From Bacteroidota bacterium (GTDB lineage: Bacteria; Bacteroidota; Ignavibacteria; UBA10030), in NCBI GenBank assembly GCA_025454835.1, contig JALONQ010000015.1, forward strand, positions 1-58,917: a DNA stretch of 58,917 nucleotides, given 5' to 3'. Every line of letters starts with the position of its first letter. Within the stretch, counting starts at the first letter, position 1. Positions 1 through 58,917 of this stretch are shown piece after piece. A program made the position numbers and the translations under genes. The notes under the pieces were generated by a model that saw only the letters and a program-made list of their open reading frames with translations, was not told where the DNA came from and ran no database searches.

Positions 1-186
1 CCACCAGCACCAGAAGCATACCCTCTTCGTCAGGTTGCCAATGCCTGAAGGGCAGGGAAAAACTAACTCAACATTGGCACCACAACTGGGGGCTGGTCAG
101 CTGGTGCGTTCAGTTATGTCCGAAAGACTGCCGGCCTTAGTGAAACGATTACGGCTATTCGAAGAGCTATTTCAGGCTACAGGCAC

Positions 187-444
187 TTGGACCAAGCGTC
201 ATTGTCTACTGTGTTGAGTTGGTTTGACAACAGGCAGGCCAATTCGTTAGGCATCAGCGTTACACCAAAAGAACAAGAAGTGCTTCGCTTACTAGACGCA
301 GGCCTCGACCGGGAGACAATCGCAGCGCGTCTACGCATAGGCGAAGGAACCGTAGTTACCCATTTGAAATCATTGTATTCAAAACTAGGGGTGCACAAGG
401 CCACTGAAGCCGTGAAGCGGGGGCGAGAGGAAGGACTGATTTAG
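187..444 (+). CDS. LuxR/NarL-type HTH output domain, probably truncated response regulator
   Basis: The 85-residue product is almost entirely a LuxR C-terminal helix-turn-helix: 'VTPKEQEVLRLLDAGL', then 'IAARLRIGEGTVVTHL' and 'LYSKLGVHKATEAV'. The frame begins at a TTG, but it stays open upstream to about base 67 and there encodes residues typical of the end of a receiver domain (GAFSYVRKTAG..., then AIRRAISGYRHL). An in-frame TAA at 64-66 and the lack of any upstream receiver half suggest a decayed or truncated NarL-family response regulator. DNA binding by the HTH is known for the family; activity of this remnant is doubtful. No cognate kinase lies beside it. Confidence 0.6.
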   Translation: MDQASLSTVLSWFDNRQANSLGISVTPKEQEVLRLLDAGLDRETIAARLRIGEGTVVTHLKSLYSKLGVHKATEAVKRGREEGLI

Positions 445-776
445 GAACAGAGTCGCAGGATTTGCTTGTCACATGGAAAGTCTATTGAAACACAAACGCC
501 CAAGCTCATCATCCCGCCCGACAGCGGCGGGACTTCGGCCCGCACGAGAGATCGGCGGGCCTCAGCTTGGCACAACGCGTTGGCACTTCTGCATCTACTT
601 TTACTCTAATCTTGAACCTGCAACCTTCGCGCTGAGAGCCCGACTCGGCACGTGCTCGGACCATTCTCTGAACGTGCCGAGTCGAAAGCCCGCATCTTGA
701 GGACGCCTTAATATACCAGTTCTGTTCTCCAACCGCAACCTCTATTTCGAAGAACATTTCTCTCTATACTTCACGC
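445..776. other. intergenic region with nested inverted repeats
   Basis: There is no convincing gene in these 332 bases. Between about 510 and 563 two GC-rich palindromic segments follow each other (TCCCGCC...GGCGGGA and GGCCCGC...GCGGGCC). Further on is a 13-bp perfect inverted repeat (entered separately). The helicase promoter must lie in the last 100 bases, which become AT-rich. Confidence 0.5.
641..684. repeat. 13-bp perfect inverted repeat
   Basis: The arm CGACTCGGCACGT (641-653) is followed after 18 bases by its exact reverse complement (672-684). No T-run follows, so it is a poor terminator. It could be an operator or a transcript hairpin ahead of the helicase gene. Confidence 0.7.
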
Positions 777-2756
777 GTGAGCACGCTCGCAAACACGATC
801 CATGATATCTTCGACGACGGCGGACGCATCGCATCCAGCCCCGGACTCGAATTCCGCCCCCAACAGCTCGAGATGTCTCTGGCCGTCGCAGAGGCACTGG
901 AGGCGAAAGAACATCTGCTCGTCGAAGCACCGACCGGTGTGGGTAAGACGCTCGCCTACTTGATACCGTCGATCCTCTACGCCCAAAGCGCCAAGCGTAA
1001 GGCCCTCATCGCCACCCACACGAAAAACCTGCAGGAACAGCTGTACCAGAAGGATATCCCGCTCGCTCGATCGCTCCTGACATCCGACTTTTCAGCCCAT
1101 ATTCTCAAGGGCCGAAGAAACTACCTCTGCACGACGCGGTTGACGGCTGCAATCAACCGCCAGAAGCAGCTCTTCGAGTCGACAGAACAGGCCGAACTTG
1201 CCCGACTCATCCGATGGAGCGAACAGACGCGCGACGGCGACTTCGAGAACGCCCCCTTTTCGGTCTCTCAACAGGTACGGGCGCTGGTGTCGTCCGAACA
1301 AGGGGCCTGCAGCACAAAACGCTGCGGCACGGGATGCTTCTTCCAGAAGGCCAAGGTCCGCGCCCGGACGGCCGAGGTCCTCGTCATCAATCACGCCCTC
1401 TTCTTTACCTTACTGGCTCTGAGGGGCGAAGACGAGGACGGCTACCTCTACCCCGGTGACTTTGTCATCTTCGACGAAGCCCACACGCTGGAACAGACGG
1501 CGGGCATGGGGATCGGCAAGAGCATCTCCCGCCAGCAGGTCCTGTTCGCGATCCATCGGTTCTTCAACCCCCGCACCAAGACCGGCCTGTTCAAGGCGTT
1601 CCGCTCCAAGTCGCTGCGGACCCTCTGCGAGGAGGCGGAATCGGCGACCGGACAGTTCTTCGACGAAGCGGCATCGCATGTGCGCCGGAACGCTCGGGGC
1701 CAGTCGCTCCTGATCCGCCAGCCGCATCCGTTCGGCGACGCCGTCACGGCCTGTCTGCGAGACCTCGAGCTCGCCGCCAAGGAAGCGATGGACTCGAAGA
1801 AGGACAGGGTCGACGAGGAGGAACTGGCGTCGGCCCGGCGGCTGGTGTGGGAAGCCGGCGTCCTTATCAAAGAATTCCTGGCGCGCAACGATCCGGAGAT
1901 GACCTACTGGGTCGAAGTGGGCGCCGGACGCTCGCAGAACGTCCACCTCCACACCGCCCCCACGAGCGTCGCCGAGAGCATGGGTCCGAAGATCTTCCGG
2001 CCCGAGACCTCGGCGATCCTGACCAGCGCCACGCTCGGCGTGAACGGTTCGATGGGCTACATGCAGTCCCGGCTGGGAGCACAAGCGGCCCGGACGCTCG
2101 CCGTCGACACGCCGTTCGACTTTCGGCGGCAGATGCGCGTGACGCTCGCCAGGGGCATTCCCGCGCCGGATCAGCCCACATTCCTGCAGGAACTCCCGAG
2201 CTGGATCCACGCGGCCGTTCGCCGGTCACATGGCCGGGCGCTCGTGCTGTTCACCAGCACCGTTGCACTCCGATCCTGTGCCGAAGCTCTCCAAGACACG
2301 CTGCGAAGCGAAGGCATCCTGCTGTTCGTTCAAGACGGACTCACGCCGCGCCACCATCTGCTCGATGCATTCAAGCGAAACGTCGGTTCGGTCCTCTTCG
2401 GGTTGGACTCGTTCTGGATGGGCGTGGACGTTCCGGGCGAGGCGCTCGAGCACGTCATCATCACGCGCCTCCCGTTCGCCGTCCCCGACCATCCGCTCAT
2501 CGAATCGAGGATGGAGGCGATCAAGGAGGTCGGGGGGAATTCGTTCTTCGACTTCCAGTTGCCGGAGGCGGTGCTCAAGTTCCGGCAAGGGGTGGGGCGG
2601 CTCATCCGAACCAGAAGCGACCGAGGACTCGTGACGATCCTCGACGCCCGCGTGCTGACGAAATCGTACGGCCGGCTCTTCGTCGCCTCGCTTCCTCCCT
2701 GCCCCGTCGACATCCTCCATGCCGACGGAACGTTGGAATCGCTCAGCGACCATTGA
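777..2756 (+). CDS. DinG/XPD-family ATP-dependent DNA helicase
   Basis: The 659-residue superfamily 2 helicase starts at GTG. The N-terminus has a Q-like segment (FRPQQLEM) and Walker A (APTGVGKT), with 'IFDEAH' as the DEAH box near residue 230. The probable 4Fe-4S ligands are Cys in 'NYLC' and the three cysteines of 'GACSTKRCGTGC', the layout of XPD/DinG iron-sulfur domains. C-terminal motifs include 'FGLDSFWMGVDVPG' and 'RQGVGRLIRT' (motif VI arginines). Family members unwind 5'-tailed DNA, R-loops or replication intermediates. Monocistronic by position; dinG or yoaA-like is not separable from sequence alone. Confidence 0.93.
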   Translation: MSTLANTIHDIFDDGGRIASSPGLEFRPQQLEMSLAVAEALEAKEHLLVEAPTGVGKTLAYLIPSILYAQSAKRKALIATHTKNLQEQLYQKDIPLARSLLTSDFSAHILKGRRNYLCTTRLTAAINRQKQLFESTEQAELARLIRWSEQTRDGDFENAPFSVSQQVRALVSSEQGACSTKRCGTGCFFQKAKVRARTAEVLVINHALFFTLLALRGEDEDGYLYPGDFVIFDEAHTLEQTAGMGIGKSISRQQVLFAIHRFFNPRTKTGLFKAFRSKSLRTLCEEAESATGQFFDEAASHVRRNARGQSLLIRQPHPFGDAVTACLRDLELAAKEAMDSKKDRVDEEELASARRLVWEAGVLIKEFLARNDPEMTYWVEVGAGRSQNVHLHTAPTSVAESMGPKIFRPETSAILTSATLGVNGSMGYMQSRLGAQAARTLAVDTPFDFRRQMRVTLARGIPAPDQPTFLQELPSWIHAAVRRSHGRALVLFTSTVALRSCAEALQDTLRSEGILLFVQDGLTPRHHLLDAFKRNVGSVLFGLDSFWMGVDVPGEALEHVIITRLPFAVPDHPLIESRMEAIKEVGGNSFFDFQLPEAVLKFRQGVGRLIRTRSDRGLVTILDARVLTKSYGRLFVASLPPCPVDILHADGTLESLSDH

Positions 2757-2846
2757 GGATCGACCGTCGGACGAATGAGAATCGGTCACTTGATTGCCGA
2801 CGGATGGGCTACTACGTTGTAGCGTCCACCCTCGAAAGGAGATCCC

Positions 2847-3710
2847 ATGCTCTTTCGCTTCTGCGTCCAATTCGCCGGCTGTCTCCTTCTCCCGCTTGCA
2901 CTGTCCGCTCAGATCCCCAACGGAGGATTCGAATCTTGGTCCGCTGGTGAGCCCGTCGGTTGGCTCACGAACAACGTCCTTCCGACGTATCCTTTGATCA
3001 CTCAGACATCCACGGCCCATTCCGGATCCTCAGCCGCACGAGGATCGGTCATGACCTTCTCCGCCGTCGGATACTCGGCCACCTTGTACAGTGGGCAGAA
3101 CGGGGACGGCATCTCCGTCACCTCGCGCGTCGGGACCCTGAAGGGCTTCTACACCTTCACCTCCTTGAGCGGTGACCAGTTGGTGGCCTCCGTCGCCATG
3201 GAGAAGAACGGCGAGGGGATAGGCGTGGGCACATCCGTCCTTCCGGCGGCCGCGGCGTTCACCGCGTTCACGGTCAACATCACCTACTTCACGAATGATG
3301 TCCCCGACACGGCTGTCATCTGGTTCGCCATGGCGGGGGCACCCGCGCCTCATGTCGGTTCGACCTTCTCGATCGATGATCTGACCTGGGAGGCGGCAAC
3401 CTCGGTCTCCGACCTCGGCCTGCATGTGCCGGTTGAGGTCGCACTAAGCCCCGCGTATCCAAATCCGTTCAATCCGTCCACGACGATCCGATACTCCTTG
3501 CCGGTCTCCGGCCGCGTTGCCCTCACCGTCTTTGACCTGCTCGGACGACAGGTATCGAGTCTCGTCGACGCTGAGCAGGCCGCCGGACACCATCAGGTCA
3601 ATTGGTCGGCCGACGGCATGCCATCCGGGACGTATCTCTGCCGCCTCGACGTGCTGACGGCGGATGGTCAACTGACGCAACGCGCCATTCGCCTCATTCT
3701 CGCCAAGTAG
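2847..3710 (+). CDS. exported protein with T9SS type A sorting domain
   Basis: The 287-residue protein begins after a strong Shine-Dalgarno (AAAGGAG). It has an N-terminal signal peptide ending about 'PLALSAQ', then a beta-rich domain of about 170 residues ('GGFESWSAGEPVGW...') resembling carbohydrate-binding or PCMD-like jelly rolls. The C-terminus is a type IX sorting domain: 'YPNPFNPSTTIRYSLP', 'LGRQVSSLVD', 'PSGTYLCRLD'. It should be exported by Sec, crossed over the outer membrane by T9SS and released or attached at the surface. Ligand unknown. A strong hairpin terminator follows. Confidence 0.85.
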   Translation: MLFRFCVQFAGCLLLPLALSAQIPNGGFESWSAGEPVGWLTNNVLPTYPLITQTSTAHSGSSAARGSVMTFSAVGYSATLYSGQNGDGISVTSRVGTLKGFYTFTSLSGDQLVASVAMEKNGEGIGVGTSVLPAAAAFTAFTVNITYFTNDVPDTAVIWFAMAGAPAPHVGSTFSIDDLTWEAATSVSDLGLHVPVEVALSPAYPNPFNPSTTIRYSLPVSGRVALTVFDLLGRQVSSLVDAEQAAGHHQVNWSADGMPSGTYLCRLDVLTADGQLTQRAIRLILAK

Positions 3711-3745
3711 CGGCAAGGGCGTCTCACGACCGACTTCTGCAAATG

Positions 3746-3780
3746 AAAGCGCCTGGTGACGATTCCGTCCCAGGCGCTTT
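3746..3780 (+). terminator. Rho-independent-type hairpin after the T9SS cargo gene
   Basis: AAAGCGCCTGG (3746-3756) pairs perfectly with CCAGGCGCTTT (3770-3780); an inner GAC/GTC can also pair. It lies 36 bases past the stop codon and between convergent genes, so it may act on both strands. Confidence 0.8.
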
Positions 3781-3832
3781 GATATTGTCGGTACGTCTAC
3801 CCGCACTCCCTCACCGTTGGTGCACGACGTCC

Positions 3833-4516
3833 TTACCTTCCATCTGTGCCCTGCCGCTCTTCGCAGAACGATCCCTTCGCAATGAAGAGCCCTCGCGCCG
3901 TCACCGCCACTCGTCCCTCCGTCACGGCCTGCAGAGTGCTAAAGCGAGCCTCGTCAACCTTGTTCCTGAAAACCAGGAATCCTCCACGATCGCCGAATGT
4001 GCCGGCGGCGATGACCGTGTCGGCGGTCGTCGATGAGGCCAGCACAGAGTGCAACAGCGCCGGAGCATCGATCGACGTCGTCGAGACAAGCCGGACTGCG
4101 GTGTAATTCGCCATCGTGTACTTCTCCCCCGCCGCACAGATCGATCCGACGACCGGCCGGTACGTCAGATATTCCAGCGCGAACCGCCCGGCCTTGACGG
4201 CAGGATCGGTGGACACCCACTGCTTCACCGAATCAATGCCCGTCGGACGGAATACGAAGATGCCTCCGCCACCGTGGAACGGTCCGGCCACCAGCAGCTT
4301 CCCCTCTTTGGCCAGCCGCCCGATGTTCGCCATGTGCCCGGCCTGCAGACTCTCCGCTTCCGCTTTCGGGATCGTCGGCCGGTTCGGATCCGTGTTCAAG
4401 AAGACCCAGACGAAGTCCCGCGGCTGGGCAACGGTCGGGATCCCCAGAAACACCAAGAGGATCATTGTGATCACGAATGGTCTCACGGATCGGCTCCTCA
4501 TCCATCGGAAGTTCAT
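3833..4516 (-). CDS. exported YciI-like (YCII-related) protein
   Basis: The 227-residue protein has an N-terminal hydrophobic export segment ('VITMILLVFLGIPTVAQ') and then a YCII-like domain: 'FVWVFLNTDPNRP', 'LQAGHMANIGRLAKEGKLLVAGPF', with the conserved His and Gly-Pro-Phe of that family. A second, more degenerate copy seems to occupy the C-terminal half ('ALLHSVLASSTTADTVIAAGTFG'). YCII domains are dimeric alpha-beta barrels of uncertain chemistry; an exported copy is less usual. Translation could also start at the internal Met at residue 6. Confidence 0.75.
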   Translation of the reverse strand: MNFRWMRSRSVRPFVITMILLVFLGIPTVAQPRDFVWVFLNTDPNRPTIPKAEAESLQAGHMANIGRLAKEGKLLVAGPFHGGGGIFVFRPTGIDSVKQWVSTDPAVKAGRFALEYLTYRPVVGSICAAGEKYTMANYTAVRLVSTTSIDAPALLHSVLASSTTADTVIAAGTFGDRGGFLVFRNKVDEARFSTLQAVTEGRVAVTARGLFIAKGSFCEERQGTDGR

Positions 4517-4637
4517 GTCAACGGGCCGGACAATCTATGATGCTCGGAAGTCATTATCAAGTTCGAGAATGAGCCGGCCTGCATCGATTCTCTCTCGGAG
4601 AACCCGTAGCTTTGCTCAACCTCAACCCGATAATTCT

Positions 4638-5723
4638 ATGAGCCGCACCCACCTGCTCCTCGTATGCACAACGTTGACGCTCGTCGCGTCATGTGCAACC
4701 ACTGGCGTTCACCGTACGAACGGCCTGCTGGAGGAATGGACTCAGCCGGGTCGGCCGGGCGGCACCGTTCTGGTCGCAGAAGGTGATCGCATCCATCTCT
4801 CGCGCGGCTTCGGATCGGCCGACGTCGAAGCGAACATACCCAACGGCGCTGAGACGAATTACCGACTCGCGTCGGTGACAAAGCAGTTCACGGCGATGTC
4901 GGTCCTCATCTTGCGTGACCGTGGATCCCTCACCCTTGAAGATCCGATCACCGACTTTTTCCCGGAGGGTCCAGCATGGTGGCGTTCGATCTCGGTGAAG
5001 CACCTGCTGACGCACACCTCGGGCCTTGTGGACTACGAGGACGCGATGCCCGAGACGACCACCGTCCCAGTCTTGGACTGTGACGTCCTGCAGCTCGTCA
5101 AGCCGGTCGATACGACATATTTTGTTCCGGGTTCACGCTATCGATACAGCAACACGGGATATGCCCTCCTCGCGCTCATCGTCGAACGAAGGTCGGGGCT
5201 GACCTTCGCCACCTTCTTGCAGAAAGAGATCTTCGGGCCGGCGGGTATGCAGCGTTCCGTCGCATTCGAGAACGGGATCTCCGCGGTCGATCGACGAGCG
5301 TACGGCTATTCACCCGACACGGCATCGGCGAGCGGCTTCCGGCGTACCGATCAGAGCATGACGAGTTCTGTGTTGGGTGACGGCGGGATCTACTCGAGCG
5401 CAACCGACCTGCTGGCGTGGCACCGCGCTCTGCTCTCAGAGCGGCTCGTCTCCAGAGCGACCCTTGACGAGGCGTTCACGCCCCATGCGACGAGCGACGA
5501 CGGGAAGGTGCGGTACGGCTACGGTTGGATGATCGAAGAAGCAGAGGGAGAACGCGTGCTGACGCACTCAGGCAGCACCGTGGGATTCCGCAATTTCATC
5601 CTGCGTATCCCGGAGCGGGAGTTCGTCGTGATCGTGCTGATGAATCGGGCTGACGGCGAAGCCGAGCGGCTCGCCCGAGCGCTCGCCGCGGAGTACGACC
5701 GGAAGGTTACGAAACATGAATAG
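4638..5723 (+). CDS. serine hydrolase lipoprotein, class C beta-lactamase/DD-peptidase fold
   Basis: The ATG at 4638 is chosen because it opens a lipoprotein signal (MSRTHLLLV...'LTLVASC', lipobox VASC). The 361-residue product carries the three active-site motifs of the Beta-lactamase family: S-x-x-K in 'LASVTKQF' (nucleophile Ser and general-base Lys), Y-x-N in 'YRYSNTGY' and an H-S-G triad in 'LTHSGSTVGF'. Substrates in this family range from beta-lactams to peptides and esters, so function beyond serine hydrolase is open. Likely anchored in the inner leaflet of the outer membrane. Its TAG stop is the first triplet of a dispersed inverted repeat. Confidence 0.88.
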   Translation: MSRTHLLLVCTTLTLVASCATTGVHRTNGLLEEWTQPGRPGGTVLVAEGDRIHLSRGFGSADVEANIPNGAETNYRLASVTKQFTAMSVLILRDRGSLTLEDPITDFFPEGPAWWRSISVKHLLTHTSGLVDYEDAMPETTTVPVLDCDVLQLVKPVDTTYFVPGSRYRYSNTGYALLALIVERRSGLTFATFLQKEIFGPAGMQRSVAFENGISAVDRRAYGYSPDTASASGFRRTDQSMTSSVLGDGGIYSSATDLLAWHRALLSERLVSRATLDEAFTPHATSDDGKVRYGYGWMIEEAEGERVLTHSGSTVGFRNFILRIPEREFVVIVLMNRADGEAERLARALAAEYDRKVTKHE

Positions 5724-5796
5724 CCACAGAGAGCACAAAGAACACAGAGAGAAGAACTGATTTCACTCTTTGTGGCCTCTGTGTTCTTTGTGGCTA
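5721..5796. repeat. dispersed inverted repeat of the CACAGAGA/CACAAAG type
   Basis: Two roughly 31-base arms beginning TAGCCACAGAGAG and ending CTTTGTGGCTA are near reverse complements around a short AT-rich centre. Related sequence occurs at 23736-23771, 39953-40060 and in the 58.7-58.9 kb tandem repeat. Function unknown. Confidence 0.75.
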
Positions 5797-5829
5797 TCGC
5801 ATCTCCTATGAACAAGACACGAAGTTCCG

Positions 5830-6339
5830 CTAGTGGACCCTGCGCGGGGCCTCGTTGGCCGTGGCCGACGAATCGGGCCGCGGCCAACGTAGTTGCGTCA
5901 TCGTGACCTTGTCGTTCCGCTTTCCATCGCGCTCCCAGTCCACGATGCCGCTGAAGTTCAATGAGTCCCCGACCACGGAGAACTGGTAGACGGCCCTGAA
6001 GGTATCCGGCGCCGATTGGAAGTAGTACAGCGAATCCCTCACGGTGTGCCATGTCCCCGTCGCCCTGGCGAGAAGGCTGTCCTGCAGGTTTCGGTAGTCG
6101 GCCGAGAATGTCCCGTCGGCGTTGTAGACCGTCCGCAGGGGCTTCATGTTCGTCACCCGCTCCCAGCTCGAGGGAGTCGCGACGAAATACTCCCACCCGG
6201 GTTCGCCTTCCTTGATGTCGGCACTTTCGATGAAGAGGAACGAGCTTTGCCAGGTCCCGACGAGGAGTGGATCATGCACTTTTGGCGCCGCACAGCCTGC
6301 GAGCAAACCGACGGCGAGGAGAAGGAACGAGCGTTTCAT
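5830..6339 (-). CDS. small lipoprotein, lipocalin-like
   Basis: This 169-residue protein has a textbook lipoprotein signal (MKRSFLLLAVGLLAGC, lipobox LAGC). The mature part includes 'LLVGTWQSS', 'NADGTFSADYR' and 'GTWHTVRDSLYYF', a pattern of repeated GTW/TF strands as in lipocalin-like small beta-barrels. No catalytic residues are evident. It is co-directional with, but 188 bases downstream of, the metallo-hydrolase gene, with a hairpin between. Confidence 0.65.
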   Translation of the reverse strand: MKRSFLLLAVGLLAGCAAPKVHDPLLVGTWQSSFLFIESADIKEGEPGWEYFVATPSSWERVTNMKPLRTVYNADGTFSADYRNLQDSLLARATGTWHTVRDSLYYFQSAPDTFRAVYQFSVVGDSLNFSGIVDWERDGKRNDKVTMTQLRWPRPDSSATANEAPRRVH

Positions 6340-6401
6340 GAGAAGGGGCTGAAGTTCAACATGAGCGATCTTGGAAGATCAAAATAGGGAGAATCTCCCG
6401 A

Positions 6402-6425
6402 CGAACCAACCCCGGCGTTGGTTCG
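6402..6425 (-). terminator. hairpin between the metallo-hydrolase and lipoprotein genes
   Basis: CGAACCAAC pairs with GTTGGTTCG around a 6-base loop. It lies past the stop of the metallo-hydrolase gene on its transcript. It has no long T-run, so termination is possible but not certain. A second palindrome (GATCTT..AAGATC) lies at about 6367-6380. Confidence 0.45.
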
Positions 6426-6527
6426 CTGCGGTCCCGATGACCTTCCTCCTCGGCCTGCGCGTCGCGACGCCGTTGCGTCATGGCTTCGTGGCGAGAGACT
6501 CAATCACGATGGGCGTCGCCACGCCGG

Positions 6528-7520
6528 CTATGCTTTCGTGCTGAGTCCATCCACTCCGTTGTTCCACGTCCACGTCTCCCCCTGAAGTCTCACGGCGATC
6601 CTCTCCGGCTCTGCCTCCAATGCCTTCGTGAACCGCTCGATCGGCTCCTGCGTGGGCTCTTCGCTCTGGATGAACGTGCCCCAATGGATCGGCATGATCA
6701 CCCTAGCATTCAGATGACCGGCCATCGCAATGGCCTCTTCGGGGTTGCAGTGGTTCGTCACCCAAGGGTCGTATGCCCCGATGGGCATGATCGCCAGATC
6801 CACCTCAATGCCGCGTTCTCCGATCGGCTTGAAGTACTCCTGCACCGCCGTGTCACCGCCGAAGAAGATGTGGCGGCCGTTCTTCGTCAGCAGATACGCG
6901 TTGTAGCTCCGGCCGTTCCAGAATCCCTTCGACCGGTCGTCCTCCCACGGAAACCGCCATCCGAAATGTCGCACCTCCACGGCTTCGATCTCCACACCGG
7001 CAAGGTTCGTCCGCTCTCCCCAGTCCAATTCATGCACCGATCGAAACGTGAGATTGTCGAGGATGTCCGCCGTGTGCTTGGCCACCACGACCGGCATGTT
7101 GTGCGGCAGCTGCTGGAGCGTTGCGATGTCGAGATGGTCCATGTGCCCGTGCGAAAGCAGCAGCAAGTCGATGGGCGGAAGCTCGTGCGCCATCAACGCC
7201 GGCTCAACGAGGCGTTTCGGTCCGACCGTCGCGACCCCCAGCAGACGGATGCCGACCCTACCCGCCAGCACGGGGTCGGTCAGGATCCACGTGCCGAAGA
7301 AGTTGATCAGCACCGTCGCGTGACCGATCCATGCGGACGTGATCGTTTCGTTCGACCAGGTGCGCCAGTCGGGCTTGACGGGGGCCGGGAGCGTTTCGAC
7401 ACCACCGACGAGCATGTCCCACCGAGACCGTCGTCCGGACGGCTGGTGTTGGGCATGGGCCAGGGCGGGGACGATCGAGCCGAGGCCGAGGGCTTTGAGA
7501 ATCGTTCGACGAGAGGACAT
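6528..7520 (-). CDS. Tat-exported metallo-beta-lactamase-fold hydrolase (UlaG/NAPE-PLD-like)
   Basis: The 330-residue protein has a twin-arginine signal (S-R-R-T-I-L-K, then a short hydrophobic stretch and A-H-A cleavage site). The metallo-beta-lactamase fold is shown by 'ATVLINFFGTWILTDP', the zinc motif H-x-H-x-D-H in 'LSHGHMDHLD', a later 'FGGDTA' Asp, and a final His in 'MPIHWGTF'. This architecture matches the L-ascorbate-6-phosphate lactonase / NAPE-phospholipase D-like branch. Tat export fits a metal-loaded enzyme folded in the cytoplasm. Substrate unknown. Confidence 0.85.
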   Translation of the reverse strand: MSSRRTILKALGLGSIVPALAHAQHQPSGRRSRWDMLVGGVETLPAPVKPDWRTWSNETITSAWIGHATVLINFFGTWILTDPVLAGRVGIRLLGVATVGPKRLVEPALMAHELPPIDLLLLSHGHMDHLDIATLQQLPHNMPVVVAKHTADILDNLTFRSVHELDWGERTNLAGVEIEAVEVRHFGWRFPWEDDRSKGFWNGRSYNAYLLTKNGRHIFFGGDTAVQEYFKPIGERGIEVDLAIMPIGAYDPWVTNHCNPEEAIAMAGHLNARVIMPIHWGTFIQSEEPTQEPIERFTKALEAEPERIAVRLQGETWTWNNGVDGLSTKA

Positions 7521-7528
7521 GGAGCAAC

Positions 7529-7570
7529 GGTCAGTGGTCAGTGAGCAGTGGTCAGTGAGCAGTGAGCAGT
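7529..7570. repeat. six-copy 7-bp tandem repeat
   Basis: Six consecutive heptamers of the form GGTCAGT or GAGCAGT lie immediately 5' of the metallo-hydrolase start. The repeat occupies the place where its promoter or leader would be expected. Confidence 0.8.
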
Positions 7571-7721
7571 GATCGGGCGTCGGACAGTGGAGAGAGGGAA
7601 TGATGGCAGTGCCGAACCGCGGTCCAACGGCGCAGACCTACAAGCCCTCTTGATGAAGACGATCAGAACTCACCAACATTGTATAGACGAGGAGAACACG
7701 CGAAGGATCGTCCCCGGTTCC

Positions 7722-8777
<1,056 letters not shown>

Positions 8778-8789
8778 TCAAAAACTGCA

Positions 8790-8940
8790 GAGGACTCCAT
8801 TACTCCACCACTCCATCTCCCATCATCCGGTTCTTCACTCGAACTCCATCACTCCATTCCTCCATTGCTCCATTACTCCACTACTCCATCCCCCCGCTTC
8901 CCCTCACCGCCCCCTCCCTCCTCTCTCCTCCATCCTCTCT
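8790..8940. repeat. low-complexity CTCCAT repeat tract
   Basis: The Obg upstream spacer is made of degenerate CTCCATTACTCCA-type units, then a pyrimidine-rich run. There is no open reading frame with coding character here. Similar low-complexity spacers occur at 17.4 kb and 25.05 kb. Confidence 0.7.
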
Positions 8941-8947
8941 TCTACCC

Positions 8948-10132
8948 TCACGCTCCTCCCGGAAAATACCGACCGTACACCCGATCCGTGAACTCGACAG
9001 CTTCCTTTGAAAAGGGGTCGATGTTCTGGAGCACGAACAGATCATCGAGAAAATGCGACGCGTCGTCCCACGCGGTGAATCGATTGAGGTCGTCCAAAGC
9101 CGCGCGGAACGCCGCATCGTCCTTGTGAAAGATCGACCTGACGAACCGCTTCATGTCGGACGGGCTGAAGAGGTCCTGCAGATCGGGCAGCATCGGACGC
9201 GCGGCTTCCGCCGATGTCTCCACGCTCGAAGAAATCACCGCTTCCGGCCTCACCTCCTCCGAGACCGGAGGCTCAGACGGAACGGCAACGGCTTCGAGCA
9301 CTTCCACGATCGTAGGCTCTTCCGCCGGCCGTGCCGACTCGTCGGGATCGGTCCTGACCTCTCGAAGGATGTCCGACAGTTCCGAAAGCGTGAGGACGGC
9401 CCGGTTGTTCTTGTCGCGTTCGAACTCGAGCCGCGTCTTGATGTCGTCGAGATGCTTGTCCTCGAAGAAAACGATCGCCGCGTTCGTCGGCAGGGTTGGC
9501 TGATCGTCCGAACCGTGCGGACTTGCCTTGCCAAAATCGACGAACGAGACGAGGCTGCGCGTCATGCCGGCCAGCTCATCGGCCCGATGGCGTCGGACCA
9601 CCTCACGGTCGATGCGTTCGAGGAGCGACCGGAACTCCTCGTACGTCAGCTCCGCCAGCCCTCGGTCCACGCTGTACCGCCGGATGAGCTCCGGGAAGTA
9701 GTGATAGTCGACGCAGCGGGCCAGCTTCCGCTCCACCTCCGACATTCCCACGCGGCGCCGGTCGCCGACAACGTAGCTCAGCAGCGTCCACTGGGGTCGA
9801 CACAGGTAGTTGAACTCGAAATGGACCGCTTCGTCGAGCACCCGTTCGAACTCGTCCTGCGTGAATTCGTAGTGCTGGACGAGCAGGACGTCGATCTGCT
9901 TCTGGAGACTGATGACGTCCGAAAGCGAGTACGGGAACCGTTTCGACCGGTGCTCCGTTGCGCGCTCGTCCTCGAGGATCTTCTCCACCTCCGCACGGCA
10001 GTAGGCCTTGAGGGCCGGGTGGATCGCCGCGTTCAGCACCTGCCGGAGCGTGATGCTCTCGTCCTCGCCGATCGTCCGCGCGCGGACAGTGGCCAGGATC
10101 TGGTCGATCTCCTTCTCGAAGATGTATCCCAA
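8948..10132 (-). CDS. uncharacterised 394-residue soluble protein
   Basis: I do not recognise this family. The protein has no signal peptide or membrane segment. It is rich in charged helices: residues 1-170 are helical with conserved-looking 'HYEFTQDEFERVLDEAVHF' and 'PQWTLLSYVVGDR', residues 170-250 are helical, residues 270-320 form an acidic, Pro/Glu-rich linker, and the last 75 residues form a compact helical domain ('DLFSPSDMKRFVRSIF', 'DDASHFLDDLFVLQNIDPFS'). The start is a TTG. It lies 60 bases after the TPR gene, in the same frame, so co-transcription is likely. Confidence 0.7.
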   Translation of the reverse strand: MGYIFEKEIDQILATVRARTIGEDESITLRQVLNAAIHPALKAYCRAEVEKILEDERATEHRSKRFPYSLSDVISLQKQIDVLLVQHYEFTQDEFERVLDEAVHFEFNYLCRPQWTLLSYVVGDRRRVGMSEVERKLARCVDYHYFPELIRRYSVDRGLAELTYEEFRSLLERIDREVVRRHRADELAGMTRSLVSFVDFGKASPHGSDDQPTLPTNAAIVFFEDKHLDDIKTRLEFERDKNNRAVLTLSELSDILREVRTDPDESARPAEEPTIVEVLEAVAVPSEPPVSEEVRPEAVISSSVETSAEAARPMLPDLQDLFSPSDMKRFVRSIFHKDDAAFRAALDDLNRFTAWDDASHFLDDLFVLQNIDPFSKEAVEFTDRVYGRYFPGGA

Positions 10133-10192
10133 TGCGTTCGCCTGAGCTTGGCGCGTGCGCTGATGGCATTCTGCACGCGCCGGGTTGAAGGG

Positions 10193-13100
10193 TCAGTTCT
10201 TGTCGCCGGTCAATTGCCGCACGCGATCGATCTCGCGCTGCGCCGCCGTCTTGAACGACGGATCGATCCCCGGACGTTGAATGATCTGTCGATACATCGC
10301 CACTGCCTGATCGAACCGGGACATCTTCTCATACGACTGGCCCGCCATGTAGTACGACGCCGCCACCCAGTCGACCGGTCCGGACCTCGTGACGAGGTAC
10401 GGCACCTTGAGGAACTCGAGGATCGCCTGCTGGTGATCTCCCTTGTAGTGATACGCCTCGCCGATGTAGTAGCGAAGCTCCGCTTCGAGGTCCGCCCCCG
10501 CCGTCTGCAGCAGGTTCTGCAGATGGGTCACCGATTGGTCGTTGTAGCCGAGCTTCTGGTAGAGGACGCCGATATCGATGCGCTTGTTCATCAGCTCCGG
10601 GTCATCGGGATACTGGTCGATGTACCGCCGTGTCATCTGGAGCGCGGCGTCGAACAACGCTTGCTCTTTGTACGTCAGGATCAGATTGTTCATCGCGAAC
10701 TGCACCAGGTCGGCGGAGCTCTTGGGATCGTCCATCACCGCCTTGAACAGCGCCGAGGCGCGGTCCCATTGCTCCAGCGCATACAGCGCATTGCCGAGGC
10801 TCAGTCGCACCCGCGGCGCCAACGCATGCTGCGGATATCGCTGGAGGACGCTGTCGTACACCTCGGCGGCACGCGGAACTTCCTGGTCGAGCTCGTAGGT
10901 GCGCCCCAGCCAGAACCATGCTTCCGCCGCCGTCGGCGTGTTCGGATACTGCCGGACCACCAGCTCGAACCGCTCACGGGCGCCGGAGGTCTTCTCTTTC
11001 CGAAGCAAGTGCTTGCCGCGCTCGAACTCAAAGACCGCCACGTCGGACGCCGCCTTCGGATACTTCTTGACGAACAGGCCGATACGCCGGTCGGCTTCCT
11101 TCAGATTGTCCAGGCGCAGGTACGCGTTGATCGTCTGCGATTCCAGCCGCTGTCGGAGCGAGTCGGAGACGTTCTTCGACAGAAGGTCGCTGTAGCGCGT
11201 GATCGCTTCCGCATACTGCTCATTGCGGAAGAGCAGGTCGGCGCTTTCGAGGGCGACGGCGTTCACGTCGCCGCCGGCCGCCGCCGAGATGCGAGCCGCT
11301 TCCTGCATGTGGGCCGACGCCCGCGGAAGGTCGTTACGCGCCTCTGCCAAAGCGGCCAACGCCGTATACGAGGTCAACAGGATCGTCGGGTCGGTCTCGC
11401 GTGAGATCACCTCGCCATACCAGCGCGCCGCTTCATCGTTCCGGCCGATACGCTGGTTCGCCACCGCCATTCGGAAGGCCGACGAGGCCGGCATTTGGCG
11501 CACTTCCAACCGGTCTTCTTCGATGCGTCGACGGGCCGCCGCATACCGGTCGGCCGCCGTCGTCCATGCCTCAGCTCCGAACGCCCCATCGGCCAAGAGC
11601 AGGTCCAGCGTGACCGGATCGACGGCATACGGAGCCGTCCTTCGCGCGCGGTCGACCCATCGTTCGACCGCGGCCTGATCTCCCTTGTCGGCGGAAAGAC
11701 GCGCAGCACGCAACGCCGCCGCAAGGCCGCGCGGATGGGCCATGTCACGCTCAGCGATACCGGCCATCAGCGACTGGGCCGAATCGCGGTCTCCCCGCGC
11801 TTCCAGCTGAAGCGCGATCTGGTAGGTCGCCTCGACCGACCGACCGCGGTCTCCCCCGGCCGCTGCCGCGGCCGACCACCACGTCAGAGCCGCGTCCGGC
11901 GCTTTGAGCGCCGACGCGCGCTCCGCGAGGGTCAGATACATCTTGTCGCGTTGACGGTGCGTCACATAGAGAGAATCGACCTCGCCGGCGATCGCGCGCA
12001 GGTCGGCCACCGAGGCGGCGCGGACGGCCCGGAGTTCGACGAGCGACACAGCGCCGTCGGATGACAACGGATGGTCGGGGTGATCGTGCAGGAGCGAATC
12101 GAAGAGGGCGATCGCATCGTTTCGCCAGCGATCCCGTAGGGCGCGCGAGATGCCAGGCCGTTCGGCCTCTGATGAAGCCGCGACTCCAGCCTTATACCAA
12201 GCCGTCGGGCGAAGCGACGATTCCAATCCCCCCAGCAACGCCCTTCGATACTGTGCTTGCGCCAGATCGTAGTTCTTAAGCTGTGCAAAGGAGATCTCGG
12301 CCAGTCGAAAGGCCAGCGCCGAGCGTTGCTGTTCTCCGATCACATCGCCCAGCAGAAGCGCGAGTTGTTCCGTGCCGGCATCGCGGTCACGCATCTCGAA
12401 GAGCGTCATGATGCGCAGGTCCGCGGCCACGGCAGGCGCCAGCGGGCTTGCCGAAAATCGCGTCGCGAACTGTTCGAACCGGCGCTTGGCTTCGGGGAGG
12501 TCGCCCCGCGCGCGCGCGCAGCGAGCCGCGCCATACGCTGCCGCATCGGCGATCGACGCCGCGGCGGGATCGGCCGCCAGACGCTCAAAGATCGGCTCTG
12601 CACCCACAGGATCGCTCAGTCCAGTCTCCAGCGCATGCCCGGCCCAGAGCCACAACGTCGGCGTGGCGGGATCGGACGGTGAGGCCTGCCCGAAGAGCGT
12701 TACGCGACGGACGACCTCGTCCCATCGTGAGGTCCATCGGGCCGCCTTCACTCCCGCGATCATATAGGCCGTCCGGTCACCTTGCGTGGTCGTGTCGTCC
12801 GCCGCGCGTTCATACCAACGAGCCGCGGTGGACGTATCGCCGGCAAGCTCAGCCAGACGTCCCGCTTCGAGCGCGGCCGTGGTGCGGCGTGGACCGGCGA
12901 GCCGAGTCGCGGCTTCGAACGCGCGCCGCGCTCCCGCCGCATCACGACGGAGCGCGAGCGAACGGCCGATGCGAATGAAGGCGTGTTGCCGAACGTCCGA
13001 CGAAACTCGCCCGGTGTCCTCAGCGACCGACCTCCATGCTGCGGCCGCATCGGCATGATCGCCGGTCGCCTCCTTTAGCTCCGCCAGTTGGAACAGCGCC

Positions 13101-13843
13101 GCCGGAAGGACCGCCGACGCGCGGTAGTTCTTCAGAATGTCCTGGAGCGCGTCTTCCGCCGCACGTGGACGTCGCATGGCCACGGCAAGTCGTGCGTTCA
13201 CCAACTGGGCTTCGGCGCGCGCGTTCGCATCCTTGCTTCCTTCGAGCACCTTGCGGGATTCTTGCGCCGCAGCGTCGAACTGACCGGCCTCGATGAAGTA
13301 GGTCGCCAGCCGCAAGCGGGCTTCGACGACGTCGGCCGATCCGTACTCTTGCGTCAGGGTCTTCAGAACCCGCATGGCGCTCGTACGGTCGCCGAGCGAT
13401 TCAAACAGGTCAGCCGCTTTCTGCAGCGCGAAGGGGGCTTGTCTTGAGCGGGGATGAAAGGTCCGCACGCGTTCGTAGGCAAGGGCCGCCTCGGCCCTAT
13501 CTCCTGTGGCCTCGTAGGACTCGGCAACTCGAAGCCAGGCTTCCGGAGCTTTCGGATTCTCCGGGTACGAAAGGGCGAAATTCTGGAAGGTGAAGCGGGC
13601 CTCGTCTTGGCGGCCCAGATTGGATTGCGTCAAACCAAGGTAGTACCGGGCCTCGATCGCCTGCTGGGAGGAGCCATAGTAGGCGATGAACTGGCGAAAT
13701 TGCTCGAGGGCCAGGTCGTAGAACCGGTCATTGTACAGATTCAGCGCGAGCTTGAAATCCGCATTCTCTTTGGAATCTTGCGGAAGGGCCGGTTGGGCCA
13801 GAAAGAGGAGCAGGGCAAGGGAGAGACTAGAAAACCGTCGCAT
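10193..13843 (-). CDS. large exported TPR-repeat protein
   Basis: The ATG at 13843 is chosen because it opens a signal peptide (MRRFSSLSLALLLFLAQPALPQ). The 1216-residue mature protein is nearly all tetratricopeptide repeats (e.g. 'LALNLYNDRFYDLALEQF', 'AEAWFWLGRTYELDQEVP', 'EAYHYKGDHQQAILEF'). The first and last repeats resemble YbgF/BamD-type outer-membrane assembly TPRs. Periplasmic TPR scaffolds of this size occur beside T9SS or gliding genes in related phyla, but nothing here proves such a role. An in-frame upstream extension of 58 Arg-rich residues is judged non-coding. Confidence 0.85.
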   Translation of the reverse strand: MRRFSSLSLALLLFLAQPALPQDSKENADFKLALNLYNDRFYDLALEQFRQFIAYYGSSQQAIEARYYLGLTQSNLGRQDEARFTFQNFALSYPENPKAPEAWLRVAESYEATGDRAEAALAYERVRTFHPRSRQAPFALQKAADLFESLGDRTSAMRVLKTLTQEYGSADVVEARLRLATYFIEAGQFDAAAQESRKVLEGSKDANARAEAQLVNARLAVAMRRPRAAEDALQDILKNYRASAVLPAALFQLAELKEATGDHADAAAAWRSVAEDTGRVSSDVRQHAFIRIGRSLALRRDAAGARRAFEAATRLAGPRRTTAALEAGRLAELAGDTSTAARWYERAADDTTTQGDRTAYMIAGVKAARWTSRWDEVVRRVTLFGQASPSDPATPTLWLWAGHALETGLSDPVGAEPIFERLAADPAAASIADAAAYGAARCARARGDLPEAKRRFEQFATRFSASPLAPAVAADLRIMTLFEMRDRDAGTEQLALLLGDVIGEQQRSALAFRLAEISFAQLKNYDLAQAQYRRALLGGLESSLRPTAWYKAGVAASSEAERPGISRALRDRWRNDAIALFDSLLHDHPDHPLSSDGAVSLVELRAVRAASVADLRAIAGEVDSLYVTHRQRDKMYLTLAERASALKAPDAALTWWSAAAAAGGDRGRSVEATYQIALQLEARGDRDSAQSLMAGIAERDMAHPRGLAAALRAARLSADKGDQAAVERWVDRARRTAPYAVDPVTLDLLLADGAFGAEAWTTAADRYAAARRRIEEDRLEVRQMPASSAFRMAVANQRIGRNDEAARWYGEVISRETDPTILLTSYTALAALAEARNDLPRASAHMQEAARISAAAGGDVNAVALESADLLFRNEQYAEAITRYSDLLSKNVSDSLRQRLESQTINAYLRLDNLKEADRRIGLFVKKYPKAASDVAVFEFERGKHLLRKEKTSGARERFELVVRQYPNTPTAAEAWFWLGRTYELDQEVPRAAEVYDSVLQRYPQHALAPRVRLSLGNALYALEQWDRASALFKAVMDDPKSSADLVQFAMNNLILTYKEQALFDAALQMTRRYIDQYPDDPELMNKRIDIGVLYQKLGYNDQSVTHLQNLLQTAGADLEAELRYYIGEAYHYKGDHQQAILEFLKVPYLVTRSGPVDWVAASYYMAGQSYEKMSRFDQAVAMYRQIIQRPGIDPSFKTAAQREIDRVRQLTGDKN

Positions 13844-14401
13844 GAAGCTCAAAATACGACTACTCCGACGCGTTATCAATTGATTACTTGATGGCATGGC
13901 AGGTGATCTCCTAACAGGCGGAAAAGGGCGATTTCGAGGTCGTCGCCGCCGACTCCTTCCTTCTTTTCTACGCGACCCTGACCTGGATTCAGCAAGCCCG
14001 CCCATTGCTGACATCAAAGAAATGGCCCATTCGGGTTTCTGACGGACCGGGCAGATCGTCCAGCCTGCGGTCTGGGCAGAGTCCCGACCGTCTCAAGGGG
14101 GAAGCGCCCTGATACATGCAAGAACTGGCCGTTCTAGGAATACGGAAATCAGTCACAGAACTTCACAATTGTGGGAAACACGCCCCGGCGGGCCTCCAGA
14201 ATGGCCATTTTTTGAGCAAAGGTTGCAGGTTGGTGTTGAATTATTCTACAATTTGGAGGCATGGGGCTTGTATGTTCTACCACATCTCCACAGTCTGTTG
14301 CGGAGAACCATATTCTACGGGCGGAGCGACTCATGGGTAGCTTCGTGAGAAAGGCCCGGCCGAAGAATCCACCACCACACACAGATTCCTTTGGAGGAAT
14401 C
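13844..14401. other. divergent promoter region, no gene seen
   Basis: These 558 bases separate the TPR gene and the cytochrome gene. No coding region is supported. An AT-rich stretch at about 14225-14275 (GTTGAATTATTCTACAATTTG) is the best candidate promoter for the cytochrome. A TAGGAAT element at 14135-14141 recurs in other promoter regions of the window. Confidence 0.4.
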
Positions 14402-17257
14402 ATGAAGACTGCTTTCTACTGTCTCGTAGCACTGCTCGCGCTGTTGCTCGTCGCGGCAGAGCCGGTCGCCGCACAGGTACAGACGAAGATTGTTGTCGTC
14501 GCCGTGCCGGACCGGTTCAAGGCGGGTAACGGGAACGAGCCGACACACGGCATTCCGAACGTCGGAGTTGGTGCGCGCGTTGTGCTCAAGCCGTTCGTCG
14601 GTCGGGGCACATCGATCCACACGAACAGCCTCATCGGATTGAATGCAACGAGCGCGTCGTGGAGTTTCACGTCGAAGCCCGCGGGATCGATCCTGACGAA
14701 TACGGACATCAAGGACACGGCACTTGCCGGCAACATGGGCAAGATCGTGTACTTCAAGCCTGATGTCCCGGGTTCGTATGTTGTCAGCATGACGGTCCAG
14801 GCGGATAGCGCCGGCGTCGCACAGGGAAGCGCCACGGCGACATTGACGGTCACAGCCGCAATGTTCAAGGGCGTGGGCCCGTTCCGTCCGAGCAGCGGCA
14901 AGACGCTCAGCCCCTTCAATTGCGCCCCGTGTCACGACCAAAACAGCGGTCAGTTCGCAACGTTCAAGAACACGAATCACGCCGTCGCGTTGACAAATCG
15001 TGTCAACGAAGAAGGCGGACATTTCAGCTCCAACTGCATGCGTTGCCACACGGCCAGCACGGCCGGCTTTGGCAGCAACGGCGGCTATGATGACTACGCC
15101 ACCAAGCTGGGCTTCACGATCCCCGCGCACAATGGGACGGGCGTGTGGGATTCGCTCCTTACAGTCGCCGATACGAAGGCGACGGCGGGAAGCGACTCCA
15201 TGCGCGTCATGTTGGGCCTCGCCGGGATCCAGTGCGAAAGCTGCCATGGTCCGGCGGGTGAGCATGTCATGACGGGCGACCCGAGCCTGATGGCGAAGGA
15301 ACACACGTCGGATGTGTGCGCTCCGTGCCACTATTCTAGCGACCGCCATCCGAAGGGCTATGCGTGGGAAGGCACTGCACATGCGGTCTCGGCCACTGAG
15401 GGTCCGTTGAATCCGCAGTACACCAACCGCAACACCTGCTCGACCTGCCACATCGGCCAGGGCTTCGTGAACGAGCGGATCAAGGGCAACCCGGCTCCGA
15501 CGACCGGCTACCAGAACCCGGAGAGCATCGGCTGCGTGACCTGCCACGATCCGCACAGCAACGTGGGCATGGAGCACCAGTTGTATCGCAAGACCGTGGC
15601 CGACGCCTGCACGGCGTGCCACCAGTCGCGCATCAGCAGCCGCGGCCTGCACCATTCGCATCAGGGCCCGATGATCCAGGGCATCAATGCGACGCCGATG
15701 ACGGCGGCCCTGAACAAGGCCACCACGCCCGACCTGTTCAACAACTTCTCTGGGTGGCAGCTTCCGGGCTACCGGTATGACAACGGCACGCACAGCGAGA
15801 TCGAAGACCGTTGCGTGACCTGCCATATGGCCCAGTCCCCCGACTTCGACCCATCGTTCATGTCGCCCGACACTCTGTTGAACGTCGTCGGCGGCCACAC
15901 GTGGAAGGTGTCGTGGACGGATGTGAACGGCACGCACGTCAACAACAAGGGCTGCGCCGGTCCGGATTGTCACGGCGGCACCATCGCCGATGTGACGGGC
16001 TTCACCGAGGGTTCGCGCGCAGCGGTCCAGGTCCTGCTTGACACGCTCCGGGCCAACCTGCCGAAGCGCTCGCCGACGGCCAACCCGAACCCGAACGACC
16101 CGAAGTTCCCGACCGAAGCCGGTCTGACGACGATCCAGGCGGCAGCGTCGTACAACTTCTATTTCGTATGGTATGACGGTTCGAACGGCGTCCACAACCC
16201 GATCTACGCTCGCCAACTGCTGGAGTCGTCGATCGAACAGCTGAAGCTTGGCGCCGGCGCGGCGGCGATCGCGTCTATCAAGGATTCGCCGAACGACCAG
16301 GGCGGAAAGGTCCAGATCGTGTGGAACCAGTTCCCGGCCGAGAAGTACTCCTTCAACAAGGTCGTCAACTACGGCGTGTGGCGTCAGGTAGAGTCCACCA
16401 CCGGCATGAAGGTGACCGCGGCGCCGAAGAAGAACTACACCGAGATGATCCAGACCGGCACGGTCGGTGAGAAGTACTCGGTCAACGGCCTCGTGTGGAA
16501 GTTCGAAGGGACCATCCCGGCGACCAACCTGACGCAGTACATGTTCGAAGCCACGACGAGCAAGAACCTCGCCGGCACCGACACCGTGTCGGCCCGCACG
16601 TCGTTCTACGTCGCCGGCTACTCGGCCGACAACATGGTCGTCTATTCGTCGCCGATCTTCACAGGCTTCTCGGTGGACAACATCCCGCCGCTGAAGGTCG
16701 TGAACTTCTCGGTGACCAAGACCCCGACGGGCGCCACGCTGAACTGGAAGCCGCAGGACCAGGAAGCGGACGTTGTGCAGTACAATATCTATCGCGGCAC
16801 GACGGCTGACTTCGTTCCCGGTACGCCGATCGCGACGGTCGACGTGATGACCTATGCCGACGCCTTTGCTTCGGGCGACTACTTCTACAAGCTCGAAGGC
16901 GTCGATAAGGCCGGCAACAAGGGCGTCATCTCGGCCCCCGTTGGCACCACCAACGTCGCGGAAGTGGGCGGCGTTCCGACCGAGTATGCGCTCGGCCAGA
17001 ACTACCCGAACCCCTTCAACCCGACGACGGTGATCCCGTTCTCGCTGCCCAACACGGGCCATGCGGTCCTGAAGGTCTACACGATCTCGGGTGAAGAGAT
17101 CGCGACCCTCGTCGACCGCGAGATGAGCGCGGGCAACTATCACTTCACGTGGGACGGCCGCAACAAGGTCGGCCAGACGGTCGCCACAGGCATGTATCTG
17201 TATCGCCTGCAGTCCGGCACGTTCTCGTCCGTGAAGAAGATGGTGCTGGTGAAGTAA
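14402..17257 (+). CDS. secreted nine-haem cytochrome c with FN3 and T9SS sorting domains
   Basis: A GGAGG Shine-Dalgarno precedes the ATG at 14402, which opens a signal peptide (MKTAFYCLVALLALLLVAAEP). The 951-residue product has eight CxxCH haem motifs (CAPCH, CMRCH, CESCH, CAPCH, CSTCH, CVTCH, CTACH, CVTCH) and one C-x4-CH (CAGPDCH). An N-terminal Ig-like domain (about residues 25-170) precedes them; an FN3-like domain ('PPLKVVNFSVTKTPTGATLNW') and a type IX sorting domain ('YALGQNYPNPFNPTTVI') follow. It should mature in the periplasm and be displayed at or beyond the outer surface, fitting extracellular electron transfer or surface redox chemistry. A terminator follows. Confidence 0.9.
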   Translation: MKTAFYCLVALLALLLVAAEPVAAQVQTKIVVVAVPDRFKAGNGNEPTHGIPNVGVGARVVLKPFVGRGTSIHTNSLIGLNATSASWSFTSKPAGSILTNTDIKDTALAGNMGKIVYFKPDVPGSYVVSMTVQADSAGVAQGSATATLTVTAAMFKGVGPFRPSSGKTLSPFNCAPCHDQNSGQFATFKNTNHAVALTNRVNEEGGHFSSNCMRCHTASTAGFGSNGGYDDYATKLGFTIPAHNGTGVWDSLLTVADTKATAGSDSMRVMLGLAGIQCESCHGPAGEHVMTGDPSLMAKEHTSDVCAPCHYSSDRHPKGYAWEGTAHAVSATEGPLNPQYTNRNTCSTCHIGQGFVNERIKGNPAPTTGYQNPESIGCVTCHDPHSNVGMEHQLYRKTVADACTACHQSRISSRGLHHSHQGPMIQGINATPMTAALNKATTPDLFNNFSGWQLPGYRYDNGTHSEIEDRCVTCHMAQSPDFDPSFMSPDTLLNVVGGHTWKVSWTDVNGTHVNNKGCAGPDCHGGTIADVTGFTEGSRAAVQVLLDTLRANLPKRSPTANPNPNDPKFPTEAGLTTIQAAASYNFYFVWYDGSNGVHNPIYARQLLESSIEQLKLGAGAAAIASIKDSPNDQGGKVQIVWNQFPAEKYSFNKVVNYGVWRQVESTTGMKVTAAPKKNYTEMIQTGTVGEKYSVNGLVWKFEGTIPATNLTQYMFEATTSKNLAGTDTVSARTSFYVAGYSADNMVVYSSPIFTGFSVDNIPPLKVVNFSVTKTPTGATLNWKPQDQEADVVQYNIYRGTTADFVPGTPIATVDVMTYADAFASGDYFYKLEGVDKAGNKGVISAPVGTTNVAEVGGVPTEYALGQNYPNPFNPTTVIPFSLPNTGHAVLKVYTISGEEIATLVDREMSAGNYHFTWDGRNKVGQTVATGMYLYRLQSGTFSSVKKMVLVK

Positions 17258-17282
17258 CGCCGGCTCGCTTCACAAGAACAAG

Positions 17283-17313
17283 AGAGCCCCGGGAGAAACA
17301 CCCGGGGCTCTTT
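17283..17313 (+). terminator. terminator of the cytochrome gene
   Basis: AGAGCCCCGGG pairs perfectly with CCCGGGGCTCT around an AGAAACA loop and is followed by TTTC. It begins 26 bases after the stop codon. Confidence 0.9.
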
Positions 17314-17665
17314 CATGTACATCAGTGCGAGCCGGAAACTCCAAATGCCAAACTCTCCCCGCCAGAAGATGAACCATGGCGGGCAGGCAGACTCCAAACA
17401 GACTTCAGGACCTCGAATCCCAAGGATCCAGACGCACAGGATCTCCCGAACTCCCAAATCTCGCACACACAGGCCCCCGAAGCTTTCCACAGACCTTCGT
17501 CTTTTCAAGCCTCATCCCAATCCCTTCCACCTACAACCTCACACCGTACGGCAGGCTTCCCATCTGATTCCTTCCCAACTCCTTCCTCCTCTCACCTATC
17601 ACCTCCAACAAGAAGGCCCCCGGAGCTCTCCGGAGGCCTTCTGGGTTCTTCGCCCTGAGGTCGCG
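17314..17665. other. non-coding spacer with low-complexity sequence
   Basis: No gene is supported. The stretch consists of C- and A-rich degenerate phrases (CCAAACTC, CAGACTCCAAAC). It ends in the hairpin that terminates the sdh operon from the other side. Confidence 0.6.
17613..17640 (-). terminator. terminator of the sdhCAB operon
   Basis: AAGGCCTCCGGA (read on the minus strand) pairs with TCCGGGGGCCTT around a 4-base loop, with one mismatch or wobble, 26 bases beyond the sdhB stop. A CTTCTTGTT tail follows. Confidence 0.75.
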
Positions 17666-18439
17666 CTACGCTCCGCCGGCGGACTCCTTCTGCTCTTCTT
17701 TCACCAGATTCGCGCGCAGATACTCCCGGTTCAGCCGGGCGATATGCGTCACCGAGACCTCCTTCGGGCACTCGGCTTCGCACGCGTAGTTGTTCGAGCA
17801 GTTGCCGAACCCCTCGTCGTCCATCTGCTTCACCATTTTCAGGACCCGCTCGGTCCGCTCGACCTGACCCTGCGGCAACAGCGCCAACTGCGACACCTTC
17901 GCCGCGACGAACAGCATCGCTGACCCATTCGGGCAGGCAGCCACGCACGCCCCGCATCCGATACATGCCGCAGCGTCCATCGCCTCGTCCGCCACATGCT
18001 TCGGGATCGGAATGGCGTTGCCGTCGGGTACGCCGCCGGTCTTCACCGACACGTATCCCCCGGCCTGCATGATCCGGTCCATCGCCGTCCGGTCGACCAT
18101 CAGGTCCTTGATCACCGGGAACGCCTTCGCCCGCCAGGGTTCCAGCGTGATCGTATCGCCGTCGCGGAATGTCCGCATGTGCAACTGGCATGTTGCGATG
18201 GCCCGATTTGGACCGTGGGCCCGCCCGCCGATCACGATGCCGCACGAACCGCAGACCCCTTCGCGGCAGTCATGGTCGAACGCGATCGGCTCCTTTCCCG
18301 CTTTCACGAGGTCGGTATTGACCACGTCGAGCATCTCGAGGAACGACATATGCTCGCTCACATTGCTCGCGACGTAGGTCTCGAACCGGCCCGAGCTTTG
18401 GGCGTTCTGTTGGCGCCAGACGTTGAGAGTGATCTTCAT
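17666..18439 (-). CDS. sdhB: succinate dehydrogenase/fumarate reductase iron-sulfur subunit
   Basis: This 257-residue subunit carries electrons from flavin to quinone. The 2Fe-2S ligands lie in '[10 protein letters not shown]' and a following Cys ('ATCQLH'). The 4Fe-4S and 3Fe-4S ligands are in '[12 protein letters not shown]' and in '[12 protein letters not shown]', all intact. It is the last gene of sdhC-sdhA-sdhB. The gene order and single cytochrome b subunit match the B-type enzyme of Bacteroidota, Epsilonproteobacteria and Bacillus, which may work as succinate:quinone oxidoreductase or fumarate reductase. Direction is not decided by sequence. Confidence 0.96.
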
Positions 18440-18520
18440 AAGAGAACCAGAAAATGGGTGATCGAACGTGAGCTCCCCGCACGCGTGGGGGGCAGGAAAA
18501 GCCGGGTCAGGGACCCGGAC

Positions 18521-20434
18521 TTACTTGTAGCTCCTCTGGCTCGGCTTCACATACTCGAAGTCCAGCTTCTCCTTGTGCATCTTTGGCGAACTCACTTTGC
18601 CGGTGTACTCCCAGGCCGCGACGTAGGCGAACTTCGCGTCGTTCCGCTTGGCCTCGCCTTCGTCCGTCTGATGCTCCTCGCGGAAATGCCCGCCGCACGA
18701 TTCCTCCCGCTGCAATGCGTCGAGCGCCATCAGTTCTCCCAATTCGAAGAAATCGGCCACCCGGCCCGCCTTCTCCAGTTCGCTGTTGACGTCGGCCGCC
18801 ACGCCCGTGATCTTCACGTCCTTCCAGAACTTCTCGCGAAGCGCGGAGATCTCTTTGGCCGCCTTCTTGAGGCCTGCGGCGTTCCGCGCCATGCCGACGT
18901 GGTCCCACATGATCTTGCCCAGCTGGCGATGGAACTCGTCCACCGTCGTCTTGCCGTTGACCGACATGAGCTTTTCGACCTGCTTCTGGATCTCGGTCTC
19001 GGTACGCTTGAAGTCGGCATGGTCCGTGCCCACGGCGGGGAACTTCGTCGACGCGAGGTAGTCGCCGATCGTGTACGGCAGAATGAAGTATCCGTCGGCC
19101 AACCCCTGCATCAGGGCCGAAGCTCCCAGCCGATTGGCGCCGTGGTCCGAGAAGTTGGCTTCGCCGATCACGTACAGGCCGGGGATCGTGCTCATCAGGT
19201 TGTAATCCACCCACAACCCGCCCATGGTGTAGTGGACGGCGGGGTAGATGCGCATCGGCGTCGTGTAGGGATCCTCAGCCGTGATCTGCTTGTACATGTC
19301 GAACAGGTTGCCGTACTTGCCCGCAACATTGTCCTTCCCCAATCGCTTGATGGCATCGGCAAAGTCCAGGTACACGGCCAGCCCCGTTTCTCCCACGCCG
19401 TGCCCCTTGTCGCACATCTCCTTCGCTCGCCGCGAGGCCACGTCGCGCGGCACCAGGTTGCCGAACGATGGATACATCCGCTCGAGATAGTAGTCGCGCT
19501 CCGCTTCCGGTATATCCCCCGGCCGCCGCTTGTCTCCCTTGGCCTTCGGCACCCACACGCGGCCATCGTTCCGGAGGCTCTCGCTCATGAGCGTCAGCTT
19601 CGACTGATATTCACCGCTTTGCGGGATGCAGGTCGGGTGGATCTGCGTGAAGCATGGATTGCCGAAGAGGGCCCCGCGTTTGTGAGCGCGCCAGATGGCG
19701 GTCGTGTTGCTCGCCTTCGCGTTCGTGGAAAGGAAGAAGACATTGCCGTATCCGCCGGTTGCGAGGACCACCGCGTTGGCCGTGTACTTCTCGATGGCAC
19801 CTGTCACCAGATTCCGGGCGATGATGCCGCGGGCCTGACCGTCGACGACGACGAGGTCGAGCATTTCGCGACGTTCGAACAACGTTACGCCCTTGTTGGC
19901 GATCTGCCGCGAGAGGACGCTGTACGCACCGAGCAGCAGTTGCTGCCCTGTCTGTCCGCGGGCGTAGAAGGTACGCGAGACCTGCGCCCCGCCGAACGAA
20001 CGGTTGTCGAGCAGACCCGAATAGTCGCGCGCGAACGGGACACCCTGCCCCACGCACTGGTCGATGATCGAATTGGAGACCTCGGCGAGCCGGTAGACGT
20101 TGGCCTCACGCGCCCGGTAGTCCCCGCCTTTCAGCGTATCATAGAAGAGACGGTAGACGCTGTCGCCGTCGTTGGAGTAGTTCTTTGGCGCGTTGATGCC
20201 CCCCTGGGCCGCGATGCTGTGAGCGCGTCGGGGGGACTCGTGGTACGTAAAGGCCAGCACCTTGTAGCCAAGCTCGGCCAGCGAAGCGGCCGCCGAAGCG
20301 CCGGCGAGACCCGTGCCGACGACGATCACGGAGTATTTTCGCTTGTTGGCTGGATTGACCAGCTTCACGCCGAACCGGTGGTTCGTCCACTTCTGCTGAA
20401 TGGGGCCGGCGGGGGCTTTCGCGTCGAGTTTCAT
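18521..20434 (-). CDS. sdhA: succinate dehydrogenase/fumarate reductase flavoprotein subunit
   Basis: The 637-residue flavoprotein begins its Rossmann fold with '[20 protein letters not shown]'. '[16 protein letters not shown]' surrounds the FAD site, and the substrate-binding segments '[11 protein letters not shown]' and '[16 protein letters not shown]' are intact. His-44 or so in '[12 protein letters not shown]' is the expected 8-alpha-histidyl FAD attachment site. It starts 2 bases after the sdhC stop codon, so translation is probably coupled. Substrate: succinate or fumarate on the cytoplasmic side of the membrane. Confidence 0.96.
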
Positions 20435-20436
20435 GA

Positions 20437-21126
20437 TCAGATCCCTCCCAGCGCCATCGTGGCGTCGCTGACGTTATGGAAGAAGTAGAAATAGACCGGC
20501 AGAATGGCGAAGCCGATCGGAACAATGAGCCAGAAGAGGACGCCGATCGCGTCGAGCAGTCCGCCATAGCGTTTGTTCCGCAGGCCAAGGGTCTGAAATG
20601 CGGCTTGGAATCCGTGGCGGAGATGGTAGCCGAGCAGGACGAGCGCGACCACATAGAAGGCGCTGTACCAGCCGCTCGAGAAGGCGCTTGCGACGAGCGC
20701 ATAGGCCGACGGCGGGTTCTCCGTGAACCGCAGACCGCCGACGAAGGTCTGCAGGTGCACGACGAGAAAGATGAGGACGATGCTTCCCGTAACGATCGTA
20801 TTGCGCGACGCCCAGGGCGTGGTGTCCTTTAAACGATACGTCTCGTACTTGGTCGGCCGCGCCTGACGGTTCTGCCACCAGACCAGGAGGCCGGCGCAGA
20901 TGTGGACCAGGAATCCCAACACCAGCCCGACTTCGAGCACGCGGATGGCGCCGTTCGTGCTCATGAAATGGGAATAGGCGTCGAACGCCGCTCCCCCGTC
21001 GTTCTTGAGCAACGTCAGATTGCCGACGAGATGGACGAGGAGGAACGAACAGAGGAACAACCCCGTCAGGCTCATGAAGATCTTCTTCCCGACGGAGGAT
21101 TGGACGAACGCGGTGAGTTGATTCAT
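20437..21126 (-). CDS. sdhC: succinate dehydrogenase cytochrome b subunit (B-type)
   Basis: The 229-residue protein has five hydrophobic helices and histidines suited to bind two haems b: 'LLVHLVGNL', '[11 protein letters not shown]', '[10 protein letters not shown]' and 'GYHLRHGFQ'. It anchors SdhAB and passes electrons to menaquinone, as known for the Bacillus/Wolinella-type family. First gene of the operon. The 170 bases upstream, before ftsX ends, should hold its promoter. Confidence 0.92.
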
Positions 21127-21297
21127 GTCGATCCCGGGTTGGACGGAATGCGTGCGAAGAACGAACGTGAAAACCTACAAAGCGATTCCGGGAAATGCAA
21201 CGAAAAGGGGATCAGCGCGGCTCAGACCGGGGATGGACCGTGATGCACCGGTGTCGTGCGAGGCCTTTGGTGCGTGCCGGAGTGATTCCGACTTCTG

Positions 21298-22176
21298 CTA
21301 CTGCGCGACGGTGTCGCTGATGAAGCGACGGATCGAGATCGCGCTGCCCAGAAGGCCGAGCAGCATGCCGGTGAGAAGGATGGCAAGATACGCGAGCGGC
21401 TCGACCTGGACGAACTCCTGCAGATGCACCGAGACCCACTGCCCAAGGTACTCGAAGGAAACGTAGATGAACCCGGCGGCAATGAGGCCACCCAAGATAC
21501 CCTGAATGATCCCTTCGAGCAGGAACGGAAAGCGGATGAACGCGCGCGTCGCGCCGATGAGCTTCATGGTGCGGATGATCTGGCGTTTGGCGTAGATCGC
21601 CAGGCGTATCGTGTTGGCGACGAGGAACATCGACGCGATGAGGATACACAATCCCACCCCCACCCCGATGCCCAGAAAGGTCGTCACCCGCTCGTCGAGC
21701 ATCTCCAGCAGGTCCTTGCGGTACTTCACCTCTTCCACCCCGCTGATCGCTTCCAGCTGTTCGGCGACGGAAGCGGCCCCGTCAGAGTTCCGGAACGGCG
21801 GCAGCAGCGTGATGCGAAATGAGGCCGGGAGCGGATTGAACTTCAGGACCCGCCGGATGTCCTCCCCGAACTCCTGCTTGAAGATCTCCGCCGCTTCGTC
21901 TTTCGACACGAACCGGACCGACTCAACGCCGTCGACGGTCTCCAGCGCCGCTTCGATCGCCGGCACTCCCTCTTCGTTCACCCGCTCCAGCAGGAACGCC
22001 TCCATCTCCACCCGAGTACGAAGCGAATCGACGATGCTGCGGGCATTCAGAAAGATGATGGCAAACGAGCTGAGCAAGAGAAGCGCGATCGTGATCGTAA
22101 AGATCGCCGCCGACATCGACAGCTTTGCCCGGTTGAACCCGGAAAACCCTTCGCGAATGAGGTAGCCTAGTGCCAT
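21298..22176 (-). CDS. ftsX: cell division protein FtsX, ABC-type permease
   Basis: The ATG at 22176 (MALGYLIREGFSGF) fits FtsX N-termini. The 292-residue protein has one N-terminal membrane helix, a periplasmic loop of about 110 residues ('VESVRFVSKDEAAEIFKQEF' is the typical FtsX extracellular domain) and three C-terminal helices. With FtsE it regulates septal peptidoglycan hydrolases. ftsE is not adjacent. It begins 7 bases after the prephenate dehydratase stop. Confidence 0.93.
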   Translation of the reverse strand: MALGYLIREGFSGFNRAKLSMSAAIFTITIALLLLSSFAIIFLNARSIVDSLRTRVEMEAFLLERVNEEGVPAIEAALETVDGVESVRFVSKDEAAEIFKQEFGEDIRRVLKFNPLPASFRITLLPPFRNSDGAASVAEQLEAISGVEEVKYRKDLLEMLDERVTTFLGIGVGVGLCILIASMFLVANTIRLAIYAKRQIIRTMKLIGATRAFIRFPFLLEGIIQGILGGLIAAGFIYVSFEYLGQWVSVHLQEFVQVEPLAYLAILLTGMLLGLLGSAISIRRFISDTVAQ

Positions 22177-22183
22177 GGTCGTC

Positions 22184-23053
22184 TTATCGGTGCGTGCGTC
22201 CGCGGACGAACGAGCCCACAACGCGCATCAAGATACTCACCTTTCGTGCGGCTTCCAACGCCCGTGCCACCGGCGGGTCGCCAGGCCTCCCATCGATGTC
22301 CAGGTGGAACAGGTACTCCCATGGACGCCCCGTCCGGGGACGTGCCGTGATCGACCGCAGGTTCACGCCGGCCTCGGCAAACGCACCGAGCAATCGATGG
22401 AGCGAGCCGGCCCGATGTTGCAACGAGGCGACCAGCATCGTCGTCGACGCGCGGCGACGGGACACCGGAGGACTCTTCCGACCGCGACGGATCACCAGAA
22501 AGCGTGTGTAGTTCTCCGGATTGTCCTCGATCCCCTCCCGCAGGACGCGCAGACCGTACGGTCTCGCCGCCTGTCGGCCCGCCACGCAGCCGAGCGACGG
22601 ATCGTGATACTCCTGCACAAGTCGCGCCGCCGCCGCGGTATCATTGACCGGCTGCAGTTGGAGGCGGCCCCGCGACAGCAAGAACCTTCCGCATTGCCCG
22701 AGGGCCTGCGGCTGAGAAGCGACCGTACGGATCGATCGCTCGGTGGCGCCTGGAAGGCCGAGCAGGCACAGTCGGATGCGGAGCGTCACTTCACCCACGG
22801 GAACGATCCCGCCGGAGAGCAACAGGTCTCGGGTCTCATGGATCGGCCCGAAGACGGCGTTCTCGACCGGCACAACGCCGGCCCGCGCTCGGCCCCGGCG
22901 AACGGCCTCGAACACCGAGGCAAAGCTGGCGCACGGCAGCGTTGCGGCCTTCTTGCCAAAGACCTTGCGGACCGCCAACTCGCTGAAAGCCCCAGGCTCA
23001 CCCTGATAGGCGACAGCCAGATGCCATCGCACGTGTCGATACCCGCGCATCAT
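22184..23053 (-). CDS. pheA: prephenate dehydratase with ACT domain
   Basis: The 289-residue enzyme converts prephenate to phenylpyruvate in phenylalanine synthesis. The catalytic domain shows 'AYQGEPGAFSE', 'VVPVENAVFGPI' and the active-site Thr-Arg-Phe in 'NYTRFLVI'. The C-terminal ACT domain (from 'LQHRAGSLHRLLGAF') binds phenylalanine; the usual ESRP motif is replaced by 'TARP'. There is no chorismate mutase domain, so it is the monofunctional bacterial type. Either of the first two Met residues could be the start. Confidence 0.93.
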   Translation of the reverse strand: MMRGYRHVRWHLAVAYQGEPGAFSELAVRKVFGKKAATLPCASFASVFEAVRRGRARAGVVPVENAVFGPIHETRDLLLSGGIVPVGEVTLRIRLCLLGLPGATERSIRTVASQPQALGQCGRFLLSRGRLQLQPVNDTAAAARLVQEYHDPSLGCVAGRQAARPYGLRVLREGIEDNPENYTRFLVIRRGRKSPPVSRRRASTTMLVASLQHRAGSLHRLLGAFAEAGVNLRSITARPRTGRPWEYLFHLDIDGRPGDPPVARALEAARKVSILMRVVGSFVRGRTHR

Positions 23054-23142
23054 GCCTCATCCGATCGCACCGCATCGACGGTATTCATCGATTCCCTTTC
23101 GGGCTACTTTCCACTTCCTACTTCATACTTCATACTTCTTAC

Positions 23143-23691
23143 TTAGAATTGTGAATCATCCCGCCACCGCTGGATCATCCAAGCGTCCGTCGGAGCGCGA
23201 CGCGTAAAGGTCAGCGTCGAATAGCCGTCGGCGCGCACGATATCACCCGGATTGAACGTGACCGTCAGCGTGAAATTGCGACTGACCGTGGCCAGCGTGT
23301 TGCTCGAATCGATGCTCAATGAGAGCATGTTGTTCCACACGAGGTCGAGACGCTGGGCGTTCTGGAACAAAGCTGCGGTGACCCGGAGTTCTTCGTCTCG
23401 GCCCCAGGTGACATCGACGCCCCGCTCGTAATCACGGAACGTGAACAGAAAATCGCCGCCGATCGCCTGACCGTAGATGGTCGTGTCGCGAAAGGTGTAC
23501 GCATAGCGCACATTCTGGAACACCCCCTCGACCGTGGTCTGATCCCCCAACAGCGAACTGGTGCCTCCGACGGAGAGGTCCAGACCCGGCGCGAACGGAT
23601 TGCACGCCGAGAGTGTCAGCGCCACAGCGACCACGGAAAGAACTCTGACCTTCCACCGCAGGTTGACGCGTGCGGTCCCGGGGAGTCTCAT
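23143..23691 (-). CDS. uncharacterised lipoprotein B
   Basis: The ATG at 23691 gives a lipoprotein signal (VRVLSVVAVALTLSAC). The 182-residue protein has a mature part of about 150 residues with alternating strands, ending in 'DAWMIQRWRDDS'. That ending and the spacing of aromatic residues resemble the neighbour at 23789-24442 ('[10 protein letters not shown]'), suggesting a shared NTF2-like fold. Function unknown. A dispersed repeat lies just upstream. Confidence 0.65.
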   Translation of the reverse strand: MRLPGTARVNLRWKVRVLSVVAVALTLSACNPFAPGLDLSVGGTSSLLGDQTTVEGVFQNVRYAYTFRDTTIYGQAIGGDFLFTFRDYERGVDVTWGRDEELRVTAALFQNAQRLDLVWNNMLSLSIDSSNTLATVSRNFTLTVTFNPGDIVRADGYSTLTFTRRAPTDAWMIQRWRDDSQF

Positions 23692-23735
23692 GGCATCGAG
23701 AACAGAATGACAACGAGCATCAAGCACGTCATTGC

Positions 23736-23771
23736 CTATTCTCTGTGGTCTCTGTGTTCTTTGTGGCCATG
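23736..23771. repeat. half-copy of the CACAGAGA/CACAAAG repeat
   Basis: The sequence TATTCTCTGTGGTCTCTG... to TTCTTTGTGGCCA matches the right arm of the repeat at 5721-5796. It sits between the two lipoprotein genes. Confidence 0.65.
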
Positions 23772-23788
23772 CTTCGTTTCTCGACCGG

Positions 23789-24442
23789 TCATTGTGATAG
23801 TCCGCCTTTGACGTCGCTCCACGTGGGCTGCGACGACGAAAGCGCCACATCCTGCCAACGACGGATGCTCCAGAGCCCCGTCCGCCGGTCGAGCACCAGC
23901 GTCAGGTATGATCGGCCCACGACCCGTTGCGCCAACCCCGCCTGACCGTGCGGCACGGAGAGATCGTACGGAACGTCGTAGGCGACCGAATCAGGTTGGA
24001 CTCCCTGCGCCACCGGGCTTGAGAACTGGACGTTCATTGTGGAACCCGACGGAAGGCGGGACCTGGCATTCAGAAACCACGCCTCTTCGCTCGACCGGTC
24101 CCAGCCAGCAAAGACGCTGTAGATCCCGGCTGCAGCCGGCGTGGGGATGAACTGGAAGGACCCGCCCGTTCCGGTATCAGAAAGGCAGCGAAGGTAGTTG
24201 ACGCTGTTCAGTTCGCGCAGGGCGGCGGCCATGTTCTCGAGGACCATGGCGGGCTCGGTCGGCGGCGTGTACGTGGACCGAACGGAGATGGGCTCCTCTG
24301 GATCGCGTGGTTCGAAGAGCCCGCAGCCGGACGACACGGCAAGCAGGATGCAGGCACAAGCATACGATCGACAGACACGCGCGATCCGCACGCCGTTTGG
24401 AGTGTTCGGCAGTTTGGAGGGTTTGGAATGCTTCAGGGTCAC
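23789..24442 (-). CDS. uncharacterised lipoprotein A
   Basis: The longest reading starts at a GTG overlapping the recR stop by 4 bases (GTGA). An alternative GTG at 24391 ('[17 protein letters not shown]') gives a tighter lipoprotein signal ending 'LAVSSGC' and avoids a low-complexity stretch. Mature features include '[24 protein letters not shown]' and a terminal '[10 protein letters not shown]'. This looks NTF2-like and related to the next gene. Likely co-transcribed with recR. Function unknown. Confidence 0.65.
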
Positions 24443-25038
24443 ACCGCCACGCGTCCTTCGAGCGCCCGCGAAAGGGTCGCCTCGTCGGCGAACTCCAGGT
24501 CCGACCCGACGGGAAGGCCGCGGGCGATACGCGTCACACGCATACCGAGGGGCTTGATGAGGCGCGACACATACAGGGTCGTCGCCTCTCCCTCCACGTT
24601 CGGATTCATCGCCAGGATCACCTCGTCGACGCCCCCGGCGCCGATCCGTTCGAGCAGTTCCTTGATCCGAAGATCGTCGGGACCGATCCCGTCGAGCGGA
24701 GACAGCGCGCCGCCGAGTACATGATAGAGGCCCCGGAACTCGTTGGTCTTTTCGACGGCGAGGACGTCGTTAGGCTCCTGGACGACGCAGATCAGCGTTC
24801 GGTCACGCTTGGAACTGGAGCAGATCGCGCAGGGGTCGGTCTCGGTGATGTTCGAACAAATGCTGCAGTAGCGCACCTTCTCCTTGACGGCGATGAGGGC
24901 CGCCGCCAACGCGTCCACCGACGGACGGTCCATTTTCAGGACAAAGAGCGCCAGCCGGTGCGCGGTCTTCTTCCCGATCCCGGGAAGTTGGGAGAAGTGT
25001 TCCGCGAGTTGTTCGACAGATTCGGCTGTGTAGAACAT
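24439..25038 (-). CDS. recR: recombination mediator RecR
   Basis: The 199-residue protein, starting at ATG 25038 ([20 protein letters not shown]), is normal length for RecR. It has the helix-hairpin-helix '[13 protein letters not shown]', a C4 zinc finger ('[16 protein letters not shown]') and a Toprim domain ('[14 protein letters not shown]', '[12 protein letters not shown]'). With RecF/RecO it loads RecA on SSB-coated gaps. It follows ybaB, the classical pairing. Confidence 0.96.
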
Positions 25039-25276
25039 CGGGGGAAATCCAAAATGGGAAATTCGAAATGCGAAACAAATCCGAAGCGCGAATCTGATAG
25101 GCACCAATGCTCGGACACTCTCTGTGGATCTCTTTGAAACGCTCCTAGATCCCCCACTGAGCCGGGACAACAACATCCATCACCTACTTCATCTTCGTGG
25201 AACTTCGTGTGCCGGGCTCAAAGTGAAATAGATATCGCTTCGCGATACGTCGAGGGCCTCCGGCTGTGTCCCGCTT
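25039..25276. other. spacer between ybaB and recR with low-complexity sequence
   Basis: 238 bases with no gene. AAATCC/GAAATTCGAAATGCGAA-type degenerate units occur at about 25045-25095. The separation is unusual because ybaB and recR often nearly touch. Confidence 0.5.
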
Positions 25277-25606
25277 CTAAAACCCGGGGAGGCCAGGGAC
25301 CACTCCGCCCGTCACCTTCTTCATCTCTTCCTCCGCCAGGGCTGCGGCCTTCCCGAGGGCCTGATTGGTCGCCGTGAGCACCATATCCTCGAGCAGGTCT
25401 TTTTCGGCCGGGTTCACCACCTCGGCGTTGATCTCGACCTTGAGGACCTGCTGTTTGCCGCTCACCGTCACTTTCACCATCCCGCCGCCGGCGTCCCCCA
25501 TCACGGTCCGATTTGCCAGCTCTTCCTGCACGCGGGCCATCGCCTCCTGCATCTTCTGCATCTGCTTCATCATCTGCTGCATATTCGGCATGCCGCCTTT
25601 GAACAT
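25277..25606 (-). CDS. ybaB: YbaB/EbfC nucleoid-associated protein
   Basis: The 109-residue protein has the Met/Gln-rich N-terminal helix of the family ('MQQMMKQMQKMQEAMARVQEEL'-like), followed by 'VKVTVSGKQQVLKVEINAEVV' strands. YbaB dimers bind DNA as tweezers and are almost always linked to recR, as here. Confidence 0.94.
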   Translation of the reverse strand: MFKGGMPNMQQMMKQMQKMQEAMARVQEELANRTVMGDAGGGMVKVTVSGKQQVLKVEINAEVVNPAEKDLLEDMVLTATNQALGKAAALAEEEMKKVTGGVVPGLPGF

Positions 25607-25673
25607 GGTATCCTCGAGCGTCGTCTGTCGTGGGTAGCAAAGGCAATATATCCCGATTTGCCGGGGGATTCAA

Positions 25674-26912
25674 TCAACGCTGGGGGAGGTTCCGGACGAC
25701 TTCGACCACGCGATCCACTTCATCGGCTGTATTATAGAGGACCACCCCAACGCGCGTGACCCCGCCGCGGGGCTCCAGTCCGAGCACCTCGATGGCGCGG
25801 ACGGCGTAGAAGTGTCCGTCCCACGCAAAGAGACCTTCATCAGACAAGGCGGTACAGACGTCCTCAGGCCTCCATCCGTTCACGGTGAACGAGACCGTGG
25901 GCGCGCGCTGCGCGTGATCGAACGGCGGACCGATCACGGTCACGCCCGATATCGACCGAAGACCCTCATACAGACGGGTCGCCACCTCGCGCTCCTGCGA
26001 GCCGATGTTCTGGAGTGCGTCGGCGAGGCGGCTGCGCAGCCCCTCGCCGCGACCGAACGACGCCACGAATTCGACGGCGGCCTTGACGCCGGCGATCGCC
26101 GCGTGATTCAGGGTGCCCGTCTCGATACGATACGGGGCTCGCTGATCGACCGTCCGCAAGCGGTCGGGCTCAAGCGATCCCAGCAAGCCCGGGCGGGCGT
26201 ACAGGACCCCGACATGCGGACCATAGAACTTGTACGCCGAGCAGAGCAGAAAGTCGGCGTCGAGCGTCTCCACGTCGACGCTGAAGTGGGGAGCATAGTG
26301 AACGGCGTCGAGGACGAGCCACGCCCCGACCTCTTTTGTGACGGCGCGCGCCAGCGCGACGTTGTTCACCGTACCCAGGGCGTTCGATGCCATCCCCATT
26401 GCCAGCACCTTCGTCCGGGAATTCACCGAAGTCCGAAGACTCTCCTCGTCCAACCGCCCGTCGAGACGCAACGCGACCTCGCGCACCACGATGCCATGCT
26501 CCTGGAGCGTCAGCCACGGTCCGCGATTGGCCTCATGGTCAAGTTGCGTGATGACCACCTCGTCGCCCGCACGCAACCGTCGCCGGATCGCGTGGCTGAG
26601 GGCGAAATTGAGCGTGGTCATGTTCGCCCCGAACGAGATGAACTCGGGTCCCGCGGCCCCGAGGAAGGTCGACACGACCGCGCGGGTCTCGCTCAACAGT
26701 TCGTCCGTCTCGCGTGTCGTGATGAACATCCCGTGCGTGTTGGCGTTTGAACGGCGGTAGTAGCCGCCGATCGCCTCGATAACGGAACGGGGGACCTGCG
26801 TTCCTGCCGGACCGTCAAGGAAGGCGACGGGCCGGCCGTTCTGCCGGCGGTCCAGTGAGGGAAACTCCTGGCGGGCCTGGCCGAGGCTTCGGCGAGGGAT
26901 CTCAAGAGGCAT
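25674..26912 (-). CDS. class V aminotransferase, cysteine desulfurase-like
   Basis: The 412-residue PLP enzyme has the layout of cysteine desulfurase-like proteins: 'FLDGPAGTQVP' near the start, 'TQLDHEANRGPW', the cofactor Asp in 'LVLDAVHYAPH' and the Schiff-base Lys in 'CSAYKFYGPHVG'. It resembles the SufS-like 'VC1184' group more than IscS/SufS, because no catalytic Cys loop is evident. Reaction unknown; it may act on an amino acid outside Fe-S assembly. It is 67 bases upstream of ybaB and may share its transcript. Confidence 0.85.
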   Translation of the reverse strand: MPLEIPRRSLGQARQEFPSLDRRQNGRPVAFLDGPAGTQVPRSVIEAIGGYYRRSNANTHGMFITTRETDELLSETRAVVSTFLGAAGPEFISFGANMTTLNFALSHAIRRRLRAGDEVVITQLDHEANRGPWLTLQEHGIVVREVALRLDGRLDEESLRTSVNSRTKVLAMGMASNALGTVNNVALARAVTKEVGAWLVLDAVHYAPHFSVDVETLDADFLLCSAYKFYGPHVGVLYARPGLLGSLEPDRLRTVDQRAPYRIETGTLNHAAIAGVKAAVEFVASFGRGEGLRSRLADALQNIGSQEREVATRLYEGLRSISGVTVIGPPFDHAQRAPTVSFTVNGWRPEDVCTALSDEGLFAWDGHFYAVRAIEVLGLEPRGGVTRVGVVLYNTADEVDRVVEVVRNLPQR

Positions 26913-27249
26913 GATCTCGACTCCTGTCGGAATGGTCGACCAATGTTGCTAGGGAAGCCCTGAAACGCAACGGATCGGGGGTAGGAATTTTCCTAGCCGG
27001 GTCTTTGGCTCGTATGATCTCCGCCCAGCGCCGGAAACGAGGAGCAGACCTTCCCGATGGCACGATCCGCCGCCGGATGACAGAACTGCTGAATCACGGT
27101 AGGACAATTCGCAGGAATGGTTCCGGACACCGCCGATACAGTACGGCCGGAGTGTATCGTAGCTTGGTGTTGCATGATCGAGCACCGGAACCCTTCGTTC
27201 CACGACAAAGAATCGCTTTCCCATCTCCTACAACCAATAAAGGACCAAC
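26913..27249. other. divergent promoter region
   Basis: 337 bases between divergent genes, without a gene. It holds a palindrome TAGGAA-TT-TTCCTA at 26982-26995, a good operator candidate. A lone TGGCACG at 27058-27064 lacks a -12 partner at the right spacing. Confidence 0.5.
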
Positions 27250-28443
27250 GTGAAACACTTCGTTCTTTTTCTGGGCCTGCTGCTGGTAGCTCTGTCGCAG
27301 CCTCTTGCGGCCCAATCACCGCTGAGCGAGACCAGCATTTACGGTTACTTCCAGGGCGTCTACCTGGACTCGCGGCCGACGATGTTCGTCAAGAACAATA
27401 CCTTCGCCGTCCAGCAACTGGACCTCTTCTTCAACACCAACCTCGGGTCTGGTTTCAGCAGCTTCATCTCCCTGGAGCTCTCCAATTCGTACTCTTCAGA
27501 GCGCCAGTGGGGAAACTTCAATCTCGAGGAGGCTTGGGTGCGGTATTCGTATTCGCCCCTGTTCAATGTCAAATTCGGCCAGCTCGTTCCGCAATTCGGC
27601 AACCTCAACGAGATCAAGAACCGCACGCCGCTCCTTCCGTACATCCAGCGGCCGATGGTCTTCGAGTCTTCCTACAATTCGATCCTCGATTTCTCGGCCT
27701 ACTACCCGGCTCTGGCGAACCTGCAGATCTACGGCTCTGTGAACCTTGGCGACATCAAGGGTGACTATGCTTTGTTTGTCGGCAACAGCGACCCGAAGTT
27801 CATCGCCACCAACAAGCTTGACAACGGCGCGACGGGATGGGACACGACCCAGTTCAAGATGTTCGGCGGCCGAGTCGGCGCCCGGGCTTTCGGCGCAAAG
27901 GCGGGCGTGACCGCGACCTTTGACCGATTTCGCGGATTCTTCGAACAAGGAGGCTATGGCTTCATTCCGGTTGATACGTGGGTGGGCAACATTCCGCGCC
28001 GTCGGCTGGGAGTTGACCTGTCGTACACAGGGTATGGCTTCTTCTTCGAAAGCGAGGCGATCTTCGTGCAACATGACCTGACCCCCGAGGCGAAGGTCTT
28101 CCTGAATGCGATCTCCCAGCCGGTGACGATCCCGATCGGACCGGGCGCCACCATGACGATGGAATCGCCTTTCGGCAATTCGCTCGACAAGAGCTTTATG
28201 TATGCCAACCTCGGCTATGACATCACCGAGCGGATCTTTGCGTACATCGGATGGAGCAACACGAAGGACAAGTATGACAAGGTCTTCAAAGATATGGTCA
28301 TCACGACCGTCGGCGCCGGCTTCCGCCCCGTCGAGTCTGTCGTTCTCAAGGCCCAGTATGCCAAGTTGGACGTCGGCATGGTCCCATTCCAAGGCCAGTA
28401 CACGCACAACGTGTACTATCTTGCCGCCAGCGTCAGCTTCTAA
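27250..28443 (+). CDS. outer-membrane beta-barrel porin-like protein
   Basis: The 397-residue protein has a signal peptide (MKHFVLFLGLLLVALSQPLAAQ). Amphipathic strands with aromatic girdles fill the rest ('SIYGYFQGVYLDSR', 'VRYSYSPLFNVKFGQLVPQFG', 'KSFMYANLGYDITERIFAYIGW') and it ends in a C-terminal Phe (AASVSF), typical of barrel proteins recognised by BamA. It is probably a 16-strand-type porin. Directly followed (19 bases) by a PstS-like binding protein, suggesting uptake or sensing of an anion such as phosphate. Specificity is inference. Confidence 0.8.
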   Translation: MKHFVLFLGLLLVALSQPLAAQSPLSETSIYGYFQGVYLDSRPTMFVKNNTFAVQQLDLFFNTNLGSGFSSFISLELSNSYSSERQWGNFNLEEAWVRYSYSPLFNVKFGQLVPQFGNLNEIKNRTPLLPYIQRPMVFESSYNSILDFSAYYPALANLQIYGSVNLGDIKGDYALFVGNSDPKFIATNKLDNGATGWDTTQFKMFGGRVGARAFGAKAGVTATFDRFRGFFEQGGYGFIPVDTWVGNIPRRRLGVDLSYTGYGFFFESEAIFVQHDLTPEAKVFLNAISQPVTIPIGPGATMTMESPFGNSLDKSFMYANLGYDITERIFAYIGWSNTKDKYDKVFKDMVITTVGAGFRPVESVVLKAQYAKLDVGMVPFQGQYTHNVYYLAASVSF

Positions 28444-28462
28444 CCCGAACCGGAGACCCATC

Positions 28463-28879
28463 ATGAAGACCATTGCAGCCATCCTCGTGATGCTGGCCCT
28501 GTCCTCGGGTCTGACCCGCGCGCAGGTCGCCGTCATCGCTCATCCGTCCGTCGAAGAGCCGTCCATCAGCCGGTCCACCGTCGCGGACATCTATACACTC
28601 ACGACCACGATGTGGTCCGACCGTGCCGCGGTCGTCGTCGTGGACATCCGTTCAGACCTGCCCACCAAGAAGCGCTTCTACAGCGAGATCGGCAAGACTC
28701 CCGCCGATCTTCGAAAGGTGTGGATGCGGACGGTGCTGTCCGGCGATGCGAAAGCCCCTGAGATGGTCGAGTCTGAGGACGAGGTCATCCAGAAGGTCGC
28801 TGCGACCCGCGGAGCCATTGGCTACGTGTCGGCGTCGAAGGTGACCGGCAGCGTCAAGGTGCTGGCGCGTTTCGAGTGA
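28463..28879 (+). CDS. small PstS-like periplasmic binding protein
   Basis: The 138-residue protein has a signal peptide (MKTIAAILVMLALSSGLTRAQ) and the compact PBP-like fold of phosphate-ABC-type small binding proteins: 'ISRSTVADIYTLTTTMWSDRA', 'RSDLPTKKRFYSEI' and 'AATRGAIGYVSASKV'. The last is the typical 'GaIGYv' anion-loop neighbourhood. No ABC permease is present, so it probably works in sensing or as a porin partner. Operon with the upstream porin; terminator follows. Confidence 0.8.
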   Translation: MKTIAAILVMLALSSGLTRAQVAVIAHPSVEEPSISRSTVADIYTLTTTMWSDRAAVVVVDIRSDLPTKKRFYSEIGKTPADLRKVWMRTVLSGDAKAPEMVESEDEVIQKVAATRGAIGYVSASKVTGSVKVLARFE

Positions 28880-28899
28880 CCTGACGTCCGACAGTACAT

Positions 28900-28936
28900 G
28901 CGAAGGCCCGCCTCCTGTAAGGGAGCGCGGGCCTTC
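28900..28936 (+). terminator. bidirectional terminator between convergent operons
   Basis: CGAAGGCCCGC and GCGGGCCTTCG pair perfectly (11 bp) around a 15-base loop. It lies 21 bases after the PstS-like gene and also 30 bases past the kinase stop on the opposite strand. Confidence 0.85.
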
Positions 28937-28965
28937 GTCGTTCCGTGCCGATCGCCGTGGAGCCC

Positions 28966-30798
28966 TTACTCGTGAGATCGAGTCGCCGATGTCGATGAAC
29001 CGTCCGCCGCCGCCGATCGTTCTTGCTCGGCCTTCGGTTGGACCGGAAGAGTGAACGTGAACGTCGCCCCGCCATCAACCACGCCGTCAGCCCAAATGCG
29101 GCCTCCGTGGCGGTGAATGATCCTGCGAACGTTCGCCAGTCCGATCCCTGCTCCGGAATACTCGGCGCGTGAATGCAGTCGCTCGAACAGGCCGAACAAC
29201 CGGTCTTGGTATTGCGGGTCGAATCCGATCCCGTTGTCGCGCACGAACAACCGATACTCGGTCATGGGTGGCTCGCACGGAATGCTCCCCACCTCAATGA
29301 CGGCGTGTGGCCGACCGTGCGTGAACTTCACGGCGTTGTTGAGGAGGTTGGCAATCGCCTGTCGCAGCAACCGACGGTCGCCCTCGACGACGGGCAGGGG
29401 ACCCACCTTCCATTCGATCGTCCGGCCGGACATCTCTGGCTTGAGTTGCTCGCGCACGTCACTCACCAGCTGGCCGATTTCCACGCGGGATCGTTGCAGT
29501 TCCGTTTGTCCGATGCTGAGATACTCGATCAACCCGTCGACGAGCATGCCCATCCACTTCGCCGAAAAGGCGATCGTTTGGAGGTACTTGTGCGCAAAAG
29601 CGTCGTCGCGCACAGCCGGACGGTTCTGACTCATCTCGGCGTAGGCGCTGATGTGGCGCAGCGGGGCCCGCAGGTCGTGCGACACGGTGTAGCTGATCCG
29701 CTGCAATTCCAGCATCGTCGACTCGAGCTCCGACGTTCGCTCGTGCACGCGCAGCTCCAGTTGCTGATTAAGCCGGCGCACTTCGTCTTCCGCGGCCCTC
29801 CGGTCAGTGATGTCGCGGGCCACGACGTGGAATCCGGTCAGCGAGCCTTCCCGCAGTTCCAGCGTGACGTTCATGCTGAGCCAATGGATGCGCCCCTTCC
29901 GTGATCGAAGCGCCACTTCATACGAGCGACTCGGCTCGCGAAGATGGAACTGTCGGAGGAACGCCCGACGGACGCTCGAACGGTGTTCGGGGAGGCAGAA
30001 CTCGAAAAATTCGCGGCCGATGAGGTCCTCGATCGCGTACCCGGCCAACTTGGCGGCCGCGCTGTTCACGTAGGCGAAACGTCCGTTGATGTCGGTCGAG
30101 ACGATCGGCTCCTGCGCCGATTCAACGACGAGGCGATAGCGAGCCTCGCTCTCCGACAGCTTCTGGGATTGGCGCTGCAACTCCCCATGGGACCTTCCCA
30201 GGGCTGCCTCGCTCTTTTTGGCCCGGTCGAGCGACGACTGCATATTCCGGATGAGCAACCCCACCGCAAAGGCGGTGATCGCCAGGATGAGACTGCCCTC
30301 GATGACATCATAGAGGGTCGTAAACTGGCTCAAGTTCGATGTCAGCCAACCGAGCACCTCCGCCCCGGTCAGCGCCGCATAGACCAGGATCGTCACGACC
30401 GTGAAGGTCAAGAAGACCTTTCGGTCCAACAGGATGCTCGCGGCGACCACGAGAGCCGGCATGGCCATGATCACGACATCGTGCACCCCATCGTCGCTGA
30501 CGGCGGCCATAAAGGTCACCATCGCCATCAGGCTGAACAAGATCACCATCAGCGCCGGCCGCACCTTGCCGCTTCGGTTGAGGAGAAAGGCAACGACCAG
30601 AGCGAGCTGCTCGACGGAGATCGCGACGAGGATCGGCCGCAGGAGGCCTTCGTGCCAGCGAAGCACCGTCGGCAGGAAGAGGGCGAAGAACGTGACAAGC
30701 GTGAGCATGTGGACGATCTTCACGAGTCGATCATCGTCGGGATCGACCATCGTCGGAGGGCTCAGCCATCGCCGGAGCCGGTGGAGGAGGTCGTTCAT
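28966..30798 (-). CDS. membrane PAS histidine kinase
   Basis: The ATG at 30798 overlaps the upstream kinase stop (ATGA). The 610-residue protein has about six N-terminal membrane helices (residues 25-200), a coiled segment, one PAS domain (about 235-350), HisKA with 'SHDLRAPLRHI' (phospho-acceptor His near 395) and a HATPase with N box 'NLLNNAVKF' and G boxes 'DNGIGF' and 'GAGIGLANV'. It is the bacteriophytochrome-like HisKA subclass. No receiver protein is adjacent, so the partner is unknown. Confidence 0.9.
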   Translation of the reverse strand: MNDLLHRLRRWLSPPTMVDPDDDRLVKIVHMLTLVTFFALFLPTVLRWHEGLLRPILVAISVEQLALVVAFLLNRSGKVRPALMVILFSLMAMVTFMAAVSDDGVHDVVIMAMPALVVAASILLDRKVFLTFTVVTILVYAALTGAEVLGWLTSNLSQFTTLYDVIEGSLILAITAFAVGLLIRNMQSSLDRAKKSEAALGRSHGELQRQSQKLSESEARYRLVVESAQEPIVSTDINGRFAYVNSAAAKLAGYAIEDLIGREFFEFCLPEHRSSVRRAFLRQFHLREPSRSYEVALRSRKGRIHWLSMNVTLELREGSLTGFHVVARDITDRRAAEDEVRRLNQQLELRVHERTSELESTMLELQRISYTVSHDLRAPLRHISAYAEMSQNRPAVRDDAFAHKYLQTIAFSAKWMGMLVDGLIEYLSIGQTELQRSRVEIGQLVSDVREQLKPEMSGRTIEWKVGPLPVVEGDRRLLRQAIANLLNNAVKFTHGRPHAVIEVGSIPCEPPMTEYRLFVRDNGIGFDPQYQDRLFGLFERLHSRAEYSGAGIGLANVRRIIHRHGGRIWADGVVDGGATFTFTLPVQPKAEQERSAAADGSSTSATRSHE

Positions 30799-33700
30799 GC
30801 CGCCTCCGCCGAGGGCAGCGTAAAGAAGAACGTCGCGCCGGCATCGATCTCTCCTTCGGCCCACGTCGCTCCGCCGTGACGCTGGATGATGCGGCGTACG
30901 TTGGCCAGTCCGATGCCGGTCCCTTCGAACTCCTCGCTCGTATGCAACCGCTGGAACACCCCGAAGAGTTTGCCGGCATAGGACTGGTCGAACCCTGCTC
31001 CGTTATCGCGCACGAAGAACGTCATCAGCCCGGTCGGGTGCTGCGCGGGCCGACTTCCGACCTCGATCCGCGCGGGCGAACGGTCCCGCGAGAACTTGAC
31101 AGCGTTCGACAAGAGGTTCGAGAGAACGAGCTTGAGCAGTGTGGGGTCTCCCTGCACCGGCGGCAGATCGCCGATGCTCCAATCGATCACGCGTCCCTCT
31201 GTTTCGGCTTCCAGGTCACGTCGGACCTCGCTCGCCAGGCGGGCAAGGTCGACGCGTCCGGTCCGCAGGTCGGTCCGACCGATGCGGGAGAACGCGAGCA
31301 GTTCGTCGATGAGATTGCCCAGCTTTACGGCCGACTGCGAGACCGTCGTGAGATAGCGAAGGCTCTCTTCGTCGACGAGGTCCTGGATGCGTTCTCGCAG
31401 CAGCTCGACGAAACCCGAGATATGCCGCAGCGGCGCCCGCAGGTCGTGCGACACGGAGTAGGAGAACGATTCCAGCTCTTGGTTCACTGCTTCGAGCTGG
31501 GCGGTCCGGTCGTGGACCCGTTGTTCGAGCCCGGCATTGAGCCGTTCGGTCTCGGCCTCGGCTTGTTTGGCGGCGTCGTACAACCTTGCGTTCTCGAGCG
31601 CCACGGCCAGCTGATCGGCCACGAGCGACACGAACTCGACGTCGGCTTCCGTGAATCGACGATACTGCTCGCTGTCGTCGACGCGCAGGACGCCGATGAC
31701 GCCAGCGCTGGTCCGGATCGGCACCGCCAGCACCGACCTCAGGCCGAAGCGTTCCACCCATTCCTGCGGGATGAGGTCGGTCGTCCGGCAGTCGTTGACC
31801 AGGATGGGCCGATTGGTTTCAACGCAGCGGCCGGAAATGCTGAAGCCGATCGGCTGCGAAGGCGCAGGACCATCGAACGCTTCACTGGCCGGAGCAACGA
31901 GCGACCGTCCCGATGGATCGACGAACCGAATGACGGCGCGCGTGACGCCCAGATACTGCGGAATGAACGTGGTGACCTTCCGTATGATCTCGGGCTGCTC
32001 GAGCGAACTGGCGAACAGGAAACCAAGCTCACGCAACAATTGCAGACGCCGCAGTTTGTCGTTCAATGCTTCTTCGAACAGCTTGGCTTCCGTGATATCC
32101 TGGATCGAACCGACCACACGCGTTACGACGCCATCGCGCTGCCGTTCGACCTCCCCCAGGATCTCCACGAATTTGACCGTCCCGCCGGGCAGGACAATGC
32201 GATGCTGGCGCCGGAGCGACAGGCCTTGTTGCGCCGTGGCCATGAGGTCTTTTGCAACCTGATCGCGATCCTCGGGGTGCACTATACTCAGAAACGTCAT
32301 CGGCTCGGGAACGAACGTCGCCGGGTCGAGGCCCAGAACCCGGTACGTCTCGGCGGACCAGGTTGTGGCTTGGCTTTCGACGTCGACCTCCCAGCTTCCG
32401 ATCTTGCCGATCCTCTGGGCCACGCGAAGGCTTTCTTCGCTGTGGCGAAGCGCCTCCTCCGCCCGTTTGCGTTCTGTGATGTCACGCTGGATCGCAAGGT
32501 ATCCCAGGATGTTTCCATGGCTGTCGCGCACGGCATTTGCCGTCGCCTCGACGAGCACCAATGACCCGTCCTTTCGGCGATTGGTCAGCTCGCCTTGAAC
32601 GCCGAACTCGTGTCGGAGCACCTTCCAGAATTCTTCGTACGCCGTCTGCGGCATCATGCCGCTCTTCAGGATCCTGGGTGTCATCGTGCCGATCACTTCG
32701 TGCGGGGAATACCCGTAGAGCGACGTGAAGGCACGGTTGACATACCGGAACACGCCGTCGGAGTCGGTCATGAACACGACCTCCTTGGAGATCTCCACGG
32801 CCTGCCGGAGCCGCACGAGCTCGTCCTCAGCCTGCTTGCGCTCGGTAATGTCGCGCAAGTTGATGACGATGGCGTTCACCGTCCCGTCGTTCAGCGAATT
32901 CTTCACGATACTCTCGATCCAGACCCATGAACCGTCCGCATGGCGCATGCGATAGTTCTTGCGAGTCGACGCTCCGGCGTGATCGCGAATGCCATCGAAC
33001 GCGATCCGCACCATCGGGAGGTCATCTTCGTGAACGTCACGGAAGATCGATGTCCCTTCCCATTGTGCCGGAGAGTGGCCCAAGATCGCTTCGATCGATG
33101 GGCTGCCATAGGCGATGTCACCGTTGGCGTTGACGAGCACGATGGCGTCAATGTTGTTCTCCACGACGGCCCGGAAGCGCTGCTTGGCCGACTCCGATTC
33201 CAGTTCGGCCCGCTTCTTCGCGGTGATGTCCTGCATCGTGCCCATGACGCCCGTCGGATGTCCTCCCTCCCACGACACCGACCAATAGACCGAGAGCCAC
33301 GCACGACTGCCATCCGCCCGGCGGATGCGGAACTCCTCGTCCCGCGGTGGAACGACGCTGGTACTGTTTCGCACGGTCTGCAAGGTCAGCTCGAAGCGCT
33401 GGCGATCCTCCGGGTCGATGACCTCATCGATGAACGTCGGTATCGGTATCGGAGTCACCGGCTTCATCGTTTTGACCGGTCCGATCAGATTGAAGGCCTC
33501 CTCGGTGAGCGCGATCGTCATCCGGCGCAGGTCGACGTCGAACGAGCCCATACGCGCGATCCGGAGCGCCTCCGCGAGTTGCGCCCGGCTCATCCGCAGC
33601 GCTTCCGAGGCCTCGATCCGCTCTGCGATCTCATCCTCCAGTTCCCGGTACGCTGTCCTCAGATCACCCGTCATCGTGTTGAACGATTCTCCGAGCAGCC

Positions 33701-34994
33701 GCACCTCGTCATCCATTTTGTCGATCGGCACCGTCACCGTCAGGTGATCCCTCCGCATCGATTGCACGCCCCCGGTGAGCGTGCGGAGCGGCGTGGCGAC
33801 GAAGAACCAGATTACCGTCGCGATGGAAACGGCAATGAAGCCCAAGCCCAATGCCAACCGCTCCTGCACCCCGGCGGAGAGCTGCTCCGACGTCGGCAAC
33901 GAGAGACGCGGCGAGAACTCTGCGATCACCAGCCTCGAACCGTCGATCGTCCACGAGAACCCCACAAGCAAGCCACGGTTCGTTTCTCGGATCGCGCCGG
34001 ACCCTTGTGCCTTCATCTGCGCTATGCGCGAGGGACTGTAGTCGTCGCTCAGAAGGCCGCCGATCTTCGAAGAGTCTGCGTGCGCCACGTAACGGTCGGT
34101 TGAGTCCACCACGCCGCAGATGCTCCGCGAGCTCATGATGAACCTGACAAGCAAGTCCTGGATCTCTTGGGGACGAGCGCCACTGATCATACCTGCCAAG
34201 GTCTGGGCCTGGATGCGGCGTTGGATCATCGTGATCTCATCGAGGGCGCTTTGCGCGTCGTTCTGCAACGTCACAACGACGCCGAAGAACGGAATGATCG
34301 ACAGGAGAATGATCCAGCCCGCCAGCCGGATGGCAAGAGCGCGACCTTTGAAGAGGACGCGGACGCGTTCGGCCAGTCGTCCGGACATGCGCCTCGGCTC
34401 GGCGGGGAAAGGCTCCCCCCAGAGTGGCGTACGATACCGAACGGGAAGCGACAGCCAGAAGATCGTGATGGTCACGGCCGTAAAGACCGCTTCGTAGCGG
34501 ATCGCATCGGTCAAATAGAGAAGACCCTGGCCGAGCGACTGGCCGTCGCCGAAGATGATGTCGAAGACGCTTCGGTCAACGAAGTACGGCAGGGCGACCG
34601 CCAAGGTGATCGTGATACCGTAGTACGCCAACACGAAGACAAGCCACCCGGCAAGCATCGACGGCGTCGGGATGCGACGACGCAAGAGAGATCGGTACGC
34701 CACGGAGATCCCGACGCCTGCCACGAGGTAGGCAAGAACGCGGTAGGCAACGAACTCGGGCACGGCACTGACCGAACCAAGAAAGAGGGAGAGGATCACC
34801 GCGCCGACCGGGCCCGACAAGGCCGAACCGAGCAGCATGAAGACCTCCCGGGGATCGGCGTAGAACGGCGTCCCCGCCAACGGCAATCGTACACCCCAAA
34901 GGACCAGAGCATGCGCTACCAGCCCAGTCACCGTTGCGAGCACGAGGCCTCGCACCGTTGCGAAACGTCCGATCATGTCCTTCACATCGTCCAT
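30795..34994 (-). CDS. large multi-PAS/GAF sensor histidine kinase
   Basis: The 1399-residue kinase has an N-terminal membrane module (about six helices, residues 15-190), then another helix and a periplasmic sensor domain ('RSICGVVDSTDRYVAHADSS', CACHE-like) with a closing helix near 390. HAMP, four PAS domains (about 480-990), GAF (about 1000-1150), HisKA ('SHDLRAPLRHISGF') and HATPase ('NLLSNAVKF', 'DNGAGF', 'GTGIGLANV') follow. It is translationally coupled to the following kinase, which has a similar core, so the two may form heterodimers or feed the same regulator. Confidence 0.9.
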   Translation of the reverse strand: MDDVKDMIGRFATVRGLVLATVTGLVAHALVLWGVRLPLAGTPFYADPREVFMLLGSALSGPVGAVILSLFLGSVSAVPEFVAYRVLAYLVAGVGISVAYRSLLRRRIPTPSMLAGWLVFVLAYYGITITLAVALPYFVDRSVFDIIFGDGQSLGQGLLYLTDAIRYEAVFTAVTITIFWLSLPVRYRTPLWGEPFPAEPRRMSGRLAERVRVLFKGRALAIRLAGWIILLSIIPFFGVVVTLQNDAQSALDEITMIQRRIQAQTLAGMISGARPQEIQDLLVRFIMSSRSICGVVDSTDRYVAHADSSKIGGLLSDDYSPSRIAQMKAQGSGAIRETNRGLLVGFSWTIDGSRLVIAEFSPRLSLPTSEQLSAGVQERLALGLGFIAVSIATVIWFFVATPLRTLTGGVQSMRRDHLTVTVPIDKMDDEVRLLGESFNTMTGDLRTAYRELEDEIAERIEASEALRMSRAQLAEALRIARMGSFDVDLRRMTIALTEEAFNLIGPVKTMKPVTPIPIPTFIDEVIDPEDRQRFELTLQTVRNSTSVVPPRDEEFRIRRADGSRAWLSVYWSVSWEGGHPTGVMGTMQDITAKKRAELESESAKQRFRAVVENNIDAIVLVNANGDIAYGSPSIEAILGHSPAQWEGTSIFRDVHEDDLPMVRIAFDGIRDHAGASTRKNYRMRHADGSWVWIESIVKNSLNDGTVNAIVINLRDITERKQAEDELVRLRQAVEISKEVVFMTDSDGVFRYVNRAFTSLYGYSPHEVIGTMTPRILKSGMMPQTAYEEFWKVLRHEFGVQGELTNRRKDGSLVLVEATANAVRDSHGNILGYLAIQRDITERKRAEEALRHSEESLRVAQRIGKIGSWEVDVESQATTWSAETYRVLGLDPATFVPEPMTFLSIVHPEDRDQVAKDLMATAQQGLSLRRQHRIVLPGGTVKFVEILGEVERQRDGVVTRVVGSIQDITEAKLFEEALNDKLRRLQLLRELGFLFASSLEQPEIIRKVTTFIPQYLGVTRAVIRFVDPSGRSLVAPASEAFDGPAPSQPIGFSISGRCVETNRPILVNDCRTTDLIPQEWVERFGLRSVLAVPIRTSAGVIGVLRVDDSEQYRRFTEADVEFVSLVADQLAVALENARLYDAAKQAEAETERLNAGLEQRVHDRTAQLEAVNQELESFSYSVSHDLRAPLRHISGFVELLRERIQDLVDEESLRYLTTVSQSAVKLGNLIDELLAFSRIGRTDLRTGRVDLARLASEVRRDLEAETEGRVIDWSIGDLPPVQGDPTLLKLVLSNLLSNAVKFSRDRSPARIEVGSRPAQHPTGLMTFFVRDNGAGFDQSYAGKLFGVFQRLHTSEEFEGTGIGLANVRRIIQRHGGATWAEGEIDAGATFFFTLPSAEAA

Positions 34995-35232
34995 CGCTCG
35001 GGGGATCTATTGACCGTCAGGCGGGACCGATCCCGACTAGCGCTGACGGACGTTGGGTCTTTCCAGTATGGTCTACAGTATCGCAGTTCAAGAGAGGCCT
35101 CACAATAGGAAATTCTCTGATATGCGGGTAGGAAATCCGGAAGCCGCACAATGCCATGAGAATTGGGGCTATCCTTGCTCGATCTCTGACCTATAACGAC
35201 CTCGGACCCGATGACTTGAAGCCACCTTCGCC
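34995..35232. other. promoter region of the twin-kinase operon
   Basis: 238 bases, no gene. Two copies of TAGGAAAT lie 23 bp apart (35106-35113 and 35129-35136), directly repeated, upstream of the kinase start. Confidence 0.4.
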
Positions 35233-36054
35233 CTACACAACCTTTGGGCTGCGGTCGGACGGGCCTTCCACCCCATCCATCCGCATCAATTCCACAAGGA
35301 GCTGGTCTCCCCAGTTTCGCACGCCCGGAACACATCCGACGGCACGGTCGATCTGCCCCAAGATCCGGCTGATACCTGGCGTCCGGCCGGCGAATGTGTG
35401 TGAGTTGGGGGAGGGAGAAAGCACGTTCAGCCCGCGCACGCGGGCGACCTCGAAACGCCGGTCGGCGGATGTCCGGATCGCCCGCACCCCCCAGTAGCGC
35501 AATGGCACATCATGGCCCTCGATGTTCGCCGTAGACACCCTCGTGCGGCGGAAGGCGTACGCCGAGTCGAATCGAGCCAGCCCTGCGAACATCTCCCATA
35601 GTGAGAACGGCGGCATCACCACGATCACCAACCAGCCCCCGGGCCGCAAGACCCGATGTACCTCCTCCAACACCGGCCGAAGGTCCATGGCACAGTTCAG
35701 CCCACTGTTGTTGGACAGGACCAGGTCGAATCTACCTTCGCCCAGTTCCGAAGCGCGTTCGAACGGCAGGACCTCGAACCGAGACCGTCCGGCGGCCTTG
35801 GCGCGCGCCCGAACGATCATGGCGGGCGAGAGGTCGATACCGGTCGTCTCGTAGCCCATCGAACTCAGCGCAACGCAATCCGTCCCTGTACCACAGTTGA
35901 TGTCGAGGATGCGACCGCCCGAGGGACACCGGCGACGGACCCGTTCGTAGACGCGTCGTCGCAAGCTGCGCACGACCTCCGAATCGCCGACCGTGTCGTC
36001 GAAATCAACGGCGTACGCGTCGAAGGCCTTCGCAAGTCGATCGAAGTCGTTCAT
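35233..36054 (-). CDS. SAM-dependent methyltransferase
   Basis: The ATG at 36054 overlaps the upstream radical SAM stop (ATGA). The 273-residue class I methyltransferase shows motif I 'ILDINCGTGTDCVAL' (normally D/E-x-G-x-G-x-G, here C-G-T-G), motif II 'GIDLSPAMI', motif IV 'FDLVLSNNSGLN' and 'VLRPGGWLVI'. Last gene of a three-gene operon. Substrate unknown, presumably related to the radical SAM product. Confidence 0.85.
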   Translation of the reverse strand: MNDFDRLAKAFDAYAVDFDDTVGDSEVVRSLRRRVYERVRRRCPSGGRILDINCGTGTDCVALSSMGYETTGIDLSPAMIVRARAKAAGRSRFEVLPFERASELGEGRFDLVLSNNSGLNCAMDLRPVLEEVHRVLRPGGWLVIVVMPPFSLWEMFAGLARFDSAYAFRRTRVSTANIEGHDVPLRYWGVRAIRTSADRRFEVARVRGLNVLSPSPNSHTFAGRTPGISRILGQIDRAVGCVPGVRNWGDQLLVELMRMDGVEGPSDRSPKVV

Positions 36055-37520
36055 CGGATCCTCCCTCGCGCTCGCTGCAGCGACCACGACGCTTGCCAAT
36101 AGGTCAGCGCATGGAAGGCCGCCTTCGCGATCTGCCGTAGGTCGGCGCGCACGATGCCCGATCGCCCGTTCGCCATCCGGTTCGCCGTGTCCAGGCCTTT
36201 GAAGATCTGATGACGCTTGTGGGTCACGGCATGAAGCGCACGGTAGAACTCCGGTGAGCGTGCTCCGGGGATCATGGGGTCGAGGTCGGCACTCTCCGTC
36301 CACTGCTGCTTCGGACCCAGGCGATCGCGGATGGAATCGTAGAAGCGGGTCCCTGGAAGCGGGTACGACACCGAGACGCCGATCTCGTCGGGAAGGCACC
36401 GTCGAACGAGCTCAAGCGTCATGTCGATCTCCTCGTCCGTCTCGCCGGTGTACCCGTACTGTAGAAAGAACCCGATGCGAATGCCGGCCGCTCGCAAGGC
36501 GGCGGTCGCCACCTCGATCTGCCGCACGGTGGTCCCCTTCTCCATGGCATCCAAGATGCGTTGCGACCCCGACTCGGCGCCGATCCAGACCGTTTCGCAA
36601 CCGGCACGACTCAGATCGGCGACCGTTTCTCCCCGCAGGAGAAGGTCGGCGCGCGACAAGCATTTGAAAGGCATCCGCACGTTCCGCCGCGTGACCTCAT
36701 CCGCGAACTCCGCGGTCCATCCCGGGCTGAGCCCGAAGATGTCGTCCGCGAACCAGACGTGTTGGGCCCCCAGCAGATCTCGCACGCGTTCCATCTCGTC
36801 CACGATGCGGCGGGGAGAATGGCTGTGGTAGACCTGTCCGTAGATCGGTTTCGCGCACCAGTTGCAATGAAACGGGCAACCGCGCGTGGTCACGAGGTTG
36901 ACAGAATAGCGACCGTGGCGGGTCGTCCACCGGTCGCGGTACGCGGCCACATCGAGCAGGTCCCAAGCCGGCGGCGGTAGAACGTCGAGGTGTTCGAGGA
37001 CACGGCGTTGTGCAGTACGGACCGTGGTCGCTCCGTCGCGGAACGCGATCCCCGCAACGTCGGCGAGCGGCGTCGACGACCGCCCACGGAGCACCGGCAC
37101 GAGCTCCCGCAACGTCTGTTCGGCTTCGCCGCAGATCACGACCTCAGCGCTGTGGTCAAGGTAGCGGTCGACGTGGTCCGCCGCATCGGAACTGAACACG
37201 ACGACCCGGCATCCTCGGGCACGAGCGAACTCCGACATCCGGAAGGCCGCGTCCCGCATGCGACCGAGACACATCTTGGTGAGGTAGTTGAACTGATCGT
37301 CGTAGATGAGGACGATCTGCGGCCGGTGCCGTTCGATCGCTGGCTGGATCTCCGCTTCGGACTGGGACAGGAGCACATCATGCAGGGCGACCGACCAACC
37401 GTCGAGCCGCAGCATGGCCCCGGCGATCAGAGTCCCGAGAGGAGGGTACGGCATCATCGCCCGGTATTCCTTCGGGTCGAACCGAAGGAAGTAGGCGTGC
37501 GTCAGGAGGACGTCGGTCAT
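36051..37520 (-). CDS. B12-binding radical SAM enzyme
   Basis: The 489-residue protein starts at ATG 37520, overlapping the upstream stop (ATGA). An N-terminal cobalamin-binding-like domain ('PPLGTLIAGAML...', 'VVICGEAEQTLREL') precedes the radical SAM core with 'TRGCPFHCNWC' (C-x3-C-x2-C for the 4Fe-4S cluster) and 'IGAESGSQRIL'. Family enzymes perform methylation, ring contraction or similar steps on lipids, hopanoids and natural products. The cobalamin His is not clearly present, so B12 use is inferred from fold only. Confidence 0.88.
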   Translation of the reverse strand: MTDVLLTHAYFLRFDPKEYRAMMPYPPLGTLIAGAMLRLDGWSVALHDVLLSQSEAEIQPAIERHRPQIVLIYDDQFNYLTKMCLGRMRDAAFRMSEFARARGCRVVVFSSDAADHVDRYLDHSAEVVICGEAEQTLRELVPVLRGRSSTPLADVAGIAFRDGATTVRTAQRRVLEHLDVLPPPAWDLLDVAAYRDRWTTRHGRYSVNLVTTRGCPFHCNWCAKPIYGQVYHSHSPRRIVDEMERVRDLLGAQHVWFADDIFGLSPGWTAEFADEVTRRNVRMPFKCLSRADLLLRGETVADLSRAGCETVWIGAESGSQRILDAMEKGTTVRQIEVATAALRAAGIRIGFFLQYGYTGETDEEIDMTLELVRRCLPDEIGVSVSYPLPGTRFYDSIRDRLGPKQQWTESADLDPMIPGARSPEFYRALHAVTHKRHQIFKGLDTANRMANGRSGIVRADLRQIAKAAFHALTYWQASWSLQRARGRIR

Positions 37521-38464
37521 GCGGCAGCCGTCCTCGTTGGCCTCAAGCCGTGCGCCAGCAGCCGGGCGTGCCATGACGTCATGATCGGCTCCATGCTGTC
37601 AGTACCATACGCCGTCGAGAGGTATGGCGTACAGGCGAACCGGCGCCGGCGTTCCGACGGCGGCAGATCGGCGTAGCGTCGGCCCCAGGTCCTCTCCCAG
37701 AATGACATCAGCCGTGCGTCAAGCCGGTCGATCAAGCCGGATGAAGAACGCCGGCGCCAGATTGACCGTCGCGCCACGAGGCTGACCGCCTCATCCAAGT
37801 TCTCGGGCTTCACGTTGGGCAGGATTTCGGCGATCCACGGATTCGCCTGCAAAAACCGGTCGAAGATGGCTTCGCCCCCCACCAAGCGCAGGGTCACGAC
37901 TTCAATGGCATCGTAGTAGGACTGCGAGCTCGTCGCAAGGTGCTCGATCGTCTGGAGATGGTTGATGCAGAAGAAGCGGCGGCGGCCGAAGAGGAAGATG
38001 CGTTTGAAGAGGACAAGTAGTGTTCGAACGATCCAAAGCCGTCGCTCGTCCGTTACGACGACGAGGTCGACGTCCGACTCCGGTCCTGCCACGCCTTTGG
38101 AAAGTTCGCCCGACACGCAAACGCTTCGTACGAACGGAAACGCCGCGACGAGGCGGCCAACGAGCCGTGCGATCCTCCAAAGACGGCGGGCTTTCGCCTC
38201 CCGTTCCTTCCGACGCCGGACCGGATCGCCCGAAGCCGACCGGAGCAGAAAATGCCCACTCTCTTCGCGGACCCAGTGGCTGAGCACCGCCCCGCGGCAG
38301 AGCGATCGGGCCTCATCCGCCGTCAGCCCGCTCGCCGGACCGTATCGGGCGATCTCGTCAGCCAGCAATGGATGGCCGAAGATGTCGAAGTATAATATCG
38401 CCGAGAGGATGGCCTGTTCTCGAGCATTCAGATCGGAGGCCGGTCGTTGGACGATCGAAGGCAT
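37517..38464 (-). CDS. nucleotidyltransferase-domain protein
   Basis: The 315-residue protein has a helical N-terminal part ('ILSAILYFDIFGHPLLADEI') that looks like a winged-helix or helical recognition domain. A minimal nucleotidyltransferase motif follows: 'SGELSKGVAGPESDVDLVVV' (G-S/G...S-D-x-D, two metal-binding Asp). The rest is helical and Arg-rich. It is the first gene of the operon with the radical SAM enzyme and methyltransferase. It may nucleotidylate a small substrate or carrier. Target unknown. Confidence 0.8.
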   Translation of the reverse strand: MPSIVQRPASDLNAREQAILSAILYFDIFGHPLLADEIARYGPASGLTADEARSLCRGAVLSHWVREESGHFLLRSASGDPVRRRKEREAKARRLWRIARLVGRLVAAFPFVRSVCVSGELSKGVAGPESDVDLVVVTDERRLWIVRTLLVLFKRIFLFGRRRFFCINHLQTIEHLATSSQSYYDAIEVVTLRLVGGEAIFDRFLQANPWIAEILPNVKPENLDEAVSLVARRSIWRRRSSSGLIDRLDARLMSFWERTWGRRYADLPPSERRRRFACTPYLSTAYGTDSMEPIMTSWHARLLAHGLRPTRTAAA

Positions 38465-38777
38465 GGGGAAACATACCGTCTCTGCCGCGGGGAATCAAGA
38501 CGAACGCCCCATGCGAAGGGCACGGGGCGTTCGAGGAGTCGACAAGGATGGTCGAAGCTGTCAGCAGATCCTCAACAACGCACGGTCGGGTCGTTGTGCG
38601 ACGCGTGTCGACGGTCTCCCAGCATGCTCACAGTCTGCCCGGCGGCCGGCACCGCGTCGACCAGGATCTTTTTCTCCCAGGTGCCGCCATGGAGCGTCTG
38701 CGGCGCTCCGTTGAATGCGGCACCCCGCGACCGAAGGGTGTCGTGATATGGCCGCGTTCGCCGCCTTCATCGTGACG
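38465..38777. other. spacer holding a terminator and an unexplained coding-like stretch
   Basis: 313 bases. The minus strand from about 38730 to 38580 translates to a coding-like peptide containing 'GAPQTLHGGTWEKKILVDAV', ending at a TGA, but with no start; the adjoining frame upstream reads 'GLCTAEHAVDVTMKAANAA'. It could be a frameshifted gene remnant. The hairpin at 38501-38533 is entered separately. Confidence 0.35.
38501..38533 (-). terminator. terminator downstream of the Spy-like gene
   Basis: CGAACGCCCC pairs perfectly with GGGGCGTTCG (10 bp) around a 13-base loop. On the minus strand it is followed by TCTTGATT. It separates the Spy-like transcript from the nucleotidyltransferase operon. 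Confidence 0.75.
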
Positions 38778-39281
38778 TCAACGGCGTGCTCCGCGGTGCA
38801 GAGGCCGATCTGTGCCGCGACCGCGCCCCCGGCCATCGTGCATCGGTCCGCGCCCCAGTGCGTTGGGACCACGACCGCCGGCCAGGATGCGGGTGTCGAA
38901 CTGCTTCTGTTGGTCGGGCGTCAGCAGGTCCCGCACCGCGCGCTGATGCACGGCGCGCTTCACGCCCAGCTCACCTTGCATCTTCGCGATCTCGGCCTGG
39001 ATCGACCTCACGCGCGATTCGTTGAACTTGTCCGCCGTCATCTCGAGGCGAAGCGCGCTCTGTTGTTTCTCCAGGTCGGCCCGCACGGGCTCGCTCTCCT
39101 TCAGGAACTTGACGCGCAGGTCGGACATCTTCGATTCCTGCTCGTCCGTCATGGCCAGGCCCGGCCTCGGGCCCTTTCCCTCACCCGCACCACGGCCCGA
39201 CATCGGTCCGCGCGGCTGAGCGAGCCCGCTACCGGCTGCGATCAGCAGGCCGACCGCCAGAAGTATGATGGAACGTCGCAT
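38778..39281 (-). CDS. Spy/CpxP-like periplasmic protein
   Basis: The ATG at 39281 opens a signal peptide (MRRSIILLAVGLLIAAGSGLAQ). The 167-residue product is rich in Glu, Lys and Arg helices, with 'LAMTDEQESKMSDLRVKFL' and an LTxxQ-like motif 'LLTPDQQKQFD', as in Spy, CpxP and zinc-resistance-associated proteins. These act as periplasmic chaperones or metal-stress modulators. The tail is Gly/Arg-rich. No CpxAR-type system is adjacent. Confidence 0.8.
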   Translation of the reverse strand: MRRSIILLAVGLLIAAGSGLAQPRGPMSGRGAGEGKGPRPGLAMTDEQESKMSDLRVKFLKESEPVRADLEKQQSALRLEMTADKFNESRVRSIQAEIAKMQGELGVKRAVHQRAVRDLLTPDQQKQFDTRILAGGRGPNALGRGPMHDGRGRGRGTDRPLHRGARR

Positions 39282-39429
39282 GATTGACTCCTCTCGTAGT
39301 GATGCCACGCTTCAGGGAAGGACGATCACCAGGGCAATGCTTTGGTTTCGTCACAAGGATTGGACACCCAAGGTGCGCCATTGGTTCAATCGCCGCCGGT
39401 TGCACCATGGCCGAAAAGTGCGTACGCTA

Positions 39430-39516
39430 TAGCCGGCGATGGAGTTCGCCCCGAACCATTCCGCAAGGAATTGATGACTCCTTCCGACGCCTGCGGGTGC
39501 GGAGGAGTCATTTTTC
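39430..39516 (+). ncRNA. fluoride (crcB-type) riboswitch with expression-platform terminator
   Basis: The aptamer 5' part reads GCCGGCGATGGAGTTCGCC, the classic GGCGAUGG...UUCGCC element. A short stem (ATTCC...GGAAT) and the conserved TGATGACTCCT follow. TGACTCCT can instead pair with GGAGGAGTCA (39501-39510), which is followed by TTTTT (39511-39515): an intrinsic terminator. As known for the class, fluoride should stabilise the aptamer and allow transcription of the downstream fluoride exporter gene. Confidence 0.95.
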
Positions 39517-39537
39517 GTCTCAAAGGGTCATGACACG

Positions 39538-39915
39538 ATGTGGCAGACGTATGTGACGGTATTTATTGGCGGTGGCATTGGGGCGGCGCTGCGGTATTGG
39601 GTGTCCGGCATCGCACCGCGCTACTTCGGCACAGGATTTCCCTACGGCATCCTGTTCGTCAATGTCGCCGGTTGCCTGTTCATTGGACTGTTCATGACAT
39701 GGTTTGAGGGCCGCTTCCTGGTCTCTCCCGCGCTCCGCACCTTTCTTGTCATCGGCATCCTCGGCGGGTTCACGACCTTTTCGACGTTCAGCTATGAGAC
39801 GATCTACCTCGTTCGAGATGCCGAGTACCTGCTTGCTGCGTTGTACGTCTCCGCGTCCGTCGTGCTCGGGCTCGGCGCCACGGTGGCCGGTGGATGGCTC
39901 GGCCGATTGCTGTAG
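39538..39915 (+). CDS. crcB: fluoride channel CrcB/Fluc
   Basis: The 125-residue membrane protein has four helices and CrcB signatures: 'GGGIGAALRYWVS', 'GTGFPYGILFVNVAGCLFIG' and 'GGFTTFSTFSYE' with the Phe box and conserved Thr/Ser. Fluc channels export fluoride as antiparallel dimers. Controlled by the fluoride riboswitch 22 bases upstream. Confidence 0.97.
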   Translation: MWQTYVTVFIGGGIGAALRYWVSGIAPRYFGTGFPYGILFVNVAGCLFIGLFMTWFEGRFLVSPALRTFLVIGILGGFTTFSTFSYETIYLVRDAEYLLAALYVSASVVLGLGATVAGGWLGRLL

Positions 39916-39952
39916 TTCACACCGGTTTTCAGGACTTTAAAAGGAAGCCACT

Positions 39953-40060
39953 GGCCGCAGAGAACGCAAAGAGCACAAAGAAACGAACGGTAGTATTTAT
40001 GCGATCTTTGCGTTCCCCGGCCTCGCCGTCGGCGAAGCCGAGGGCGGGCTTTGCGGCTAG
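39953..40060. repeat. dispersed inverted repeat of the GCAGAGAACGCAAAG type
   Basis: The left arm GGCCGCAGAGAACGCAAAG and the right arm (ATCTTTGCGTTCC and, beyond an inserted GC-rich hairpin CCTCG...CGAGG, GGGCTTTGCGGCTAG) are near reverse complements. It lies between crcB and the DUF190 gene. Related repeats are at 5721 and 58719. Confidence 0.7.
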
Positions 40061-40102
40061 GTCACTGCCTGATGTCGTCCGCCTTACAAGAAGAGGCCAC
40101 GC

Positions 40103-40465
40103 ATGAGACTCGCTGCCGAAGGTACGCTCCTCAGGATCTTCCTGGGCGAACTCGACAAGCACGGCTCGCAACCGTTGTACGAGGTGATCGTGCAGAAGGC
40201 CCGCGAGCTCGGACTGGCCGGCGCCACGGTCTTCCGCGGTGTGGAGGGCTTTGGTGCGGCGAGCCGGGTCATTCACACCGCCAAGATCCTTCGCCTGTCG
40301 GAAGATCTTCCGCTCTTGGTTGAGATTGTCGACAGCGAAGAAAAGGTGCGCGACTTCCTGCCGGTCCTCGATCGGCTGTTCGACGAGGTTGGTTGCGGAG
40401 GACTCGTGACCACAGAGAAGGTGAACGTCGTGAAGTACAGCGGCGGCACCCGCCGAACGACATGA
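40103..40465 (+). CDS. DUF190 family protein, fluoride-associated
   Basis: The 120-residue cytoplasmic protein matches the DUF190/PII-like family: 'LRIFLGELDKHGSQPLYEVIV', 'GLAGATVFRGVEGFG' and 'LPLLVEIVDSEEKVRDFLP'. The family is commonly linked to crcB and riboswitch-controlled fluoride resistance; its molecular role is not established. It lies 187 bases behind crcB with a dispersed repeat between. Confidence 0.92.
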   Translation: MRLAAEGTLLRIFLGELDKHGSQPLYEVIVQKARELGLAGATVFRGVEGFGAASRVIHTAKILRLSEDLPLLVEIVDSEEKVRDFLPVLDRLFDEVGCGGLVTTEKVNVVKYSGGTRRTT

Positions 40466-40574
40466 CCGGTTGCTTCTGGCGACTCTCCCGCCTACCTTCA
40501 ACACGTACGACGGCCCTTTGTTGAACGTGCCCGCCGATGCCGTCCCTCGTTCATTCCCACAACACTCTTCACGC

Positions 40575-41555
40575 ATGGCCCTGCTCGGATGCGACCTGGG
40601 CGGAACGAAACTCGCCGCCGCCCTCGTGCTCGACGATGGCACGATCATCGCACGTCGCGACCAGTTGCTAGATGGACGGTCCGGTGCCGACGTCGCCGGC
40701 CTCCTCATTGCGCTGCTCCTCGACCTTACGGCCGAGGCCGAACGCCTTTCGCATCCCATCACCGGTGCCGGCATCTCGGTCCCCGGCATCGCCCGCCACC
40801 GCACCGGAACCGTGTGGGCTCCGAACATTCCAGGCTGGGAAGACTATCCGCTGCGCGACGAAGTGCAACGCTCGCTGACGAAGGGCGTTCGGGTCGTCGT
40901 CGACAGCGATCGGACGTGCGCGATCCTGGGTGAAGAATGGAAAGGGGCCGCCCGCGGATGCCGGAACGCGATCTACCTGACGGTCGGAACGGGGATCGGA
41001 GCCGGGATCCTCGCCGACGGTCATGTGCTCAGAGGCTCCCAGGACATTGCCGGTGCCGTTGGCTGGATGTCACTTCGACAACCGTTCGACCCCGCTTACG
41101 CGTCGTGCGGTTGTTTCGAATCTCTCGCTTCGGGCCATGGTATTGCCGCCAGGGCGCGCGAGCTCGTCGCGCGCTCCGACATCGCTCTGTCATCGCTCGA
41201 CACCATCCCTGCCGATCGCCTGTCGGCCCAGGACGTCTTTGCGGCGTACGACGACGATATGGTCGCCCAAACGGTGATCCGGGATGCGATCGTCGCGTGG
41301 GGAGCCGCGGCCGCCAACCTGGTGAGTCTGTTCGATCCGGAGCGGATCATCTTCGGAGGAGGGATCTTCGGTCCTGCCACGCGCTTCATTCCTCAGATCA
41401 GGGCGGAGGCGGAGCGATGGGCCCAGCCGGTCAGCATGCGAAGGGTTGAGTTCGTCCCGTCGGCGCTCGGCGGCGATGCTCCGCTCATTGGTGCCGCCTC
41501 TCTCGCGGCACTCCGGGTCGAAGACCCCCGATCCTCGCATCCGTCGGAGGGTTGA
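40575..41555 (+). CDS. ROK family sugar kinase or regulator
   Basis: The ATG at 40575 starts the ATP-binding 'GCDLGGTKLAAALV'. The 326-residue protein has 'SVPGIARHRTGTVWAPNIPGW' and 'LTVGTGIGAGILADG' of ROK kinases. The zinc-binding motif usual in the family is reduced: the Gly-His is Gly-Trp ('AVGWMSL') and only 'CGCFE' of the Cys cluster remains, marking a ROK subfamily without that site. First gene of an operon with an MFS permease and an SIS protein, so amino-sugar or sugar phosphorylation is likely. Confidence 0.85.
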   Translation: MALLGCDLGGTKLAAALVLDDGTIIARRDQLLDGRSGADVAGLLIALLLDLTAEAERLSHPITGAGISVPGIARHRTGTVWAPNIPGWEDYPLRDEVQRSLTKGVRVVVDSDRTCAILGEEWKGAARGCRNAIYLTVGTGIGAGILADGHVLRGSQDIAGAVGWMSLRQPFDPAYASCGCFESLASGHGIAARARELVARSDIALSSLDTIPADRLSAQDVFAAYDDDMVAQTVIRDAIVAWGAAAANLVSLFDPERIIFGGGIFGPATRFIPQIRAEAERWAQPVSMRRVEFVPSALGGDAPLIGAASLAALRVEDPRSSHPSEG

Positions 41556-42724
41556 TGGAACACACGCGTCCCGCCTTTGTTGCCGCCTGCGCTGGCATGC
41601 TGTTGTTCGGCATGGCGATGCTGTCGCTCGGCAGCGTCAACGCGTTCCTGGCGGAACGATTCCAACTCGATCAGATCGGATTGGGATCGCTCGCCGCGCT
41701 CCTACCCTTCGGCATTCTCGCCGGTTCATTGGTCTTCGGTCCGATCGTCGATCGGTTCGGTTACAAACTGCCGCTGTCGGGAGCCGCATTGTTGCTGGCG
41801 GCCGGATTCATATTGATGGCCGAGGCGACCTCGTTCGGGGCCGTGCAGGCCGCTTTTCTGGCCACGGGATTCGGCGGTGGCATCCTCAACGGAGGGACGA
41901 ATGCGCTCGTGGCCGACATCAGCAGCCATGACCGGGGCGCGCGGCTCAGCTTGCTCGGGGTCTTTTTCGGCGTCGGAGCGCTGGGCATGCCTGCCCTCAC
42001 CGGCGCGCTCCTCGGTCGCGTCGAGCCGACGGAGATCGTGGCGGGTTTCGGGTTCGCCATCTTCGCCGTCGTCTTCTACCTCCTGGCGATCTCGTATCCA
42101 CCCCCCAAGCAACGACAAGGGATCTCGACCTCGCAGATCCTGCAGGTCGCCCGCGACCGCGTGCTGTGGTTGTTCGGACTCGTCCTCTTCTTCGAGAGCG
42201 CGTTGGAGTCGCTCGCCAACAACTGGTCGCCCGCCTACCTGCGCGAGGTCAGTGGCCTGGACGCGGAGACCGCGCTCTTCATGCTGACGATCTTATCGGC
42301 CAGTCTCACTGCCGGACGGTTGGTGCTGGGCTGGGCGCTTCGACGCTACTCTTCTCGCCGGATCCTCATGGTCTGCATGGCTCTTGTCCTGATTGGCACG
42401 GCCGCGCTCTCCGCGGCGTCGGGCACCGTGAGTTCAGCAGCGGCGATGGTCTTCCTGGGGCTTGGCTTTGCGGCCGCGTTCCCGGTCGTTTTCGCACATG
42501 TCGCCGAACGTTTCCCAACCATGACGGGAACGGCGTTCAGCATCCTGCTCATCGTCGCGCTTTCGGGCAATATGCTGCTCAACTACCTCCTTGGGGTCGT
42601 CTCGCAGACCTGGGGGATCGGCGTGCTCCCGTTGTATCTCGCCGGCTGTTTGGCCGGGCTGGCGTTGATGCTCATCGCGGCACTTCGCGCTTCACATTCC
42701 CCTTCGAACACGACAAGGACGTAA
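41555..42724 (+). CDS. MFS sugar permease (FucP-like)
   Basis: The 389-residue transporter has about twelve hydrophobic helices and the FucP/GGP-type layout with 'GPIVDRFGYKLPL' and 'NGGTNALVADIS'. Its ATG overlaps the ROK stop (TGATG), so translation is coupled. Proton-coupled uptake of a monosaccharide is expected by family. The sugar is unknown. Confidence 0.85.
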   Translation: MEHTRPAFVAACAGMLLFGMAMLSLGSVNAFLAERFQLDQIGLGSLAALLPFGILAGSLVFGPIVDRFGYKLPLSGAALLLAAGFILMAEATSFGAVQAAFLATGFGGGILNGGTNALVADISSHDRGARLSLLGVFFGVGALGMPALTGALLGRVEPTEIVAGFGFAIFAVVFYLLAISYPPPKQRQGISTSQILQVARDRVLWLFGLVLFFESALESLANNWSPAYLREVSGLDAETALFMLTILSASLTAGRLVLGWALRRYSSRRILMVCMALVLIGTAALSAASGTVSSAAAMVFLGLGFAAAFPVVFAHVAERFPTMTGTAFSILLIVALSGNMLLNYLLGVVSQTWGIGVLPLYLAGCLAGLALMLIAALRASHSPSNTTRT

Positions 42725-42727
42725 AAC

Positions 42728-43489
42728 ATGCTGGCACAGCAGTGGCTCACGAACGCCCGGTCCGTCATGGAACGGATCGAATCGACGCAGCTCCCCTCCA
42801 TCCGGCAGGCCGCCGAGGTCATGGCCGACAGCATCCAGGCCGGTCGCTGGGTGCACACCTTCGGTTGCGGTCATGCGACGCTGCCGGTCGAAGAGATGTA
42901 TCCGCGGATAGGAGGATTCGTCGGCTTCCATCCGATGATCGAGCTGCCCTTGACGTTCTTCACCAAGATCACGGGCGAGATGGGGATCCACCAGTTCCTG
43001 TATCTCGAGCGGGCCGAAGGCTACGGCGAGGCCATCATGAAGAGCTACACGTTCGACCCTCGCGACACGATGTGGATCTTCTCGCATACGGGCATCAACA
43101 ACGTCAATATCGACGTGGCGCTCGAGGCGAAAAAGCGGGGCATGAAGGTGATCGTGAGCGGTTCGGCGAAAGAATCGGTGGGCAAGAAGACGCGGCACTC
43201 CTGCGGCAAGACGCTGTTCGAGCTGGCCGATGTGCTGATCGATTCGTGCGCCCCGTTGCAGGACGCATCGGTGCCCCTGAAGAATCACCGAGACAACGTC
43301 GGTCCGGTGTCGACAATGGCCTTCGTGACGGTCGTCTGGATGACGATCTGCACGGTGGCCGAGATCTTGGCTGACCGCGGGGTGCAGCTTTCCATCCATC
43401 CATCACACAATATTCCCGGAGACACGACGGCGCGCGAGCGGCTGGATCTCGCGCTGAGCGAGTACAAGCGAAGAATTGCCGGGGTGTGA
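42728..43489 (+). CDS. SIS-domain sugar-phosphate-binding protein
   Basis: The 253-residue protein has the SIS fold: 'GRWVHTFGCGHATLPVEEM', 'DTMWIFSHTGINNVNIDVAL' and 'GMKVIVSGSA', similar to UPF0309-type SIS proteins. SIS domains isomerise or bind sugar phosphates. It starts 3 bases after the permease stop. With the kinase and permease it makes a short catabolic route of unknown sugar, likely an N-acylated amino sugar. Confidence 0.85.
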   Translation: MLAQQWLTNARSVMERIESTQLPSIRQAAEVMADSIQAGRWVHTFGCGHATLPVEEMYPRIGGFVGFHPMIELPLTFFTKITGEMGIHQFLYLERAEGYGEAIMKSYTFDPRDTMWIFSHTGINNVNIDVALEAKKRGMKVIVSGSAKESVGKKTRHSCGKTLFELADVLIDSCAPLQDASVPLKNHRDNVGPVSTMAFVTVVWMTICTVAEILADRGVQLSIHPSHNIPGDTTARERLDLALSEYKRRIAGV

Positions 43490-43533
43490 GACCGCAACAC
43501 CTCGAAGATGAAACGTGGGAGGGTCTTGGAGGC

Positions 43534-43559
43534 GCCGCCGTGAGGCAACTCGCGGCGGC
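43534..43559 (+). terminator. terminator with GCAA tetraloop after the sugar operon
   Basis: An 11-bp stem (GCCGCCGTGAG pairing with CTCGCGGCGGC, one G-U) closes on a GCAA loop, a stable GNRA tetraloop. ATTCTCATTTC follows. It lies 45 bases past the SIS gene. Confidence 0.85.
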
Positions 43560-43649
43560 ATTCTCATTTCTGCGTCATGCCTCCGGGCAACGAATCGCGC
43601 ATGAAGGAATGATTCTCTAGATTCACAGCATCACGAATCGCCTCCGACC

Positions 43650-44819
43650 ATGCTCAATCTTGCTCTCTTCGGCCCTCCCGGGGCCGGCAAAGGAACGCAG
43701 TCCGAGTTCCTCCTCTCCAAGTATCATCTCCACTACATCTCCACGGGCGATATGCTCCGGCAGGAGATCGCCCGCAAGACGCGTCTCGGCCTCGAAGCGC
43801 AGGACATCATCGCCTCTGGCGGACTCGTGTCGGACGAGATCATCGTCCAGATCCTCGAGGCGACGATCACCGAGCATCCCGAGGCGAACGGATTCCTGTT
43901 CGACGGATTCCCGCGCACTTCCATCCAGGCTTACATCCTCGAAGGCCTGATGATCAAGCTCCACACGTCGCTTAGTTGCCTCATCAGCCTCGTCGTGCCT
44001 GAGTCGGCGACGGTCGAGCGCCTGCTGAAGCGCGGTCAGATCTCCGGCCGGAGCGACGACAACGAGGTCGTCATCCGGAACCGGCTCAAGGAGTATCACG
44101 CCAAGACGCGGCCGGTGCTTTCGTTCTACCATGAGCGCGGGATCGTGCGAGAAGTGGACGGAACGCCGCCGGTTGAAGAGGTCGCACGGTCCATTGAAGC
44201 GATCATACGTCAGGAACTGAATGCGAAGCGGCTCAACGTCGTCCTGTTCGGGCATCCAGGATCGGGGCGCGGATCGCAGGGGAAGGCGCTGGCCAAGCGG
44301 TTCGGGTTGGAATACGTTGCGACGGGTGAGATGCTCGACGCGGAGATCCGGTCGGGGTCTGAGGTCGGCCGGAAGATCAATGAGCTCTACGAGAACGGCC
44401 AGCTGGTCCCCGACGAGATCGTCGTGCCGCTGATCGAACGAAAGCTGGCGTCATCGAAGGACGCAAAGGGGTTCATCTTCAAGGGATTCCCTCGAACGCT
44501 GGTGCAGTCGTACATCCTCGACGGCCTGTTGAAGAAGCACGGCACGTCGTCGACGAAGGTCATCGAACTGGCCGTGCCCACGCTGGAGCTCATCCGGCGC
44601 CTCGACGCCCGAAGCCAGACCGAGCGGTGCATGCCGTACGACAAGAGCACCGCACGCATCGTGCAACGCCTCCATGAGCACGAGACGAAGACGATGCCCG
44701 TCATCGATCGCTACCGCCAGTACCACGGCGTCACGACCATCAACGGCGAGGGGACGTTCGACGACGTCTTGGAACGCCTGGCGTTCGAGGTCGAGAACGG
44801 GCTGAAGAGTCTGCGGTAG
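43650..44819 (+). CDS. tandem adenylate kinase-like protein, second domain degenerate
   Basis: Two adenylate kinase domains lie in one 389-residue chain. The first (1-188) has P-loop 'GPPGAGKGTQ', AMP-site 'FDGFPRT' and a short, zinc-free LID ('GQISGRSDDNEVVIRNRL'). The second (193-389) keeps the fold, but the P-loop reads 'GHPGSGRGSQ' (Lys to Arg), 'FDGFPRT' becomes 'FKGFPRT', and its LID Arg pattern is altered. The N-domain should convert ATP and AMP to ADP; the C-domain may be regulatory or inactive. Single gene. Confidence 0.9.
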   Translation: MLNLALFGPPGAGKGTQSEFLLSKYHLHYISTGDMLRQEIARKTRLGLEAQDIIASGGLVSDEIIVQILEATITEHPEANGFLFDGFPRTSIQAYILEGLMIKLHTSLSCLISLVVPESATVERLLKRGQISGRSDDNEVVIRNRLKEYHAKTRPVLSFYHERGIVREVDGTPPVEEVARSIEAIIRQELNAKRLNVVLFGHPGSGRGSQGKALAKRFGLEYVATGEMLDAEIRSGSEVGRKINELYENGQLVPDEIVVPLIERKLASSKDAKGFIFKGFPRTLVQSYILDGLLKKHGTSSTKVIELAVPTLELIRRLDARSQTERCMPYDKSTARIVQRLHEHETKTMPVIDRYRQYHGVTTINGEGTFDDVLERLAFEVENGLKSLR

Positions 44820-44880
44820 GCTGGCATCCTTCCCACCGCGTCTTGCGTACCACCGGACGGCAGAAGCCGTCAAACCGGCC

Positions 44881-46251
44881 CTATGCGGCGCCGTTCTTCC
44901 CCACATCCTCGCCAGGGAAGAGCTTCGGCAGTTTGCTGACGAGCGTTGTGCGCGGCAGTTTCAGGAGCCGGGCCGCCTCGCTGACATTCTGGCCGCTCTT
45001 CTTCAGAGCCCACCCGATGATCTCCTGTTCCCGCCGCATGATGTAGTCGTCGAAGGCGGGAACGTCTGCATCCCCCAAGCCCAAGGGGGACGGTTCGGCC
45101 GGACGCTCGGCCTCCCACGCCGACGGGTCCCGCACCGTGCCCGCTGGCAGCGCCAGCCACCGCTCCACGAAGTTCTCCAGCTCGCGGACGTTTCCGGGCC
45201 AGTCGTATCTCAGACATCGCTCAAGCACCTCATCGCCGATCGTGCGGGAAGACCCGCCCACTTGGTGCTTCGCGAGGAAATGCGCGATGAGTCCCGGTAT
45301 GTCCTCCTTGCGCTCACGCAACGGCGGCAATCGGATCGGCAGGATGTTGAGCCGGTAGAACAGGTCCTCCCGGAACTTCCGGACGGCGACGAGCCCGCGC
45401 AGATCCGCCTTCGTCGCAGCGATCACGCGAACATCGACCGGAATGTTCTCGGTTCCCCCGACGCGCGTGATCTCCCGTTCTTGAAGGACGCGCAGCAGTT
45501 TTGTTTGCATGGTCAACGGAAGGTCGTCGATGTCGTCGATGAAGAGCGTGCCGCGGTGAGCTCGTTCGAAATACCCGACGTGGCGTCTCAACGCTCCGGT
45601 GAAGGACCCTCGTTCGTGGCCGAAGAGCTCGCTTTCGAGCAGACTCTCCGGAAACCCTGCGCTCGAGACGACCACGAAGGGTTGTGAGCGACGCGGACCT
45701 GCCCGATGCACTGCTCGCGCGACGACCTCCTTCCCCGTCCCGCTTTCTCCCTCGACCAAGATGGTGGAATCACTCGGTCCGATGTGCGCGATCCGTTCGA
45801 CAAGTTGACGCACGACCGGAGAGATCCCGACGAGCGGCCGGTCCTCGAGCAGCTGGATCTTTGTCCGCAGGGCTTCGTTCTCGCCGACGACGTCGATGAG
45901 CCGCCTCAAGTTGCGCAAGATCGTAAGGAGGCGCTCGGGCGAGAATGGCTTCGTCAGGTAGTCGTAGGCACCCATCCTCAGCGCAGCGACGGCGGTCTCG
46001 ACGGTCGCGTGAGCGGTGATGATCACGACCTTCGTCTCAGGCGCTTTGGCCAAGACGGTGCTGAGGACGTGCAGGCCGTCGGCCTTGGGCAATCGCAGAT
46101 CGGTCACGACGACCGCCGGGCGCTCACGTTCGAAGACCTCGAGCCCTTCCTCGGCCGACGCCGCGCTCGCCGCATCAAACCCCTCCTTCCGGATCGTGTT
46201 CGTCAGAGAGATCCGCGAGATCTTTTCGTCTTCAATGATCAGGACGTTCAT
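44881..46251 (-). CDS. NtrC-family sigma-54-dependent response regulator
   Basis: The 456-residue regulator has a receiver with phosphoacceptor Asp in 'VVVTDLRLPKADGL' and Lys in 'YLTKPF'. The AAA+ domain shows Walker A 'GESGTGKE', the sigma-54-contacting loop 'GSFTGA' (GAFTGA with Ala to Ser) and Walker B 'GTLFIDDIDDLP' (Asp where Glu is usual). The Fis-type HTH at the C-terminus contains 'NVSEAARLLKLPRTTL'. Its start overlaps the kinase gene by 20 bases. It should activate the sigma-54 promoter at 48816-48831. Confidence 0.95.
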   Translation of the reverse strand: MNVLIIEDEKISRISLTNTIRKEGFDAASAASAEEGLEVFERERPAVVVTDLRLPKADGLHVLSTVLAKAPETKVVIITAHATVETAVAALRMGAYDYLTKPFSPERLLTILRNLRRLIDVVGENEALRTKIQLLEDRPLVGISPVVRQLVERIAHIGPSDSTILVEGESGTGKEVVARAVHRAGPRRSQPFVVVSSAGFPESLLESELFGHERGSFTGALRRHVGYFERAHRGTLFIDDIDDLPLTMQTKLLRVLQEREITRVGGTENIPVDVRVIAATKADLRGLVAVRKFREDLFYRLNILPIRLPPLRERKEDIPGLIAHFLAKHQVGGSSRTIGDEVLERCLRYDWPGNVRELENFVERWLALPAGTVRDPSAWEAERPAEPSPLGLGDADVPAFDDYIMRREQEIIGWALKKSGQNVSEAARLLKLPRTTLVSKLPKLFPGEDVGKNGAA

Positions 46252-47728
46252 GGCATCGCTCGATGGGTAGCAGGAACTGGAACGTGGCGCCGCGGCCGGG
46301 CTCACTCGACACGCTCAGCCGTCCGCCGTGACTTTCCACGATGCTCTGGCAGACCGAGAGCCCCAGCCCGGTTCCCTGACCGATCTCCTTGGTCGTGAAG
46401 AACGGCTCGAAAATGCGGGCCTGGTCTTCGGCTGCGATCCCCATGCCGTCATCGGACACGGCGACCACCAGCGACTCTTCGTCGGAGCGCCTCGCCTCGA
46501 TCCTCACGGATCCGCCGTTCCCCACCGCGTCATAGCTGTTGAGCAGCAGGTTCATCACGATCTCCTGGAACAGCTGCGGATCGATCGCTGCGGGAGGCAG
46601 GTCATTCGCCACGTCGAGGGTCAGGCGGACCTGTTTCTCCCGAAGTCGGACATCGAAGAGGTCAGCGACCTTGCGGGTCATGACGGCCACATCCGTTTCG
46701 CCCTTCGTGGCCAGCGGGGTCCGGGCAAACCCGAGAAGCTTCTGGACCACGGTCTCGATGCTCGTAATGGCTTCCCCGATCAAGCCGACATACTCCTTCG
46801 TTTGAGCCACATGTGATGGCTCCTTGTCGATCGCGTAGAGACATGAGCGGATGCCGTTGAGGGGGTTGTTCACCTGGTGGGCCACGCCGGAGGCGAGGCG
46901 CCCGATCGATGCGAGTTTCTCGGCTTGGTAGACCTGTCGCTGAGCGTCCTCGAGCTGACGCCGCGAGGTTTCGATACGACGCTTCATGAGGTCGAACCGG
47001 TGGAACAGGAATGCCACATCGTCACCCGGTTGGGTGGCGGCGACGTCCGAACCCGGAACAAGGTCCACTCGATCCATCTCCTGCACGAGCCGACTGAGCG
47101 ACCGCGTGAGCCGGGTGGCCAGAAGATAGAGGACCACGAGCGTCACGGCTGACACGATCATCGTCGTCAGGAAGAGGAACATGAAGAGCCGCCGAACCTC
47201 CTCACGGATCGGCTCGGCGTTGAATCCGATCGTTGCGGCCCCCCAGGAACGCTGGCCGATGCGCAGAGGCATGTGGACCTCAAGCACCCAACCGAACGCG
47301 GGGTCGGCGTAGATCCTCGTTCCGATCCCCTCGGTGCTGGCTGGTCCGGAGTTCCCATGGGGCACCTGGTCCGCCGAAAGAACCGGTCCGACCGCGAGGA
47401 GTTGTCCGGTGGGGTCAGCGATCGATACGTACGCCACTTCGCGCAATGAACGGAGGAAGTCGTCGACCGAGGTCTGCAGAATGCCTTCGCGAGCGGCGGG
47501 AGTGCGCTCTTCTCGGATCAGGGCGTCGAGGAGCGTGACCGAAAAGGTCTGAGACACGGCGATGACGGCATCGCGCTCCTTGGCGATGATGACGTCGCGC
47601 CATTGATAGAGCAGGACCTGCGAGATCAGGAGCAGGAGAATGATGAGGACCGCCCCCGTGAATGCAAGGATGCGCGCCCGCAGCGATCCGTGCATCGTAT
47701 CGACCCCGGCGAAGGCCACGGCGTTCAT
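46232..47728 (-). CDS. NtrB-like membrane histidine kinase
   Basis: The ATG at 47728 follows an AGGAGGTGG Shine-Dalgarno and overlaps the upstream stop (ATGA). The 498-residue kinase has two membrane helices (about 20-42 and 183-205) around a periplasmic sensor of about 140 residues, a HAMP segment, HisKA 'GVAHQVNNPLNGI' and HATPase 'NLLLNSYDAV' and 'DDGMGI', 'GTGLGLSV'. It forms an operon with its response regulator and the binding protein, implying that bound ligand is read at the periplasmic face. Confidence 0.93.
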   Translation of the reverse strand: MNAVAFAGVDTMHGSLRARILAFTGAVLIILLLLISQVLLYQWRDVIIAKERDAVIAVSQTFSVTLLDALIREERTPAAREGILQTSVDDFLRSLREVAYVSIADPTGQLLAVGPVLSADQVPHGNSGPASTEGIGTRIYADPAFGWVLEVHMPLRIGQRSWGAATIGFNAEPIREEVRRLFMFLFLTTMIVSAVTLVVLYLLATRLTRSLSRLVQEMDRVDLVPGSDVAATQPGDDVAFLFHRFDLMKRRIETSRRQLEDAQRQVYQAEKLASIGRLASGVAHQVNNPLNGIRSCLYAIDKEPSHVAQTKEYVGLIGEAITSIETVVQKLLGFARTPLATKGETDVAVMTRKVADLFDVRLREKQVRLTLDVANDLPPAAIDPQLFQEIVMNLLLNSYDAVGNGGSVRIEARRSDEESLVVAVSDDGMGIAAEDQARIFEPFFTTKEIGQGTGLGLSVCQSIVESHGGRLSVSSEPGRGATFQFLLPIERCHERPDH

Positions 47729-48669
47729 CGCCACCTCCTGACGGGTTCGTAGTCCTCTGCGGCCGCGGGAGCAAAGCCGTGGACGAATTCGATGTCCCAG
47801 TCCTTCGTCAAGATCCGCCGACGCTCCTCATCGCGACCGACCTCCAAGAGGGCTTCGCGGATGGCAGCGATGACGGCCGGTGTTTCTGTCCGGCGCACGA
47901 CGATCGGAGGGCTGGGGATGGGGACCGACGTGGCGATCACCCGGATGCTCGATCCGACAAGGTCTTTGATCAGATGCTCGCGCGTAATGCCGGCATCGAA
48001 GCTGCCATTCAGCACCTTGGCGATCACCGTATGGTGATGGGCGAAGTTCTGCACGGCCGCCAAGCCCCCCTCAGCGAGTCCGTTCGAGGGAAGCAGTTCG
48101 GCCACCGCCCAATTGGCCGAATACGACTCGGCCGAAGGCAGCGCCAAGCGCCGTCCTCTCAGGTCGCCGATCGCCCGGGCCGTCGACGTCGACCGGACGA
48201 ACAACACAGACCGGGTCACTGCTTCGCCTTGCTCGTTCAGCGGCTTGAGGATCGGAATGATGTCGGCCCGCTCTCGTTCTCGCGCGTAGAGATACGACCC
48301 GAGAAAGACGGCCGCCGCTTTGCCTGACAGGAGGTGCTGAAGCGCCTCGGCGTAGTCGGATCCCAGCAACAGTTCGAACCGATACGGTGTCCGCGCTGTC
48401 AAATAGTCCATGATGGGCTGATATCCCCGGAACGTGACCGTGGGCGGATACCGGGAGATGACGGCGATGCGAACGACCGGCTTTGACGCCGCCGTTGGAT
48501 CGATCGCATCGCCCTTGACGACCACGGCGTACGGTTGCGACACATCCATCACGATCGAGTAGAAGACGATCGTCGAGAGCGACAGCCCGGCGGAGACGGC
48601 GATCAGCCAAAGCGCCCATCGTCTGGTGATCCGGGGAATCGCATGCGCCTGATCGGGTTCTCTATGCAT
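47725..48669 (-). CDS. membrane-anchored PhnD-like periplasmic binding protein
   Basis: The 314-residue protein has one N-terminal membrane anchor ('WALWLIAVSAGLSLSTIVFY') and a PhnD/PtxB-type solute-binding domain: 'VRIAVISRYPPTVTFRGYQPIM', 'AAVFLGSYLYARERE', 'GRRLALPSAESYSANW', 'GSFDAGITREHLI'. Family ligands are phosphonate, phosphite, phosphate or other oxyanions. It has no ABC partner but is coupled to the kinase, so it is probably the sensor's ligand-binding subunit. A longer start at 48705 is possible. Confidence 0.88.
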   Translation of the reverse strand: MHREPDQAHAIPRITRRWALWLIAVSAGLSLSTIVFYSIVMDVSQPYAVVVKGDAIDPTAASKPVVRIAVISRYPPTVTFRGYQPIMDYLTARTPYRFELLLGSDYAEALQHLLSGKAAAVFLGSYLYARERERADIIPILKPLNEQGEAVTRSVLFVRSTSTARAIGDLRGRRLALPSAESYSANWAVAELLPSNGLAEGGLAAVQNFAHHHTVIAKVLNGSFDAGITREHLIKDLVGSSIRVIATSVPIPSPPIVVRRTETPAVIAAIREALLEVGRDEERRRILTKDWDIEFVHGFAPAAAEDYEPVRRWR

Positions 48670-48910
48670 GGACCAAAGATCTATGTGGTGTCGAAAGTTC
48701 GTCATTTTGTGGACGAAAATCCGTCAGCCCGACGTATATACGACGCTTTGGCAGAGAAGCACGAAGTGAAACCCCCGATTTCGCTCATTTTGCAGCGTCT
48801 TGTCATCCTCTGCGCTGGCACGCAGATAGCAATTGCAGGAGCACACAACAATCGCCCGGATGCGCCCTGCCGGGGCCATGTGGTACCAACCATCACGGAG
48901 GAGTGGAGAC
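48670..48910. promoter_or_regulatory. divergent regulatory region of the phosphate system
   Basis: It holds a 6-bp inverted repeat TTCGTC-N8-GACGAA (48698-48717), a perfect 10-bp palindrome CGTATATACG (48733-48742), two direct copies of TCATTTTG (48702-48709 and 48785-48792), and a sigma-54 promoter. Positions 75-120 bases upstream of that promoter are where NtrC-type activators bind, so these repeats are activator-site candidates. Confidence 0.5.
48816..48831 (+). promoter_or_regulatory. sigma-54-type -24/-12 promoter
   Basis: TGGCACGcagaTAGCA matches the consensus TGGCACG-N4-TTGCA at all but one position, with exactly 10 bases between the GG (48817-48818) and GC (48829-48830). Transcription should start near 48842, about 70 bases before the first gene. 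The NtrC-like activator gene is in the divergent operon. Confidence 0.75.
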
Positions 48911-49492
48911 ATGGAGAAGATCATTGCCCGTTGGGAGTGGAGGACGTTCGGACATTCGTTCGGAGCCGCTGAGGAGAAGATCAAGACGTACCCCGCCAAA
49001 GTGCGCGAGAGCTCTGAAGTGTACATCCTCTCGACCAACAGCATGGACAACACCAAGGTCCGCGACATGCTGATGGACATCAAATACCTCGTCCAGGTCA
49101 ACGAGAACAAACTGGAGCAGTGGAATCCCCTCTTGAAGGCCGAATTCCCGATCAAGCTCGACGCGCTGCAACAGACGATCAAAGCCTGGAAGGTCGATGT
49201 CGATCCTGCATCGCTCAAGGAGTTCACGTTTGAAGAGTTCTTGTCGCAACTCGTCCGGAAACACCCATCGCTCCGCATGGTGAACGTCTTCAAAGAGCGC
49301 CACGGCTTCACGATCAACAACTGCATCGTCGAGATCGCGAACCTGAAATTTGACAATGAACCGATCCGGACGGTGGCCGTCGAACACGAAGACCCGGCGT
49401 TGGTGTGGAACACCGTCACGATGCTCGGCCTGCAAGGGTTCGAGAACATCAACTACCTGAAGGCCCTCAAGCGGTTCGCCAAGATCGCCTGA
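48911..49492 (+). CDS. divergent CYTH-like protein
   Basis: The 193-residue protein starts at ATG with a GGAGGAG Shine-Dalgarno. It begins 'IARWEWRTFG', where CYTH/triphosphate-tunnel proteins have ExExK (here E-W-R). 'VYILSTNSMDNTKVRDMLMDIKYL', 'EQWNPLLKAEFP', 'VFKERHGFTINNCIVEI' and 'VEHEDPALVWNTVTMLGL' follow in CYTH order. It looks like an altered tunnel fold. It is next to a canonical CYTH gene in a phosphate operon, so it may bind or process polyphosphate. Family assignment is by pattern only. Confidence 0.6.
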   Translation: MEKIIARWEWRTFGHSFGAAEEKIKTYPAKVRESSEVYILSTNSMDNTKVRDMLMDIKYLVQVNENKLEQWNPLLKAEFPIKLDALQQTIKAWKVDVDPASLKEFTFEEFLSQLVRKHPSLRMVNVFKERHGFTINNCIVEIANLKFDNEPIRTVAVEHEDPALVWNTVTMLGLQGFENINYLKALKRFAKIA

Positions 49493-49524
49493 GCCGTCAA
49501 CGCCATTTCACCAAGGAGCCGCTC

Positions 49525-49992
49525 ATGGGCAAAGAAGTCGAACGCAAGTTCCTCGTCACCGGCGACTTCAAATCGCTGGCCAGCAAGAACACCCGCATCG
49601 TCCAGGGCTACCTCTCGTCCATTCCGGAGCGCACGGTCCGCGTCCGCATCAAGGGAGACAAGGGTTTCATCACGATCAAGGGGATCGGCAACGCATCAGG
49701 CGCCAGCCGGTACGAATGGGAGAAGGAGATCCCCGCAGCGGAGGTGGAAGAACTCCTGAAGATCTGCGAGCCGGGCGTCATCGACAAGACGCGCTATCTC
49801 GTCAAAGCCGGTGCGCACACGTTCGAGGTGGACGAATTCTACGGAGAGAACCAAGGGCTCGTCCTGGCCGAGGTCGAGCTCGGCAGCGAGGGCGAGGCCT
49901 TCGAGAAGCCGTCGTGGCTGGGGTCGGAGGTCACCGGGGACACGAAATACTACAACTCGATGCTCATGAAGCACCCGTTCACGAAATGGTGA
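49525..49992 (+). CDS. CYTH-domain triphosphate tunnel protein
   Basis: The 155-residue protein opens with the CYTH motif 'GKEVERKFLV' (ExExK). 'IVQGYLSSIPERTVRVRIKG', 'GFITIKG', 'YEWEKEIP', 'KTRYLV', 'FEVDEFYGENQGLVLAEVEL' supply the basic and acidic tunnel residues. Family activities are inorganic triphosphatase, thiamine triphosphatase or adenylate cyclase; the bacterial short form is most often a tripolyphosphatase. The context favours polyphosphate-related metabolism. It starts 32 bases after the previous gene. Confidence 0.92.
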   Translation: MGKEVERKFLVTGDFKSLASKNTRIVQGYLSSIPERTVRVRIKGDKGFITIKGIGNASGASRYEWEKEIPAAEVEELLKICEPGVIDKTRYLVKAGAHTFEVDEFYGENQGLVLAEVELGSEGEAFEKPSWLGSEVTGDTKYYNSMLMKHPFTKW

Positions 49993-50006
49993 GCGGCTCC
50001 GCTCAC
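49989..50006. repeat. short hairpin across the CYTH stop codon
   Basis: GTGAGCGG pairs with CCGCTCAC around a 2-4 base loop. It spans the CYTH stop codon (49990-49992). No T-run follows, so it is more likely an RNA processing or stability element inside the operon than a terminator. Confidence 0.6.
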
Positions 50007-50032
50007 GAGGCATGTTGCCGCGCAGGAACGCC

Positions 50033-50194
50033 ATGACACCTCACGACCCGCAGCAAACATCCAACGACGGCACACGACCAGCGCCGAATCGCGCGCTGGC
50101 GCCCGCGGAATGGAGACTCCTCATCATCGCCGCCGCCATGGTCCTGGCGGCCTATGCCCTGATCAGCCAGCTTCCCCGATGGCTGGGCTGGTGA
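50033..50194 (+). CDS. 53-residue single-span membrane protein
   Basis: A small gene between the CYTH and transporter genes. It has a polar N-terminus (MTPHDPQQTSNDGTRPAPN) and one hydrophobic helix ('LLIIAAAMVLAAYALISQLP'), ending in 'RWLGW'. It is in the operon's tight spacing (40 bases after CYTH, 49 before the transporter). No family is recognised. It may be an accessory peptide of the transporter. Confidence 0.6.
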   Translation: MTPHDPQQTSNDGTRPAPNRALAPAEWRLLIIAAAMVLAAYALISQLPRWLGW

Positions 50195-50243
50195 TCGGCC
50201 GCCTCCGTGCCGATGATCCATCACGAACTTGCGTGAGATCGAT

Positions 50244-51839
50244 ATGACGATCCAAGATCCGTTGGACATGCATCAGTACCGCATCGAGCGCCTCCCCAAG
50301 CGTGACAAGGGGACGTTCGAACGGTGGCTGGCTCTCGCCGGCCCAGCGCTGGCCCTCGTTGCGTTCGTCCTGTTCGCGTACGTCGTCAAGCTTCCGTTCC
50401 TCCAATCGATCGAAGCCGGCGACCTCGTTTCGGCCGCAGCCAAGAAGGCGTTCGCGGCGGTCGGCCCCGAGCAGTTCACGCGGAACAACGAGATCATGCT
50501 GGCGGTCTTTGCCGGTTCGATCATCCTCTGGCTGACGCAGGCGATCCCGAACTACCTCACCTCCCTGATGCTCATCATCGTGCTGGTCCTCACGGGCGTC
50601 CTGTCGGAGAAGGAAGCCTACGCCCAGCTGGGGCATCCGGTGATGTGGCTCAACATCATGTCGTTCGTGCTGGCGAGCATGCTCGTCGTCACCGGCCTGG
50701 CCAAACGGTTCGCGCTCTGGCTCATCCTGCGGTTCGGCAAGAACGCCAGCACGGTCTTTCTCAGTTTCATCGTCATCAATCTCATCCTCTCCGCGTTCAT
50801 CTCGGCCACGACGGCCAAAGCCGCCATCCTCCTCCCGATCTTCATGGTCATCGCGGCCATCTACGGGAGCCAGGGAGGCAAGGACCGTAACAACTTTGGG
50901 CGGAGCATTGTCCTGCAGAACCTGCTGAACATCAACCTGGGCGCCTCGGCGTTCGTGACCGGTTCCGGGGCGAACCTGCTCGGCGCCGCGCTCATCGGCG
51001 GGGCCATCAGCGAGAGCGTGTTCTTCGCAGACTGGATGCTGGCGATGTTCCCGTTCACCGTGATCCTGATGCTCCTGGGCTATCTCTTCGCGATGAAGGT
51101 CTTCTTTCCCCTGCCGGCGGAGCAGCGTCTTCCGCAGATCGAAGGGGGCATGAGCCGGTTGCGCGAGGAGTACCAGAAGCTCGGTCCGTTGAACCGCCAG
51201 GAGGTGAAGTCGGGCGCGCTCTTCCTTCTCATTCTCGGGTTCTGGGCGACCGACAGCCTGCACGGGATCAGCGCGACGGCGGTGGCGTTCGTCGGAGCGA
51301 TCGTTGCGCTCTTGCCGAAGTACGGTATCGTCGACTGGAACGACGTCGATATTCCATGGCATCTCATGCTGTTCTCGGCGGGGGCCTACACGCTCGGAGC
51401 CGGTCTGGACGCCACCGACCTACCGTCGCTCAGCGTGAACGCTTTCTTCGATCATCTCGGCATCGGCACCACCACGGATTTCTGGGTGTTGTACCTGATG
51501 CTGACGGGCGTGATGATCTTCTCCGCCCTCGTGTTCCAATCGAAGACGATGCGGACGATGATCTTCGTCCCGATCGCCATCGGAGTGGCCAACCGCTTCG
51601 GTGTTCCAGTGATCAGCCTTGCGCTGCCGGTGGCCTTCCTTATCGAGCACGTCTACGTGCTTCCATTCAACAGCAAACCGGCCGCTCTGTTGTATGAGAC
51701 CGATATGTACAGCCTGACCGACACCTTCAAGTTCGGCATCACGATGATGGTGACGGCCTGGCTGTTGAACATCATTGCCGGAGAGACGTGGTTCCGATAT
51801 CTCGGCATCACGCCGAACGGCGTGTTCGGACTGTTTTGA
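50244..51839 (+). CDS. DASS/SLC13-family anion transporter
   Basis: The ATG at 50244 is preferred to an in-frame TTG at 50229. The 531-residue protein has about 12-14 membrane helices and family motifs 'ATTAKAAILLPI', 'GSGANLLGAALIGG' and 'LPFNSKPAALLYET'. The divalent anion:Na+ symporters carry dicarboxylates, sulfate or, in PHO91-like members, phosphate. The context supports phosphate or another oxyanion here. Confidence 0.88.
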   Translation: MTIQDPLDMHQYRIERLPKRDKGTFERWLALAGPALALVAFVLFAYVVKLPFLQSIEAGDLVSAAAKKAFAAVGPEQFTRNNEIMLAVFAGSIILWLTQAIPNYLTSLMLIIVLVLTGVLSEKEAYAQLGHPVMWLNIMSFVLASMLVVTGLAKRFALWLILRFGKNASTVFLSFIVINLILSAFISATTAKAAILLPIFMVIAAIYGSQGGKDRNNFGRSIVLQNLLNINLGASAFVTGSGANLLGAALIGGAISESVFFADWMLAMFPFTVILMLLGYLFAMKVFFPLPAEQRLPQIEGGMSRLREEYQKLGPLNRQEVKSGALFLLILGFWATDSLHGISATAVAFVGAIVALLPKYGIVDWNDVDIPWHLMLFSAGAYTLGAGLDATDLPSLSVNAFFDHLGIGTTTDFWVLYLMLTGVMIFSALVFQSKTMRTMIFVPIAIGVANRFGVPVISLALPVAFLIEHVYVLPFNSKPAALLYETDMYSLTDTFKFGITMMVTAWLLNIIAGETWFRYLGITPNGVFGLF

Positions 51840-51897
51840 TCGACGGGTCTGGGTCGATCTTTCAGCGCAGCGACGCTCCATCATCTACGAGGCACCT

Positions 51898-52542
51898 ATG
51901 TCAATGTTCTTCAAGAAAACGAAGGGCCTGGAGAACGAGATCGACGAATACCTCGACCTCGTCATGAAGGGAGGCCTGATCTTCAAGCTGGGGATCAAGT
52001 GCTACCTCGACAAACAGACCGAGGCTTTCGAAGGCCACCTGAAGGAGCTCCGCAAATTGGAGGAGCGGGCCGACGATCTCAGGAGGAGTGTTGAGATCCG
52101 GCTGTATACGCGCACGCTTATTCCCGAGGCGCGCGGCGACGTGCTGGGACTGCTCGAGAGTTGCGACAAGGTCCTGAACATCACGACGGAGAACCTGCTT
52201 GAGTTCTCGGTAGAGATCCCGGCGATCACCCCCACCCTCAAGCAGGGGTTCCTGGACCTGGCCGACAATTCGGTGGCGTGTCTTGAGCACACGGTAAGCG
52301 GGATCAGGGCGTACTTCAAGAACCTCGACATGGTGCGCGACTCCGTCGCCAAGGTCCAGTTCTACCGCAAAGAGTCGAACAAGAACGCCGAACGGATCAA
52401 GCGCACCATCTTTCGATCAAAGGTCGATCTGAGTCTCAAGATCCACATCCGGTATTTCACGTTCCACATCGAGCGCATCGCCGAGCAATCGGAAGATGTG
52501 TGCGACCGGTTGTCGATCGCGATCGTCAAAAGGTTTGAATGA
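51898..52542 (+). CDS. DUF47/PhoU-like PiT accessory protein
   Basis: The 214-residue all-helical protein has the Pit-accessory pattern: 'MFFKKTKGLENEIDEYLDLV', 'ELRKLEERADDLRRSVEIRLY', 'LLESCDKVLNITTENLLEF' and 'IERIAEQSEDVCDRLSIAIV'. Members sit directly upstream of PiT transporters and are thought to gate or regulate them in a PhoU-like way. Its stop overlaps the PiT start (ATGA). Confidence 0.93.
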   Translation: MSMFFKKTKGLENEIDEYLDLVMKGGLIFKLGIKCYLDKQTEAFEGHLKELRKLEERADDLRRSVEIRLYTRTLIPEARGDVLGLLESCDKVLNITTENLLEFSVEIPAITPTLKQGFLDLADNSVACLEHTVSGIRAYFKNLDMVRDSVAKVQFYRKESNKNAERIKRTIFRSKVDLSLKIHIRYFTFHIERIAEQSEDVCDRLSIAIVKRFE

Positions 52543-54020
52543 GCCTGGATATCACACTCTGGCTGTTCATCAGCAGCGGGATGTTCCTGGGCTGGTCGCT
52601 GGGCGCCAACAATGCGGTCGGCCTGATCGGCACCGCCGTCTCCTCCAGGATGGTCCGATTTCGGACGGCCGCTGTCGTCGCCGGGATCTTCACCATCGCC
52701 GGGTCGGTCATCAGCGGAGCCGGTACGACGAACACGCTGACGGCACTTGGCGGCGTGAACGCGCTGGCGGGGAGCTTCACCGTCGCCCTGGCGGTGGCGG
52801 CTACCATCACGTGGATGACAAAAGCCAGGCTCCCGGTCTCGACGTCGCAAGCGGTCGTCGGAGCCATCATCGGCTGGAACCTCTTCACCGGATCGCCCAC
52901 CGACCTGTCGTCACTCTCGAAGATCCTGTCCAGCTGGGTGGTCAGCCCGATCATCGCGGCCATCTTCGGGTTCATGATCTTCAGAGTGCTCAAACGCACG
53001 GTGCTGACGTGGAAGATCCACATGCTGGAGCTCGACAACTATACGCGCATCGGCCTCATTGTCGTCGGCGCCATGGCCTCGTACTCCTTGGGAGCCAACA
53101 ACATCGCCAACGTCATGGGCATGTTCGTCCCAGCGTCGCCGTTCAGCGATCTGTCGGTGGCGGGCCTGTTCAAGATCTCGGGCGTGCACCAACTGTTCTT
53201 CCTTGGCGGACTTGCCATCGCGGTCGGGATCTTCACCTACGGTCACAAGGTGATGGAGACCGTCGGTCGGGACCTGTTCAAGATCTCTCCCATCACGGGC
53301 TTCGCTGTCGTCCTGGCGGAGACAATCGTTCTGACGCTCTTCACGTCTCAAACCCTCGAAGGGCTGCTGCTGGGATGGGGCCTTCCCTCCATCCCGCTCG
53401 TGCCGCTCTCGGCCACGCAGTCCTTCATTGGCGCCGTGATCGGCGTCGGCCTGGCCAAGGACCCGCAATCGATCGATTTTCGTGTGTTCGGCAAGATCAG
53501 CATCGGCTGGGTGGCCGCACCTCTGACGGCCGGGATCCTCGCCTTCATCTTGCTCTTCTTCGTCCAGAACGTGTTCGAGCAGAAGGTGATCCATCCGGTC
53601 CCGTACGTGATCTCGCCATCCGTGCTCCAACGGCTCCAGGATGAAGGCGTGGAGACGTCCGGCCTCCACGGGTTGATCAACCGCCGGTTCGACAACCCCA
53701 AGGTCTTCAAGAACGAGATCCTGAAGCAGGATACGTTCTCGAGCCAGCATGTGTTCGACATCTTCCATTATGCCGCCGTCGACAGCTTTCGCGTCGACTC
53801 GACGCTCGTACAAACGCTCGACACGCTCTGGTTCAGCCATGCCGAGATCGCGTCGGTGGCACAGCACCACGGGAAGACCTTCTCGCACAAGTTGGACCTT
53901 GAGAACGTCGTGTTTTCGCGATCGCCCGTGTGGGCCTCAACGGGCGATCCCCTGGCCGACAAGATCTTGCAGCAGAAGAAGTCGGCCGTTGAGCATCTTC
54001 TTCGTGTCGGTCCACGATAG
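52539..54020 (+). CDS. PiT-family phosphate transporter with C-terminal extension
   Basis: The 493-residue membrane protein has both PiT signatures with 'GANNAVGLIGTAVSSRM' and 'LGANNIANVMGMFV', plus 'PVSTSQAVVGAIIGWNL'. PiT proteins carry neutral metal-phosphate or phosphate by H+/Na+ symport. After the last helix (about residue 355) there is a hydrophilic extension of some 120 residues ('SPSVLQRLQDEGVETSGLHG', then 'HVFDIFHYAAVDSFRVDSTL') whose function I do not recognise. It is co-translated with the DUF47 gene. Confidence 0.94.
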   Translation: MSLDITLWLFISSGMFLGWSLGANNAVGLIGTAVSSRMVRFRTAAVVAGIFTIAGSVISGAGTTNTLTALGGVNALAGSFTVALAVAATITWMTKARLPVSTSQAVVGAIIGWNLFTGSPTDLSSLSKILSSWVVSPIIAAIFGFMIFRVLKRTVLTWKIHMLELDNYTRIGLIVVGAMASYSLGANNIANVMGMFVPASPFSDLSVAGLFKISGVHQLFFLGGLAIAVGIFTYGHKVMETVGRDLFKISPITGFAVVLAETIVLTLFTSQTLEGLLLGWGLPSIPLVPLSATQSFIGAVIGVGLAKDPQSIDFRVFGKISIGWVAAPLTAGILAFILLFFVQNVFEQKVIHPVPYVISPSVLQRLQDEGVETSGLHGLINRRFDNPKVFKNEILKQDTFSSQHVFDIFHYAAVDSFRVDSTLVQTLDTLWFSHAEIASVAQHHGKTFSHKLDLENVVFSRSPVWASTGDPLADKILQQKKSAVEHLLRVGPR

Positions 54021-54064
54021 TTTTGTTGTCTCCGTAGCTGATCACATCAATCAAAGGTGCCAAA

Positions 54065-55351
54065 ATGAAGCAGATGTATGTGATGCTCGTGATCGCGGCC
54101 ATCGTCGCACTGGCCGGTCTTGTGCCGGCCTCGGTCGTTGCCCAAGATTCCCGCATCCCCGGCGGGGCCCAATTCGATTCCATCAAAGCTGAGGTTCGGA
54201 ACGGCAAGCTGGTCTTCGCCTCGGCAGACGGCAACTTCCGTTGGTGGTTCGATTCCCGGTTGCAGGTCGACGCGGCGATGTACTTCGAGAACAAGAACCT
54301 CATGAGCAACGGCGCTCACTTCCGCCGGCTCACGTTCGCCTTGAAAGCTATGTTGCACAAGTACTGGGAGGCGGAGTTCGACGTCGATTTCGCGGAACAG
54401 GTCGACACGAAGCCCCAGACCGAGCTTCGCGACATGTGGATCAAGTTCACACCTCCCGACATGAGCCTTTCGCTGCAGGTCGGTCACTTCAAGGAACCCT
54501 TCGGCCTCGAGCGCCTCAACAGCTCGCGCCTGTTGACGTTCCTCGAGCGGTCGTCGATCTCGAGCGCTCTTCCGCTTGGACGCCGGATCGGCATCCAGGC
54601 CCGCTATTGGTGGCCGGAGTTCGCCCAGATGACGGGTGCGATCATGGGGCATGAGCCGGCGACGCGGATCGACAAGGGACAGCGAGACGAGGGCTGGTCG
54701 TCAAACCTACGCGCCTCCGTGTCTCCGATCAATCAGTACGGCCACGTGCTCCATGTCGGCGCAGCCGGCTCCTACAAGATCCCCGACGCTACATCGGAAT
54801 TGAAGCCGAATACGATCGAGATCAGCGCGCGCACCGAGTCGTACGTCTTCAATCCGAAGTTCCTCCACACGGGCGATATCGCCGACGTGAACCACTACCT
54901 CCGGTATGGGGGAGAGTTGCTGTATGTGAACGGGCCGATCTATCTCCAGGGCGAGGTAATGGGCACGACCATCAACCGTTGGTACGGAAAGCCGGCCGTC
55001 AACCTGAAGGGTGGATACGCGATGGCCACCTACATGCTCACCGGCGAGACGCGCTACTACTACTCGGATGAGGGCGAGATCGGCCCCGTCGAGGCGCCGA
55101 AGAACTCGTGGGGCGCCCTCGAAGTCGCGGGCCGCTACACGATCACGGACCTCAACGACGGTGCTGCCGGCGTGCGGGGGGGCATGGCCAAGCAGCTGAT
55201 GCTCGGCCTCAACTACTACCCGAACACGAGTATTAAACTGCAATTCAACTATTCGCTCGTCGACCTCGACCAGTATGCGACCCGCAAGGGCAATCTCTTC
55301 GGCGACGACGACCATTCGTTCATACAGGTTCGATTCCAGGCTTCGATGTAA
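54065..55351 (+). CDS. Porin_O_P-family outer-membrane porin
   Basis: The 428-residue protein has a signal peptide (MKQMYVMLVIAAIVALAGLVPASVVAQ) and a beta barrel resembling phosphate-selective porins OprO/OprP: 'FRWWFDSRLQVDAAMYFENK', 'FRRLTFALKAMLHKYWEAEFDVDF', 'LSLQVGHFKEPFGLERL'. It closes with 'SFIQVRFQASM', ending in Met rather than Phe. It would supply periplasmic phosphate or other anions to the PiT and DASS transporters. Confidence 0.9.
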   Translation: MKQMYVMLVIAAIVALAGLVPASVVAQDSRIPGGAQFDSIKAEVRNGKLVFASADGNFRWWFDSRLQVDAAMYFENKNLMSNGAHFRRLTFALKAMLHKYWEAEFDVDFAEQVDTKPQTELRDMWIKFTPPDMSLSLQVGHFKEPFGLERLNSSRLLTFLERSSISSALPLGRRIGIQARYWWPEFAQMTGAIMGHEPATRIDKGQRDEGWSSNLRASVSPINQYGHVLHVGAAGSYKIPDATSELKPNTIEISARTESYVFNPKFLHTGDIADVNHYLRYGGELLYVNGPIYLQGEVMGTTINRWYGKPAVNLKGGYAMATYMLTGETRYYYSDEGEIGPVEAPKNSWGALEVAGRYTITDLNDGAAGVRGGMAKQLMLGLNYYPNTSIKLQFNYSLVDLDQYATRKGNLFGDDDHSFIQVRFQASM

Positions 55352-55368
55352 TCAGAAAGGATCCGCAC

Positions 55369-56295
55369 ATGAAGAAGCACATCCTCCTGTTCCTGACTGT
55401 CCTGCTCGCCGCCGCCGGATTGACCTCCTGCAACCGCGAAGAGCCCACGATCGTCACGCCGCCGCCGCCGCCGCTGGCCGCGATCAGGATCAACGAGGTC
55501 TATTCGCGCGGCGACAGCCTGAACCCGGATTGGATCGAGATCTACAATCCGAACACAACGGCCATCACGATCGGCGGCTACAAGGTCTACGATAACGGCG
55601 GACTCGCCGGCAGTAAGCCCAAGAAGGAGATCGCCGCAGGCACATCCCTGCCCGGTATGTCGTGGATGGTCATCAATGTCGACACCGCCGATGCCTCAGG
55701 CTTCGGCCTCTCCAGCAGCGGCGAAACCGTGTGGCTGGAGAATGCCTCGGGTGCGGTCGTCGACAGCATCGCGCTTCCGGCGCTCGGGATCGATACGTCC
55801 TACGCTCGCACTCCGGACGGGGCCTCGGTCTGGGCAAGGATCTCTCTCCCCACGAAAGGCGTCGCGAACGTGGTCGGCGGTCCGGTGCAACCGCTCGTGT
55901 TGAACGAGGTCTTTTCGCGCGGCATCGCCACCGATCCAGATTGGATCGAGATCTACAATCCGAATACCGCACCGGTGACACTGACCGGCTACCTCATCTA
56001 CGACGGTGGAGGGAACGCCGGCACGAAGCCGAAGATGCCCTTCCCGGCGGGTGCGTTTGTCCCGGCCAACGGGTTCTACGTGATCGTCACCGACGTTACC
56101 ACCGAACCGTATGGCTTTGGCCTCGGGAGCGGCGGCGACGAAGTGTGGCTGGAAAATGCCGGCGGAACGGTCATCGACCGCCAGGTGATTCCGGCCATGC
56201 CTGTTACGACGACATCATACTGCCGGATCCCCAACGGGTCGGCAACGTGGCAGATCTCCAACACGATCACCAGGGGCGCCTCAAACCAACCGTGA
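55369..56295 (+). CDS. lipoprotein with two lamin-tail domains
   Basis: A lipoprotein signal ends 'LAAAGLTSC'. The 308-residue product contains two lamin-tail domains (about 38-170 and 172-305), each starting 'INEVYSRG' or 'LNEVFSRG' then 'DPDWIEIYNPNT', and ending 'GFGLGSGGDEVWLENA'. Bacterial LTDs occur on surface and extracellular nuclease/phosphatase proteins and probably bind surfaces or substrates. No catalytic domain here. It is 17 bases after the porin gene. Confidence 0.85.
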   Translation: MKKHILLFLTVLLAAAGLTSCNREEPTIVTPPPPPLAAIRINEVYSRGDSLNPDWIEIYNPNTTAITIGGYKVYDNGGLAGSKPKKEIAAGTSLPGMSWMVINVDTADASGFGLSSSGETVWLENASGAVVDSIALPALGIDTSYARTPDGASVWARISLPTKGVANVVGGPVQPLVLNEVFSRGIATDPDWIEIYNPNTAPVTLTGYLIYDGGGNAGTKPKMPFPAGAFVPANGFYVIVTDVTTEPYGFGLGSGGDEVWLENAGGTVIDRQVIPAMPVTTTSYCRIPNGSATWQISNTITRGASNQP

Positions 56296-56320
56296 TGCGG
56301 ACCCCAACCGGACCCTTCAC

Positions 56321-57088
56321 ATGTGGCCTCCCGTTCATTGTCGGATGCTGATCCTGCTGTGTGCCGCCCTGGCGGCATGCAGCAGGACGTCGCCGGAATC
56401 CGGCATCACCGATCCGCCTGCAGGAACGACGACCTTGGAGCCGATCGCTCAGTACGCCATCGGGTCGCATGTGGCAGAGCCGTCGGGCGTTGCGTATGAT
56501 CCCCGGCACAACTCGCTGTTGGTCGTGTCCGACTCTCACCCCGACGTGGCCGAGCTCACGCTCCAGGGGACGCTCATCCGCAAGATCACGACGACAAGCA
56601 CGGACCTGGAGGGGATCGGACTCTCGGCCACGGGCGACACGATCTACATCGCCGAAGAACGCAACCGTCGGATCGTCCTCTATACTTCGACCGGGACCCG
56701 TCTGTCGTCATTCTCGGCTGACGTGGCAACGCTGGCCAACAACGGATTGGAGGGAGTGTCGGTTCGCGAGAACGGGAATCTGTTCGTTCTCAACGAAAAA
56801 GAGCCAGGAATGCTTCTTGAAGTCACACCGGCCGGAACGGAACTTCGGAGGGTGCCGCTTTCCCTTGCCCTCGACTATTCCGACATTATGTTCGACCGAT
56901 CGGAACCCTGTCTCTGGATCATCAGCGACGAATCGAGGAAGGTGATGCGGACGGACCTGAACGGGACTCTGCAGAAGCAATGGAACGTCCCATTCAGCAA
57001 GGGGGAAGGGATCGTGATCGTACGCGACACCATGTACATCGTCAACGATGCCGACGCAAAACTGTATGTGTTTCTCAAACCGCAGTAA
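56321..57088 (+). CDS. SdiA-regulated-type beta-propeller lipoprotein
   Basis: The 255-residue protein has a short lipoprotein signal ('LILLCAALAAC'; start at 56321 or, tighter, Met at 56345). Repeated propeller blades follow: 'SHVAEPSGVAYDPRHNSLLVV', 'STDLEGIGLSATGDTIYIAEE', 'NNGLEGVSVRENGNLFVLNE'. This is the SdiA-regulated/phytase-like pattern. Such proteins include putative phytases and lipid A-modifying or esterase-like enzymes. In this operon an extracytoplasmic phosphate-ester role is attractive but unproven. Confidence 0.8.
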   Translation: MWPPVHCRMLILLCAALAACSRTSPESGITDPPAGTTTLEPIAQYAIGSHVAEPSGVAYDPRHNSLLVVSDSHPDVAELTLQGTLIRKITTTSTDLEGIGLSATGDTIYIAEERNRRIVLYTSTGTRLSSFSADVATLANNGLEGVSVRENGNLFVLNEKEPGMLLEVTPAGTELRRVPLSLALDYSDIMFDRSEPCLWIISDESRKVMRTDLNGTLQKQWNVPFSKGEGIVIVRDTMYIVNDADAKLYVFLKPQ

Positions 57089-57121
57089 TCATCGGACGCT
57101 TCTTCTGGAAGGATGCTCATC

Positions 57122-58318
57122 ATGAAAAACCTTGTGTACCTCTTTGGAATACTGCTCGCCGTGGTATTCCTGACTGCCGGCGCGAATGCGCAGGTGGTGA
57201 TCAATGAGATCCAATCACGCGGCGTTGCCGGGAATCTCGACTGGATCGAGATCTACAACCCCGGAGACGTTGCCGTGAACCTTGGCGGCTACACGATCTA
57301 TGACAACGGCGCCGGGGGTGCGACCCCAACGAAGCCCAAGAAAGCCTTCCCGGCTTCAGCCACGATCCCGGCGAAAGGCTTCTACGTCATCATTACGGAT
57401 ACCGCGGATTTCACGGGTGACCTCAGCGGTTTCGGCCTCTCGAGCAGCGGAGAAAAAGTGTGGCTGCATGACACCGTGCGCGGTGTGGTGGTCGACACCG
57501 TCACGTTCGGCTTGACGGGATCGGCAGCCCAGACCTATGGCCGAGGACCTGATGGGGGCGGCTGGACCGTCTTGAACGCTGTCACGCGCGGTACTTCCAA
57601 CGGCAAGATCTTCATGAACGAGGTCTATTCCCGCGGTGTAGCCGGCAATCTCGATTGGATCGAGATCTACAGCAGTGTACCGGCCCTCGTGCGACTCGGC
57701 GGCTACACGATCTATGACAACGGCGCCGGGGGTGCGACCCCAACGAAGCCCAAGAAGGCCTTCCCCGCGTCAGCCACGATCCCGGCGAACGGCTTCTACG
57801 TCATCATTACGGATACCGCGGATTTCACGGGTGACCCCAGCGGTTTCGGCCTGTCGAGCAGCGGAGAAAAGGTGTGGCTCCATGACACACTCCGTGGGAT
57901 GATCGTCGATACCGTCACGTTCGGAGCAACCGCGACTGCCGCACAATCGTACGGTCGCTCTCCGGACGGCGGGGCATGGCAAGTGCTCAACACGATCACG
58001 CGCGGTGCGACCAACGGCGGCTCAACCTCGATCGGTTCCGACGGCTCCGTCGCCACCGATTTCGCGCTGGCGCAGAACTATCCGAACCCCTTCAACCCTT
58101 CGACGACCATTCGATTCTCCGTGGCGCGTGAGTCGAACGTGCGGCTGACGGTGTTTAACCTGCTCGGGCAACCGGTGGCGACGCTGGCCGAACAGCTCGT
58201 GAACGCAGGAACACACTCCTTTGTGTTCGAAGCGACCAACCTGCCGAGCGGTGTCTACGTCTATCGCTTGGACGCGGGTGCTGCCACGCTGACGCGCACG
58301 ATGATGCTGCTGAAGTGA
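57122..58318 (+). CDS. T9SS-exported protein with duplicated lamin-tail domains
   Basis: The 398-residue protein has a signal peptide ('LLAVVFLTAGANAQ'), two lamin-tail domains and a type IX sorting domain ('FALAQNYPNPFNPSTTI', 'LPSGVYVYRL'). The LTD units are related by 138 residues (414 bases) with almost identical DNA, e.g. from 57284 and 57698, so the duplication is recent or kept by gene conversion. Last gene of the operon; secreted to the cell surface. A terminator follows. Confidence 0.9.
   Translation: MKNLVYLFGILLAVVFLTAGANAQVVINEIQSRGVAGNLDWIEIYNPGDVAVNLGGYTIYDNGAGGATPTKPKKAFPASATIPAKGFYVIITDTADFTGDLSGFGLSSSGEKVWLHDTVRGVVVDTVTFGLTGSAAQTYGRGPDGGGWTVLNAVTRGTSNGKIFMNEVYSRGVAGNLDWIEIYSSVPALVRLGGYTIYDNGAGGATPTKPKKAFPASATIPANGFYVIITDTADFTGDPSGFGLSSSGEKVWLHDTLRGMIVDTVTFGATATAAQSYGRSPDGGAWQVLNTITRGATNGGSTSIGSDGSVATDFALAQNYPNPFNPSTTIRFSVARESNVRLTVFNLLGQPVATLAEQLVNAGTHSFVFEATNLPSGVYVYRLDAGAATLTRTMMLLK
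57284..57757. repeat. near-identical direct repeats inside the lamin-tail gene
   Basis: Long identical tracts begin at 57284 and 57698, offset 414 bases. Several later blocks repeat with few changes, including synonymous sites, showing a recent duplication. Confidence 0.85.
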
Positions 58319-58362
58319 GCTCCAACGATCGGTCGGGCCCGCATCGGACCGGCCAGAAACAG

Positions 58363-58394
58363 AGAACCCCGGGGGTCTTCCCTCGGGGTTCTTC
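58363..58394 (+). terminator. terminator of the phosphate operon
   Basis: AGAACCCCG and CGGGGTTCT pair perfectly (9 bp) around a 12-base loop, followed by TC. It lies 44 bases after the last operon gene and also faces the rhodanese gene, so may act in both directions. Confidence 0.85.
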
Positions 58395-58423
58395 ATTGCT
58401 GAGGCGCAGGGACTATCGGTGGA

Positions 58424-58702
58424 TCACCCTCCGTACCCCGGCATATCGTACAGGCCACCCGCGTTCGTGACATCTACGTAGCCAGCCGTGCGAAGAAATC
58501 GCGCAGCATACGCACTGCGCGAGCCCGTGGCGCAGTACACAATGACCGGCTTGGACTTGTCGCCGAACTCGCTCAGCCGCCGCATGACGTCTTCGACGGG
58601 AATGTTGAGCGCCCCTGCGAAGTGCTCATCTTGAAATTCCTCCGGCGTCCGCACGTCCACGACGAGCGCCCCCGCTTTGATCTTGTCTTCAATCGATGCC
58701 AT
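58424..58702 (-). CDS. single-domain rhodanese-like protein
   Basis: The 92-residue protein is one rhodanese domain: 'LVVDVRTPEEFQDEHFAGALNIP' and the active-site loop 'CATGSRS' with the catalytic Cys. It resembles GlpE/PspE-type sulfurtransferases that move sulfane sulfur to cyanide or thiols. No signal peptide, so cytoplasmic. Single gene; a tandem repeat starts 17 bases upstream of its start. Confidence 0.93.
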   Translation of the reverse strand: MASIEDKIKAGALVVDVRTPEEFQDEHFAGALNIPVEDVMRRLSEFGDKSKPVIVYCATGSRSAYAARFLRTAGYVDVTNAGGLYDMPGYGG

Positions 58703-58718
58703 GTCTGCTTCCTTGTGA

Positions 58719-58917
58719 TAAGATGTTTACCGCAAAGTCGCTAAGGCGCAAGAACACATTTCATCTGGACTAGCGTCTTTGCGTCTTAGCGGTGCGCAAC
58801 TTCTACACTAAGATGTTTACCGCAAAGTCGCCAAGGCGCAAGAACACATTTCATTTCGACCAGCGTCTTTGCGTCTTAGCGGTGCGCAACTTCTACACTA
58901 AGATGTTTACCGCAAAG
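58719..58917. repeat. 90-bp tandem repeat, running off the window
   Basis: Units start at 58720, 58810 and 58900 (AAGATGTTTACCGCAAAG...), exactly 90 bases apart. The first two complete copies differ by only a few bases, and a third begins before the edge. Each contains an imperfect inverted repeat (ACCGCAAAGTCGC..., then GCGTCTTTGCGTCTTAGCGGT). There are no repeat/spacer units, so it is not CRISPR. Confidence 0.85.

Follow-up and report, generated by a model that had tools for sequence, protein, structure and literature searches.

A gene within the window (the whole stretch of DNA analysed, 58,917 nucleotides) encodes a protein in which a run of haem-binding motifs is joined to a sorting domain of the type IX secretion system (T9SS). 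The question that it raises is whether the T9SS places multihaem wiring outside the cell and, if so, whether this is an extracellular electron-transfer route different from porin-cytochrome conduits, as a preliminary description proposed.

The gene and its flanks

The open reading frame and its coordinates are correct, with an ATG at 14402, a stop that ends at 17257 and a product of 951 residues. An alternative in-frame ATG is present upstream at 14261, also preceded by GGAGG, at a spacing of only one base. We prefer the start at 14402, because reading from there begins directly with a signal-peptide-like stretch. A promoter scan found no sigma-70-like site, a result that says little for this phylum. 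In the source genome the gene is on contig C9, where it adjoins sdhCAB and a TPR gene. The gene and the features at its two ends are as follows.

14393..14397, plus strand: GGAGG, resembling a ribosome-binding site (sequence)
14402..17257, plus strand: nine-haem T9SS cytochrome, complete coding sequence, 951 residues (list of open reading frames, sequence, motif count)
14402..14473, plus strand: putative signal peptide, residues 1–24, with an n-h-c pattern judged by eye
17283..17311, no strand assigned (reported for the minus strand): GC-rich hairpin directly 3' of the gene, possible terminator by consensus match only, from a scan that gave fewer matches than shuffled sequence

The nine-haem core

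The protein contains eight CxxCH motifs, at residues 174, 212, 278, 306, 346, 378, 403 and 471, and one C-x4-CH motif at residue 518, in agreement with the preliminary description. A chance origin is ruled out by 2000 shuffles of the 951-residue protein, which gave a mean of 0.011 CxxCH and a maximum of 1. The motifs are arranged as follows.

14906..16246, plus strand: OcwA-type nine-haem core and C-terminal helix bundle, approximately residues 169–615 (profile match to 6i5b, model match)
14921..14935, plus strand: haem 1, CAPCH
15035..15049, plus strand: haem 2, CMRCH, predicted open haem (motif count, homology to OcwA)
15233..15247, plus strand: haem 3, CESCH
15317..15331, plus strand: haem 4, CAPCH
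15437..15451, plus strand: haem 5, CSTCH, predicted open haem with pocket H417 kept in 53/54 rows (motif count, homology to OcwA, alignment)
15533..15547, plus strand: haem 6, CVTCH
15608..15622, plus strand: haem 7, CTACH
15812..15826, plus strand: haem 8, CVTCH
15953..15973, plus strand: haem 9, CAGPDCH (C-x4-CH)
16175..16198, plus strand: DGSNGVHN motif of the C-terminal helix bundle, common to OcwA (alignment, profile match)

The haems given without a source in brackets come from the motif count. The best profile match in the PDB is to OcwA (6i5b, E 5.4e-31), and the order of the nine motifs and of the DGSxGVHN helix is the same in both proteins. The alignment runs in stretches (haems 1, 2, 3-4 and 5-9), those of haem 1 and haem 2 being individually weak. 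The predicted model (pLDDT 81.5, pTM 0.66) has a C-terminal three-helix bundle (helices 504–528, 553–568 and 576–593) together with DGSxGVHN. It superimposes on OcwA with Z 12.2 and an rmsd of 4.0 over 343 residues, and on the S-layer cytochrome 6qvm with Z 11.8 over 347 residues, both within the range (Z up to about 13) which the program warns is possible for helical models without kinship. OcwA is absent among the first 50 Foldseek matches listed, where PorU and FN3 chains dominate, and emerged only in a second comparison of the model, using VIA-align. By computation, the haem core is homologous to OcwA across all nine haems.

Relatives were found using an alignment as query, while a scan of the genome contigs with the single window protein returned none. 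Among named genomes, the top 80 relatives comprise 29 from Bacteroidota/Ignavibacteriota, Calditrichota, KSB1, Neomarinimicrobiota and Latescibacterota, and 51 from other lineages. Judged by sequence, the family to which the window protein belongs is widespread and akin to OcwA, a surface cytochrome that reduces metals.

The ligands can be considered in the same way. In an alignment of the window protein with 53 of the 80 named relatives (54 rows), eight histidines outside the motifs (H193, H288, H327, H385, H417, H464, H499 and H598) are each conserved in 52 to 54 rows. This is the number expected for the seven distal ligands and the haem-5 pocket histidine of OcwA, as described in PMC6703420, and in the alignment with OcwA the pocket histidine of haem 5 and six of the distal ones coincide. 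By this analogy, an open distal side is predicted for haems 2 and 5, and bis-histidine ligation for the seven others. Where OcwA has His/Met ligation at haem 9, H464 of the window protein, kept in 54/54 rows, suggests His/His. The C-x4-CH form of haem 9 is unique to the window protein in a 25-row alignment, the 24 other rows having CxxCH.

The profile also matches the nitrite reductases 8rv0, 2vr0 and 4q4u. An alternative reading is that the T9SS exports a surface enzyme that acts on a dissolved compound, such as nitrite, hydroxylamine, chromate, selenite or another substrate of detoxification or respiration, rather than a reductase of solids. The core does fall within the c554/NrfA/octahaem superfamily, and for OcwA both nitrite reduction and a reaction with hydroxylamine are described in PMC6703420. 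Against this, haem 5 has CxxCH, unlike the CxxCK of most NrfA, and its proximal residue is histidine in 54/54 rows; the linkage to a conduit described below fits outward electron delivery, though a soluble acceptor would need the same. We consider this alternative rather unlikely. The narrower assignment as NrfA, the ammonia-forming nitrite reductase, was rejected, since NrfA requires CxxCK and five haems, and the window protein has CxxCH at haem 5 and nine haems.

Further families were considered and rejected. Membership of the decahaem MtrC/OmcA family is not indicated: the window protein gave 14 matches up to E 1, none of them to TIGR03507, it has nine haems rather than ten, and its score with the Pfam family PF22113 is 29.3 against a cut-off of 30. 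TIGR03507 does match a stretch in 8/29 and 6/51 of the relatives (14/80, at E 0.001). UshA_like_PCGU and the DmsE-type TIGR03508 are the top NCBIfam matches by E-value, yet are far under their cut-offs. The first is found in 29/29 and 51/51 relatives and the second in 29/29 and 50/51, and these matches reflect c-haem stretches in common.

The sorting domain and type IX secretion

The core is flanked by β-domains.

14474..14860, plus strand: N-terminal β-sandwich domain, residues 25–153, predicted from the secondary structure of the model
16262..16681, plus strand: β-sandwich domain, residues 621–760 (model)
16682..16960, plus strand: FN3-type domain, residues 761–853 (model)
17003..17245, plus strand: T9SS type A C-terminal sorting domain, residues 868–948 (TIGR04183)

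The Pfam fn3 match is marginal (E 0.035), yet the model shows an FN3-type fold at residues 761–853 (5g56, Z 12.5, rmsd 1.8 over 86 residues), with matches also to the named FN3 domains of 7jgu (Z 11.2) and 1k85 (Z 10.6), so that the FN3 domain described previously is supported. The C-terminal part of the model, starting with the FN3 domain, matches PorU of P. gingivalis (6za2) with Z 11.3 and an rmsd of 8.0 over 172 residues. The sorting domain, also described previously, scores 31.0 bits with TIGR04183 at residues 868–948, against a cut-off of 23. T9SS genes, whose absence would have spoken against the preliminary description by its own account, are present: the source genome encodes SprA, PorU adjoining PorV, and 75 sorting-domain matches.

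The tail follows lineage. It is found in 25/29 relatives of the first group and in 0/51 of the others, these groups having been drawn by record titles after the tails were already known, with Gemmatimonadota counted among the 51, as were six records that carry no title beyond 'bacterium'. The absence of TIGR04183 from the 51 was confirmed in two halves with complete family lists (22 and 16 families). On the family tree, the tail requires at least three changes. Many relatives carry the same tail, which rules out a one-off fusion in the window. The distribution is nevertheless patchy: G317, the sole other genome of the genus examined, has no match at E 1e-10.

It could be argued that the cytochrome is periplasmic and that its C-terminal domain is a mere β-sandwich with no sorting role. 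Pfam Por_Secre_tail is indeed under its cut-off (20.8 against 27), and an FlgD Ig-like model is above its own cut-off on the same stretch; set against these are the TIGR04183 score, the presence of the T9SS genes and the confinement of the tail to one set of lineages, and we regard a periplasmic location as improbable. The window protein is very probably a T9SS cargo placed at the cell surface, because the tail is above a curated cut-off, T9SS genes are present and the tail tracks lineage.

The protein shares with type A cargo (TIGR04183) a signal-peptide-like start, the type A sorting domain and the accompanying T9SS genes. Most of the known T9SS cargo serve as hydrolases, as adhesins or in gliding, and we know of no cargo with nine haems or a comparable haem density.

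A conduit-like cluster in the same genome

The source genome contains a conduit-like cluster on contig C3. It encodes a barrel-like protein (barrel429), multihaem partners including a cytochrome with 14 CxxCH, a lipoprotein-like cytochrome, and NapC-like and cytochrome b/multihaem (CbcL-like) inner-membrane proteins. No Pfam family was found in 14 barrel429 members, there was no PDB profile match up to E 1, and there is no NCBIfam family. The AlphaFold prediction for a homologue (from L098), run with a two-row alignment, has a pLDDT of 30.5. The β-moment excess of the barrel candidates is modest, with z from 0.8 to 6.1 for 14 sequences and 1.9 for the copy in the source genome. We infer that barrel429 is an outer-membrane barrel.

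Barrel429 is found in 35/36 genomes with a nonahaem and in 7/260 without, and the NapC-like protein in 34/36 and 9/260. A nonahaem genome is defined here as having an open frame of at least 500 residues, a threshold chosen after loci of short frames had been read. The number is 36 because eight genomes that have short frames only (195–448 residues) were set aside from the raw 44, for which the figures are 40/44 against 2/252 for the barrel and 39/44 against 4/252 for the NapC-like protein. Five of these eight loci were read (G103, G196 and G206 were left out). A c554-like protein of about 380–430 residues, linked to the conduit, accounts for the match in G004, G078, G093 and G290, and a small cytochrome of 193 residues adjoining the barrel for that in G180. 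Among 42 members of the class, the barrel is present in 20/20 genomes with a nonahaem and 4/22 without, and the NapC-like protein in 20/20 and 6/22. The co-occurrence of nonahaem and conduit is confounded by ancestry.

Linkage is seen in 17/80 named loci; in relatives G228 and G251 the T9SS nonahaem lies within the conduit locus. These results bear on the proposal that T9SS export makes up an extracellular electron route with no porin-cytochrome conduit. The cytochrome gene and the conduit cluster are on separate contigs in the source genome, as that proposal would have it, and G251 has no barrel429 match. However, G251 has another barrel-like gene (558 residues) and multihaem genes beside the nonahaem, conduit parts are present in the source genome and in nearly all sampled nonahaem genomes, and a cargo released at the surface would be unable to span the membrane itself. 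The proposal was tested through this genome content and rejected as the best reading, and we consider it very improbable. The preliminary description thus stands with respect to a T9SS cargo, for which tail, machinery and lineage agree; its suggestion of a route separate from porin-cytochrome conduits is not supported, given the cluster in the same genome, the co-occurrence and the linkage in G228 and G251. The T9SS would carry the protein and provide no electron path through the outer membrane, and the nonahaem is probably the last, outward-facing link of a porin-cytochrome chain rather than a substitute for one.

Proposed function

On the basis of these observations we hypothesise, with a probability of roughly two in three, that the window protein is a surface terminal oxidoreductase of the OcwA type, delivered by the T9SS and fed by a conduit; its location, haem loading and activity, and the barrel, are inferred. 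T9SS cargo pass in a folded state and are processed by PorU. The nonahaem would be loaded with haem in the periplasm, cross the outer membrane folded via SprA and PorV, be processed by PorU and then be held at the surface. Electrons would pass from quinol to the CbcL-like and NapC-like inner-membrane cytochromes (in an order and direction that are tentative), and then through the outer-membrane barrel with its 14-haem cytochrome and the surface multihaem lipoprotein to the nonahaem, the candidate parts for this delivery all being encoded in the one C3 cluster. The seven bis-histidine haems would relay electrons, and the open haems 2 and 5 would exchange them with an extracellular acceptor. This may be a metal oxide, humics or an electrode, or else some small molecule, for example nitrite.

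The flow could also be reversed, with the surface cytochrome taking up electrons from Fe(II), an electrode or a partner cell and passing them inward. Sequence does not set the direction, and such conduits can run both ways; the NapC-like and cytochrome b/multihaem proteins resemble quinol-oxidising outward systems, which is not decisive, and we regard uptake as distinctly unlikely.

Comparison with known systems

OcwA, the nonahaem surface terminal reductase of Thermincola potens (6i5b; PMC6703420), has the same nine-haem order, combining c554 and NrfA arrangements, and a helix bundle with DGSNGVHN. It is a Gram-positive surface protein, whereas the window protein has an Ig-like/FN3/T9SS architecture and belongs to a two-membrane cell. 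In PMC7829351, OcwA is grouped with nonahaems of Gram-negative bacteria as cluster IV.A, and these are presumably the same family as the window protein. OmhA of Carboxydothermus ferrireducens (6qvm; PMC7829351) is an undecahaem S-layer cytochrome with a homologous haem core and a role in surface electron transfer. OmhA has eleven haems, against nine here, and a monoderm host. To our knowledge it has no T9SS tail.

MtrC and OmcA appear analogous in role, as surface multihaem terminal reductases that end a porin-cytochrome conduit. They are surface lipoproteins exported by type II secretion, not by the T9SS. Porin-cytochrome complexes resembling those of Geobacter have been reported in Ignavibacteria (PMC7399161). 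The C3 cluster resembles them in the types of its components (barrel-like protein, multihaem partners, lipoprotein-like cytochrome), and its likeness to OmbB or MtrB is one of type.

A literature search for the T9SS or type IX secretion together with multihaem proteins or cytochromes found no paper joining both. A search for multihaem proteins with a sorting domain gave a paper on methanotrophic archaea. The present reading connects the T9SS with multihaem electron transfer, two fields not joined in the literature searched. If it is true, haem wiring can be delivered by the T9SS, and the SprA channel has to let through a bulky holoprotein that carries nine covalently bound haems. Likewise, if it is true, the presence of a T9SS nonahaem and a conduit in sequence data could flag uncultured groups as likely extracellular respirers.

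A broader hypothesis, for which we judge the chances to be about even, is that the T9SS is a standard route by which terminal cytochromes reach the surface in Bacteroidota and allied phyla. Folded nine-haem holoproteins would pass SprA and dock on a hitherto unnamed porin-cytochrome conduit of barrel429 and the 14-haem cytochrome, the same nonahaem being re-fitted with each lineage's own sorting module. A literature search for Stygiobacter with cytochrome found nothing. One of the relatives (L122) is from the named strain Stygiobacter electus 09-Me, which is presumably cultured, and the idea is therefore testable.

Gene and domain architecture

The genome assembly (3.2 Mb in 47 contigs, the window being C9) is listed as 100% complete and 0.37% contaminated. 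The open reading frame at 14402-17257 is preceded by GGAGG, resembling a ribosome-binding site, and its start is signal-peptide-like. Its predicted domains are, from the N terminus, a β-sandwich, a nine-haem core, two further β-sandwiches, the latter of which is FN3-like, and finally a T9SS sorting domain of type A. Very probably the protein has an OcwA-type core and is cargo of T9SS. The relevant features are as follows.

2847-3707, + strand: another T9SS sorting-domain protein
10193-14017, - strand: TPR protein, adjoining the nonahaem gene
17669-21126, - strand: sdhB, sdhA and sdhC, adjoining the nonahaem gene
28969-30864 and 30798-34994, - strand: pair of neighbouring histidine kinases; one has 1399 residues and contains HAMP, multiple PAS and GAF domains
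57113-58315, + strand: another T9SS sorting-domain protein, with a lamin-tail domain
58719-58917: 90-bp tandem repeat (2.2 copies, 96%) reaching the contig end

Since its neighbours are the TPR and sdh genes, the nonahaem gene has no conduit gene adjacent to it. The terminal repeat may explain the assembly break.

The haem core is related to OcwA

In a single-sequence search, the PDB matches were 6qvm (OmhA, an S-layer cytochrome of Carboxydothermus ferrireducens), 6r2q chain A (whose entry bears a different molecule name and which we take to be MtrA) and 6i5b (OcwA, a surface terminal reductase of Thermincola). With a profile built from 25 relatives the best match is OcwA (E = 5.4e-31), followed by 6qvm (E = 5.1e-23) and then by octahaem and pentahaem nitrite reductases. 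The OcwA alignment covers, in order, the stretches for haems 1, 2, 3-4 and 5-9, those for haems 1 and 2 being weak taken singly, and also the helix with DGSNGVHN. Modelled by AlphaFold (54 alignment rows, pLDDT 81.5, pTM 0.66), the mature protein matches OcwA with Z 12.2 (rmsd 4.0 over 343 residues), on a scale where helical models without kinship can reach Z of about 13, and 6qvm with Z 11.8. Sequence and fold evidence agree on kinship to OcwA. The top Foldseek row is Porphyromonas gingivalis PorU (6za2), matched by the C-terminal part of the model with Z 11.3 (rmsd 8.0 over 172 residues). The placing of OcwA within a subclade of nonahaem cytochromes from Gram-negative bacteria has already been noted (PMC7829351).

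According to PMC6703420, haems 1, 3, 4, 6, 7 and 8 of OcwA are bis-His, haem 9 is His/Met, and haems 2 and 5 are open, with a His-His motif above each. The protein was aligned with 53 of its best 80 relatives from a named genome collection. Conservation is complete (all 54 rows) for the nine proximal histidines and for H193, H327, H385, H464, H499 and H598; H417 is kept in 53 and H288 in 52, while H316 (36 rows) and H207 (25 rows) are less conserved. H417 aligns with an OcwA His-His pair, taken from its place to be the haem-5 pair, and the H316 stretch aligns near the other pair. H464 lacks an equivalent in OcwA, whereas the aligned nitrite reductases have one. By homology, seven haems (1, 3, 4 and 6-9) are predicted to be bis-His and two (2 and 5) open.

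The sorting domain follows lineage

Matches were found in 44 of 296 sampled genomes of the phylum (E 1e-3), in 36 of these with an open frame of at least 500 residues. The tail motif is present in 47 of 51 open frames (50 loci), the other four being truncated where the stretch ends. Within the order, matches at E 1e-10 occur in 58 of 98 genomes; the one other genome examined from the genus has none at that threshold.

The named collection holds at least 203 relatives, of which the best 80 were analysed. These comprise 29 from Bacteroidota/Ignavibacteriota, Calditrichota, KSB1, Neomarinimicrobiota and Latescibacterota, and 51 from Verrucomicrobiota, Acidobacteriota, Gemmatimonadota, Planctomycetota, Chloroflexota and others; the named strain Stygiobacter electus 09-Me (L122) contributes one of the 80. 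TIGR04183 is found in 25/29 of the first group versus 0/51 of the second, and the tail motif in 26/29 versus 0/51. In L095 the motif is present and the sequence is cut within the domain. Of the three lacking the motif, L139 is cut at a contig end, and L135 and L163 have lipobox-like starts. A crude lipobox pattern matches 12/51 and 5/29, so that the lipoprotein contrast between the groups is weak; three of the five are also tailed, and these matches are probably false. In ten relatives, six titled Verrucomicrobia-type, the tail is replaced by another C-terminal domain (YQIQ...SYVTPTR...FFRV-like; L089, L091, L092, L093, L097, L105, L106, L148, L149 and L155, mostly Verrucomicrobiota), possibly a sorting or anchoring module specific to their lineage.

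A tree built from 113 cores, 67 of them tailed (quick method, midpoint root), requires six changes of the tail, at least three by starred branches, versus 36 in shuffles; the sorting module has therefore joined or left the core on more than one occasion. The protein itself lies in a nine-row clade, all tailed, with support 100.

The genome contains SprA (1051 bits, or 1109 with neighbours in frame), PorU (contig C13, 37828-41127, 882 bits) and, just after it, the best PorV-family match (C13, 41501-42520), together with 75 sorting-domain matches. Together with the lineage pattern of TIGR04183, these bear out the sorting signal proposed in the preliminary description; the cell surface, also proposed there, is still the likely, predicted location.

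Two relatives have open frames with 16 (L117, Sumerlaeota) and 24 (L156, Phycisphaerae) CxxCH motifs, and are possibly fusions or expansions of the core. Tandem pairs of T9SS-tailed relatives occur in 5 of 19 neighbourhoods (L067, L070, L071, L074 and L083).

A conduit-like cluster in the same genome

A CxxCH scan of the genome gave 254 sites versus 167 for the reversed pattern. Among the sites listed (contigs up to C9), there is a dense block at 91.5-100.7 kb of contig C3. It encodes, on a single strand, a protein with 13 haems and a membrane domain of the cytochrome b561 type (presumably CbcL-like), a NapC/NrfH-like 6-haem protein, a 429-residue barrel-like protein whose mature part lacks cysteine, a 14-haem protein, a cytochrome that resembles a lipoprotein and has 18 CxxCH motifs plus three longer ones, and CcmF. 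Twelve further neighbourhoods, selected by barrel matches, have like arrangements, often with additional 11-haem and 3-4-haem proteins. We read the block as a quinol-to-outside conduit.

The 429-residue protein (C3, 95310-96596; homologue L066:7308-8597) is a putative barrel, judged from its composition and ending, with a modest beta-moment excess. Its family has no Pfam, NCBIfam or PDB match and adjoins a 12- to 14-haem cytochrome in 15 neighbourhoods read; it is possibly an unnamed porin of electron conduits. OmbB-like porin-cytochrome complexes have been reported in Ignavibacteria (PMC7399161), and the cluster would fit these by analogy.

The barrel is found in 42/296 genomes (E 1e-5) and the NapC-like protein in 43/296 (E 1e-30). 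The barrel occurs in 35/36 nonahaem genomes versus 7/260 others, and the NapC-like protein in 34/36 versus 9/260; within the class (42 members, listed in full) they are present in 20/20 versus 4/22 and 20/20 versus 6/22, respectively. These figures are inflated by ancestry, and one barrel match (G135) is weak (E 4.9e-6, one internal stop).

Linkage is also seen. In G228, a genome of the same family, about 26 kb of one strand carries two T9SS-tailed cytochromes with CbcL (61% identical to the C3 protein), 19-haem, NapC-like, 11-haem, 4-haem, barrel and 14-haem proteins, a cytochrome like the 18-haem lipoprotein-like one, and CcmF. In G251, from the clade of the protein itself, the nonahaem gene follows, on one strand and within about 33 kb, genes for CbcL (59%), 19-haem, NapC-like (51%) and 11-haem proteins and CcmF, together with a different, 558-residue barrel-like gene that has 8-, 4- and 10-haem neighbours; a 242-residue gene lies directly before it on the opposite strand. 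Across the 80 named loci (1.1 Mb of flank in total), 17 carry one or more non-overlapping C3-cluster homologues (7/29 and 10/51), seven have a NapC-like match of at least 264 bits and three a barrel match. Of 19 neighbourhoods outside the named collection, five contain other proteins of at least ten haems and 14 contain none.

The preliminary description envisaged an electron route different from porin-cytochrome conduits. The C3 cluster, and its co-occurrence and linkage with the nonahaem gene in relatives, argue against this. In the simplest account, to which we give odds of roughly two in three, T9SS delivers an OcwA-type terminal oxidoreductase to the cell surface, where it terminates a porin-cytochrome conduit. 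Secreted multihaem cytochromes have been predicted in Bacteroidota (PMC11495043); neither 'T9SS' nor 'type IX' occurs in its main text. In the literature searched, preprints and most subscription papers aside, T9SS was not found joined with multihaem cytochromes or electron transfer, and 'sorting domain' with multiheme matched only an archaeal review.

Some conduits are linked to a c554-like cytochrome of about 400 residues, with five CxxCH and one variant motif (L166:10758-11990, L169:9058-10266, L171:4107-5294 and similar), which is distant kin of the nonahaem core.
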